Positions 1 through 46,171 of a DNA stretch of 46,171 nucleotides are shown piece after piece (position 1 is the first letter of the stretch; the number at the start of each line of letters is the position of its first letter). A program made the position numbers and the translations under genes. The stretch spans positions 1-46,171 of the forward strand of contig JAGAKH010000079.1 of assembly GCA_017625725.1 (NCBI GenBank), in the 5' to 3' direction. The notes under the pieces were generated by a model. The model saw only the letters and a program-made list of their open reading frames with translations. It ran no database searches and was not told where the DNA came from. The DNA is from Bacteroidales bacterium. Its GTDB lineage: Bacteria; Bacteroidota; Bacteroidia; Bacteroidales; UBA932.

Positions 1-51
1 ACGGTGCATAATGTGTAAATAATTAATATTCAACAATATGCACAAAATGGA

Positions 52-91
52 GTGTGCCTGACACTGCCTGTCCTGGCAGCCTTGGGCACAC
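52..91 (+). terminator. Terminator-like nested hairpin, probably of an upstream gene outside the window
   Basis: Outer arms GTGTGCC (52-58) and GGCACAC (85-91) pair perfectly. Inside them CTGCC (64-68) pairs with GGCAG (75-79), separated by symmetric 5-nt internal loops. The sequence CTTTTC follows at once. The shape fits an intrinsic terminator reading rightward, but the U tract is short and the upstream gene is not visible, so the role is inferred. Confidence 0.45.
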
Positions 92-135
92 CTTTTCAAT
101 TTAGGTTTAATATGACTGCACAGAGGCGGAGACTG

Positions 136-345
136 CGGGCAAAATCACTGGGAAAGTGCTCTCGGTCGCATCACTCTGGTGGGGATCACGGGCAGAAAGA
201 CTGCAAAAGTGCTCTCGGTCGCATCACTCTAGCGGGGACCGCGAGCAGAAAGACTGGGAAAGTGCTCTTGGTCCCAGCGGTTTGGCGGGGACCACGGGCG
301 GAACCGCTGCAAAAGTACTCTTGGTACTATCGTTGGGCGTCGCCA
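136..345. repeat. Degenerate tandem repeat, 53-bp period, four copies
   Basis: The core AAAGTGCTCTCGGTC, or a close variant of it, starts at 153, 206, 259 and 312, exactly 53 bp apart each time. Between the cores lie related G/C-rich segments of the type GCGGGGACCGCGGGC-AGAA. Because 53 is not a multiple of three, each copy falls in a different reading frame, which argues against a coding repeat. Within the array AGCGGTT (276-282) and AACCGCT (302-308) form an inverted repeat. The region is visibly richer in G+C than the flanking DNA. Its function is unknown. Confidence 0.8.
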
Positions 346-446
346 GCCAGAAATATCCACATTACCAACCATTTATGTCCGCATTACCAGCTTGCTTTCT
401 AACTGGGGAGGAGCTGTAAAAATACAAGGAGGCCGCAGACCTGGTG

Positions 447-551
447 CCCTGCGGCGAGCGAAACAGGATGTGCGAACGCATGTGAGCAGATCCTGGTGCG
501 AGACCTCCGTTTCATTGTATGTCAGTACCCCGCGGCGGGCGGAACAGGATG
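447..551. repeat. Second G/C-rich direct repeat pair, 81 bp apart
   Basis: A 24-bp segment at 447-470 (beginning CCCTGCGGCGAGCG and ending ACAGGATG) recurs at 528-551 with only a few substitutions (CCCCGCGGCGGGCG ... ACAGGATG). The GCGAGCGAAACAGG part loosely resembles the GCGAGCAGAAAGACTGG part of the 53-bp repeats upstream, so both may be decayed copies of one family. CAGGAT (464-469) and ATCCTG (490-495) form a short inverted repeat. I see no gene in 1-684; short open frames there cross the repeats without protein-like composition. Confidence 0.6.
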
Positions 552-631
552 AAATCTTAAAACCATATTGGTCACGGAGGGGGAATTTTTTACAGAAAAG
601 GTGGACAATTTCTCAGAATTACCAACGGGAC

Positions 632-662
632 TTGCCAGACTATTACTAAAATTCTATTTTTA
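632..662 (+). promoter_or_regulatory. Candidate Bacteroidetes promoter for the first GH123-like gene
   Basis: TTG at 632-634 is followed after 20 nt by TATTTTTA (655-662), which matches the Bacteroidetes -7 element TAnnTTTG at seven of eight positions. The ATG lies 22 nt downstream. Spacing is right, but the -33 element is only a TTG and the region is A/T-rich, so chance is possible. Confidence 0.3.
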
Positions 663-684
663 CGAATAAAATATTCAGGGAAAT

Positions 685-2976
685 ATGAGACTTAAACAGT
701 ATTTATCAGTGCTTGCAGCAATACTGCTTTCCGGATGTGCTGCTGAAATTACAGAATTGAATTATTCAGATTCTATTGATCATACTTTAGATCTTTCTGT
801 ATCGGAAATCACATTGAGAGAAACTATGACTCAGAATCTTGCGGCTACTGTCCGTCCATGGAATGCAGCAGATAAGACTGTTGAATGGAGTTCGTCGGAT
901 GAAACGGTCGCTTCGGTTGATCAGTCTGGAGTTGTGACAGCACTTAAGATAGGAGAGACGATAATATCGGCAGAATGCGGAGGATTGAGAAAAGAATGTA
1001 AGGTCACAGTGGTGAGCTGGGCTATTCCTGTCGAGTCCCTGACTTTTGATTATGAGCCATTTATTGTCAAGGTGGGAAGAGAAATGGATTTTTATGCTTC
1101 CTATGAACCTCAAGGCACAACAGATCAGTTCGAATGGCTGTCTTCAGATGAGTCTGTGGCTACAATCGATGCTTCTGGCCGATTCAACCCCAAGGCTCCG
1201 GGTCATGTGACTGTTACGGCAAAAATAGGTGAGTTTTCCAGATCTGTAAATGTGACGGTCTACGATGAAACATATCTTATACAGACTGATGCTCTTGTCA
1301 AGCCGGTGAGATTTGAATCTTTCGGTCCTTGTACCGATACAGTGAGGGTTGCAAGGGGTGAGACCGCGACAGTACAGATGATCTGTGGTTCTGATACCCC
1401 TACGGGAACTCTTATCCCTGAGGTTCTTTATTTTGCAGCTGAGGGACAGACTGCTGGTCTTTCGTTGACTCCTTCTATCTACTGGCTTCCGGATATCACA
1501 TGTTCCAATAAATGGGATAACTGGGCTGGTGGACCGGCTCCAGACAGGTATCCGGATTCGGAAAAGTATCTTACGGATCCTCTTATACCGGTAAATGACC
1601 CTGAGAGAGGAACTGTCCAGCTTCATGGAGGAGACAGGATGCCTTTGTGGATAGAATTTGACATTCCGAGGGACTTCCCTGCAGGTATATATGACGGAAA
1701 GGTGCGTGTGTCCGGTAGTAAGGTCGTAGAATGCCCGTTTGTTATTCAGGTATATGATGTGACTTTGCCTGAAAAACAGGAGATGGATCTGATTCAGTGG
1801 ATAAATGATGATTATCTGCAGATAATGAATAATGGTGCATCGGTGAATTCGGCGTTGAGAGACGAACTTATATATGGAGAAATCATACCTCTTCTTTCAA
1901 GATATGGTCAGAACAGTTTCCGATTGATGAAGTATGATACTCCTAGACATCAGGAGGCATATCGTGATGAGTCCGGACGTTGGAGAATCAGATTTGATTT
2001 CTCATCTCTTGATAAGGAAATCCTGGAACTTTATGCTGCATGTCCTGATCTTCATAAGATTCAGGCCCGTACCGGTTCTCTTCTGATTGGTGTTGCAGAC
2101 AAGAATATAGGAAAAGTGTGGCTTAGAGGAGTTGAGTTGGATGATAACGGTGAAATGGATGTGATCGTAAATGCAGATGGATCATATTCACCTGATATCT
2201 GCTATAAGGAACAGTATAGGGATGAAATACCGGAATTGAAAGAATTTGCCCAGCAATACTTTATGGCTCTTGACGAATTCCTTAAGTCAAAAAGACTTCC
2301 GGACGGCCGTCTTTACAGCGATATCTTTCTTCAGGCGATATGTGACGAGCCGAACGATGATATGGCTCCTACCTATGAAGTTATAGCCGGATATATCAAG
2401 GAGGTTGCTCCGGACATCAAGATTGTGGAACCTCTTGGAACAGCCCTTATAGGGTCAAAATACATTGATTATCCGTGTCCATGCATTGATATCAAGGTGT
2501 TCAGGGGTGACGGAGAATACCCTTGGGACGACAGCTGTCAGACAAGATGGATTTACAGTGCGATCGGTCCTCAGGGTGACGCTATCAACCGTTTTATAAG
2601 GATTCCTCTCATCAAGACCCGTATGATGCACTGGCTTAATTTCAGGTATAGTGCGGTCGGATATCTTCACTGGGGTGCCAACTATTGGAAAGCCGGTAAG
2701 GATGGTGATCCTTGGAAGGATGCTCAGGGAGAATATCTGGCAGGTGATACATGGATTATATGGCCTGGATTCAGAACGGCTTATCCGTCAGTCAGACTTG
2801 CGGCTATGCGTGACGGTATCAGAGATTTCGAACTTCTGAGGATGCTTGAGAAGGAGAATCCTTCATATGCGATGGAACTTTGCAGAAAAGTCGCTTCAAA
2901 TTATACAAGTCATAACACAGATCTGCAGAATTTCAGGGATGTGAGGAGAACTGTCCTTGAGACACTTTCAAAATAG
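685..2976 (+). CDS. Lipoprotein with two Ig-like (Big_2) domains and a GH123-like (DUF4091) catalytic domain
   Basis: This is a predicted exported glycosidase of the GH123/DUF4091 group, whose known members are beta-N-acetylgalactosaminidases. The signal peptide ends in the lipobox LLSGC (Cys18). Two bacterial Ig-like domains follow (about residues 30-105 and 115-190), recognisable from repeats of the SSDESVATID type. A beta-rich region leads into the catalytic part, with NKWDNWAGGPAPDRYP near 275-290 and the adjacent acidic pair D554-E555 in CDEP. In GH123 such a pair supplies the residue assisting the substrate acetamido group and the acid/base. The C-terminus carries GYLHWGANYW and the R-D-G-I-R-D-F signature. 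Its closest relative in the window is the minus-strand gene ending at 11577. It is the first gene of a plus-strand set with the GH43 gene and the regulator. Family assignment is firm; exact substrate is unknown. Confidence 0.85.
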   Translation: MRLKQYLSVLAAILLSGCAAEITELNYSDSIDHTLDLSVSEITLRETMTQNLAATVRPWNAADKTVEWSSSDETVASVDQSGVVTALKIGETIISAECGGLRKECKVTVVSWAIPVESLTFDYEPFIVKVGREMDFYASYEPQGTTDQFEWLSSDESVATIDASGRFNPKAPGHVTVTAKIGEFSRSVNVTVYDETYLIQTDALVKPVRFESFGPCTDTVRVARGETATVQMICGSDTPTGTLIPEVLYFAAEGQTAGLSLTPSIYWLPDITCSNKWDNWAGGPAPDRYPDSEKYLTDPLIPVNDPERGTVQLHGGDRMPLWIEFDIPRDFPAGIYDGKVRVSGSKVVECPFVIQVYDVTLPEKQEMDLIQWINDDYLQIMNNGASVNSALRDELIYGEIIPLLSRYGQNSFRLMKYDTPRHQEAYRDESGRWRIRFDFSSLDKEILELYAACPDLHKIQARTGSLLIGVADKNIGKVWLRGVELDDNGEMDVIVNADGSYSPDICYKEQYRDEIPELKEFAQQYFMALDEFLKSKRLPDGRLYSDIFLQAICDEPNDDMAPTYEVIAGYIKEVAPDIKIVEPLGTALIGSKYIDYPCPCIDIKVFRGDGEYPWDDSCQTRWIYSAIGPQGDAINRFIRIPLIKTRMMHWLNFRYSAVGYLHWGANYWKAGKDGDPWKDAQGEYLAGDTWIIWPGFRTAYPSVRLAAMRDGIRDFELLRMLEKENPSYAMELCRKVASNYTSHNTDLQNFRDVRRTVLETLSK

Positions 2977-3028
2977 AAGTGGAAAATTATTCTACGGATT
3001 AGTGAAATTCGCACATTTTTGTTAAGTT

Positions 3029-3055
3029 TGTCAAAATAACCACATAGTTTTGACA
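3029..3055. promoter_or_regulatory. Perfect inverted repeat upstream of the GH43 gene (candidate operator)
   Basis: TGTCAAAA (3029-3036) and TTTTGACA (3048-3055) form a perfect 8-bp inverted repeat with an 11-bp spacer, in the 88-bp gap before the GH43 start. There is no U tract after it, so it looks more like a protein-binding palindrome than a terminator. The binding protein is unknown. Confidence 0.35.
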
Positions 3056-3064
3056 CTTATTGAT

Positions 3065-4042
3065 ATGAAGCAGATACCTCATCTTGCACTTATTGTAGTT
3101 TCGTTAGCACTTTTTGCAGCTTCATGCAGGCCTCATTGCATGACTTCGGGAAATCCGGCTTTTCCTGGCTGGTATTCCGATCCAGAAGGTGTGATCTGGG
3201 AGGACGAGTATTGGATTTTCCCGACAGCGTCACTTCCGTTCGAGGAGCAGGTCTATATGGATGCATTCTCGTCCAAGGATCTGGTCAACTGGACAAAGCA
3301 TGAACGGATTGTCGATACTACTGAAGTCAAGTGGATATGGCAGGCCATGTGGTCTCCTGCTGTAATTGAAAAGGACGGGTATTACTATCTTTTCATCTGC
3401 GGCAATGATATGTATGCTGACGGAGACGGCGGAATCGGCTATGTGAGGGCGGATAAGCCGGGAGGACCGTACAAGGATATTCTTGGCAGACCGCTTCTGG
3501 ATAAGATCATAAACGGGGCTCAACCTATAGATCAATATATATTCAGAGATTCCGACGGAACATATTATATGTATTATGGCGGGTGGAGCCATTGCAACGT
3601 ATGTATTCTGAATGATGACTTTACTGGTTTTCTTCCTTTCCCTGACGGTGAGTTCTTTAAGGAAATCACTCCTGAGGGGTATGTTGAGGGACCGTTCATG
3701 TTCAAGAAGGATGGGAAATATTATTTCATGTGGTCGGAAGGAACATGGACCCGTGACGACTATAGAGTTGCATATGCAATAGCAGATAGCCCGACCGGAC
3801 CATTCAAGAGAATAGCAACGATACTTGAGCAGGATCCTGAAGTCGGTACAGGAGCGGGCCATCATTCTGTCGTACACGAACCTAAGTCAGACAAATGGTA
3901 TATTTTCTATCACAGACATCCGCTCGGAAGTATGGATGGAAATCATCGTGAGGTCTGCATCGATGAAATGCATTTTGATGAAAACGGATATGTCATTCCG
4001 GTGAAGATGACATTCGAAGGGGTTGCGGCCAATCCGCTGTAG
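3065..4042 (+). CDS. GH43-like lipoprotein glycosidase (five-bladed propeller)
   Basis: This is a predicted lipoprotein of the GH43 group, whose members act on arabinose, xylose or galactose linkages in plant-type glycans. The ATG at 3065 is preferred over the in-frame TTG at 3050, since it gives a normal signal peptide ending at the lipobox FAASC (Cys21). The three carboxylates expected of the family are visible: D39 in YSDPEG as the base, D156 in QPIDQYIF as the pKa modulator, and E208 in VEGPFMF as the acid. Aromatic repeats such as DGYYYLF and DGKYYFMW mark the propeller blades. At 325 residues it is essentially a single catalytic module without a carbohydrate-binding domain. It sits between the first GH123-like gene and the regulator on the same strand. 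The sugar specificity cannot be told from sequence. Confidence 0.88.
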   Translation: MKQIPHLALIVVSLALFAASCRPHCMTSGNPAFPGWYSDPEGVIWEDEYWIFPTASLPFEEQVYMDAFSSKDLVNWTKHERIVDTTEVKWIWQAMWSPAVIEKDGYYYLFICGNDMYADGDGGIGYVRADKPGGPYKDILGRPLLDKIINGAQPIDQYIFRDSDGTYYMYYGGWSHCNVCILNDDFTGFLPFPDGEFFKEITPEGYVEGPFMFKKDGKYYFMWSEGTWTRDDYRVAYAIADSPTGPFKRIATILEQDPEVGTGAGHHSVVHEPKSDKWYIFYHRHPLGSMDGNHREVCIDEMHFDENGYVIPVKMTFEGVAANPL

Positions 4043-4063
4043 TTTAACCGAATCTGCTGTAGT
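4031..4063. promoter_or_regulatory. 13-bp near-perfect direct repeat, 20-bp spacing, before the regulator gene
   Basis: AATCCGCTGTAGT (4031-4043) and AATCTGCTGTAGT (4051-4063) differ at one base and are spaced 20 bp start to start, about two helical turns. The first copy overlaps the end of the GH43 gene, and the second ends 11 bp before the regulator ATG. TACCCTTG (4063-4070), a one-mismatch -7 element, abuts the second copy. AraC-family proteins often bind direct repeats at this spacing, so an autoregulatory site is possible but unproven. Confidence 0.35.
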
Positions 4064-4074
4064 ACCCTTGGTTT

Positions 4075-7053
4075 ATGAGTAGGTCATATTTCAGAAAACT
4101 TATAGTCAGCATACTGGCCTCTTTGCTTTGTATGTTGTCCATGGCAGCCGGCAAGCAGATGTATTTCACACCTCTTGATACGGATTGCCTGCCTTCAGGA
4201 GACGTTTCCAGTCTGTATCAGGATTCCGAAGGATTCTTATGGATAGCTACTTACAGCGGCATAGTGAGGTATGACGGTTATTGCAGTGTTCCGTATGAAT
4301 TATACTCGGAACACGGCAATACGTTTGAAGGGACCTACCATGTCTTCTGTGAGGATATGGAGTCGAATCTATATGTGGGAACCGAGAATGGAGTCTTGAT
4401 GCTTGACAGGAATCTTGACAGACTTGTAAAGATTCAGCAGCCGGAAATACAGAATCTGGAAGTTACTGACATCATCGTGGATAAGTCAGGCAGAATGTGG
4501 GTATGTGGTGATCTTGGAGTCTTCAGAAAGGATATGAATGGAGTCTTCATCAGGCAGGAACTGAGAAGGGATGTCTCAGAAGAACCTCTTTCCGATGCCG
4601 TGGACATGCTTGTCGATCCTTTTGATAATCTGTGGATTACGTCTTGGAGTAAGGGCCTTTATCGATATAACCTGAATACCGGTAAGATTTTCCGCTATAC
4701 TGAAGGAGACTTGTCTTCATCGTATGTACTTCATTGTGATGATGATAATAATCTTTGGGTAGGAACCTGGGGACAAGGTCTCCTCAAGGTTGATCTGGAG
4801 GAAGTGACCGATGAGGAAATGCCTTATGAAAGATTTTTCCATGACTCCAGACGTGACAATTCCATTCTGGATAACATAATCTACGATATAGATCAGGATA
4901 GCGACGGCAATATATGGGTAGGAAGCCGCAGCGGACTGAGTATCCTGATAGATCAGCAAAGGAAGGTCTTCAGAAACGAGTACCCGAAGGAAGGTTATGG
5001 GAGTCTTCCCTACAATGAAGTCAATGCAATTCTACGTACCCGCGACGGTACGATGTGGCTTGGCATGATGGGAGGAGGAGTTTGTAAGACGGATCTCGCA
5101 GGGGGGAACAGTAACGATATCATATTTCTGGATATAAACAGCGTCAGAGATAAGTATAAGACCTCTTCGGTGCGATGCATGTGCCAGGTCGATCCGAACA
5201 TATATTGGTTCGGCCTCTTTGGCAGGGGAATGATTCTGTACGATGTGAGGACGGAGACATTTCAGAATTATTCTGAATTGCCTTGTTTTGATGATTTTCC
5301 GACAATCAGCACAACAGACTGTATAATAAGAAGAAGCAACGGAGAATATGTCTTCGGAACTTATAACAATGGTCTCTGGCTTTGCAGTCCCGATCTCAAG
5401 TCTGCGACTTTGATAAACAGTACAACCCGTGCGGTTATGTCAGATGACTGTATCCATTCATTGGCAGAGGATGCGGACAGGAATATCTGGATAGGAACGG
5501 ATGGCGGATTCTTTGTAATGGATACACTTAACCGCGTTACTTCTCCTAGTGTGTCTGATGATGAGTTGAGCAGCAGCAAGATACTTGACATATCTCCTGA
5601 TCCGTCCCGAGATAATACCCTATGGATGGCTACGGACGGTAATGGCGTCATCAGGCTTGAAGTGTCGGGTGATGAAGCCCATATCCGCTCATATCTTGGA
5701 GAAGGTCGTTGTAATGTAAGTCAGTTCATATCGGTTCACGCAGATTCTCAAGGTAATGTATGGGCTGGATCCATACTCAACGGCCTATATCTTTATGATG
5801 AAGAAACTGATTCATTCGTAAAGCAGAATTATCTGGCATTTCTGGAAAATAAGAGTGTAATCAATATAGCGGAAGGTCCGGTCGGTCAGCTCTGGATGAC
5901 TACTGAGGAAATTGTCTTTTCATTCAAGAACAAGGAACTCCTTATGTATCATGACCTGTCAGGCAAGAATTCCTTTTCATCCTTCAACAGGAACTCATCC
6001 ATGTATATGCCTGATGAGGGTAATATGATTTTCGGATGCAACAAGGGTATAGCCCTGTTCCCATGCAAGAGAGAAATGACTGACGCAGCCCGCAACCATG
6101 ACATAGCAATAACGGATTTCTATTGTAACGGACTTTCATATAGGGATTTCGCTGATTCCAGATCCTATCGTTCAGATGGGGATGTCCATTACAAGGATGG
6201 AGTGTACTCTGTGTCTTCACGCAGACCGGATATCAGTATACACTTCTCTCTTTTCGAATTCATGAACACCTTCAATACAGTATTCTGGTATCGTCTGTCC
6301 CGTGAAGGAAGTGATGATGATCAGTGGTTTATTGCCGGTGGAAAGGAGCATGTTGCCGTGTTCCGGAACCTCAAACCAGGAAACTATTGTTTTGAAATCT
6401 GCGGAATGAGGACATCTACTTTTAATCTGTCGAGATTGGAGTCATTGAATTTCAGGATATTGCGTAGCCCTTGGCTGTCATGGTGGATGATATTGCTATA
6501 TGTCATTCTTTTTGCGGTATCGGCGATTACGGTAATAAGTATTGTACGCCACAGTATGAAGCAGTTGGCGGTTGAAATGCACCCTGAAGTTGCCGATGAG
6601 CAGGATACTGAACTAGAGAAGACAACGGCAGATACCCTTCCTGACAGTCCTGAAACTGAGATAATCAAGATGTCATTCGATATCCGTAAGGTAGACATGA
6701 CACCTCCGAATCAGGTTTTCATGCAGAAGGTCCTGAAGATTGTAAATGAACATCTTGCGGATTCGGATTTCAGACAGGCTGATTTTGCGAGGGAAATGGC
6801 AGTGTCCCAGACCGTACTTACAGAGAGAATCAAGGCGATGACCGGGGTGACTCCAATGGCTTTTCTTACCAATGCACGCCTTAAGATGGCATATACGATC
6901 ATTCAGGAAGTCTCAGAACATATTCATGTGGCCGACCTTGCCTATTCTGTAGGCTTCAATGATGCAAAATACTTCAGCAAGAAGTTCAAGGAAAAATATG
7001 GCAAGTCACCAAATAAGATGATGACCGAAACTGAGCAGGAAAAGCAGGAATAA
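4075..7053 (+). CDS. Membrane-tethered one-component regulator: HTCS-type sensor propellers and AraC domain, no kinase or receiver
   Basis: This is a predicted glycan-responsive transcription factor. A signal peptide (about 1-24) is followed by some 14 two-component-propeller repeats with W-I/V-G-T/S motifs (IWVGSRSG, IWIGTDGG), enough for two seven-bladed propellers, then a Y_Y_Y-type domain to about residue 795. One transmembrane helix lies at about 801-823. A linker of only about 57 residues leads straight into an AraC-type helix-turn-helix domain (about 880-980; FADxAREMAVSQ-like first helix, VADLAYSVGFNDAKYFSKKF second). In hybrid two-component systems of Bacteroides a histidine kinase and a receiver occupy this gap; here neither H-box, ATP-binding motifs nor receiver aspartate is present. 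At 992 residues it is several hundred shorter than usual. It lies inside the locus and converges on the block B operon with a 2-bp gap, so it probably regulates the PUL. Confidence 0.85.
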   Translation: MSRSYFRKLIVSILASLLCMLSMAAGKQMYFTPLDTDCLPSGDVSSLYQDSEGFLWIATYSGIVRYDGYCSVPYELYSEHGNTFEGTYHVFCEDMESNLYVGTENGVLMLDRNLDRLVKIQQPEIQNLEVTDIIVDKSGRMWVCGDLGVFRKDMNGVFIRQELRRDVSEEPLSDAVDMLVDPFDNLWITSWSKGLYRYNLNTGKIFRYTEGDLSSSYVLHCDDDNNLWVGTWGQGLLKVDLEEVTDEEMPYERFFHDSRRDNSILDNIIYDIDQDSDGNIWVGSRSGLSILIDQQRKVFRNEYPKEGYGSLPYNEVNAILRTRDGTMWLGMMGGGVCKTDLAGGNSNDIIFLDINSVRDKYKTSSVRCMCQVDPNIYWFGLFGRGMILYDVRTETFQNYSELPCFDDFPTISTTDCIIRRSNGEYVFGTYNNGLWLCSPDLKSATLINSTTRAVMSDDCIHSLAEDADRNIWIGTDGGFFVMDTLNRVTSPSVSDDELSSSKILDISPDPSRDNTLWMATDGNGVIRLEVSGDEAHIRSYLGEGRCNVSQFISVHADSQGNVWAGSILNGLYLYDEETDSFVKQNYLAFLENKSVINIAEGPVGQLWMTTEEIVFSFKNKELLMYHDLSGKNSFSSFNRNSSMYMPDEGNMIFGCNKGIALFPCKREMTDAARNHDIAITDFYCNGLSYRDFADSRSYRSDGDVHYKDGVYSVSSRRPDISIHFSLFEFMNTFNTVFWYRLSREGSDDDQWFIAGGKEHVAVFRNLKPGNYCFEICGMRTSTFNLSRLESLNFRILRSPWLSWWMILLYVILFAVSAITVISIVRHSMKQLAVEMHPEVADEQDTELEKTTADTLPDSPETEIIKMSFDIRKVDMTPPNQVFMQKVLKIVNEHLADSDFRQADFAREMAVSQTVLTERIKAMTGVTPMAFLTNARLKMAYTIIQEVSEHIHVADLAYSVGFNDAKYFSKKFKEKYGKSPNKMMTETEQEKQE

Positions 7054-7071
7054 TATCAGTCGAAGATATTA
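7051..7071. terminator. A/T-rich palindrome spanning the convergent stop codons
   Basis: TAATATC (7051-7057) and GATATTA (7065-7071) form a 7-bp stem with a 7-nt loop. It contains the stop of the plus-strand regulator and of the minus-strand gene. The stem is weak and lacks a U tract, so a shared terminator role is only a possibility. Confidence 0.2.
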
Positions 7072-9281
7072 AGGTCATTTCCATCAAACCATGACAGGCC
7101 TGCTCCCATCTTCTTTGTCTCCGATCTGAATCGGATCTGTCTTTCATCAGTCAGATTAAGGTGAAGACGTGTGATACAGCCTTCTGCTGGTTTGACATCG
7201 ATCCTGTTCCTGCATCTTTTCGCAGAACAGTTATAGCATGAAAGGCTTCCGTCTTCATGCTCTATCACGAATGCATTTCTCAGGAAGGATTCACCGATGA
7301 AGCGGAATACTTCATGGACATCATTGTCTTGGGTGTTAATGCCCTGCCATGATGAAATCATATCTACGTATTGTTCTCCTACGACAAGCTCCCGTGTCCC
7401 ATACAGGTCAGGATGTGGGTTTCCGAATGAGAGACTGTCTGGTGATGAGCCTGGAACCGGCCCGGCAACCTGCCTTGCCTGTACGAAAGGATCCGTAACA
7501 AATGCCCATCTTACCTTTCCTGTGCCATTTTTTCCGGATCCTGGAGCATCTACGAGGGCGGAGAATGCTCCAGCCGCATTCCATGATTCAGTCATCCATC
7601 TTTCATCTCCAGTGAGAAGATATGCGTAGAATGTTGCGTAGGCCCGCCATGCACTCCATCCATGAGGTGTGGTGATCATGTTGGGCAGCATCATCACATC
7701 GTATTGAGCTTCCCAGAATCTGATTGTTCCTCCTCTACGTCTTCCGTCCGGAGCTTTCAGACATGTGAGGCAATCATGCGAGGCAAGGAGTTTAAGCATG
7801 GCATCAGTAAGATCTTTTCTTTCCTGAGAGGATTCCGGCAGCATGAGTGCCAGCATTCCTATCTGGAGTGCCGAACAAGAGACCATCCCGTCTTCAAATG
7901 TCATTTCCCCTTCTGTCTGGAAATCACCGTCTGCCGCTACTAACTGTTCGATGGCACGTCTTGCTGAATTGAAATGTCTCTGAGCCGCTTCTTTCCATGA
8001 CGGCTCTCCTGTTGCATTCCAGTGCTGCATTTCAGCGATACTTAATTCAAGAATGCTTTTGGCCACGTATATGACGCTGGTGTATTTTGTTCCACCGTTC
8101 ATGTATGCACCATCTTCTGCTTGTGCGAAACCGATGAGCCAATCAGCCATGCGTGAAGCTTTGATCAGGTCTTCATCGCGTGAATATGCCTGAAATCTGT
8201 CAACATACATTCCTATTGTGCAGGATGTGTTCTGGATTCTTGATTCGTAGTAATAAGGGACGCAGCTACCGTCATAAAGCATGTTCATCACATAGTCGAA
8301 TCTTTCGTCCAGCATCTTGTCCTCTTCCTGATCAGGGAATAAGTCGGCGGCAATGAAGGCGGAACTGAATCCATACCAGCTTTCTACGTGTGATGTCGGT
8401 TTTTGGGGGCAATCTATCGCAGTCCTTCGTGCACTTCGTATTATGTATTCCCATGGGCGATGGACGGTCATTACACCTGTGGACTTCCTGCCTTCTTCTG
8501 ACTCTGCCGAAATCGTGTATTCTCCCTCTTCGCGTGGCGAAAACGAAATTTCCATCTTATCCATGCCTTTGGCCAGACAACTGGTCTTCACTTTTTTCCC
8601 CGACGGTGAAATGACAGAGACTTCCGGATGTTTTCCTACAACTTCGAACCATGCTGTTTCGTCAATGGAGAATGACGTCTTCTCCATTATGATTGCGGGG
8701 GCATCAGTCAGTCTGAAAGCCTCAATTTCAAATTCTTCAAGTGAGTTCAGCTCCTTATATGCCAGAGTAACAGACACCGATTCTCCAACATCAAGTTTCC
8801 ACATCTGCTGTGGGTGATGGGCCGGCAGTGGCAGCATATTCAGGATATCCAGATTCACTGATGATATTCTATGTCCATAAAACCAGAAAGGGTCCGGATA
8901 GCTGAGATTATAGTCCAGACTCCATGAAGCTATCGGGTCAGGAGAAAACAGTCCGAGAATACGCCCGGTAGGGGTCTGCATATAGCCGCAGAAATGATCT
9001 GATTCGCAGAACAGATAGGTGGGTACCCATTTCTCCAACCATTCAGGGTAAGTATCCATCCATGTGTCTATTCCCAGACGGATACCAGCCTTTATCGGTG
9101 TGAAGGCTTGCCCTGACTCGTTGGTCAGGGTAATCTTGTATGCCTTTTCACCTCTGTATTCCGTGTGTTCTATCCTGCACTCTACATTGTCGATTCTTGT
9201 CCCTTCCTTTGTCCCCTCTGATGTGACAGCATAGAATGTAGGGTTCAATAAAACAGTAAGGATAGCCGCCAGTATCTTCAT
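7056..9281 (-). CDS. Secreted (alpha/alpha)6-barrel-like protein, possible glycosidase of unassigned family
   Basis: I do not recognise a specific family. An N-terminal signal peptide (about 1-18) precedes a beta-rich N-terminal half (about 25-275) with Ig-like segments such as FSPREEGEYTISAE. Residues about 290-640 are helix-rich with repeated aromatic and Trp-containing segments (SRMADWLIGFAQ, HGWSAWRAYATFYAY), the pattern of six-hairpin toroids found in GH88, GH105, GH127 and several lyases. A short beta C-terminal part follows. No lipobox is present, so it may be periplasmic. It is the last gene of the three-gene minus operon, starting 6 nt after the stop of the beta-helix gene, which ties it to the same glycan. 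It may be a hydrolase or lyase for a linkage not covered by the other enzymes. Fold class is fairly likely; activity is unknown. Confidence 0.6.
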   Translation of the reverse strand: MKILAAILTVLLNPTFYAVTSEGTKEGTRIDNVECRIEHTEYRGEKAYKITLTNESGQAFTPIKAGIRLGIDTWMDTYPEWLEKWVPTYLFCESDHFCGYMQTPTGRILGLFSPDPIASWSLDYNLSYPDPFWFYGHRISSVNLDILNMLPLPAHHPQQMWKLDVGESVSVTLAYKELNSLEEFEIEAFRLTDAPAIIMEKTSFSIDETAWFEVVGKHPEVSVISPSGKKVKTSCLAKGMDKMEISFSPREEGEYTISAESEEGRKSTGVMTVHRPWEYIIRSARRTAIDCPQKPTSHVESWYGFSSAFIAADLFPDQEEDKMLDERFDYVMNMLYDGSCVPYYYESRIQNTSCTIGMYVDRFQAYSRDEDLIKASRMADWLIGFAQAEDGAYMNGGTKYTSVIYVAKSILELSIAEMQHWNATGEPSWKEAAQRHFNSARRAIEQLVAADGDFQTEGEMTFEDGMVSCSALQIGMLALMLPESSQERKDLTDAMLKLLASHDCLTCLKAPDGRRRGGTIRFWEAQYDVMMLPNMITTPHGWSAWRAYATFYAYLLTGDERWMTESWNAAGAFSALVDAPGSGKNGTGKVRWAFVTDPFVQARQVAGPVPGSSPDSLSFGNPHPDLYGTRELVVGEQYVDMISSWQGINTQDNDVHEVFRFIGESFLRNAFVIEHEDGSLSCYNCSAKRCRNRIDVKPAEGCITRLHLNLTDERQIRFRSETKKMGAGLSWFDGNDLNIFD

Positions 9282-9287
9282 GCTTGC

Positions 9288-11543
9288 TTATTCTATTGTA
9301 ATGTCGACATTTTCCGGCTTGTCAATCACAAGCATATCCCCTGTGTCGTCAACCTTTACTCCATTGACTGTGAAATTCTTGATCTTTAGATTGTTGATTG
9401 AACTTCCGTTTGTCTTGATGTAAAGTGCCGGATATTTGTTTCCTTTATTATCAAGTACCTTGAAATCAGTAAGGGTGACATTCTCCATCAAGACAGGAGT
9501 CTGACCATACTGCCAGATAGAGGCATTTCTTCCGCTGGCATCGATGTTGTCGAAAATCATGTTGCTTACGGTGATGTCGGACATTCTTGTAGGCGGGTTA
9601 TTGCCTTTCCAGAGGTCTGTACTTCCGTCCGAACCCTGACCGATTGCAAATGCCGACCTCTGGTCATCGTTCAGACCACGCTTATGCTGCAGGAATATGC
9701 AGTCTCTTACCTCGATATCGTGCAGGCGTCCAGAATATTGTGTGTTTCCTGCCTCAGGTCCTATGACGATGCCTCGTGCATAGTCGGCCCATATGAGGCA
9801 GTCGTGGATGTTGACATTGCATACATCAATGATAGGCTTTACTATGAAACGGCATTTGAGAGTGAGACAGTCATCATAAGTCCTTATGAAGCAGTTCTTG
9901 ATTTCAATGTTCCTGCTGCTTACTACGTCGATGCCGTCTCCGTTGAGTTCCCAACTGATCATGTTTACACCATCGATCAGGACACCGTCTGTCTTTGGAA
10001 TGATCATGTTCCATCCCGGACTATCTATCATAGTGATATCCCTGACTGTGAGATTCTGGGCGTTGATGTTTGATAGGTTGCACTGGATGAGGAAGTCTCC
10101 CCAACTGTACATGTTGTCTCCTTTGTGGACCATCTTCTCCCCGGAAAGAATTCCATGGCCGGCAATCGTCACATTGCTTCCTCTTGTCTTGACGTTTGCA
10201 TAAACCTTGGCCCCGTGGTCAATATAGAGGGTCTGCCCATCTGTCAGGAAGATAACTCCAGGATTATGTTCACCCTTACCGAAATACTTCACATTCGGGT
10301 CATCTGCAGCCGGCTTGTTCTTATCCGGTTCACGTGCATAGATGAAGAGGTTGTGCTGGCGGTCATCGTCGAATTCCACACTGATCTTGCCCTGAGCTTC
10401 CGATGGAAGTGTGAACTCGATGGTGTTGTCTCCGCATTCACGGACTTCAATGTTGTATATGCTAGGTCTTACCTCTACCTTTGTAAATGGTCCTGTAAGC
10501 TTGCGGACCCTTACCTTTGCAGGGAAACTGCTGTCAATCAGACAGTAAGACATGGTGTCGCGAAGAGCTTTGCTGTTAGTCCAGTCATTCCATATGGATG
10601 GATGCCTGTTCGCATCAGAACATAATGCATCATGCACCTGCTGAGCCCTCCAGGTGCCGGATTTCTCAAGCTGTACCATATAATGGGTATTAGGCTGGAT
10701 TCCGATGGATGCACTTGTTTCTATTGTCTGGCGTGCAACTTTTGTGGAATATGGATTAAGCAGGTCTCCGTATGAGTAGATTATGTCAAAAGTTCCTTTT
10801 GATATATAATCGGAAAAATCAATCTCAATACTCACTTTGACACCCTTTGACAGGAATTTGTCGATTTCAAGTTCCGGAGTGATATCTTCATCTTCAAGGG
10901 TTATCGTGATTTTTGGTGGCCATATGCCCTCTTCCTCATTCATAGGAAAGAGAGTGACTGCAACATCTTCTCCTTTGGAAACAAGCTCTATCGGCTCAGT
11001 CTTAGTGTCAATGTCGAATGTGTCCGAATATATGTTCCATGTATTGTTAAGTCCTTCAAGTGAAAGGCTTACCTGCTGGAATGCATCAGGAGCATTCTTG
11101 ACAGATAGCTCGAATTCTGAAGTGATCGGCTTCATGATTGTGGAAAGTGAAGTCGCTCCAGTTTTGATTTCTTCTACACTTGCCCAGGTCCTGGAGATGA
11201 CCGAAGTCAGGTCCAGAGAAGTAAGAGAGTATGTCTCGGCAGTACCCTCCGGTTTTACAGAAGAGAATGCTATGTTATCCATGTTCTCAGCAGCCACGAC
11301 TGCAACCTTGTCTCCTTCCGCAACGTCAAGATACTGGAATTCCGAGAGCTTGCTGTATGTCTGTACAGACTTGCAGACATCACCTGAAAAAACGAATACA
11401 TAGGTTTTCCAGTCATTGATGTTTTCCGGAGTATAGTCGGGATCTGACTTGTGGCTGAATGTGAACAGTGATTCGTCGCTGCAACTGCATGAAAGCATCA
11501 TGAGTGCAGCCAGTAGCAACGAGGTTATCTTGGATGTATTCAT
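9288..11543 (-). CDS. Lipoprotein: adhesin/fimbrillin-like N-terminal half plus right-handed beta-helix glycosidase (GH28-like)
   Basis: The signal peptide carries a lipobox ending at Cys19, with Ser-Asp-Glu residues just after, which fits a surface lipoprotein. Residues about 25-300 look like the Ig-like domains of Bacteroides FimB/Mfa2 or DUF5119 proteins (WKTYVFVFSGD, then AVVAAENMDNIAF); this is a weak, pattern-based assignment. From about residue 410 a parallel beta-helix begins (DGQTLYIDHGAKVYANV, then NVTIAGHGILSG). It contains GH28-type acidic motifs: D536 and D539 in NGDGID, and D557-D558 in YDDC. GH28 enzymes cleave galacturonan or related linkages by inversion; GH49-like enzymes share the fold and remain an alternative. 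It is the middle gene of the minus operon, 33 bp after the Ig-GH123-like gene. No pectin lyase or esterase accompanies it, so classical pectin is not clearly the target. Confidence 0.7.
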   Translation of the reverse strand: MNTSKITSLLLAALMMLSCSCSDESLFTFSHKSDPDYTPENINDWKTYVFVFSGDVCKSVQTYSKLSEFQYLDVAEGDKVAVVAAENMDNIAFSSVKPEGTAETYSLTSLDLTSVISRTWASVEEIKTGATSLSTIMKPITSEFELSVKNAPDAFQQVSLSLEGLNNTWNIYSDTFDIDTKTEPIELVSKGEDVAVTLFPMNEEEGIWPPKITITLEDEDITPELEIDKFLSKGVKVSIEIDFSDYISKGTFDIIYSYGDLLNPYSTKVARQTIETSASIGIQPNTHYMVQLEKSGTWRAQQVHDALCSDANRHPSIWNDWTNSKALRDTMSYCLIDSSFPAKVRVRKLTGPFTKVEVRPSIYNIEVRECGDNTIEFTLPSEAQGKISVEFDDDRQHNLFIYAREPDKNKPAADDPNVKYFGKGEHNPGVIFLTDGQTLYIDHGAKVYANVKTRGSNVTIAGHGILSGEKMVHKGDNMYSWGDFLIQCNLSNINAQNLTVRDITMIDSPGWNMIIPKTDGVLIDGVNMISWELNGDGIDVVSSRNIEIKNCFIRTYDDCLTLKCRFIVKPIIDVCNVNIHDCLIWADYARGIVIGPEAGNTQYSGRLHDIEVRDCIFLQHKRGLNDDQRSAFAIGQGSDGSTDLWKGNNPPTRMSDITVSNMIFDNIDASGRNASIWQYGQTPVLMENVTLTDFKVLDNKGNKYPALYIKTNGSSINNLKIKNFTVNGVKVDDTGDMLVIDKPENVDITIE

Positions 11544-11576
11544 TTAACTGTCTGTTATGATTGTTTTCAAATTACT

Positions 11577-13889
11577 TTATCTGCTGAGGTATTCCAGAAT
11601 CTCTTTTCTGGTGTTGCGGAACGAGTCCATATCGGTTTCAAATTTGTCGCTTCCCCAGACTACTTTCCGGCAGAATTCTTTTGCATCGCTTTCACTTATC
11701 GCTGCAACCATCTTGAGAAGGTCGTAGTCTCTGAGACCGTCTCTCATTGCACAGAGCCTGATGGATGCATATACGGTCTCCGGTCCTGGCCAGATTATGA
11801 ACATATCTCCTCCGATATAGCTTCCGGCTGCATCTTTCCATGGATCACCGTTCGGAGAGCCTGCCCAGTAGTTCGGTCCCCAGTGGAGATATCCTACATT
11901 GTCATAGAGGAAATCAAGCCAATGGATATATCTTGTCTTGAAAAGAGGTATTCGGATGAAACGGTTCAGACTGTTTCCTTGCGGCTGGACACATGTATAT
12001 GACCATCTGGTCTGGTTCGGACCATATTCAAAAGGACCATTGCCGAAGATGTTGTATGCGTTATTGTCGAGCATTGATGTGACAGGACAAGGAATGTCAA
12101 TGTATTCATGTCCGATCAGTCCTGTAGTCAATGGCTCCATGATCTTCAGGTCCGGAGCACCTTTTCTTATATATGAAGATATCCGTTCATAAGCAGGAAC
12201 TGTCACGTCCACAGGCTCATCGCAGATGGTCTGAAGATAGATGTCCAGCCATGTCCTTCCGTCCGGCATAGTCTGAGAACGAAGGAATTCCTGAAGTGCA
12301 TGGTAGTAGTTTGACATGTATGCTTCGGCTTCGGCACTGTATTGGGCACCCTGTGTAACATAGGTGTGTTCCGGATAATACTTGCCGTTTCCATTGTCTG
12401 TCAGCTTTATGCTTCCGTCCTCATTCAGAACATAACCGCTGATCACGAGTTCTCCTGTAGTAGTCTTGTCCTTTACGCTGGCAATGACGTTTTCTCCCTG
12501 TGCATAGTGGAAGTCCGGACATGCCCTTATCATAAGGTCTATGTCTTTCTTGAGTGAGGAGAAATTACCTTTTGGAACAAATTTTCCGGATTCATCCTTG
12601 ACAAAGTGAAGATCTGCGTCCCAAGTCCTGGTGTAGAATGTTCTGAATGAATTTGTCCCGTATTTCGCCATGAACGGGATGAGGATCTTTTCAAGTCTTT
12701 CGTAATTGCTATACATCTCAACTGTGCCAGGATCGATGGCCATAGCCTTCAGCTCTGCGTAATTTAGCCACTGAAGAACGCTCAAAGACTGTTTTTCAGG
12801 AAGTGTGACATCGTAGATCTGAACAACAAACGGAAGACTTCCTGTATCATTTCCGCTGACGGATATCAGACCCTCATAGATGCCGGCTTCGATGTTTCTT
12901 GGAATTTCGAATTCCACCCACAGCGGCATTTTGGCTCCACCTTTAAGCTGGACATTACCTCTTGTCGGATCACCGACAGGAATCAGGGGATCCGGCAGAT
13001 ATTGCTGGTCGTCCGGATAACGGTCCGGTGCAGGGCCACCTGCCCATGAGTCCCATTTGTTTGAACACTTGATGTCCGGAAGCCAGAACATTTCAGGAGT
13101 GACCGCCAGGCCGCTCTTCTGTCCGGCTGGTGCGAAATACTCCACCTTAGGAGTTATGACTCCTTGAGCCTCAGATGCATAGACGATGGTCTGAATGGTA
13201 GCAGTCTCTCCTCGTGCCACTCTGATTGTGTCAGGCTCCCATGCAAAGGTCTCGAATGAGACAGGCTTTGTAAGGGCATCTGTCTGCTCCAGCCATAGAT
13301 TTCCATGTACCATGACAGGAATTGTGCAGCTGAAGTCTCCGACAGTTACTTTGACCGTTGCTATTCCGATCTTTTTACCTGTAATGGCTCCGGAAGCATC
13401 CACAGCTGCAATGTTCTCGTCTGAAGAAACCAGAATCATCTGATCGGTTGAATTCTCAGGGAGAATCACTGCTGAAAGAACCTTGGTCTCATTTACCTTG
13501 ATTGAAATCGGATCAGTATCCATTTCGATAGATTCCATCGGTATCTCCCATGAAATCACAGTAACATCACATTGAGCTGTACCCCCTTCGCATGAAGCGG
13601 TTATCACTGTTTCACCTATAGCAACAGCAGTAATCTTTCCGCTGTCATCCACAGTTGCAACATCCGGATTGGAGGACGTCCATGTAATGGCCTTGTTCTG
13701 ACTCCATGGCCTTATGGTTGCGGATAGAGATGCTGTAAATCCTTCTCTGATGGTAATGTTTTCCTTAGAGATTTCAATCTCCAGTTCTGTGTCCCCCGGT
13801 TTGTAGTTCAACTCGGTGACTTCCGGTGTGCAGCTCTGCATTATAAGGCAGATTGCTGCTGACAGATGTAAAAGAAATGCGGCTTTCAT
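11577..13889 (-). CDS. Lipoprotein with two Ig-like (Big_2) domains and a GH123-like (DUF4091) catalytic domain, second copy
   Basis: This is a clear paralogue of the gene at 685-2976: same length class (770 residues), same order of domains and long shared stretches (CSNKWDSWAGGPAPDRYP; AMRDGLRDYDLL). The lipobox ends at Cys20 and the mature protein begins TPEVTELNY, echoing AEITELNY of the other copy. Two Ig-like domains (about 35-115 and 120-195) precede the catalytic region with the adjacent acidic pair D557-E558 in CDEP. GYLHWGPNYW follows. It is predicted to act on beta-linked N-acetylgalactosamine or a related HexNAc by substrate-assisted catalysis. It is the first gene of the minus-strand operon and is divergent from the SusCD operon across 271 bp. 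Family is confident; the reason for keeping two copies is not evident. Confidence 0.85.
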   Translation of the reverse strand: MKAAFLLHLSAAICLIMQSCTPEVTELNYKPGDTELEIEISKENITIREGFTASLSATIRPWSQNKAITWTSSNPDVATVDDSGKITAVAIGETVITASCEGGTAQCDVTVISWEIPMESIEMDTDPISIKVNETKVLSAVILPENSTDQMILVSSDENIAAVDASGAITGKKIGIATVKVTVGDFSCTIPVMVHGNLWLEQTDALTKPVSFETFAWEPDTIRVARGETATIQTIVYASEAQGVITPKVEYFAPAGQKSGLAVTPEMFWLPDIKCSNKWDSWAGGPAPDRYPDDQQYLPDPLIPVGDPTRGNVQLKGGAKMPLWVEFEIPRNIEAGIYEGLISVSGNDTGSLPFVVQIYDVTLPEKQSLSVLQWLNYAELKAMAIDPGTVEMYSNYERLEKILIPFMAKYGTNSFRTFYTRTWDADLHFVKDESGKFVPKGNFSSLKKDIDLMIRACPDFHYAQGENVIASVKDKTTTGELVISGYVLNEDGSIKLTDNGNGKYYPEHTYVTQGAQYSAEAEAYMSNYYHALQEFLRSQTMPDGRTWLDIYLQTICDEPVDVTVPAYERISSYIRKGAPDLKIMEPLTTGLIGHEYIDIPCPVTSMLDNNAYNIFGNGPFEYGPNQTRWSYTCVQPQGNSLNRFIRIPLFKTRYIHWLDFLYDNVGYLHWGPNYWAGSPNGDPWKDAAGSYIGGDMFIIWPGPETVYASIRLCAMRDGLRDYDLLKMVAAISESDAKEFCRKVVWGSDKFETDMDSFRNTRKEILEYLSR

Positions 13890-14160
13890 GACTGTTAAAT
13901 ATGTATAAACAAATTAACTCTTTTCTGCTTGTTCAGAGGGAGTAAAATTTAACGGAATATGCCCCTTATTATATAAGTATCATGTCCCGACTCAAACTTT
14001 TTTTCTGTTTTTAAATGGCGTGGGGACGTAATCCGAAAAAAATTCCCCCTTATTTGGGTCGATTATATTCAAATTTACATCGCTTTAATATAAGGTAGCT
14101 GTTTTTCAGCTTTTGAACAGATTTTTATATAAAACCACTTTTTAAAAACCAATTACACTA
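13890..14160. promoter_or_regulatory. Divergent intergenic region between block B and the SusCD operon
   Basis: This 271-bp A/T-rich stretch must hold the promoters of both the minus operon and the 26-kb plus operon, yet I find no clean TTTG/TAnnTTTG pair in either direction. The 9-mer CCCCTTATT occurs twice in the same orientation (13962-13970 and 14046-14054), 84 bp apart. A run of A residues precedes the second copy. It is the most likely place for binding of the locus regulator, by position only. Confidence 0.4.
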
Positions 14161-15945
14161 ATGAAAAAAATTATTTCTTTCCTCGGCCTTGCTATGGCAG
14201 CCGGTGTGATCTTTTCTTCTTGTACAAAGGAGGAAGAGGTACAGTTAGCGGAGACTCCTCTGAAATCGATCACCGTTAAGAATGGTGGCGAGACAGCTAC
14301 TGGAGTTGTCAACGACACAGACAAGACAGTTCTTTTTGTCTTCAATGAAAGCGAGTCTTTCTCAAGTGTCGACCTCGAAGTAGAACTTAACGAAGGTTGG
14401 ACTCTTACATTCCCTACAACCCTTACAGGTGTGAACCTTCAGGATACTCCTGTATTCAACTTTGAGGATCCAAGCGGACAGAGAGTAAGATACACAATCA
14501 CATTCTCTTCTAACGCTTTCCCTATCGTTGATGCTACCAAGATTCAGATCAAGGGTCTCCAGGCTGGTGAGAGCATCTCTGTTGACAATGCGACAAAGGT
14601 GATTACCGTTGTTTATGACCAGGACAAGATCGACTACAACAATGTTGAGATCATCTTCAATGAAGGTGCTCTTCAGAATGGTGTGGTACTTCCTTCTGAC
14701 CTTGTTTATGACTTTACTGACGGTATTTCTCAGCCACTCGTATTCGATCTTAACGGTGAGCGTCCATACACTTTGACACTTGATGTTTCTGCGTACAGAA
14801 AGAAGACCATTTCAGAGATGGGATTCACTGACCTTACATCAGAATTCGTAACACCTGCAGACTATCCTTACCTCAATGTCTACAAGGGTACTACATTCCC
14901 TAACCTTCCTGTATGGGAAATCGGAAATATATGGACTCCGTCTAACCCACGTTCATGGGAGTATTGGATTGAAACTGAGCCAGGCCAGCCATATCCTTAC
15001 TCTCACGATGTATTCTCTATGGTCGGAAACTGGACAGAGGACCGTCCTACCATGACAGCATTCGGAACCATCGCAATCATTACTATCGATCAGGACAAGG
15101 TTGCAGGTGAAATCGTTCCTAACATTGACTATTCTAAGAAGTTCGGTGAAGTTGACGGCCTTGTAACACTTATGGGTTGCAAGAAGGAAGGTTCTATCGA
15201 CTATATGGTTTATGACAACTCTACAGTTGTAAATGAGGGTGTTGGTTGCTACAGCTCTTACAGAAACTCAATCGGTTTCAATGCTGACGGTAAGCTTTCA
15301 TTCGCTGTTGCAGCACGCAGAGGCAATGAACTCTTTAAGGTTCCTTTCCAGACTGAATGGCTTCCACTTGGTCCGGAAAACTTCTCACCGGCTGAGGGTG
15401 CTGCTGAAGCAGTGGCTGAGACAGCAACAGAGAAGTGGGATGTTACTGATGCAGCTTGGGCATACGGATGGCTTATCCGTGACGGTAAGGCACTTACTAT
15501 CCAGGATGTAATCAAGAACGACGGTACTAACTATGTTTCTGACGGTGGTGTTCTTGGTCTCGGATGGAACAGCTTCTACATGAAGAGAGTCCTTGTGGGT
15601 AGAACTTATGACAACAAGATCGCTATCATGGTCAGCAGCGGTGGACAGGACTGCTGGGATTCAGGATATGACATTTATGATAATGTTTATAATGTGCTCA
15701 GAGAGTCTTGGGGATACTACTTCGGTATGAACACAGCTCAGATGGTATGGATTGCACATCAGCTTGGTTGGAGAGACGTTGCACTCGTATCTACTGGAGA
15801 CGACGAGGGTGGTATCAATCCTAACGTAAGAGTTAACGGTAAGGCTGTCATTTCACAGACAGAGGCAACATACAACCCTGAACTGTATGCTAATGAAAGT
15901 GCAGACATGGTGGCTTCATACTACATTTCTCTTAAGACTAAATAA
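14161..15945 (+). CDS. Surface lipoprotein with Ig-like repeats and a phosphodiester-glycosidase-like C-terminal domain
   Basis: The lipobox FSSC (Cys21) is followed directly by TKEEE, which matches the Bacteroides lipoprotein export signal (Lys followed by acidic residues), so the protein is probably on the cell surface. Two Ig-like segments at about 30-120 and 125-215 resemble DUF5018 domains of SusE/F-type proteins (VVNDTDKTVLFVF; ATKVITVVYDQDK). From about residue 225 there is a longer domain ending in VLVGRTYDNKIAIMVSSG and a helix-forming NTAQMVWIAHQLG. This recalls the NAGPA/DUF2233 phosphodiester glycosidase family, but that link is tentative. It is the first gene of the plus operon, ahead of susC1, a position where surface glycan-binding proteins also occur. 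A strong hairpin separates it from susC1. Glycan binding with or without catalysis is the likely role. Confidence 0.65.
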   Translation: MKKIISFLGLAMAAGVIFSSCTKEEEVQLAETPLKSITVKNGGETATGVVNDTDKTVLFVFNESESFSSVDLEVELNEGWTLTFPTTLTGVNLQDTPVFNFEDPSGQRVRYTITFSSNAFPIVDATKIQIKGLQAGESISVDNATKVITVVYDQDKIDYNNVEIIFNEGALQNGVVLPSDLVYDFTDGISQPLVFDLNGERPYTLTLDVSAYRKKTISEMGFTDLTSEFVTPADYPYLNVYKGTTFPNLPVWEIGNIWTPSNPRSWEYWIETEPGQPYPYSHDVFSMVGNWTEDRPTMTAFGTIAIITIDQDKVAGEIVPNIDYSKKFGEVDGLVTLMGCKKEGSIDYMVYDNSTVVNEGVGCYSSYRNSIGFNADGKLSFAVAARRGNELFKVPFQTEWLPLGPENFSPAEGAAEAVAETATEKWDVTDAAWAYGWLIRDGKALTIQDVIKNDGTNYVSDGGVLGLGWNSFYMKRVLVGRTYDNKIAIMVSSGGQDCWDSGYDIYDNVYNVLRESWGYYFGMNTAQMVWIAHQLGWRDVALVSTGDDEGGINPNVRVNGKAVISQTEATYNPELYANESADMVASYYISLKTK

Positions 15946-15961
15946 ATCCAGCAACTATATT

Positions 15962-15993
15962 TTCTGCAGGCCGGTTTCTGCTGGCCTGCAGAA
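15962..15993 (+). terminator. Strong intergenic hairpin between the first operon gene and susC1
   Basis: TTCTGCAGGCC (15962-15972) and GGCCTGCAGAA (15983-15993) are perfect 11-bp inverted arms around a 10-nt loop, followed by TTTATCTT. It may act as a partial terminator, or as a 3' end stabiliser that raises the level of the first gene relative to susC1. There is no visible promoter between it and susC1, so read-through is expected. Confidence 0.6.
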
Positions 15994-16014
15994 TTTATCT
16001 TAAACCATACTCAT

Positions 16015-19000
16015 ATGAACAACACAGCAAGGATACTGATTGCAGTTGCTATGCTTGCATGTCCTTTCCTGCCGGTTAATGCTGTTCCGGTGGAAAGTGA
16101 TGTGGAAATGCAGGCTCAGCAGGATCAGGTGCCGTATTCAGGTGTTGTCAAGGATGCCAAGACCGGTGAACCTCTCATAGGTGCATCTGTCATCCTTAAG
16201 GGCAGTACCAAATATGGTGCATCTACAGATCTTGATGGTAACTTCACCATCTATCTTCCAAAGGACGTCAAACCTGAACTGGAAGTATCATTCATCAGTT
16301 ACCAGACTCAGGTGATAGTTCCGGTACAATCCAGCGGAATCGTTGTCGCTCTTTCCGATGACCAGAATTTTCTGGATGCGGTGCAGGTAGTTGCATACGG
16401 AAAGCAGAAGAAGACATCGATTACCGGTGCCATCACATCAATCGGTTCCGAAGATCTCCTTAAATCTCCATCAGGAAGTGCAGCCAATTCACTTGCCGGA
16501 GCATTGACAGGTGTATCAACAATTCAGGCCTCCGGTCAGCCGGGTGCTGAAGACCCTGATATTTATGTCAGAGGATCGGGATCATTAACTAATGAAGCTT
16601 CGAAGCCTCTGATTCTTGTCGATGGAGTCGAGAGATCCTTCTTCCAGATGGATCCGAATGAAATCGACAATATCACCGTTCTGAAGGATGCGGCTTCTAC
16701 AGCCGTTTTCGGTGTGCGAGGTGCGAACGGTGTAATCCTTGTCACAACCAAACGTGGTGAGGAAGGAAAGGCAAAAATCAGTTTGAGCTCGGCTTTCGGT
16801 CTTACCCAGCCGCTCAGACATCTTACTGCCTGTGATAGTTATGAACATGCAAAGATCTTCAGTGAAGCACAGCTTTCGGATAGATGGAACGATCCGTCAA
16901 CATCTCTTACCTTCTCTGATGCAGTGATCGATATGTTCAGGAGAAATGCCGACCCGATCATGTTCCCTAACACGAACTGGGATGAGTATCTCTTCAATGA
17001 CCTGTCATGGCAGACACAGCATAACATTACCGTATCAGGAGGTGCTGATAGGGTAAGATATTTCGTTTCGCTTGGTTATCTCTACCAGGACGGAATGCTC
17101 AAGAGTTTTGAAAATTATAATTCCAACTATACATACAACCGTTACAATTACAGGGCTAATGTTGATGTTGACCTTACCAATACAACTCAGTTGAAGATCA
17201 ATATCGGTGGCCGTGTAGGAAAGAGACACGAGCCTAACGGATATGGTAGCAACATCTGGCAGTATATAACCTGGTGTACTCCTTATTCAAGCCCGGGATT
17301 TGTCGACGGTCACTATACGACTCCTAACCTTGGTCCTTACATTCCTATCGGTGGAGGTATGAGTGGACTCGACCTTTATTATGGTTATGGCTATTCTGAG
17401 AATACAGCGAATACGATGAACCTTGACATAGCTCTCGAGCAGAATCTTGACTTCATCACTAAGGGTCTCAGCCTGAATCTTAAGGGTGCATACAACTCAG
17501 TATATAACCTTTATGTGAGCCGTTCTCCTACAGCTGCCTTCAGCCGTTGGCAGAGCGTCAACTACAAAGGTTATTATACGCAGCCGGGAATGACCATGGA
17601 CAATCCGATGTTTGATAATACCCATGTATTCATTACCTCTGGTGAGGAATCGCTCGATGAGCCTATGACATACGCGTCAGGTACAAGCAAGGGAAGAGAC
17701 TGGTATCTCGAAGGAAGTCTCAATTACCATCGTGAATTCGGTAATCATGAGGTAAGTGCCCTTCTCCTCTACAACCAGTCAAAGACATATTATCCTGCAC
17801 AGTTCGTCGAGATCCCTACTGCATATGTAGGATATGTAGGCCGTATTACCTATAATTACAAGAGAAAGTATCTTGCTGATATCAATGTAGGTTACAATGG
17901 CTCGGAAAACTTTGCTCCAGGTCACCGTTACGGTCTTTTCCCTGCCGGATCAGTCGGTTGGGTAATTTCCGAGGAACCTTGGATGCAGGGAACCAAATCA
18001 TGGCTTGACTTCTTCAAGATCAGGGCATCATATGGTCTTGTCGGTAATGATAAATATAGCGGAGCCCGCTTCCTTTATCTGAACGGTTCATGGGATCCTT
18101 CTCACAGTGTGGCCCAGTTCGACAAGTGGGGCAGCTGGCAGTTCGGTGCGATGTACAGCTCGAACATGCTTGTAGATGCAATTGAAAATGCTGCAGGTAA
18201 TCCGATCGTATCATGGGAAAAATGTCTCAAGCAGAACTACGGTCTTGATATCGTTCTCTTCAAGCAGCAGCTTTCTATTAATTTAGACTACTTCCGCGAA
18301 CATCGTTACGACATCCTTTCAAAGAGAAATACTCTTCCTTCTATTGCAGATATCAATCTTCCGATGCTTAATCTCGGAATCGTAGACAATTACGGTTATG
18401 AGCTGGCTGCAACATGGAGGTCAAAGATAAGTGAGGACTTCAACTACTATATTACCGGAAACTACTCTTTCTCAAGAAATAAGATCATCTATATGGATGA
18501 GGTTGTCCCTAATGAACCATATATGGCCCAGACAGGACGTAGGACAGGTATGACATACGGATATCTCTTTGACCGTTACCTGACAGAGGATGACTTCGAT
18601 CCTGAGACAAGGGAACTGCTTACTATAGAGAAAGGTGGTACAGTACCATCCATCACCCTTGGTAATCCACGTCCTGGTGATGCAATCTTCAAGGATCTGA
18701 ATAGTGATGGAAAGATCGACGGTGATGACAACACATGGTTCGGTTCCGGCCAGAGACCAGAATCCGTTGCCGGACTCATCGCTGGCTTCACTTGGAAGAA
18801 CTTCGGCTTTTCAATGCAGTGGACAGGTGCTTGGGGTGCATCCCGTGTCTTGGGCTCAGATTATAAAAGCCCGTTCAGGGATAATAATGACGGAAGCCTT
18901 CTGAAATTCCTCGCAGACGGACGCTGGACTCCGGACAATCCTGAGTCAAGATTCCCTCGTGTAACATTCATGAACAAGTCATGGTATACCCAGTCATCTG

Positions 19001-19269
19001 ACATCTGGCTCATGGATGCATCTTATCTGAGACTCAAGAATGTCGAGCTTTCATATACCATTCCTCAGGGAAGACTCCTCAAGAGGTTGGGTATCAGTTC
19101 ACTCAGATGCTATATCAGCGGATATAACCTTCTGACATTGTTCTCGGAACTTGCCGATATCGACATCGATCCTGAAGGATCAACAGGTAGTGCCGACCTT
19201 AATGGTGATTACGTATACAGCTATCCGAATGTGCGTATCTATAACGCCGGATTCAATATATCATTCTAG
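16015..19269 (+). CDS. SusC/RagA-family TonB-dependent outer-membrane transporter (pair 1)
   Basis: This is a TonB-dependent importer of oligosaccharides in the outer membrane, working with the SusD lid encoded next. A signal peptide ends near VNAVPVES. A carboxypeptidase-regulatory-like domain follows (about 43-115; TGEPLIGASVILKG, then STDLDGNF). Next come a TonB-box-like stretch (VVAYGKQKKTSITGA) and a plug domain with the family hallmarks LVDGVERSF and VLKDAASTAVFGVRGANG. The beta barrel fills the rest and ends in an aromatic residue (NAGFNISF), as outer-membrane assembly requires. At 1084 residues the length is normal. No Shine-Dalgarno sequence precedes the ATG. The susD1 start lies just after its stop, so the two are surely co-transcribed. 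It is distinctly different from the second SusC in this locus, suggesting that different products are imported. Confidence 0.95.
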   Translation: MNNTARILIAVAMLACPFLPVNAVPVESDVEMQAQQDQVPYSGVVKDAKTGEPLIGASVILKGSTKYGASTDLDGNFTIYLPKDVKPELEVSFISYQTQVIVPVQSSGIVVALSDDQNFLDAVQVVAYGKQKKTSITGAITSIGSEDLLKSPSGSAANSLAGALTGVSTIQASGQPGAEDPDIYVRGSGSLTNEASKPLILVDGVERSFFQMDPNEIDNITVLKDAASTAVFGVRGANGVILVTTKRGEEGKAKISLSSAFGLTQPLRHLTACDSYEHAKIFSEAQLSDRWNDPSTSLTFSDAVIDMFRRNADPIMFPNTNWDEYLFNDLSWQTQHNITVSGGADRVRYFVSLGYLYQDGMLKSFENYNSNYTYNRYNYRANVDVDLTNTTQLKINIGGRVGKRHEPNGYGSNIWQYITWCTPYSSPGFVDGHYTTPNLGPYIPIGGGMSGLDLYYGYGYSENTANTMNLDIALEQNLDFITKGLSLNLKGAYNSVYNLYVSRSPTAAFSRWQSVNYKGYYTQPGMTMDNPMFDNTHVFITSGEESLDEPMTYASGTSKGRDWYLEGSLNYHREFGNHEVSALLLYNQSKTYYPAQFVEIPTAYVGYVGRITYNYKRKYLADINVGYNGSENFAPGHRYGLFPAGSVGWVISEEPWMQGTKSWLDFFKIRASYGLVGNDKYSGARFLYLNGSWDPSHSVAQFDKWGSWQFGAMYSSNMLVDAIENAAGNPIVSWEKCLKQNYGLDIVLFKQQLSINLDYFREHRYDILSKRNTLPSIADINLPMLNLGIVDNYGYELAATWRSKISEDFNYYITGNYSFSRNKIIYMDEVVPNEPYMAQTGRRTGMTYGYLFDRYLTEDDFDPETRELLTIEKGGTVPSITLGNPRPGDAIFKDLNSDGKIDGDDNTWFGSGQRPESVAGLIAGFTWKNFGFSMQWTGAWGASRVLGSDYKSPFRDNNDGSLLKFLADGRWTPDNPESRFPRVTFMNKSWYTQSSDIWLMDASYLRLKNVELSYTIPQGRLLKRLGISSLRCYISGYNLLTLFSELADIDIDPEGSTGSADLNGDYVYSYPNVRIYNAGFNISF

Positions 19270-19281
19270 GAGGATATGTGT

Positions 19282-21315
19282 ATGAAAAACAGAATATATC
19301 TATTATTTATTTCTATATTGACTTTTTCTGCAATAGGCTGCAGCGACTTGAGGTTTGGAGATGCCTTTCTTGAGAAGGCCCCGGGTGTCGATGTGACAGT
19401 TGATACAATTTTCTCTTCAAAGCTGTATGCAGACAGAGCCTTGGTAGCGGCCTATTCTACATTGAGGGTGGGCTTCCCGATACATAACCAGGCATGGCCA
19501 CTTTCTTCGTCTGGACTTTACGATCCGGGCAAGAGATATGACAGGGCCTGCAGTCAGCTTGATAACGATGTGCTTGACAGTATCACTGACCTTATGGAGT
19601 CTCACAATGACTGGAGCAGCGGCGGACAGGAGTATGCTGCCGGTAACTATAGTGCAGAGACTGAGAACGGAGCTTCCTGGACAAAGCTGGCGTTTACACC
19701 AGACAAGGAACTCAACTGGTCCGGTATCAGAAGATCATTCCAGTATATTGAAAATGTGGACAGGGTTCCGGATATGACAGACCAGGAAAAGGCCTATGGT
19801 AAAGGAGAAGCATATCTGATCATTGCTACACATTACCTTGACATGTTCAGACATTACGGAGGAATTCCTCTTCTCAAGGCTTCTGTCGGTGCGGACAATG
19901 TTCAGGGTACGGATTTTTCCAGAAGGACTGCTGAAGAAGTTCTTGCCTATATTATCGAACTCTGTGATACAGCAGCGGACTTGCTCCCTTGGACAGTGTC
20001 AGCTGATAAGGACGGACATATGACCAAGGCTTCTGCCATGGGATTGAAGTGTCGTGCTTTGCTTTTTGCTGCAAGTCCTCTCTTCAATTGGAAAGAACCG
20101 TATAGTTCCAATACACCTGTAGCTCAGAGTGCCAATGCGTCACTTGTGAATTCTGAGGATATTCCTAAGATGTATTGGTTCGGCGGATATGATCCGAACC
20201 GCTGGCAGGCTGTAGCTGACGCATGTGAGGCATTCATCAAGGAGAACAAGGCCAATGGCGATCCTTACGGACTTGTCTATGCTGAAGCAGATGATGTGGA
20301 GTCTTACAGAAGCAACTGGAGCACATGTTTCGTAGACCGCTATAACTTTGAGATCCTGATTCAGACTGGACGTCATTATGATACATTTGCCAATACATAT
20401 CACCGTTGTTACTATGGAGTATCCGACGACAATGGAAATAACGGTCGTGGATATGGTGGAGGATGTATCACTCTGAACTTTGTCGACATGTTCCAGAATA
20501 TGGACGGAACACCGGCGATTTATGCTGACTGGATTGCCAAGAACGGCAATGTTGCGAAAATCAATGAAGACCCGTTCAGAGGAAGGGACCCACGTCTTTA
20601 TGAGTCGGTTATGATCAATGGTGACCACTTCAGAGGCCGTGCTGCAGAAATGTGGATCGGTGGTCTTGAAAGAGGTAGTGCCGAGGGTAACAGAGCCATT
20701 ACAGGTTTCTGCTCGAGAAAGTTCATCTGGGACTATAATGATGATACATATATGAACAGGCCTCTCAATTACGCATATCTGCGTATGCCTGAGATCTACC
20801 TTACTTATGCAGAGGCACTTAATGAGCTTGGAAGAACAGACGAGGCTTTGTATTGGCTGAATCTTGTACGTCAGAGAGTCGGAATCGCTGACATGACTGA
20901 AGAGCTGCTTGTTGCGAACCAGGGTAATAAGAATCTTCCAAAGTATGAAGGTCTTCAGGGCAATCCGTTACTCAGAGAAGAGATCCTTGACGAAAGGGCA
21001 AGAGAACTTTTCTTCGAGGAGTGCCGCTGGTACGACATCGTCCGTTGGAAGAGGGATGATATTTTCAAGAAAGATCTGTATGGAATCCAGATAACCATTG
21101 ACAAGGCTGTCAGAAGTGCTGATACCAACAACGACGGTATCATCAACGACGAAGATGACCTTGATGCATACGAGTCTACTTTCCATTATTCTGATCCTAG
21201 GAAGGAAGATGACCGTTACTGGAAGATGAACTGGGATACAAAGTGGTATCTGAGTGCATTCCCTACAAATGAAATCAATAAGGGTTATGGTCTTGTACAG
21301 AATCCTGGTTGGTAA
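19282..21315 (+). CDS. SusD/RagB-family glycan-binding lipoprotein (pair 1)
   Basis: This is the surface lipoprotein lid of the SusC1 transporter, which binds glycan and closes over the barrel. The start at 19282 is chosen over ATG 19276 because AGGAGG at 19268-19273 lies 8 nt before it rather than 2, and the resulting signal peptide (MKNRIYLLF, lipobox SAIGC, Cys20) is regular. SusD hallmarks include the helical SAMGLKCRALLFAASPL segment, the YLRMPEIYLTYAEALN motif, and the C-terminal DERARELFFEECRWYDIVRW segment. At 677 residues it is longer than a typical SusD. An acidic loop at about 612-625 (DTNNDGIINDEDD) looks like a calcium-binding loop. It ends in NPGW, as SusD proteins often do. Confidence 0.95.
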   Translation: MKNRIYLLFISILTFSAIGCSDLRFGDAFLEKAPGVDVTVDTIFSSKLYADRALVAAYSTLRVGFPIHNQAWPLSSSGLYDPGKRYDRACSQLDNDVLDSITDLMESHNDWSSGGQEYAAGNYSAETENGASWTKLAFTPDKELNWSGIRRSFQYIENVDRVPDMTDQEKAYGKGEAYLIIATHYLDMFRHYGGIPLLKASVGADNVQGTDFSRRTAEEVLAYIIELCDTAADLLPWTVSADKDGHMTKASAMGLKCRALLFAASPLFNWKEPYSSNTPVAQSANASLVNSEDIPKMYWFGGYDPNRWQAVADACEAFIKENKANGDPYGLVYAEADDVESYRSNWSTCFVDRYNFEILIQTGRHYDTFANTYHRCYYGVSDDNGNNGRGYGGGCITLNFVDMFQNMDGTPAIYADWIAKNGNVAKINEDPFRGRDPRLYESVMINGDHFRGRAAEMWIGGLERGSAEGNRAITGFCSRKFIWDYNDDTYMNRPLNYAYLRMPEIYLTYAEALNELGRTDEALYWLNLVRQRVGIADMTEELLVANQGNKNLPKYEGLQGNPLLREEILDERARELFFEECRWYDIVRWKRDDIFKKDLYGIQITIDKAVRSADTNNDGIINDEDDLDAYESTFHYSDPRKEDDRYWKMNWDTKWYLSAFPTNEINKGYGLVQNPGW

Positions 21316-21339
21316 CAATTAATTCAGAAAGAAAAGGTT

Positions 21340-24324
21340 ATGAAAAGATTATTCTTTACATTACTTATAGCGTTGTCAGCTCTCCAAGCCTTGGCACAGC
21401 CGATAGAGGTGAAACTCAAGGTTGTGGATGATCTTGGCGTGGGCCTCAAGGAGGTTCAGATAGACTATGACGGTGCGGAAGCTCCTGTATTTACTGATGC
21501 ATCGGGCTCAGCTGTCATTACAATTGATGAGGGGGCGTTTATCAATCTCTCCCTGTTCAACAGGTTCGAGAAGCAGGTTATCGTCGATAGCGATGATATG
21601 ACTGTCGTTATGGGCAGGAGAAGCCGGGCCTATGGTCTTGGTTATGACCTGTTTACTACTAAGGAAAAGTCTTCTGCTGCTATTGATGGAATCGGGGAAG
21701 ACGAACTTAAGATAACGACAAACAAGCAGATCATGAATGCCTTGTATGGTCTGATTCCGGGACTTGCCGTTTATCAGAACGGATCCGGAGCATGGCCTGA
21801 GGATATTGAACCGCTTGTAAATGTCAGAGGAAGAGGCTCATACAATCCAAATGCCGTTCTAATTCTGGTTGATGGTATCAGACGAGATGCATCGGCAATT
21901 GATGTTGAAGAGGTTGAGAGTGTTACTGTTCTCAAGGATGCTGCAGCATTGGCTCTTTATGGAATCAGGGGAGCGGATGGTGCTGTCCTCATTACAACCA
22001 AGAGAGGTGGTAGCCAGAAACTCAATATCAAGGCCGGATACTCATTCGGAATCGAGACTCCTTTCAGAGTGCCGGATATGGCATCACCTGTCGAGTATGC
22101 CAGGGCATTCAATGAAGCTCTTGTAAATGATGGATTGAAGCCTGCATACTCTGCTGAGGACATCGATAATATTGCAAGCGGCAAGAATTCCGTGTTCGCT
22201 GGTGTTGATTGGAGGAATCACATCATGAGGAACATGGGATTTGATAATGACGTTCATTTTTCGATGAACGGATCATCCAAGAAGGTAAGATACTTTGTGT
22301 ATGCCGACTATACCGGAAACAGGGGACTCTTCAAGAATACGGAGATAATTGACGGAATCGAGACACAGAACGTGTACGATGCTCTTAAACTTCGTTCCAA
22401 CCTGGATTTCGTAATTACACCGACTACATTTGTCAAGGTTAACCTTGCTGCCAGAATCCAGCAGAGGACGCAGCCTATCAACGGAACATCTTTGGCAACA
22501 ATGTATGCAGCTCCTTCACTTGGATTCCCTGTGAAATACAATAATATATGGTGTCGTACAGCCAAGTTTGAGAACCCGGTCCAGTATCTTCTGGGAAGCG
22601 GAAACCTCCTTACTTTCTCAAGAAGACTCTCGGCAGACCTCACCATTCTTCAGGAACTGAACAGCATTACAAAGGGTCTTACTGCAGAGGTCCGTATCGC
22701 TTATGACAATCTTGCCAACATCAACGACCAGAAGGGATTCTCAAACTCGTACTATATGTTTGACCCTTATTATGGTGACGATGATACAATTGAGGATTAT
22801 ACCCTTCAGCTCTTCGGAAATGACACTGAGATGGCTTATTCAAGCTTCCTTGAGTCTCAGTTCATGCATATGAACATCTGGGCAAAACTCAATTGGGAGA
22901 GGACTTTCGGAAAGCATAATGCACATGCTGCCTTGATCTTCAACCGTGAAGGACGTGTTCTTGCCGGGGCAAACAGCTCATATGTTCATCATGATTTCAT
23001 CCTGAATGCGAATTATGATTATGCCGGCAAGTATCTTTTGAACGTGACAGCGTCATATTCAGGCAGCAGCATGATGCCAAGAGGAGACAAGTTCCGTTTC
23101 TATCCGGCTGTTTCAGCTGCTTGGGTCGTATCAAATGAGGATTTCCTCAAAGGATCGGATATCGTGAACTTCCTTAAGCTGAGGGCTTCGTATGGTGTCG
23201 TAGGTATGGACAGCAATCTGTCTTATGATATGGACATACAGTTCAACGGTGCCGGAAATTCATACACATTCGTTTCGAATTCGACAATGGCTGGACTGAT
23301 GGAAGGTGCGCTTCCATCACTTGGAATCAATCCAGAGACAGACTACAAGTCCAACATAGGTCTTGAATTCAATCTCTTCAGACATCTGAGCGGTTCGGTA
23401 GACCTGTTCAGCAACCATCGTACAAACATCCGTACCGTTGCTTCTACTACAGTGTCACAGGTGCTTGGTATCGGCATGTCGGATACATTCAACGGTGAGG
23501 TACTCAACAGAGGTTTCGAAGTATCACTCGGATGGGATCAGAAGATCGGAGACTTTGCATACAGCCTGAGAGGTAATCTTGCTTATGCAAAGAATCAGAT
23601 CCTCCACATAGATGAGGAGTATCAGCCGTTCAAGCATCTTTATCAGGAAGGTCATTCTGTAGGTCAGTTCTACGGACTCGTATTCGACGGTTACTATCAG
23701 CAGGAGGATTTCGATGCTGAAGGAAACCTCCTTCCATACGTCCCTTCAAGTACATTCGCAACAGTCAAGCCTGGTGATGTGAAGTACAAGGACCTTACAG
23801 GAGACTACAAGATCGACAACTATGACAACACTTATCAGCTCGGAACAAATCTTCCTGAACTTTATTATGGAGTCCAGCTTGGTATGTCATGGAAGGGACT
23901 TGGTTTCAACGCGTACTTCCAGGGAACTTCAGGATATACTATAGCTACCGATCTGTCAAGTGTATACCAGCCGCTCCATGGAAATGACAAGAATATCTCA
24001 TGCCATTATCTTAAGGATTACTGGACACCGGAGAATACCAATGCAAGATATCCGAGACTCACTACTCTCGAGAACAAGAATAACTATCTTGCCAGCAATC
24101 TCTGGACAGTAGAGGGAGGTTACCTCAAGTTGCGTGAGCTGGAATTGTTCTATGACCTTCCAAAGAGCGTCACTGAGAAACTTAAGATGGCAGGTGTCAG
24201 AATACATCTTAGAGGACACAATCTGTTCTCGATAGATAATGTGGGTATTCTTGATCCGGAGTGGGTAAGTCTTGATTATCCTACAGTAAAATCTTATACC
24301 ATCGGTGTCAATGTGTCATTCTAA
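21340..24324 (+). CDS. SusC/RagA-family TonB-dependent outer-membrane transporter (pair 2), divergent N-terminus
   Basis: This is the second TonB-dependent importer of the locus. The signal peptide ends near LQALAQ. The N-terminal Ig-like regulatory domain (about 22-90) is recognisable only by shape (VVDDLGVGLKEVQIDYDG, then FTDASGSAVITI) and lacks the usual TGEPLIGA-type sequence. The TonB-box region is also unusual. The plug is canonical (ILVDGIRRD; SVTVLKDAAALALYGIRGADG). The barrel ends in GVNVSF, with the final aromatic residue needed for assembly. At 994 residues it is about 90 shorter than SusC1. It begins 24 nt after susD1 and is followed 18 nt later by susD2. The two SusC proteins are not recent duplicates by eye. 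Confidence 0.94.
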   Translation: MKRLFFTLLIALSALQALAQPIEVKLKVVDDLGVGLKEVQIDYDGAEAPVFTDASGSAVITIDEGAFINLSLFNRFEKQVIVDSDDMTVVMGRRSRAYGLGYDLFTTKEKSSAAIDGIGEDELKITTNKQIMNALYGLIPGLAVYQNGSGAWPEDIEPLVNVRGRGSYNPNAVLILVDGIRRDASAIDVEEVESVTVLKDAAALALYGIRGADGAVLITTKRGGSQKLNIKAGYSFGIETPFRVPDMASPVEYARAFNEALVNDGLKPAYSAEDIDNIASGKNSVFAGVDWRNHIMRNMGFDNDVHFSMNGSSKKVRYFVYADYTGNRGLFKNTEIIDGIETQNVYDALKLRSNLDFVITPTTFVKVNLAARIQQRTQPINGTSLATMYAAPSLGFPVKYNNIWCRTAKFENPVQYLLGSGNLLTFSRRLSADLTILQELNSITKGLTAEVRIAYDNLANINDQKGFSNSYYMFDPYYGDDDTIEDYTLQLFGNDTEMAYSSFLESQFMHMNIWAKLNWERTFGKHNAHAALIFNREGRVLAGANSSYVHHDFILNANYDYAGKYLLNVTASYSGSSMMPRGDKFRFYPAVSAAWVVSNEDFLKGSDIVNFLKLRASYGVVGMDSNLSYDMDIQFNGAGNSYTFVSNSTMAGLMEGALPSLGINPETDYKSNIGLEFNLFRHLSGSVDLFSNHRTNIRTVASTTVSQVLGIGMSDTFNGEVLNRGFEVSLGWDQKIGDFAYSLRGNLAYAKNQILHIDEEYQPFKHLYQEGHSVGQFYGLVFDGYYQQEDFDAEGNLLPYVPSSTFATVKPGDVKYKDLTGDYKIDNYDNTYQLGTNLPELYYGVQLGMSWKGLGFNAYFQGTSGYTIATDLSSVYQPLHGNDKNISCHYLKDYWTPENTNARYPRLTTLENKNNYLASNLWTVEGGYLKLRELELFYDLPKSVTEKLKMAGVRIHLRGHNLFSIDNVGILDPEWVSLDYPTVKSYTIGVNVSF

Positions 24325-24342
24325 AACAGGAGGAACGAAACA

Positions 24343-25995
24343 ATGAATAAATATTTTTCAAGATTTTTCATAACAGCCCTTGCTGCTGTCAGTGTGGCTG
24401 TGTCCTGCAATGACCTGACACTTGATGAATCGGTCTATCATACCAAGAAGTATCTTTTCGGAGACTTCTCTCAGGTGAAGGAGGTCATGACCAATGTGTA
24501 CGGTTATCTTGAGTCAGGTTTCTATGATTTTCAGGAGTGTGCGACAGATGATGCCGTGTATGCAAATACACCGGATGTCGCAAAGATCTACTACGATGGA
24601 AGCTGGTCTGCAAATAACCTTGTAGATGACAAATGGTCTCATTATTATTCAGCAATCAGAGCCGCTAACTTCCTGATGGAAAACTGCCCTGAAGATTATG
24701 AGATTGCCCGTTGGGATGATCGTTATAAGGATTATCTTGCCCAGCTTAAGAATTATCCATGGGAGGCCAAGGCACTCAGAGCATTTTTCCATATGGAGCT
24801 TCTTAAGAGGTATAAGACAATCGTCATTGCCGACAAGACATTCACTGTCGAGGAGGTGAACAATCTTATGCCTTCAACATATGACCAGGCAGTGAACTGG
24901 ATCGAAAAGGAACTTAAGGACGCTGCCGATCATCTGCCTGACACTTATGCTTCTTCGTATTATGCTGAAATCGGACGTGTGACAAAGGGCTTTGCCCTTG
25001 CAGCCCGTGCAAGGCTTCTTCTATACGCAGCCAGTCCATTGAACAATGAGATGGCTGAGAAAGACAGGTATGCCCGTGCTGCAGCGGCGGCTCTTGATTT
25101 CATCGATGCAAATAACACTTCGAAGACATATTTCTTGAGGAAACAGATGTTCAATGTCGAGAATCAGGATCTGATTTTCGGTATTCGTGAAGCTACGGAC
25201 AACACATTTGAATCGCAGAATTTCCCTATAGGTTATGAGGGAGGAAATTCCGGAACATGTCCTACCTTGAACCTTGTAGAGGCCTTTGACATGGCAGACG
25301 GTACTCCTTTCAATTATGAGAAGCACAGCAGTGCCCTTCTGGATCCTTCTCAGAGAGACCCTAGAATGGCTAAGGCTATCATTTCAAACGGTGATATGTT
25401 CAAGGACGAGATAGTCGAGACCTTCATCGGAGGAAGAAACGGCCAGCCTAAGGAGAATGCAAGCCCGACTTCATTCTATCTCCGCAAGTTCGTTCAGGAG
25501 GCTACAAGACTTACTGTAGGAAATGTCTCCGAGATGCTTCACCTTTATCCTATCTTCAGGATCCAGGAGGTCTATCTGAATTATGCAGAGGCATTGTTTG
25601 AAGCTACAGGTTCACCTGACTTCAAGGGCTCTCTGAGTGGAGTGAACTATACAATGTCTCCAAGAGAGGCACTCAATAAGGTCAGGACTGTATATCAGAT
25701 GCCTGAGGTCCCTTCAGGACTTACAGCAGCTGAGTTCCGTACAAGACTCCGCAATGAAAGACGCGTCGAACTCTGCTTCGAGGGTCACAGATTCTGGGAT
25801 ATCCGCAGATGGAAGCTCGGTGACAAGACAAAGGAAATCTACGGATTGAAGATAACCAGGAACCTTGATGAAACTTTCTCAGCAGAGAAGGTGCTTGTGC
25901 AGTCACGTTACTGGAATGACAAGCAGTATTGGTATCCTATTTCAAGTTCAGAAATATTCAAGAACCAGTCGCTCATTCAGAATACCGGCTGGTAG
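24343..25995 (+). CDS. SusD/RagB-family glycan-binding lipoprotein (pair 2)
   Basis: This is the lid partner of SusC2 on the outer surface. The signal peptide ends at the lipobox VAVSC (Cys22) and the mature protein starts NDLTLDESVY. SusD hallmarks are the segment KGFALAARARLLLYAASPLN (about 205-225), FRIQEVYLNYAEALF, and the C-terminal RNERRVELCFEGHRFWDIRRW, with the final NTGW. Its length (550 residues) is ordinary for the family and much shorter than SusD1. AGGAGG at 24328-24333 lies 9 nt before the ATG, one of only two such sites seen in the operon. The specificity is unknown but should complement that of pair 1. Confidence 0.95.
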   Translation: MNKYFSRFFITALAAVSVAVSCNDLTLDESVYHTKKYLFGDFSQVKEVMTNVYGYLESGFYDFQECATDDAVYANTPDVAKIYYDGSWSANNLVDDKWSHYYSAIRAANFLMENCPEDYEIARWDDRYKDYLAQLKNYPWEAKALRAFFHMELLKRYKTIVIADKTFTVEEVNNLMPSTYDQAVNWIEKELKDAADHLPDTYASSYYAEIGRVTKGFALAARARLLLYAASPLNNEMAEKDRYARAAAAALDFIDANNTSKTYFLRKQMFNVENQDLIFGIREATDNTFESQNFPIGYEGGNSGTCPTLNLVEAFDMADGTPFNYEKHSSALLDPSQRDPRMAKAIISNGDMFKDEIVETFIGGRNGQPKENASPTSFYLRKFVQEATRLTVGNVSEMLHLYPIFRIQEVYLNYAEALFEATGSPDFKGSLSGVNYTMSPREALNKVRTVYQMPEVPSGLTAAEFRTRLRNERRVELCFEGHRFWDIRRWKLGDKTKEIYGLKITRNLDETFSAEKVLVQSRYWNDKQYWYPISSSEIFKNQSLIQNTGW

Positions 25996-26027
25996 GAACA
26001 TGTCTGTCAATTCAGACATATCAGACA

Positions 26028-28370
26028 ATGAATAGAATCGTTTTTGCTGCATTATGCAGCCTTGTAATGTTCTTCTCTTCCTGTTCCCATACCGTCAAGT
26101 GGGGCCAGGAAGAAAAGAATGGATATGTTTTGATAACCCAGAGAGGAGGTCCTGATCTGGGTTATTCGTCGGAATCAGGTATCAGTATCCTGACAGTTGA
26201 CGGCTATGCTTTCAAGGATCTGAACCGTAACGGCAGTCTTGATGTATACGAAGACTGGAGAAACAGCTTTGAAGACAGAGCTGCAGACCTCGCTTCACAA
26301 TTAAGTGTTGAAGAAATTGCCGGTCTTATGCTTTACAGCGGACATCAGGCTCTTCCTATGCCAGCATGGTGGGGCAGTTATGGCGGAAAATGGTTTGATG
26401 AAAGCGATGCGGAGCCATGGGATCTTACCGATGAGCAGAAGAAGTTCCTTTCGGAGGACAATCTTCGTCATGTGCTTCTTACCAGATATGACAGCACAGC
26501 GGTGGCGGTAAGATGGAATAACAACATGCAGGCCTTTGTAGAAGGTCTGGCCCATGGTATTCCTTGCAACAACTCATCTGACCCGAGACATAATGGTGCC
26601 GATTCCAATGCAGAATATAATGCGGGAGCCGGTGGAGACATCTCATTATGGCCAACATCCATGGGAATGGCTGCCACCTTCGACCCTGAACTGATGTTCG
26701 AATTCGGACTCATTGCAGCACAGGAGTATAGGGCACTCGGTCTTGCAACAGCACTCTCACCACAGGTGGATCTTGCAACAGAACCCAGATGGAACAGATT
26801 CCACGCAACCATGAGTGAGGACCCTGTCCTTGCAGCTGACATGGCAAGAGCTTATTGTGACGGTTTCCAGACTTCCTATGGAGATGATGTGCTTGAGAAG
26901 GGCGGACTTTTCGGTAAGCCGGCTCAGGGATGGGGACTTCAGAGTGTCAATGCAATGGTGAAGCATTGGCCGGGAGGAGGTCCTTGCGAGGGAGGCCGTG
27001 ATGCACATCTCGGTTTCGGAAAATTCGCCGTATATCCAGGTGAAAACTTCGAGATGCACAAGGTCCCATTCACTGAAGGTGCTTTCAAACTGAAGGAAGG
27101 TACGAAGATGGCTTCGGCTGTCATGCCATATTACACTATCTGTTTTGACCAGACCGGTGAGAATGTTGCGAACGGCTTCAATAGGGAAATCATCACTGAC
27201 ATGCTCAGAGAAGATGCCGGTTATGACGGAGTGGTATGTACGGATTGGGCTATTACCCAGACGTATGAACACACCAGCCTTCATTGGGGTAAGCCATGGG
27301 GAGTGGAGCATCTCAACGAGGCAGAACGCCATTATAAGGTAATCATGGCGGGTTGCGACCAGTTCGGTGGAAACAATGACAAGCTTCCTGTCCTTGAGGC
27401 TTATGAGATGGGTGTCAAGGAACATGGTGAGGAATGGATGAGAAACAGGATGGAGCAGTCAGCCCGCAGACTCCTTCTTAATATTTTCAGAGTAGGCCTG
27501 TTTGAGAATCCTTATCTTGATGAGGATGAGTCAGAATCAATTGTAGGTTGTCCTGCATTCATGGACAAGGGTTATGAAGCCCAGGTCAAGAGTGTCGTGA
27601 TGCTTAAGAACAAGGACGGAATACTTCCTTTGAAGGACTTCTCTGACCTGAAGGTCTTTGTCCCAGAGCAGTATCGACCTGCAATTGTGGATTTCTGGAA
27701 GACCACATATGATGAAGTCCACAATGATCCGATTGAAACGGCTTTGGTAGAAAAGTATTTCGGCAGCAGGGTATCCACTGCTGAGGAAGCTGACATTGCA
27801 ATAGTCTTCATTGATTCTCCGGACGGAGGCTTCGGATACAACAGGGAGGCTTATGACAAGGGAGAATTCCCATATGAACCGATCAGTCTTCAGTATTCTG
27901 ACTATACAGCCGAGTATGCCAGAGAGCATAGCATCGCCGGTGGCGACCCTTATGAAGACTTTACTGACAGAGGATATAAGGGACGTTCCACTACAACCCG
28001 CAATGTTACTGATATGATTGCTGTTCAGGAGGCTAAGAGAATAATGGGCGATAAGCCTGTGATTATCATCGCCACTCTGATCAATCCGTTTGTGATGAGT
28101 GAGATAGAACCGTATGCAGATGCTATATTCCTTACTTTCTATACTCAGAATCAGATCATCATGGAGTTCATGACCGGTAAGGCCGAGCCTTCTGGCTTGC
28201 TTCCGCTTCAGCTCCCTGCCGATATGAGGACTGTGGAAGAGCAGTTTGAAGATGTCCCTCTGGATATGCGTTGCTATGTCGATTCTGAGGGCAATACCTA
28301 TGATTTTGCGTTCGGACTGAACTGGTCCGGCGTTATAGATGATGAACGTGTAAAGAAATATAAGAAATAA
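26028..28370 (+). CDS. GH3-family lipoprotein glycosidase without C-terminal Fn3-like domain
   Basis: This is a retaining exo-glycosidase of family GH3 (beta-glucosidase, beta-xylosidase or related). The start at 26028 is preferred over an in-frame ATG at 25929, which lies inside susD2 and would place a non-signal extension before a clean lipoprotein signal peptide (lipobox FFSSC, Cys19). A short acidic loop (DLNRNGSLDVYEDWR) precedes the GH3 barrel, as in one GH3 subgroup. The barrel shows KHWPGGGPCEGGRDAH and the nucleophile D406 in VVCTDWAIT. The second domain begins near VVMLKNKDGILPL and is followed by an irregular C-terminal part without the Fn3-like module of the other GH3 in this operon. 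At 780 residues the length is ordinary. Substrate cannot be stated. Confidence 0.88.
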   Translation: MNRIVFAALCSLVMFFSSCSHTVKWGQEEKNGYVLITQRGGPDLGYSSESGISILTVDGYAFKDLNRNGSLDVYEDWRNSFEDRAADLASQLSVEEIAGLMLYSGHQALPMPAWWGSYGGKWFDESDAEPWDLTDEQKKFLSEDNLRHVLLTRYDSTAVAVRWNNNMQAFVEGLAHGIPCNNSSDPRHNGADSNAEYNAGAGGDISLWPTSMGMAATFDPELMFEFGLIAAQEYRALGLATALSPQVDLATEPRWNRFHATMSEDPVLAADMARAYCDGFQTSYGDDVLEKGGLFGKPAQGWGLQSVNAMVKHWPGGGPCEGGRDAHLGFGKFAVYPGENFEMHKVPFTEGAFKLKEGTKMASAVMPYYTICFDQTGENVANGFNREIITDMLREDAGYDGVVCTDWAITQTYEHTSLHWGKPWGVEHLNEAERHYKVIMAGCDQFGGNNDKLPVLEAYEMGVKEHGEEWMRNRMEQSARRLLLNIFRVGLFENPYLDEDESESIVGCPAFMDKGYEAQVKSVVMLKNKDGILPLKDFSDLKVFVPEQYRPAIVDFWKTTYDEVHNDPIETALVEKYFGSRVSTAEEADIAIVFIDSPDGGFGYNREAYDKGEFPYEPISLQYSDYTAEYAREHSIAGGDPYEDFTDRGYKGRSTTTRNVTDMIAVQEAKRIMGDKPVIIIATLINPFVMSEIEPYADAIFLTFYTQNQIIMEFMTGKAEPSGLLPLQLPADMRTVEEQFEDVPLDMRCYVDSEGNTYDFAFGLNWSGVIDDERVKKYKK

Positions 28371-28372
28371 AT

Positions 28373-30052
28373 ATGAAGCTTGAGAAACTTTTTGCGATTG
28401 GACTGATTGCTGTCCTTCTGGCATCTTGCTCTGGAAATCCTGTCGTTACATGTTACAGAGTGGATCCTTTAACGAAGGTCTTTCCTGAAAATACTGCATT
28501 CAGAAAAGCACCTGATACCCTGGACGCAGGTGGAAATACCCATGTGGAATTCCAATTTGCATTGCATAGTGGTGCTGCTGTCGAGGATTTTACGGTAGAA
28601 TGTGGTGATCTTATCGGCCCGGATGGTGAAAGGATACCTGCACCCCGCTGTGGAGTTGTCGGTTATGTGGGAGTGGGTGATGTGACCGATAATCCCGCTC
28701 ACGATGTCTTGAGAAGTCATACAGGAATGTATCCGGACCCTATCCTTGAGCAGGATACATATGATTTCGATCCGTTTGTCACTTTCTGCCCATGGATTAC
28801 TGTTTTTGTGCCTGAAGGAACCAAGGCAGGTGTCTATACTGCTGAAGTTACAATGAAAGGCCGTACCTCCGGCAGAAGATTCTCATATAAGGAACCGATC
28901 CACGTAAAAGTGTGGCCGGTTGATATGAGAACCCCTGATTTCAAGAATGTAAACTGGGCGTTTGATTTCGAACATTGCCTCAAGTTATGGAATGCCGGTC
29001 AGCCTGTGGAGAAATTTACTGAGGATCATAAAGAGTACCTCAGACAGCTTTACGGCATGATGGCTGAGTGTTATCAGAATGTTACAATGATTCCTATATG
29101 GAATGTTGTCGAAATGAATAAGATGGAGGATGGAAAGTGGGAGTTCGATTTCACAAGATTTGATGAGTATGTCAGATTGGCTGATGAGGCCGGAGTGCTC
29201 GACTACATTCAGATTGAGGAACTAGGTCATCGCCTGATACCTAACTGGACTGCTCCTATGGGCCTTTTTGTCCCTTACGAGAAAGATGGAAAGATGGAAA
29301 AGGAGAACTACTCTCCGGAGAATCCTTTGGTAAGGGACTTCCTGAGCAGTTTCATACCAGCCCTCAAGGCACATGTTGAGGAATTGGGATGGGGTGACAG
29401 GTGTTATATGAAGATCTGTGATGAGCCGGTGGATGAAAATGCAGAGAGCTATAAGAAGGCTGTTGCCCTTATCCGTGAGTACTGGCCTGATATGAAGGTA
29501 CTTGAAGCTCTTCAGACAACAAAGGTTACCGGTGCTGTAGACGCATGGTGCCCTCAGCTGAATTACTGGCATGAGCACTATGATTTCTATAAGTCAAGAC
29601 AGGAAGCAGGTGATGAGATGTGGTTCTACACATGTTGTTATCCTCGTGAACTCTATCCTAACAGGTTCATCGAACAGCCTCTTCTGAAGGGCAGGATGCT
29701 TTTCTGGATGGCACATAAATACAGAGCAGACGGTTATCTTCATTGGGGATTCAATTATTGGGTAGGTGATCCGTTCGAAGAGACATCGATGCCTGGCACA
29801 GGAACCCTTCTCCCAGGTGGAGACTCGTGGCTGATTTATCCTGGCTACAGGAAAATGCTGCGTTCTATCCGATTTGAACAGTATCGTGATGGAATAGAGG
29901 ACTACACCTTGCTTCAGATGTTGGCTGAAAAGGATCCTGCGGCAGCAGATGCATTTGCCAATACCCTCATTTCCAATTGGTGGGTATATGTTGGTAATAC
30001 AAACTTATACCGCCAGACCAGGAGGGATCTGCTGAAGGCCCTTTCAGAGTAA
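28373..30052 (+). CDS. GH123-like (DUF4091) lipoprotein without Ig domains
   Basis: This is a predicted lipoprotein of family GH123 (beta-N-acetylgalactosaminidase type). The lipobox LLASC ends at Cys19. A beta-sandwich N-terminal domain (about 30-185; THVEFQFALHSGA, then VYTAEVTMKG) leads to a TIM-barrel catalytic region with the adjacent acids D350-E351 in KICDEPVD. GYLHWGFNYWVGDPF and the RDGIEDYTLLQML signature follow near the C-terminus. With 559 residues and no Ig domains it has the simplest architecture of the four in this locus and so looks closest to the classical form. It starts 2 nt after the GH3 stop (translational coupling likely). Family confident; it may cleave a different HexNAc linkage from the others. 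Confidence 0.85.
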   Translation: MKLEKLFAIGLIAVLLASCSGNPVVTCYRVDPLTKVFPENTAFRKAPDTLDAGGNTHVEFQFALHSGAAVEDFTVECGDLIGPDGERIPAPRCGVVGYVGVGDVTDNPAHDVLRSHTGMYPDPILEQDTYDFDPFVTFCPWITVFVPEGTKAGVYTAEVTMKGRTSGRRFSYKEPIHVKVWPVDMRTPDFKNVNWAFDFEHCLKLWNAGQPVEKFTEDHKEYLRQLYGMMAECYQNVTMIPIWNVVEMNKMEDGKWEFDFTRFDEYVRLADEAGVLDYIQIEELGHRLIPNWTAPMGLFVPYEKDGKMEKENYSPENPLVRDFLSSFIPALKAHVEELGWGDRCYMKICDEPVDENAESYKKAVALIREYWPDMKVLEALQTTKVTGAVDAWCPQLNYWHEHYDFYKSRQEAGDEMWFYTCCYPRELYPNRFIEQPLLKGRMLFWMAHKYRADGYLHWGFNYWVGDPFEETSMPGTGTLLPGGDSWLIYPGYRKMLRSIRFEQYRDGIEDYTLLQMLAEKDPAAADAFANTLISNWWVYVGNTNLYRQTRRDLLKALSE

Positions 30053-30077
30053 GATTAAAATTGATAAAGACAAGGAT

Positions 30078-32384
30078 ATGAAATTTTCAAGACAGTTGAC
30101 ACTTGCCGCAGTGGTTGCATTGGCAGCGGTTTCATGTGGCACAGGAAGCGATACTCCTATCTATAAGGATGCTTCACAGCCTGTGGAAAAAAGAGTGGAA
30201 GATCTTCTCTCTAGAATGACATTGGAGGAAAAGGCCGGACAGATGAACCAGTTCGTAGGACTTGAGCATATCAGGGCAAATGAGGCACATCTCACCCCGG
30301 AGGAGCTCAGGACCAATACGGCACAGGCATACTATCCTGGTTTCCCTGCAGATACCATCGAGCAGTGGACCAAAGAGGGCCTCATCGGTTCATTCCTTCA
30401 TGTACTTACCATTGAAGAGGCTAATTATCTTCAGGAACTTGCAATGCAGAGCCGTCTGCAGATACCTATCATGTTCGGTATAGATGCCATACATGGTAAC
30501 TGTAACTGTCCTGATAATACGGCATATCCTACAAGCATAGGTCTTGCATCGTCATTCAACACTGAGCTTGCATATAAGATTGCACGTCAGACCGCAGCCG
30601 AAATGAGGGCAATGAATATGCATTGGACATTCAATCCTAATGTGGAGGTTGCGAGGGATGCACGTTGGGGACGTTGCGGTGAGACCTTCGGAGAGGACCC
30701 ATATCTTGTATCAAGGATGGGAGTAGAGTCGGTGAAGGGCTATCAGGGAGATATGGATTCAGATGACGTCCTTGCCTGTATCAAGCATTTCGTCGGCGGC
30801 AGCCAGCCGATAAACGGAACAAACGGATCTCCTACAGATCTTTCAGAAAGAACGATCAGAGAAGTTTTCTTCCCTTCTTTCAAGGCTGGTGTCGAGGCAG
30901 GAGCCTTGTCATTGATGACAGCTCACAATGAACTTAACGGAATCCCATGCCATTCAAATGAGTGGCTCATGACTGATGTCCTCAGAGGTGAGTGGGATTT
31001 CAAGGGGTTTGTTGTCAGTGACTGGATGGACATAGAGCATATCCACGACCTTCATGCAACAGCCGAGAATGTAAAGGAGGCCATATATCAGTCGATCATG
31101 GCGGGTATGGACCTTCACATGCATGGCGTGTACTGGAACGAAGCCGTATGTGAACTGGTAAGGGAAGGACGTATCCCTGAATCCAGGATAGACGAGTCGG
31201 TAAGAAGAATCCTTGACATCAAGTTCCGTCTCGGACTTTTCGAGCAGCCGTTTGCAGATCCTCAGACCACTATGGATGTACGTCTCTGCAAGGAACATCG
31301 GGAGACAGCTCTTGAGGCTGCCCGTCAGGGAATCGTTCTTTTAAAGAATGACGGAATTCTTCCTTTGGATGCTAAGAAATACAGAAAGGTGCTCGTCACC
31401 GGAATCAATGCTGATGACCATAATATCATGGGAGACTGGACTGCCGCTCAGAAGCCTGAAAACTGCGTGACCATCCTTGAAGGTCTCAGGATGATAGCTC
31501 CGGAAACGGAATTCGTGTTTGTCGATCAGGGCTGGAATCCTCAGGAAATGTCCCAGGCTAAGGTGGATGAGGCTGTAGCCAAGGCAGGAAGGTGTGACCT
31601 CAATATCGTAGTTGCCGGTGAGCATATGTTCAGAGGCAACTGGAGCAAGAAGACATGTGGAGAGGATACAGACCGTTCAGACCTCGATCTTGTCGGCCTT
31701 CAGCAGGAGATGATCGAGAGGATTCATGCAACGGGAGTCCCTACTGTTGTTGTCCTTGTTACCGGACGTCCGTTGAGCGTAGAATGGATTTCAAATAATG
31801 TTCCGGCTCTTATCAATGCATGGGAACCGGGAATGTATGGCGGTCAGGCTGTTGCGGAGATCCTTTATGGAAAGGTCAATCCTTCGGCTAAGCTTTCAAT
31901 GACCATGCCTCGTTCGGTAGGACAGACTCAGATGATCTACAATCATAAGCCATCTCAGTATTTCCACCCTTACGTCGTCAAGCCTAGCACACCTCTTTAT
32001 CCTTTCGGATTCGGTCTCAGCTATACTGAATATGAATATTCCGATCTGTCTCTTTCTTCTGAGGAAATGTCGGCAGACGGATCGCTGAAGGTGTCTGTCA
32101 AGGTTGCAAATACAGGAAAGACAGCAGGAACCGAGATTGTTCAGCTTTATCTGCGTGACAGATTCTCACAGGTGACACGTCCGGTGAAGGAACTCAAGGA
32201 TTTTGCAAGAGTGGAGCTTGCTCCTGGCGAAGAAAAGACAGTCGAGTTTACAATCACTCCTGACAAGCTCATGTTCCTTGACAAGAAGATGAAACCGATT
32301 GTCGAACCGGGCGAATTCATCGTCATGGTAGGTTCATCGTCAGCTGATAAAGATCTGCTAACTGCCTCTTTCTGGGTTAAATGA
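30078..32384 (+). CDS. GH3-family lipoprotein, BglX-like
   Basis: This is a retaining GH3 exo-glycosidase with the full three-domain layout. The lipobox AAVSC ends at Cys20. The barrel domain contains the conserved MTLEEKAGQMNQ start, RDARWGRCGETFGEDPYL, KHFVGG and the nucleophile D315 in VVSDWMDI. The second domain (GIVLLKNDGILPLD onward) and a C-terminal Fn3-like domain (VSVKVANTGKTAGTEIVQLY) complete the 768 residues. This resembles BglX-type beta-glucosidases. The stop codon overlaps the ATG of the next gene by 4 nt, so the two are translated together. A beta-glucosidase or beta-xylosidase activity is most likely, but GH3 specificity cannot be read from sequence. Confidence 0.9.
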   Translation: MKFSRQLTLAAVVALAAVSCGTGSDTPIYKDASQPVEKRVEDLLSRMTLEEKAGQMNQFVGLEHIRANEAHLTPEELRTNTAQAYYPGFPADTIEQWTKEGLIGSFLHVLTIEEANYLQELAMQSRLQIPIMFGIDAIHGNCNCPDNTAYPTSIGLASSFNTELAYKIARQTAAEMRAMNMHWTFNPNVEVARDARWGRCGETFGEDPYLVSRMGVESVKGYQGDMDSDDVLACIKHFVGGSQPINGTNGSPTDLSERTIREVFFPSFKAGVEAGALSLMTAHNELNGIPCHSNEWLMTDVLRGEWDFKGFVVSDWMDIEHIHDLHATAENVKEAIYQSIMAGMDLHMHGVYWNEAVCELVREGRIPESRIDESVRRILDIKFRLGLFEQPFADPQTTMDVRLCKEHRETALEAARQGIVLLKNDGILPLDAKKYRKVLVTGINADDHNIMGDWTAAQKPENCVTILEGLRMIAPETEFVFVDQGWNPQEMSQAKVDEAVAKAGRCDLNIVVAGEHMFRGNWSKKTCGEDTDRSDLDLVGLQQEMIERIHATGVPTVVVLVTGRPLSVEWISNNVPALINAWEPGMYGGQAVAEILYGKVNPSAKLSMTMPRSVGQTQMIYNHKPSQYFHPYVVKPSTPLYPFGFGLSYTEYEYSDLSLSSEEMSADGSLKVSVKVANTGKTAGTEIVQLYLRDRFSQVTRPVKELKDFARVELAPGEEKTVEFTITPDKLMFLDKKMKPIVEPGEFIVMVGSSSADKDLLTASFWVK

Positions 32385-35300
32385 TGATGATGATGGTTAC
32401 AATCAGAAAATATATCTTACTCCTGACTTCTCTGCTGCTGGGAATCTCGCTTTTCGCACAGACCGATGAAGTCAGGACTCAATACGGAAGGCTTACAGGA
32501 CAGGAAAAATTTCCTGTCCTCTCCTATATGGAGCTTGAGCCTCATGATCTTCCTGACGTTGAAGAATGGAAGGGCGTCGAAGGTGTTCAGGTTTCCTGGG
32601 GTGGAATAGACATGAGATATCCTAAGACATCCGTGCCGATGGCATCTGTCAAGGACAAGCTGACTTTGTCCGGATGGGGAGGGGAGAGGGTGTCCGCACA
32701 GGCTGTCGTATGGACCGGGATACCGGTGGAGGAGCTGAATTATGAGGTGACAGATCTGAAAGGACCGCGGAAGAACCTTATTTCATCTGACTTCATCAAG
32801 TCCGGTTATGTGCGATATGTCCTCGGAGACGGGTATTTCAGCAATGGTACAGGTTGCGGAGAGTGGGCAAAGGAACCTTCACGTGACTCCGTCCTTGTGG
32901 CTGACTGCATTGATCATCTGCTTGACACTATGAGTCTTAAGCCGATGCAGACCCAGGGCATCTGGTTTACATGTCAGATACCTTCAGGTGTAGAGCCTGG
33001 AGTTTATACCGGTGATGTGATAGTCAGAAGCGGCGACAAGGTCATCAGAAAACTGAAACTTAGCATACAGGCCCGTGAGGAAGTCCTTCCAGGACCAGAA
33101 GACTGGCACTTCCATCTTGACCTTTGGCAGAATCCTTATGCCGTTGCGAGATATTATCAGGTGGACCCGTGGTCAGACGAACACATGGAGGCCATGAGGC
33201 CTCTTATGACATTGCTGGCACAGGCTGGTCAGAAAGTCATAACAGCGACTCTTATCCACAAGCCATGGGGTGGTCAGACCGAGGATCATTTCGAAAGCAT
33301 GGTTACATGGATCAAAAAGGTTGACGGAACATGGGAGTACAAGTTCGATATTTTTGACAAATGGGTGGAATTCATGATGGATTGCGGAGTGACGGAGCAG
33401 ATCAACTGTTTCTCAATCGCTCCATGGAGCTCCTCTTTCCAGTATTATGACCAGGCTTCCAATTCCTTTAAATTTGTCAAGGCCGATGTCGGATCCCCGG
33501 AATATGAAGCTTTCTGGTCAGGCATGCTGGTGGAATTTGCCAGACATCTCAGGGAAAAAGGCTGGTTTGACATATGTGCTATCGCCATGGATGAACGTCC
33601 TGTGGAGGTAATGCTGGAAGTGATAAAGCTGATCAGAAGTGTGGAGCCGGACTTCAAGATCGCTCTTGCCGGTGGTTATCACCCGGAAATCGAGTCCGAA
33701 ATCTATGACTACTGTCTTGCATATTCTCTTGAATTTCCTGAAGATGTTCTGGAAAGACGACGTAAGGAAGGAAAGATAAGCACGTATTATACATGCTGTA
33801 CTGAGATAGAACCGAATCTGTTCACGATTTCGGATCCTCAGGACGGGCTTTTCCTTGGACTGGATATGGCCAGGAGAAAGTCCGACGGTTATCTCAGGTG
33901 GGCCTATAACAGCTGGCCTCTGGAGCCTTTGATGGATTCAAGATTCCGTGCGTTTACATCAGGTGATACCTTTATGGTTTATCCTGGAGGCAGAAGTTCT
34001 ATAAGAATGGAAAGACTTGTCCATGGTATCCAGGAGTATGAGAAGATACGTATCCTCGGTCAGGCCGGAACTCCCGATGTCAAGATAATTCCGGAACCTG
34101 CGGTAATGCAGGTCGGCAGTGAGGTCGTGAATGTCAGTGGAGCATCCTTTTTTGTCGGAGAGGATGTCGATGAACGCAGCTCTGCAGCGATTTGTGGTTT
34201 CATGTCACACCTTGGCCATGTCAGTGCCTCTTGTTGCAGCAGGACCATGAATGAATCGCAGGCCGTGTTTACATATGACATCAACAGGGATCTGAATGAC
34301 GAGGTCTATTTCATAAAGGTCAAGGGCACCCAGATAAAGGTTGAAGCCTCTTCATTCAATGGTTTCCTCTATGCCATCGAGACATTGAAGCAGCTCCTTC
34401 CGGTTGCGATATATGGTGATGAGGTCGACAGGAAGGCTTCATGGACGATACCTCATGTAATCATAGAGGATTACCCTAGATTCGGCTATCGCGGAATGCA
34501 CATGGATTCAGCAAGGCATTTCTGGTCTGTTGCCCAGGTCAAGAAATACCTTGACATCATGGCTGTCCATAAGATGAACACCTTTCATTGGCATCTTACG
34601 GACGATCAGGGATGGAGGATTGAAATAAAGAAATATCCCAAACTTACAGAAATCGGTTCAAACAGAAGCGGTACGGCTCTTGGCAAGGGCTGGTACGATG
34701 TGGAATATGACGGAATCCCATATGGAGGTTTCTATACCCAGGAAGATATACGTGAAGTTGTGGAATATGCGGCTTCGAAAGGTATAGCTGTCATACCCGA
34801 AATAGATCTGCCCGGTCATATGCTTGCTGCCATAGCATCCTACCCTCATCTTGGATGCACAGGCGGACAGTTCGATGTCTGGGGACGTTGGGGAGTGTCT
34901 CCTGAAGTGCTATGTGCCGGTCGAGAGACCACTTATGAGTTTCTTGAAAATGTCCTCCTTGAAATCATGGAACTCTTTCCTTCAAAATATATACATATAG
35001 GAGGGGATGAGTGCCCTAAGGTGAGGTGGAAGGAATGTCCTGCATGTCAGGCTAAGATGAAGGAACTTGGGCTTGAAGGTGAAAAGGCTGCTGAACTGCT
35101 TCAGGGATATGTCACGAAGAGAATCGAAAACTTTCTTGCCGGCCATGGCCGCAGCATCATCGGTTGGGACGAGATCCTTGCAGGAGATATTTCAAGTACG
35201 GCAACTATAATGTCCTGGAGGGGAGTCGACGGGGGCATTGCTGCAGCTAAGGCTGGCCATGATGCCATCATGACTCCTAACACCCATTGCTATCTGGATT

Positions 35301-36328
35301 ATTATCAGTCACGCAAGATTCAGGATGAACCCTTTGCAATCGGAGGATTTGTGGACGTGGCAAAGGTCTATTCCTTTGAACCTCATACGCCTGAGATGAC
35401 AGAGGAACAGAAGAATCACATACTTGGAGTTCAGGCGAATCTCTGGACAGAGTATATCAAGACCCCTGAGCATCAGGAATATATGCTTCTCCCAAGAATG
35501 ACTGCATTGAGTGAAGTGCAGTGGTCCTATCCGCACAGGAGGGATTATGACAGATTCCTTGACAAGATGAGTCATATGGTGGAAATCTATAAGGTCATGG
35601 GCTTCAATTTCGCAAAGCACATCTTCGAAGTCATTCCTGTCATTGGAGTAAATGAGCAGGCGGGACGTCCGGAAGTGACATTGACCACTCAGGGAGATGC
35701 ACAGATGTATTACACACTTGACGGAAGTCAGCCGACTACATCCTCCTCACTGTATACAGGACCGGTTACGGTCGGTGAAGGTGAAGTGTTCAAGGCGATA
35801 GTGGACAGAAAGGATATGGACACCAAGGTCCTGACCCAGACTTTTTCTGACCATAAGGCTATGGGAAAAACCATAAGGATGAATACGGTGCCGTCGCCAC
35901 TTCACTCTGCAGGCCTCCCCGAGAGTCTTGTCAACGGTGTGCTGAATGAAGATCAGGATGCGGCAGCAGGAGAATGGGTCGCATGGAGGGGCGAGCCTGT
36001 TGAAGTTGTGATAGACATGAACGGTGAGACTTACAGCAGGGTTTCCGTGAGGACATTCGTATCCAAATGGGAGGATATGTACGCACCTCTGGGATTGTGT
36101 GCCTATGTTTCTGAAGATGGAGAGACCTTTACTGAGGTGGCATCAGAGGAATACGGAATTGAAGAAGAAAAGGTTCCGGATGGCATAAAGCTTTATGATC
36201 TGGAGTTCGCTCCGGTATCTTCAAGATATCTCAAGGTAGTGGTAAAGACAGTTCCTGCTCTTCCGGCATGGAGCGAGCGTCCCGGCAAGCCGGCATACCT
36301 CTTCCTTGATGAAATAAAGGTTGAATAA
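32381..36328 (+). CDS. Two-catalytic-domain exo-glycosidase: GH123-like module fused to GH20 hexosaminidase with C-terminal discoidin-like domain
   Basis: At 1315 residues this is the largest protein of the window. A type I signal peptide ends near LFAQ. Residues about 40-555 form a GH123/DUF4091-like module: the adjacent acids D404-E405 in AMDERP are kept, and GYLRWAYNSW and YPGGRSSIRMERL match the other GH123-like proteins, though the C-terminal signature is degenerate. Next come a GH20 N-terminal domain (about 562-680; VKIIPEPAVMQV, then GFLYAIETLKQLLP) and a GH20 barrel (about 695-1045) with WHLTDDQGWRIEIKKYP and the catalytic pair D876-E877 in GGDECPK. A chitobiase-C-like repeat (about 1105-1150; YYTLDGSQPTTSS) and a discoidin-like carbohydrate-binding domain (about 1190-1315) follow. 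Both modules would use substrate-assisted HexNAc cleavage. The start is a run of five ATG codons overlapping the GH3 stop. Confidence 0.88.
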   Translation: MMMMMVTIRKYILLLTSLLLGISLFAQTDEVRTQYGRLTGQEKFPVLSYMELEPHDLPDVEEWKGVEGVQVSWGGIDMRYPKTSVPMASVKDKLTLSGWGGERVSAQAVVWTGIPVEELNYEVTDLKGPRKNLISSDFIKSGYVRYVLGDGYFSNGTGCGEWAKEPSRDSVLVADCIDHLLDTMSLKPMQTQGIWFTCQIPSGVEPGVYTGDVIVRSGDKVIRKLKLSIQAREEVLPGPEDWHFHLDLWQNPYAVARYYQVDPWSDEHMEAMRPLMTLLAQAGQKVITATLIHKPWGGQTEDHFESMVTWIKKVDGTWEYKFDIFDKWVEFMMDCGVTEQINCFSIAPWSSSFQYYDQASNSFKFVKADVGSPEYEAFWSGMLVEFARHLREKGWFDICAIAMDERPVEVMLEVIKLIRSVEPDFKIALAGGYHPEIESEIYDYCLAYSLEFPEDVLERRRKEGKISTYYTCCTEIEPNLFTISDPQDGLFLGLDMARRKSDGYLRWAYNSWPLEPLMDSRFRAFTSGDTFMVYPGGRSSIRMERLVHGIQEYEKIRILGQAGTPDVKIIPEPAVMQVGSEVVNVSGASFFVGEDVDERSSAAICGFMSHLGHVSASCCSRTMNESQAVFTYDINRDLNDEVYFIKVKGTQIKVEASSFNGFLYAIETLKQLLPVAIYGDEVDRKASWTIPHVIIEDYPRFGYRGMHMDSARHFWSVAQVKKYLDIMAVHKMNTFHWHLTDDQGWRIEIKKYPKLTEIGSNRSGTALGKGWYDVEYDGIPYGGFYTQEDIREVVEYAASKGIAVIPEIDLPGHMLAAIASYPHLGCTGGQFDVWGRWGVSPEVLCAGRETTYEFLENVLLEIMELFPSKYIHIGGDECPKVRWKECPACQAKMKELGLEGEKAAELLQGYVTKRIENFLAGHGRSIIGWDEILAGDISSTATIMSWRGVDGGIAAAKAGHDAIMTPNTHCYLDYYQSRKIQDEPFAIGGFVDVAKVYSFEPHTPEMTEEQKNHILGVQANLWTEYIKTPEHQEYMLLPRMTALSEVQWSYPHRRDYDRFLDKMSHMVEIYKVMGFNFAKHIFEVIPVIGVNEQAGRPEVTLTTQGDAQMYYTLDGSQPTTSSSLYTGPVTVGEGEVFKAIVDRKDMDTKVLTQTFSDHKAMGKTIRMNTVPSPLHSAGLPESLVNGVLNEDQDAAAGEWVAWRGEPVEVVIDMNGETYSRVSVRTFVSKWEDMYAPLGLCAYVSEDGETFTEVASEEYGIEEEKVPDGIKLYDLEFAPVSSRYLKVVVKTVPALPAWSERPGKPAYLFLDEIKVE

Positions 36329-36347
36329 TCAATAATAATCGATACTT

Positions 36348-38165
36348 ATGAAGAAATTTTGGCTTTTGGCAACTTTGTCGTTTGCGGCATTTGCTGTTTC
36401 ATGCAACACTGTGGAATGGAAACCTGCAGGTGACCGAATCATGACCCAGTGGGGAGAAAACCTGGATCCAACATCTGTTCATCAGGAATATCCACGTCCT
36501 CAGATGATACGTGAAGATTGGAAGAACCTTAACGGAATGTGGAACTATGCCATAACATCGGCGGATGTTCCGGATGCGGAATGTATTGATGGTCAGATTC
36601 TTGTGCCTTTTGCAGTGGAATCGGCCCTTTCCGGTGTCGGAAGGAAGGTAAACGCAGATGAGGCTCTTTGGTATGAGCGTGAGTTCACACTGCCATGCGG
36701 CTGGAAGGGACAGAGGATTCTTCTTCATTTCGGTGCAGTTGACTGGTATGCTGCAGTCTATGTTGACGGTAAATTTGCCGGAGAACACAAAGGTGGCTAC
36801 ACTCCGTTCTCATTCGATATCACAGACCTGCTTGCCAAAGGTCGCAGGCATACTGTGAAACTGAAGGTAATCGATACCACTGACAAATCATGGCAGCCTC
36901 GCGGAAAGCAGATTTCCGAGCCTTATGGAGTATGGTATACAGCTGTGACAGGTATCTGGCAGACTGTCTGGATGGAGCCTGTTCCGGCAGCACATGTTAA
37001 TTCATATCTGGCTGTTTCAGATATTGATAAGGCTGAACTTAAGGTAAATGTAGAGGCAGTGCTTGAGAGTGGTGATATATGTAAGGTCGTTCTTCTTGAT
37101 GGCGGCAAGGAAGTGGCTTCAGCTGAAGGAACCGAGGTTGTTCTCAGTGTTCCTGATATGAAGCTATGGTCTCCAGATTCTCCGGCTCTGTATGATCTGG
37201 AGATTTCAGTTGTGCGTGATGGCAAGACTATAGATAAGGTCAAGGGATATACGGCCATGAGGAAGGTCGCTTATGCAAAGGATGCTTCCGGTCATAACCG
37301 TATCTATCTCAACAATGAGCCAGTCTTCCAGTTCGGACCTCTCGATCAGGGATGGTGGCCGGACGGACTTTATACGGCACCTTGCGACGAGGCCCTTCTC
37401 TTTGATATCGAAAAGGCAAAGGAAATGGGATTCAATATGATCCGCAAGCATGTGAAGGTCGAGCCAGCCCGCTGGTACTGGCACTGCGACCGTCTTGGAA
37501 TGCTTGTATGGCAGGATATGCCTAATACTTTCGACAATGCCAAGACACAGTGGAATTACCACAACTTTGATGCAGTCACAGAGGATGCCCTCACATGTGA
37601 GGAAGGAAAGGCAAACTTCCGCAGGGAGTGGACTGAAGTCATCAAGGCAAACCGTATATTCCCTTGTATCGTAGTATGGGTGCCTTTCAATGAGGGTTGG
37701 GGACAGTTTGAAACCAAGCAGGTGATTGACCTGACCCGTTCTTTGGATAATACCCGTCTTATCGATTATGCATCAGGCGGAAACTTCTTTACAGACTGTG
37801 GCGGAGACATCCACGATACACATAACTATCCTAACCCTATCATGTATCTGTATGATCCATCAAGGGTGAATGTGCTAGGTGAATATGGCGGAATCGGATG
37901 GCCGATTGAAGGACACCTCTGGCAGACAGACAGCAATTGGGGTTATATCCAGTATAAGAATTCAGATGAAGTGTTCAAGGCGTATGAAACCTATGCACTG
38001 CAGTTGGAAAGCCTTATCGACTATGGTTTTTCAGCGGCTGTATATACTCAGATCACAGACGTAGAGGGAGAGGTCAATGGTCTCATCACTTATGACAGAA
38101 AGGTTGTCAAGATGAATGTAGACAGCCTCCGTCATATTAATACAGTAGTGATTAATGGACTTTAA
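36348..38165 (+). CDS. GH2-family lipoprotein glycosidase
   Basis: This is a retaining exo-glycosidase of family GH2 (beta-galactosidase, beta-glucuronidase, beta-mannosidase or similar). The lipobox FAVSC ends at Cys19. The order of domains is normal: a sugar-binding jelly roll (about 45-195; LVPFAVESALSGVG, WYEREFTLP, GEHKGGYTPFSFD), an Ig-like domain (about 205-295) and a TIM barrel. The barrel has the acid/base E449 in FNEGWGQFE and the nucleophile E512 in LGEYGG. At 605 residues it is a short GH2 lacking extra C-terminal domains. It begins 19 nt after the fusion gene and ends 3 nt before the GH127 gene. The exact sugar is unknown. Confidence 0.9.
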   Translation: MKKFWLLATLSFAAFAVSCNTVEWKPAGDRIMTQWGENLDPTSVHQEYPRPQMIREDWKNLNGMWNYAITSADVPDAECIDGQILVPFAVESALSGVGRKVNADEALWYEREFTLPCGWKGQRILLHFGAVDWYAAVYVDGKFAGEHKGGYTPFSFDITDLLAKGRRHTVKLKVIDTTDKSWQPRGKQISEPYGVWYTAVTGIWQTVWMEPVPAAHVNSYLAVSDIDKAELKVNVEAVLESGDICKVVLLDGGKEVASAEGTEVVLSVPDMKLWSPDSPALYDLEISVVRDGKTIDKVKGYTAMRKVAYAKDASGHNRIYLNNEPVFQFGPLDQGWWPDGLYTAPCDEALLFDIEKAKEMGFNMIRKHVKVEPARWYWHCDRLGMLVWQDMPNTFDNAKTQWNYHNFDAVTEDALTCEEGKANFRREWTEVIKANRIFPCIVVWVPFNEGWGQFETKQVIDLTRSLDNTRLIDYASGGNFFTDCGGDIHDTHNYPNPIMYLYDPSRVNVLGEYGGIGWPIEGHLWQTDSNWGYIQYKNSDEVFKAYETYALQLESLIDYGFSAAVYTQITDVEGEVNGLITYDRKVVKMNVDSLRHINTVVINGL

Positions 38166-38168
38166 TAT

Positions 38169-40265
38169 ATGAAACGTATACTGGTTGTAATAGCATTGGG
38201 TCTTGCGGTGTCTTGCATAAAGGCACCGCAGCCTGTACCGGAATATGTGCCGGCAGCACCATATGGGGTATTTCATGAAGGAATGATAGCGAACATCACT
38301 CCTGAAGGTTGGCTTAAGGAAACGCTTGTGCGTCAGAAGGAAGGCCTTACAGGTCATCCGGAAGCGATGGCATATCCTTATAATTCCTGTCTGTGGGCAG
38401 GAGTACTTGACAGAGACTCGGAGACACGAGGTTCTGACTGGTGGCGTTATGAGCAGACAGCATATTATCTTGACGGTCTGACAAGGGTGGGATATCTTAT
38501 CGATGATCGTGAATTCCTCGATCTGTGGCAGGAAAACATAGAATATGTTCTTGCCAATCCGCTTCCTGCCACTCCAGAGGGTAATCTGCAGGACGAGATT
38601 GACCGTCTGGTCGAGGACTTCAGCAAATGGATAGATTTTGATGCACAGGTGTCGGAAGATCCGAAAGCACGTGCAGTCGTAGAGGATGTAATGGGACAGA
38701 TCAACAGAAGGGCTGCTGTCGCTGTCGAGGCTCGTCCGGAGGGACGTCTCGGAAGCGAGACCGAGTTCGGTGCCTGGCCTTTCGCCGTGTTCTTCAGAGC
38801 CGTTCAGGCTTACTATGAAGCTACCGGCGATCCGCGTATTCCGGAGGCTCTTGAAAAGCACTTCCTTTCATATTCTGCCAAGGCTCTCTCGCTTGACCGT
38901 TTCGTGGTGAATGTAGAAGGACTTCTTTGGACTTATTCCATAACAGGCAATGAGGAACTTCTCCGGAAGGCTGTTGATGCATGGGGAGAGGGAGCATCGA
39001 ATCTTACTCAGGAAACATGTCTGGATGATTCAGAGTTCCGTATGCATGGAGTCACCATGAATGAGCTTATGAAGATTCCTATGATTCTGTATATGTATAC
39101 CGGTGAAGAACAGTACCTCAAGGCTGCACTTCATGCTGATTATAAGATGGAGACACCGAATATGCTTATTGACGGAGTCAATTCAAGTACTGAGGCATTG
39201 GCTGGAAACGATCCTTTGGCCAGCCATGAGACCTGCGATATTTCGGATTACACCTGGACCATCGGTTATTATCTTATGGGAACAGGTGATGCCCAGTGGG
39301 CTGACCGCATAGAGAAAGCCATCTTCAATGCTGGATTCGGAGCCGTTACCAAGGATTTCCGTACCATGCAGTATTTCTCTTGTCCTAACCAGTTCATTGC
39401 TACCGGAGAATCCAATCATAATGATTTCAAGAAAGGTCTGACATGGATGGCATATCGTCCGGTTCATGAAACGGAGTGCTGTATCGGCAATGTACACAGA
39501 TATTTCCCTAACTACGTTGCCAGAATGTGGCTGAAAGATGCTTCCGGACACCCTGTAGCTGCTTTGTACGGTCCTTCAAGCGTGACTTACGATCTCGGTG
39601 AGGGCTTGAACGTGTGTATCGAGGAAAAGACAGAATATCCTTTTGAAGAGAAGATCGACTTTGAGTTTACCTTCTATAAGGATGGACGCAGATCGGATGC
39701 ATCTCACCACATGAACTTCACATACAGGATTCCTCTCTGGTGCAAGACTTCTCAGGAGTGCGGCTTCCACACCGTATCGAAGGAGTGGAAGAGTGGTGAG
39801 ACATTCTCTGTCCAGCTTCCAATGGAGGTTGAACTTGTAGAGAATCCGGTTGAGGGATTATGTGTGCAGCGTGGCCCTGTCGTATATTCTTATGCTATTC
39901 CTATGGATTGTGTAGAGGATACGGTCGTGTATGATTATCTTGCGGGCAAGGTATCAGCCAATCCGGATTTCAAGTGCTGGAACATGACTCCTTCCGGAAA
40001 ATGGAATTATGCATTGGTGGAAGACAGGCTTGATGAAGTGAAGGTGGAGTTTACCGGTTCAACCGGCTATCCATTCGATCTGGAGAATGCTCCGGTCAAG
40101 ATATCTGTTCCGGTTGTAGGTGTCAAGGACTGGATTCTGGATGAGGACCGTTACACGCCTGCATTGCCTGACGAAGTGGTTGCAGAGTCTGATGAGGTTA
40201 CCTTCATCGATCTTGTTCCTTATGGAAGTACGACTCTTAGGCTTACTACGTTCCCGGTATATTGA
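38169..40265 (+). CDS. GH127-family (DUF1680) lipoprotein, beta-L-arabinofuranosidase-like
   Basis: The family comprises retaining enzymes that use a zinc-bound cysteine as nucleophile, the best known acting on beta-L-arabinofuranosides. The lipobox LAVSC ends at Cys16. An (alpha/alpha)6 barrel (about 35-460) contains HETCDISDY and HETECCIGN; E354, C356, C437 and C438 reproduce the Glu-x-Cys plus Cys-Cys zinc site known from the Bifidobacterium enzyme. E342 is a possible acid/base by position. Two beta domains fill the C-terminus. The zinc site argues for real catalysis. Other DUF1680 members act on unusual acidic pentoses of rhamnogalacturonan II, so the sugar may not be arabinose. This is the last gene of the operon, followed by a palindromic repeat. 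Confidence 0.87.
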   Translation: MKRILVVIALGLAVSCIKAPQPVPEYVPAAPYGVFHEGMIANITPEGWLKETLVRQKEGLTGHPEAMAYPYNSCLWAGVLDRDSETRGSDWWRYEQTAYYLDGLTRVGYLIDDREFLDLWQENIEYVLANPLPATPEGNLQDEIDRLVEDFSKWIDFDAQVSEDPKARAVVEDVMGQINRRAAVAVEARPEGRLGSETEFGAWPFAVFFRAVQAYYEATGDPRIPEALEKHFLSYSAKALSLDRFVVNVEGLLWTYSITGNEELLRKAVDAWGEGASNLTQETCLDDSEFRMHGVTMNELMKIPMILYMYTGEEQYLKAALHADYKMETPNMLIDGVNSSTEALAGNDPLASHETCDISDYTWTIGYYLMGTGDAQWADRIEKAIFNAGFGAVTKDFRTMQYFSCPNQFIATGESNHNDFKKGLTWMAYRPVHETECCIGNVHRYFPNYVARMWLKDASGHPVAALYGPSSVTYDLGEGLNVCIEEKTEYPFEEKIDFEFTFYKDGRRSDASHHMNFTYRIPLWCKTSQECGFHTVSKEWKSGETFSVQLPMEVELVENPVEGLCVQRGPVVYSYAIPMDCVEDTVVYDYLAGKVSANPDFKCWNMTPSGKWNYALVEDRLDEVKVEFTGSTGYPFDLENAPVKISVPVVGVKDWILDEDRYTPALPDEVVAESDEVTFIDLVPYGSTTLRLTTFPVY

Positions 40266-40276
40266 TATCATTCCTG

Positions 40277-40354
40277 AAGATGTCTCGACTCCCGTTGGTC
40301 GCTCGACATGACAAGGCTGTCATTTCGACCGAACGAAGTGAGTGGAGAAATCTT
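40277..40354. repeat. REP-like imperfect palindrome after the PUL
   Basis: A 78-bp element with arms at about 40277-40312 and 40319-40354 begins AAGATGTCTCGACTC and ends GAGAAATCTTT. The centre is TGACA-AGGC-TGTCA. Its TCTCGACT / TCATTTCGA / GTGGAGAAATCTT wording matches a dispersed palindromic repeat that I recall as common in intergenic DNA of Bacteroidetes genomes. It can fold into a long stem and may serve as the 3' end of the 26-kb operon. No gene lies in it. Confidence 0.6.
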
Positions 40355-40365
40355 TAATACAGATA

Positions 40366-40404
40366 AGAAAAAGGAGGAAGACAAAAACTGTTTTCCTCCT
40401 TCTT
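40366..40404 (-). terminator. Rho-independent terminator of the tadA-dedA transcript
   Basis: AAGGAGGAA (40371-40379) pairs with TTCCTCCTT (40393-40401) around a 13-nt loop. Read on the minus strand the stem is followed by TTTTTCTT, a usable U tract, and the hairpin begins 3 nt after the stop of the DedA-like gene. Flanking AAGAA and CTT extend the pairing slightly, so some activity on the plus strand is possible. Confidence 0.7.
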
Positions 40405-40406
40405 CA

Positions 40407-40844
40407 TTATATCAGGCCGTAGAACAGATTCCAGATAAGGAAACGGGCAAGTTTACCGATCAGCAGCAGGATCATTGTCCATCCCGGACGTGTCTTGTAG
40501 AAACCAAGAGCTATGGCGATGACATCTCCGACGAACGGCACCCATGCAAGAAGAGCCAGCCAGACTCCGTACCGGTCTATCTTTTCTTTTTGTTTCTGCA
40601 GTGTTTCAGGCTTGACCTTGAACCACTTTTCTATCCATTCCCATTTACCTATCCATCCTATCCAGTAGGTGAGGACACTTCCAAGCCAGTTACCCAATGT
40701 GCCGACAATCAGGCAACCTGCTGGATCTGCTGTAGCTGCCAATATTGCCATGTACAGCACATCTGAACTGAACGGGAAGATTGTAGCTGCCAGGAATGTA
40801 CCTATAAACAGTCCGAGCAGTCCTAGTCCTTCAAGCCATTCCAT
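40407..40844 (-). CDS. DedA/SNARE-associated (YqaA-like) small membrane protein
   Basis: This is a 145-residue integral inner-membrane protein of the DedA superfamily; larger members are implicated in lipid flipping and membrane homeostasis. The hydrophobic segments at about 7-27, 35-62, 90-112 and 118-140 include the family pattern F/PFSSDVLYMAILA, GNWLGSVLTYWIG and a C-terminal WVPFVGDVIAIALG. This last motif (with the G-x-x-x-A-I-A-L-G pattern) is typical of YqaA-type proteins. Its ATG shares one base with the tadA stop codon (TAATG), so the two genes are translated in coupling. A substrate cannot be given. Confidence 0.82.
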   Translation of the reverse strand: MEWLEGLGLLGLFIGTFLAATIFPFSSDVLYMAILAATADPAGCLIVGTLGNWLGSVLTYWIGWIGKWEWIEKWFKVKPETLQKQKEKIDRYGVWLALLAWVPFVGDVIAIALGFYKTRPGWTMILLLIGKLARFLIWNLFYGLI

Positions 40845-41284
40845 TACTGATTCCTTTTCTTTTTGAAGAATTCCGATACCAGATTACCGCATTCTTCAGC
40901 TTCAACTCCCTTGACTACTTCGGTTTTCGGATGCATCAGGGAAGGGGAGAACAGCGAGTAACCTCTTTTCGGATCCGAGGCACCATAGACAAGCCTTCCT
41001 ATCTGTGACCATGCAAGTGCTCCAGCACACATCGGACAAGGCTCTACTGTTACGTATAACGTGCAGTCATTTAGGTACTTCCCTCCGACTGCCTCTGTGG
41101 CTGCAGTTATGGCTATCATTTCGGCATGAGCTGTAGGGTCGTTGAGCCTTTCAGTCATATTGCGTCCTTTGGCTATGATCCTGCCGTTGCATGTGATTAC
41201 TGCCCCGATAGGCACCTCGTCCTCAGCCCCTGCCATCCTGGCCTCCTTCAGGGCTTCGTTCATATATCTTACGTCGTTGTCCAT
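40844..41284 (-). CDS. tadA: tRNA-specific adenosine deaminase TadA
   Basis: TadA converts adenosine 34 of the tRNA-Arg(ACG) anticodon to inosine, an essential step in decoding CGN codons. The zinc-dependent deaminase signature is complete: HAEM (His and the catalytic Glu, near residues 53-55) and PCPMCAG with the two zinc cysteines (near 82-88). The N-terminus MDNDVRYMNEALKEA and the following EVPIGAVI are typical for the family. At 146 residues the length is normal. Related guanine/cytosine deaminases share the fold, but the N-terminal EVPIGAV pattern favours TadA. It lies after the rpmH terminator and is coupled to the DedA-like gene downstream. Confidence 0.9.
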   Translation of the reverse strand: MDNDVRYMNEALKEARMAGAEDEVPIGAVITCNGRIIAKGRNMTERLNDPTAHAEMIAITAATEAVGGKYLNDCTLYVTVEPCPMCAGALAWSQIGRLVYGASDPKRGYSLFSPSLMHPKTEVVKGVEAEECGNLVSEFFKKKRNQ

Positions 41285-41308
41285 TATGCTTTTGGTGAAG
41301 TGATGTCT

Positions 41309-41342
41309 TAAAAAAAGAACCCGGCCTGTCGGTCGGGTTCTT
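41309..41342 (-). terminator. Rho-independent terminator downstream of rpmH
   Basis: GAACCCGGCC (41317-41326) and GGTCGGGTTC (41331-41340) form a 10-bp stem, with one G-T pair, around the tetraloop TGTC. Read on the minus strand it is followed by a run of seven T residues (complement of 41310-41316). It lies 7 nt past the rpmH stop codon and is a textbook intrinsic terminator. Confidence 0.88.
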
Positions 41343-41347
41343 ATCTC

Positions 41348-41500
41348 TTACCATCTGTCCTCAGATGATACTGTCAATTTCTTGCGGCCGCGACGACGGC
41401 GAGCTGCCAAAACACGACGTCCGTTAGGAGTCGACATACGCTCGCGGAAGCCATGTTTGTTGCGACGCTTGCGCTGTGATGGTTGGAATGTTCTTTTCAT
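41348..41500 (-). CDS. rpmH: 50S ribosomal protein L34
   Basis: This 50-residue gene starts at ATG 41500-41498 and ends at TAA 41350-41348. The product begins [18 protein letters not shown] and continues [19 protein letters not shown], the near-invariant L34 sequence. L34 is a small, very basic protein buried in the 23S rRNA of the large subunit. The extreme Arg/Lys content and the total match to the family leave little doubt. It has its own strong promoter and a strong terminator, so it is a single-gene transcript. In many bacteria rpmH lies beside rnpA and dnaA near the origin; neither is here. Confidence 0.97.
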
Positions 41501-41540
41501 ATCTAGATATTTTTATATTTTTCCTACAAAAATGGGAGTG

Positions 41541-41572
41541 CAAAGGTAGTCTTTTTCGATTTATTTACAAAA
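41541..41572 (-). promoter_or_regulatory. rpmH promoter, Bacteroidetes type
   Basis: Read on the minus strand, TTTTG (complement of 41568-41572) is followed after 19 nt by TACCTTTG (complement of 41541-41548). This is an exact match to the Bacteroidetes primary sigma consensus TTTG / TAnnTTTG. The rpmH ATG lies about 40 nt downstream. Confidence 0.75.
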
Positions 41573-41588
41573 TATTTTTGAAAGTTTT

Positions 41589-42275
41589 TTACCTTTCTAT
41601 ATATATGACCATCTTGGTTTCAAAGAACGGGTCGTCAGTCCAGCTGGAAATCGGCCATACATGAACCGACCCCTTTCTCATCTTGAAACGTCCCATTGCA
41701 GTGGCGATTTCTTCTGCCAGGTCACCACCTTTGAGGTACAATATACCTTCTTTATATTTCCCTTTTACCCATGGCATGAAGTTCTCCAGTGATGTCACAG
41801 CTCTGGAAACTACATAATCAAAGGTTGTAGTCAGGGTCTCGGCTCTCGCATTCACCGTTTCTACATTATTCAGTTCCAGCCCTTTGGCAACTTCAGTAGC
41901 GACAATTATCTTTTTGCCTATCGAATCGCAGAGTGTGAATCTGGCTGCGGGGAACATCACGGCAAGAGGAATCCCGGGGAATCCCCCTCCTGTACCGAGG
42001 TCGAGTATCTTCAAAGGCTCTGCGACCTGGTACGGACCCTCTCCACGAAGCCTGTCATACACGTCGGGCATCTGTGTCTTCAGGTATGAGGCAATGCAAA
42101 GCGAATGCAGTACATGATGTCTGTAAAGCTCGTCTATATCTTTGCGGGAGACTACATTGATCTTTGAGTTCCAGTCTCTGTACAGCTCCTCCATCTTACG
42201 GAACTGCTCCATCTGTTCCCGGCTGACTTCCGGAAACATTGTCTCGATTATATTCTTGAATTCAGCAAATGTCAT
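41589..42275 (-). CDS. rsmG: 16S rRNA (guanine527-N7)-methyltransferase RsmG
   Basis: RsmG (GidB) uses S-adenosylmethionine to methylate G527 of 16S rRNA; loss causes low-level streptomycin resistance in several bacteria. The SAM-binding motif LDLGTGGGFPGIPLA (about 95-110) is intact, followed by FTLCDSIGKK and the VVSRAVTSLENFMPW segment characteristic of the family. At 228 residues the length is usual. The N-terminal helix-rich part (EELYRDWNSKINVVSRKD) also matches. It begins 5 nt after the sigma-factor gene and is probably the last gene of a polA-sigma-rsmG transcript. Confidence 0.94.
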   Translation of the reverse strand: MTFAEFKNIIETMFPEVSREQMEQFRKMEELYRDWNSKINVVSRKDIDELYRHHVLHSLCIASYLKTQMPDVYDRLRGEGPYQVAEPLKILDLGTGGGFPGIPLAVMFPAARFTLCDSIGKKIIVATEVAKGLELNNVETVNARAETLTTTFDYVVSRAVTSLENFMPWVKGKYKEGILYLKGGDLAEEIATAMGRFKMRKGSVHVWPISSWTDDPFFETKMVIYIER

Positions 42276-42280
42276 GTCTT

Positions 42281-42880
42281 CTATAATAATTCGTCCGAGT
42301 ACTCCATCATCTTCAGCAACTGGGCCTTTGCCCTGCGTATCTTTGTCTTGACTGTGTTGATCGGCATATCAAGCGCATCTGCAATTTCCTTATATCCGAA
42401 ATTCTCTATCAGATTCATCTTGGCCACTGTCTTGTAGTCGCTTTTGAGTTTCTCTATATTGGTGAGCCATTTGTCGTATTCCTGCTGATTGATAATGTCT
42501 TCTTCAGGATTGTGCATTGTGGCAGGGAGCTCTTTCAACTCTGCGATATCTTCACTGATTGACGTCGTCGGCAGGTTGTTCTTCTCTCTGTCGTGCCTGT
42601 TCAGGTGGTCAAATGCTGTGTTGCGTGCTATTCTGTAGAGCCAAGTCGTGAATTTGTATTCAGGATTGTAGGAGGCTATCTGGCTGAAAGCTTTCTGAAA
42701 ACTTTCCAGGCAGATGTCTTCGATATCTTCCTTCTGGCTTACATAGCGTGAGATGTGGCTTCTGACACCGGAATTATAGCGGGTGTATAGCACGATAAAG
42801 GCGGCCTGGTTCTGTTCCAGAGCCAATAGGACGAGTTCAGAGTCGCTCAGATTAGTGAGCTTCGAGCCAGTTGTTTCCAT
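42281..42880 (-). CDS. RNA polymerase sigma factor, ECF-like
   Basis: This is a sigma-70 family protein with only regions 2 and 4, hence extracytoplasmic-function type. Region 2 (about 28-100) contains DIEDICLESFQKAFSQI and FTTWLYRIARNTAFDHLNR, the core-binding and -10 recognition helices. Region 4 (about 140-195) contains LIENFGYKEIADALDMPINTVKTKIRRAK, the -35 helix-turn-helix. No anti-sigma gene adjoins it. Its start overlaps the end of polA by 29 nt, so it is translationally coupled to a DNA repair gene, and rsmG follows. The regulon cannot be inferred; co-transcription with housekeeping genes suggests it is expressed constitutively at some level. Confidence 0.9.
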   Translation of the reverse strand: METTGSKLTNLSDSELVLLALEQNQAAFIVLYTRYNSGVRSHISRYVSQKEDIEDICLESFQKAFSQIASYNPEYKFTTWLYRIARNTAFDHLNRHDREKNNLPTTSISEDIAELKELPATMHNPEEDIINQQEYDKWLTNIEKLKSDYKTVAKMNLIENFGYKEIADALDMPINTVKTKIRRAKAQLLKMMEYSDELL

Positions 42881-45527
42881 GGTTGCATTCTACGGTTAAA
42901 GGTATGGAAAGACTTATTACATTCTCCATTTCTTCGGTTACGATCTTCTTCAGATGCTCCACTTCCTCAGGAACGGCATCGAACATGAGTTCGTCGTGGA
43001 TCTGAAGTACCATTCTGCTCTTCATCCCCTCGGCGTCGAGTCTGCGGCTTACATTTATCATTGCAAGTTTGATAATGTCTGCAGATGTTCCCTGGATAGG
43101 GGCGTTTATGGCATTACGTTCAGCCAGAGACCTTACAGTGGCATTTCTTGAATTAATGTCAGGAAGATATCTTCGGCGTCCGAAAATGGTCTCTACATAG
43201 CCGGTTTCCCTGGCAGCGGCGATAGTGTCGTTAATGTATGAAGATATTGCAGGAAAGTTCGTGAAATAGTCGTCAATTATCTTCTTGGCTTCGGCACGGC
43301 TCATCTTGAGACGTTGTGACAGGCCGAAAGCGGAAATACCGTACATTATGCCGAAATTGGCCGTCTTAGCTATTCTTCTCTGGTCTGCTGTCACTTCGGA
43401 AGGATCGATCCCGAATATCTTCGCTGCTGTTATTGCATGCACGTCCTGTCCTTTTCTGAAAGCTTCTATCAGATGGGTGTCGCAGCTGAGGTGGGCCATT
43501 ATTCTCAATTCTATCTGAGAATAGTCGGCTGACACGATCAGTCCGTCAGGGCGGCTTGGAACAAATGCCTTCCTTATCTCCTTTCCTCTTTCTGTGCGTA
43601 TAGGTATGTTCTGAAGGTTCGGTTTGGATGAACTGAGTCTTCCTGTGGCGGTAAGGGCCTGGTTGAACGTTGTATGTATCTTTCCCGTCTTCGGCGAAAT
43701 GTAATTAGGAAATGGCTCTATATAAGTGGACAGGAGTTTCTTGATACCTCTGTATTCAAGTATTTCGTCAATAATAGGACTTTTGTCCGACAGGGCTGCC
43801 AGTGTGTCTTCGTCAGTCGGATAGCTGTACCTAAGCCCGGTCTTGGGCTTTACCTTAGGGTCAAGGTTCAGCTTCTCGAAGATCAGGACTCCGATCTGTT
43901 TAGGTGACATTATGTTCAGATTCGGATCCTGTGCCATCTCACGCACCTTTTCCTGAATCCCGTTCATCTCACCGGCGAGTGATGCAGCATAGCGTCTAAG
44001 CTGTCCGGGGTCGATTCTTACTCCCTGTATTTCCATTTCAGAAAGGACCTTGATAAGTGGCTCTTCCATTTCCATGTAAAGCCTGTCAAGTGACATTCCC
44101 TTCAGTTCATCCCAGATCCGGTCACCTAGCATCAGTGTGGCTACAGCCTCATGAAATCTTGTTCCGGTTTCCTCTTTGTCTTCTTCCACTTCGTCAAACA
44201 GGGACAGTTCTGTTGCACTTGTCTCTTCAGCGAAATTGTCTTCAAGGTTGATGTTCAGGTAGGACCTTGCCAGGATATCAATCTTATGACTCTTTTCCGG
44301 ATTTATAAGATAATGCATCAGCTCGATATCCATCAGTTTTCCGTTGAGTTCCATACCACCGCATCGGATGATATTCCTCTGGAACTTCAGGTTGTAACCG
44401 TATTTTACTATCTCCGGGGATCTGAGTATTTCGGCGAACTCCTCTATCTTTCCTTCACCGGCAAGGTATTCCACCCCGGCTTTCCGGTCATTGCCTTCCA
44501 CAGCCAGAATCACTTTCCTGACGGGACTGAAGAAATCATCCGATTCACCCTCTGTTATCACGGAGCATTTCTTTTTCGTCAGGATAGCCTTCTTAAGGTC
44601 GTCTGTAGAGGTCTCGGCAAAAGATACTCTGTTTGTCTGGACAGGAACAGTGGTCTGGACATCTCCAAGATATTTCTTCAGGGAACCGAATTCATGACGC
44701 TCGAAAAGGTCTGCTGCTTCTGACGAATACTTCGAATTCAGCGTCATGTCAGAAAACTTTACGTCGATTTCTACATCCGTCCTTATTGTAACGAGCTCGT
44801 GGCTGAGCTGAATGTGTTCCCTGGCGTTTTCAAATGCTTCCCGCTGCTTGGGAGTAAGTTCGTCCAGATGTCTGTAGATTTCATCAACGGTTCCGAATCT
44901 TGACAGAAGTTTACCGGCTCCCACTTCTCCTACGCCTTTGACTCCCGGAACATTGTCAGAGGAGTCACCGCAGATGGTAAGTATCTCTATTACCTGTTCC
45001 GGCCTTTCTATGTTGTACTTTTCACAGACTTTTGCCTTGTCGAGTATTTCATTCTCACTCCCTGACTTTCCTGGCTTGAACTGAAGGATGTTCTCTGAAA
45101 TGAGCTGACCGTAATCCTTGTCCGGTGTTACCATATATACGGTAAATCCTTCTTTTTCAGCTCTTTTGGCAATCGATCCAATGACATCGTCCGCTTCGAA
45201 TCCCATTTTCATCAGCACCGGGAATCCCATTGCCTTGCAGAGTCGGGTCAGGGGTTCAAGGGCATCGATCACCAGCTGCGGCGTCTCGTCTCTTGTTGCC
45301 TTGTATTCCGGGTATATCTCATTTCGGAATGTTCCTCCGGGAGGGTCGAATGCAACTGCAAGGTGGGTGGGCTTTTCTCTTTCTATGAGTTCCAGAATAT
45401 ATTTTGTGAAGCCGAAAAGAATCGATGTGTCCTCACCCTTCGAGTTTATCATGGGATGACGCAGAAATGCATAATACATCTTGAAGATGAGTGCATGTCC
45501 GTCAATCAGAAACAGTCTGTTTTCCAT
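42852..45527 (-). CDS. polA: DNA polymerase I, with apparently inactivated 3'-5' exonuclease domain
   Basis: PolA fills gaps and removes RNA primers during replication and repair. The ATG at 45527 is preferred over the one at 45545 because it gives the normal start MENRLFLIDGHALIFK. The 5'-nuclease domain (about 1-290) is intact: DGHALI, FEADDVIG, TPDKDYGQL, GDSSDNVPG. The polymerase domain (about 500-891) has motif A D668 (SADYSQIELR), the O-helix KTANFGIMYG and motif C D845-E846 (HDE). Between them (about 300-480) the exonuclease fold survives (GYNLKFQRNII), but the usual DTE motif is replaced by TEGES, the Asp after NLK is Gln, and no final Y-x-x-x-D motif is found. Proofreading is therefore probably absent. 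Length 891 residues. Confidence 0.95.
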   Translation of the reverse strand: MENRLFLIDGHALIFKMYYAFLRHPMINSKGEDTSILFGFTKYILELIEREKPTHLAVAFDPPGGTFRNEIYPEYKATRDETPQLVIDALEPLTRLCKAMGFPVLMKMGFEADDVIGSIAKRAEKEGFTVYMVTPDKDYGQLISENILQFKPGKSGSENEILDKAKVCEKYNIERPEQVIEILTICGDSSDNVPGVKGVGEVGAGKLLSRFGTVDEIYRHLDELTPKQREAFENAREHIQLSHELVTIRTDVEIDVKFSDMTLNSKYSSEAADLFERHEFGSLKKYLGDVQTTVPVQTNRVSFAETSTDDLKKAILTKKKCSVITEGESDDFFSPVRKVILAVEGNDRKAGVEYLAGEGKIEEFAEILRSPEIVKYGYNLKFQRNIIRCGGMELNGKLMDIELMHYLINPEKSHKIDILARSYLNINLEDNFAEETSATELSLFDEVEEDKEETGTRFHEAVATLMLGDRIWDELKGMSLDRLYMEMEEPLIKVLSEMEIQGVRIDPGQLRRYAASLAGEMNGIQEKVREMAQDPNLNIMSPKQIGVLIFEKLNLDPKVKPKTGLRYSYPTDEDTLAALSDKSPIIDEILEYRGIKKLLSTYIEPFPNYISPKTGKIHTTFNQALTATGRLSSSKPNLQNIPIRTERGKEIRKAFVPSRPDGLIVSADYSQIELRIMAHLSCDTHLIEAFRKGQDVHAITAAKIFGIDPSEVTADQRRIAKTANFGIMYGISAFGLSQRLKMSRAEAKKIIDDYFTNFPAISSYINDTIAAARETGYVETIFGRRRYLPDINSRNATVRSLAERNAINAPIQGTSADIIKLAMINVSRRLDAEGMKSRMVLQIHDELMFDAVPEEVEHLKKIVTEEMENVISLSIPLTVECNHGNNWLEAH

Positions 45528-45556
45528 TCTTTTGCAAAATTTCAAAAAATGAACCT

Positions 45557-45564
45557 CAAAGGTA
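45557..45564 (-). promoter_or_regulatory. polA promoter -7 element
   Basis: The complement of 45557-45564 reads TACCTTTG, an exact Bacteroidetes -7 element about 30 nt before the polA start. No convincing TTTG -33 element is found 19-21 nt upstream, so the promoter is incomplete by consensus. Confidence 0.5.
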
Positions 45565-45662
45565 TGAAAAGTTTCGAAAAATTTAATTATATTTAGGCAC
45601 TTAAGCTTGATTTTTGTATGAAAAGTCAGGTCATTTTGTGAAACTTGAAAAACTTTATGATT

Positions 45663-46094
45663 ATGAAAAGAATTCTGACAGCAGTTCTGCTGCTATCTGT
45701 GGCCGTATTTGCAAAGGCAGATGACAGGCCGGTAACATTCGACAGGCTTCCTGTTTCAGCCCAGACATTTGTGAAGAAGTATTTCCCTACTGAAAAGGTG
45801 ACATTTGCTACAATCGACGATGATCTCATCAGACCGGATTACGAGGTGGCTTTATCAGATGGAACAAAGATGGATTTTGACCATTCCGGTCAGCTGCTGA
45901 ATATAGAATCACGTAAGAATCCACTCCCGGAAGGTATTGTACCTGTTCAGATCTGCAACTATGTAAAGGATAATTATCCTGAAACTTCCATTATTGAGTA
46001 TGAGGTGAAGAGAAAGGCCTATGAGATCAAGCTCACAAACCGTCTTGAACTTAAGTTCAACTCGAATTTCCAATTGATTGAGATTGACGATTGA
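45663..46094 (+). CDS. Secreted PepSY-like protein
   Basis: This small exported protein starts at ATG 45663 (MKRILTAVLLLSVAVFAKA), which gives a clean signal peptide; ATG 45657 and TTG 45645 are in-frame alternatives that only lengthen it. The mature part (about 20-143) has the PepSY-like/DUF2874 pattern of two repeats of about 55-60 residues: FVKKYFPTEKV with YEVALSDGTKMDFD, and YVKDNYPETSI with YEIKLTNRLELKFN. Members are common in Bacteroidetes periplasm and have no firmly known function. It is divergent from polA and ends just before the promoter of the hisS-like gene. Confidence 0.82.
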   Translation: MKRILTAVLLLSVAVFAKADDRPVTFDRLPVSAQTFVKKYFPTEKVTFATIDDDLIRPDYEVALSDGTKMDFDHSGQLLNIESRKNPLPEGIVPVQICNYVKDNYPETSIIEYEVKRKAYEIKLTNRLELKFNSNFQLIEIDD

Positions 46095-46113
46095 CCACTT
46101 TTCACTATATTTG
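46083..46113 (+). promoter_or_regulatory. Candidate promoter of the hisS-like gene
   Basis: ATTG (46083-46086) is followed after 19 nt by TATATTTG (46106-46113), a full match to the -7 element TAnnTTTG with good spacing. The -33 element falls within the last codons of the PepSY-like gene. The start codon lies 30 nt downstream. Confidence 0.6.
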
Positions 46114-46142
46114 CGTCCTTATAACGATAATATTGTAGACTT

Positions 46143-46171
46143 ATGGCGCAGAAACCATCGATTCCAAAGGG
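46143..46171 (+). CDS. hisS: Histidyl-tRNA synthetase, first codons only (cut by window end)
   Basis: The last 29 bases open with ATG and read MAQKPSIPKG. Bacteroidetes HisS proteins begin in this manner (M-A-x-K-P-x-I-P-K-G, then T-R-D-F), so this is most likely hisS, which charges tRNA-His. Only nine full codons after the ATG are visible and the assignment rests on recall of that N-terminus. Confidence 0.55.

Follow-up and report, generated by a model that had tools for sequence, protein, structure and literature searches.

Does a single gene of a Bacteroidales bacterium encode two working exo-glycosidases of different families, and would these act on the same glycan? The question arises from one open reading frame in the window, that is, the whole 46,171-nucleotide stretch of DNA analysed here. 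Families GH123 and GH20 both employ the acetamido group of the substrate and an Asp-Glu pair, and the original prediction placed one module of each family in a single polypeptide. The gene and its surroundings are given below; relatives A and B are two genomes of the same genus.

16015..25995, plus strand: two SusC/SusD pairs of the locus (profile matches)
25929..32384, plus strand: block X, consisting of GH3, a second GH123-family gene and GH3, conserved in both relatives on the upstream side of GH123 (Pfam, comparison)
32381..36328, plus strand: GH123-GH20 fusion gene, 1315 aa, ATG start (open reading frame list, Pfam, solved-structure matches)
32381..32464, plus strand: signal peptide-like N-terminus, approximately residues 1-28, resembling type I and without lipobox cysteine (translation inspected by eye)
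32597..33028, plus strand: GH123 N-terminal domain, residues 73-216, 5.3e-35 (PF22680)
33125..34057, plus strand: GH123 catalytic domain, residues 249-559, 3.1e-109 (PF13320; BvGH123 fold)
33590..33595, plus strand: GH123 catalytic pair D404-E405 (alignment with the BvGH123 Asp-Glu pair)
34055..34078, plus strand: fusion junction, where GH123 similarity ends and 4 to 7 linker residues lead into GH20 (alignment to the separate genes of the two relatives)
34079..34474, plus strand: GH20b domain, residues 567-698, 3.6e-11 (PF02838)
34481..35527, plus strand: GH20 catalytic domain, residues 701-1049, 4.8e-119 (PF00728; BT0459, 6q63)
35006..35011, plus strand: GH20 catalytic pair D876-E877 within HIGGDE (sequence, alignment)
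35675..35845, plus strand: chitobiase C-terminal / Fn3-associated domain, residues 1097-1155 (PF13287, PF13290)
35912..36250, plus strand: possible F5/8 type C domain, residues 1178-1290, a weak match of 25.2 bits against a curated cut-off of 28.2 (PF00754)
36348..40265, plus strand: block Z, with GH2 and GH127-like genes, conserved in both relatives on the downstream side of GH20 (Pfam, comparison)

The 1315-residue frame was present as predicted, with D404-E405 and D876-E877 at the residues assigned to them; it contains no internal stop, which ruled out a broken reading frame. Both family models matched far above their curated cut-offs, PF13320 with 365.7 bits (cut-off 23.1) over model positions 1-324 of 324 and PF00728 with 398.2 bits (cut-off 22.3) over positions 1-346 of 348. 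The Pfam E-values ruled out a chance match for either module, and no NCBIfam profile matched the fused protein above its cut-off. Family searches, alignments and a confident model of the GH123 half together upheld the description of one polypeptide with two catalytic modules, a signal-like N-terminus and intact acidic pairs.

The best solved relative of the GH123 half is the stand-alone enzyme BvGH123 from Phocaeicola vulgatus (PDB 5l7r/5l7u/5l7v), which matched residues 62-560 with about 608-610 bits and is 51% identical over 517 columns; a GH123 match had been forecast for residues 40-555, and the one recovered scored 610 bits. The adjacent Asp-Glu pair of GH123 serves as stabiliser and acid/base, according to the available part of the source (PMC11087588). 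D404-E405 align with this pair in BvGH123 and with residues reading N-Q in chain 5fqg of CpGH123. Folded alone, the GH123 half gave a pLDDT of 90.5, with a TM score of 0.94 and an rmsd of 1.3 Å to 5l7r, and the model placed D404-E405 where a barrel strand ends, in line with the role first proposed for them.

The original prediction also regarded this half as degenerate towards its C-terminus and perhaps a mere binder of glycans, in which case a catalytically dead GH123 domain would serve the GH20 enzyme as a glycan-binding module. Two features speak for such a loss. The tail of about 45 aa that BvGH123 carries past the aligned part is absent, and one of the extra ligand residues listed as specific to BvGH123 in the accessible portion of PMC11087588 (W206, W253, Q256, W306 and W482) has changed: four of the five are identical in the fused protein, while the ligand-positioning W482 is replaced by F525, a Phe that 4 of the 30 sequences in the alignment have at that position, counting the fused protein. 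The tail and the Trp are, however, equally missing in the stand-alone orthologues of A and B, so that neither loss follows from fusion. The fused protein retains all 81 positions at which the other 29 sequences in the alignment do not vary (leave-one-out), and the catalytic pair as well, which ruled out a degenerate domain; the PF13320 match runs to the last model position, at odds with the supposed C-terminal decay, and the predicted fold is that of BvGH123. A binding-only role was thus disfavoured, and we consider it very unlikely. Residues 350-351, just after the W306 equivalent, are also unlike those of BvGH123, and A and B show comparable changes; in view of this and of W482 to F525, the substrate may differ.

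The GH20 half most closely resembles BT0459 of Bacteroides thetaiotaomicron (PDB 6q63), its best solved relative, at about 718-720 bits over fused residues 638 to 1314; that enzyme is stand-alone, without a GH123 module, and takes antennary GlcNAc off N-glycans (PMC10154615). All 86 family-invariant residues are kept (leave-one-out columns), and HIGGDE at residues 872-877 fits HxGGDE, given as the GH20 motif in the part of PMC7426924 available. Since only the GH123 half was folded separately, the GH20 active-site pocket is a prediction from sequence. The model of the fused protein (residues 29-1160) was built from a 19-row alignment, a larger mixed alignment having aligned the GH20 rows mostly to the GH123 module. 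Its best structural match was 6q63, and pLDDT fell below 50 at E877 and just after it (877-879, model residues 849-851). Its mean pLDDT was 72.3 and its pTM 0.52, values too low for reading off the relative orientation of the two active sites.

Comparison with relatives A and B pointed to the origin of the gene. Both contain the same polysaccharide-utilisation locus with GH123 and GH20 as separate genes, about 70% identical to the fused modules and separated by 23 kb. The window carries a rearranged version of the locus, in which GH123 adjoins GH20 in frame; the GH123 stop, the GH20 start and the GH20 signal peptide are lost at the join. The fusion point coincides exactly with the boundary between two conserved blocks, one having GH123 as its last gene and the other GH20 as its first. 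The intervening block may have departed from the window lineage or arrived in that of A and B. Residues changed solely in the fused copy number 38 of 496 in GH123 (against 43 and 58 in A and B) and 53 of 733 in GH20 (against 72 and 70), and are no commoner than changes private to A or B.

The fusion is known from one metagenome assembly, 79.7% complete by tool estimate and in 129 contigs, and occurs in one genome only among those searched. Given also the rearranged locus, two metagenome pieces could have been misjoined in assembly or binning. Against this artefact stands the join itself, in frame, at domain borders and without the inner signal peptide. Elsewhere in the assembly its DNA has no second match longer than 19 bases (other matches span 14 to 19), and repeats within 31.0-38.5 kb are short, 16-19 bases, with none at the join, so that a repeat-driven misjoin was rejected. 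Neither G+C content nor GC skew shifts markedly from one side of the join to the other. An artefact therefore seems very improbable.

We favour, at a probability of roughly 0.72, a real bifunctional exo-glycosidase with both sites predicted to be active. Two genes of one polysaccharide-utilisation locus would have been joined into a single gene, with a putative GH123 beta-N-acetylgalactosaminidase as its N-terminal half and a putative BT0459-type GH20 beta-N-acetylglucosaminidase as its C-terminal half. The GH123 signal peptide would direct export, probably to the periplasm, without a lipid anchor. As both modules are well conserved, and separate in two relatives, this gut Bacteroidales bacterium probably uses the fused protein to clip GalNAc and GlcNAc off glycans. 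GH123 might remove a terminal beta-GalNAc, and GH20 then the beta-GlcNAc beneath or beside it.

Such action in sequence on one glycan has, in our judgement, a little under an even chance. The alternative, nearly as credible, leaves the bifunctional enzyme in place and denies only the sequence: the two modules would be active side by side on ends unrelated to one another, and their fusion would be a near-neutral by-product of locus rearrangement without catalytic gain. Consistent with this, fusions recur in the genus (GH13-GH127-like; GH31-GH43 in relative B; GH123-GH97 in L130, 5816-9592), and two relatives retain the locus with unfused genes. The clean loss of the inner GH20 signal peptide, with both halves still constrained, weighs against it and suggests that the fused form is in use, a gain itself being unproved thereby. 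The companion enzymes of the locus (GH3, GH2, GH127-like, GH28-like and GH43) give no clear sign of a HexNAc-rich substrate. Sequential action aimed at LacdiNAc (GalNAc-beta-1,4-GlcNAc) ends is a doubtful proposition. It is less probable still that a two-step HexNAc enzyme, its sites handing product over to clear LacdiNAc-like ends, was born at the scar of an import/sensing gene swap.

The pairing looks new and its component modules ordinary. The original prediction knew of no characterised GH123-GH20 enzyme, and none was described in the literature searched, as far as the accessible parts of those texts go. Among the strong matches (E-values no higher than 1e-225 or 1e-230, two candidates scored per genome) in overlapping genus, family and order genome samples drawn from larger groups, and with a contig scan of the best 80 of 511 relatives, no further GH123-GH20 fusion appeared; a distant one could have been missed by searches confined to strong matches. 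Other complete exo-glycosidase modules accompany GH123 in the GH123-GH97 protein and in a GH89-GH123 protein of the same order (L136, 6590-10492, minus strand), where GH123 is C-terminal; neither partner is GH20. The Streptococcus pneumoniae protein bearing SpGH20A and SpGH20B is known as StrH. It likewise unites two beta-HexNAc exo-enzymes in a single polypeptide (PMC10154615), but both are GH20. SiaBb3 of Bifidobacterium bifidum also combines GH123 with a second exo-glycosidase in one chain, and its modules were shown to work one after the other on the Sda antigen; that partner is a sialidase (GH33) rather than GH20, the protein is cell-wall anchored and its GH123 lies nearer to CpNga123 (36%) and NgaP (33%), all as reported in the available text of PMC12856340.

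The gene brings two exo-HexNAc families together in what looks like a new combination, and their split state is still visible in relatives about 70% identical, which makes any gain from fusion directly testable. It indicates that locus rearrangement can give rise to a two-enzyme protein. Characterised GH123 enzymes are few, with three known before a 2020 study (PMC7531118), and a GH20 partner in the same chain and locus offers a substrate clue.

Co-location of the two families is not general, occurring in 2 of 26 GH123 loci; neighbouring GH20 and GH123 genes are also found on two haloarchaeal plasmids. As to which gene order is ancestral, the GH127-like relatives recognised in eight contigs sit in other loci. 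None of five contigs bearing GH123 relatives at 53-57% has the GH3-GH123-GH3 block, though some of them (G053, G029, L004) have GH2 genes near GH123.

The open reading frame at 32381-36328 (+ strand) of the window encodes, without interruption, a protein of 1315 amino acids. Pfam models for GH123 and GH20 both match it, bearing out the two-family assignment of the original prediction, and the acidic pairs D404-E405 and D876-E877 lie at the positions proposed there. An NCBIfam search of the protein gave no match above the cut-offs. As far as sequence can show, the fused GH123-GH20 protein is real and well placed in known families.

Domains of the fused protein (Pfam)
residues 73-216, GH123 N-terminal domain
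residues 249-559, GH123 catalytic domain (324/324 model positions, 3.1e-109)
residues 567-698, GH20b
residues 701-1049, GH20 catalytic domain (4.8e-119)
residues 1097-1155, chitobiase/Fn3-type domain
residues 1178-1290, F5/8C match, under the cut-off

The GH123 half, put at residues 40-555 in the original prediction, has BvGH123 of Phocaeicola vulgatus (PDB 5l7r) as its top solved relative, at 608 bits with the whole query and 610 bits with the half alone (match at residues 62-560). D404-E405 align with the pair of BvGH123, whose aspartate we take to be residue 361 and used to anchor the numbering, and with the CpGH123 pair, which is N-Q in chain 5fqg. Among 30 aligned sequences, picked as relatives of the window, this half keeps all 81 columns invariant in the other 29 and differs at 5 of the 138 columns with 90% conservation. 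PMC11087588 names five additional ligand residues in BvGH123: W206, W253, Q256 and W306 are identical in the fused protein (W249, W296, Q299, W349), and W482 is replaced by F525. Phenylalanine occupies the latter position in 4 of the 30 sequences, including the fused protein and both of its unfused orthologues. The predicted fold of the GH123 half alone (mean pLDDT 90.5, pTM 0.92) has BvGH123 as its closest structure (TM 0.94, rmsd 1.3 A, 51% identity). D404 ends the strand of model residues 371-376 (protein numbering minus 28), with E405 adjoining.

The top solved relative of the GH20 half is 6q63 (718-720 bits), identified by fold search as BT0459 of Bacteroides thetaiotaomicron. In an alignment of 24 GH20 sequences, the half keeps 86/86 of the columns that do not vary among the other 23, and differs at 6/155 of those conserved at 90%. 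Since it was modelled only as part of the fusion, with pLDDT below 50 at residues 877-879 (the catalytic Glu and the two positions after it), it is on these alignments that the GH20 half is judged probably intact.

A genome-contig search placed the two closest relatives of the GH20 half in two genomes of the same genus, A (JAFQFD010000026.1, isolate RGIG1763, goat cecum; G419/G435) and B (SUYY01000015.1, isolate SIG162; G434/G479), where GH20 is a stand-alone gene. Whole-genome searches showed that both encode the GH123 half separately on the same contig, about 23 kb away. Gene-by-gene comparison gave the following order in A and B:

Block X: GH3, GH123-family, GH3, GH123
Block Y: a gene resembling the further GH123-family genes found in the window; enzymes; two SusC/SusD pairs; genes for a GH28-like protein, a regulator and a protein of 774-788 amino acids
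Block Z: GH20, GH2, GH127-like

The window carries its SusC/SusD pairs and regulator upstream; block X there directly meets Z, and this join is the fusion. GH123 lacks its stop codon, GH20 lacks its start and its signal peptide, and 4 to 7 residues at the join align with neither A nor B. By eye, lipoprotein-type signals begin both separate GH20 genes and the GH123 gene of A, and type I-like signals begin GH123 of B as well as the fused protein. Because the fusion is present in a single metagenome assembly only, we retain a slight chance that it is a misassembly. This is very improbable, however, as the join falls at domain borders and keeps the reading frame, neither G+C content nor GC skew changes markedly there, and the DNA around it (33990-34140) is fully matched in the assembly by itself alone, other listed matches being of 14 to 19 bases.

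Amino acid identities between the window and relatives A and B
GH123: window-A 73.4%, window-B 70.4%, A-B 68.3% (gene-by-gene comparison: 71% to A, 68% to B)
GH20: window-A 71.7%, window-B 72.2%, A-B 68.1% (gene-by-gene comparison: 69% to A, 71% to B)
SusC1: window-A 57.5%, window-B 57.4%, A-B 85.7%
SusD2: window-A 52.1%, window-B 50.5%, A-B 76.8%

Blocks X and Z are common to all three at similar distance but Y is not, so the import and sensing block of the window is divergent. At 4075-25995 this block looks to have been replaced and the enzyme blocks kept; Y may have departed from one lineage or entered the other. Six window genes within this interval (two Sus genes, the regulator, the GH28-like gene and those at 7056 and 14161) are 29.5-57.5% identical to A or B; the A-B values are 46.7-85.7%. 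Changes exclusive to the fused copy (38/496 in GH123, 53/733 in GH20) are not commoner than those exclusive to A or B (43 and 58; 72 and 70), so neither half shows a sign of decay since the join.

Two haloarchaeal plasmids, NZ_CP084092.1 and CP095396.1 (the two opened of 331 records), carry a GH20 gene followed by a GH123 gene, unfused and on the same strand (stretches L173 7653-11391 and L174 2644-6395). Of 26 GH123 loci scanned over up to 10 kb per side, less in several, two (L051, L064) carry GH20 matches scoring over 500 bits, encoded on the opposite strand; L063 has a weak match of 86 bits. A link between GH123 and GH20 therefore exists without being general.

No other GH123-GH20 fusion was found in 99 further loci. 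At strict limits (E up to 1e-225 or 1e-230, two candidates scored per genome), none was listed in 397 family, 399 genus and 392 order genomes, sets that overlap; none of the 331 plasmid records had a single place covering 80% of the query. In a phylum sample (395 genomes, PF13320, E up to 1e-40), 16 matches were listed from genomes other than that of the window, and one of them, a GH89-GH123 fusion, lay in a frame above 1000 amino acids. Joining of GH123 to another exo-enzyme is recurrent; within the samples searched, the GH20 partner is found in the window only. A GH89 (NAGLU)-GH123 protein of 1301 amino acids (L136 6590-10492, minus strand) belongs to another family of the order, and a GH123-GH97 protein of 1259 (L130 5816-9592) to another genome of the window's genus. 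The interest of the fused protein lies in its pairing and traceable origin; the literature searched, to which most subscription papers, supplements and CAZy did not belong, yielded no description of a GH123-GH20 protein.

Uhgb_GH123, 53% identical to BvGH123, prefers pNP-beta-GalNAc 213-fold over pNP-beta-GlcNAc and cleaves asialo-GM2 and Gb4 glycans (PMC7531118), BT0459 removes antennary GlcNAc of N-glycans (PMC10154615), and SiaBb3 combines a GH123 module with a second exo-enzyme in one chain, acting sequentially on one glycan (PMC12856340). By analogy with these three, the fused protein would be a bifunctional beta-GalNAcase/beta-GlcNAcase. One might guess at a substrate in which the two sugars follow one another, LacdiNAc for example; titles and opening lines of abstracts on LacdiNAc, hexosaminidases and Bacteroides disclosed no paper on such GalNAc-GlcNAc cleavage. 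The remaining locus enzymes (GH3, GH2, GH127-like, GH28-like, GH43) do not narrow down the glycan. The window holds three more GH123-family genes (685-2976, 11577-13889 and 28373-30052), two with bacterial Ig-like (Big_2) domains.

Other fusions were seen as well. Relative B encodes a GH31-GH43 protein of 1157 amino acids (L127 6050-9523); GH43 is a separate gene in the window (3050-4042) and in A. Genes for GH13 (cyclomaltodextrinase-like) and GH127-like enzymes are separate neighbours in genome G547. In G510 and G003, both scanned over their whole length, they are fused, as they apparently are in G500 (first 968 amino acids scanned); the places are L150 15677-19656, L152 from 17097, L154 9288-13202 (minus strand) and L164 14032-17955. 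GH127-like matches lay in frames of at least 1299 amino acids in 11 of 46 cases.
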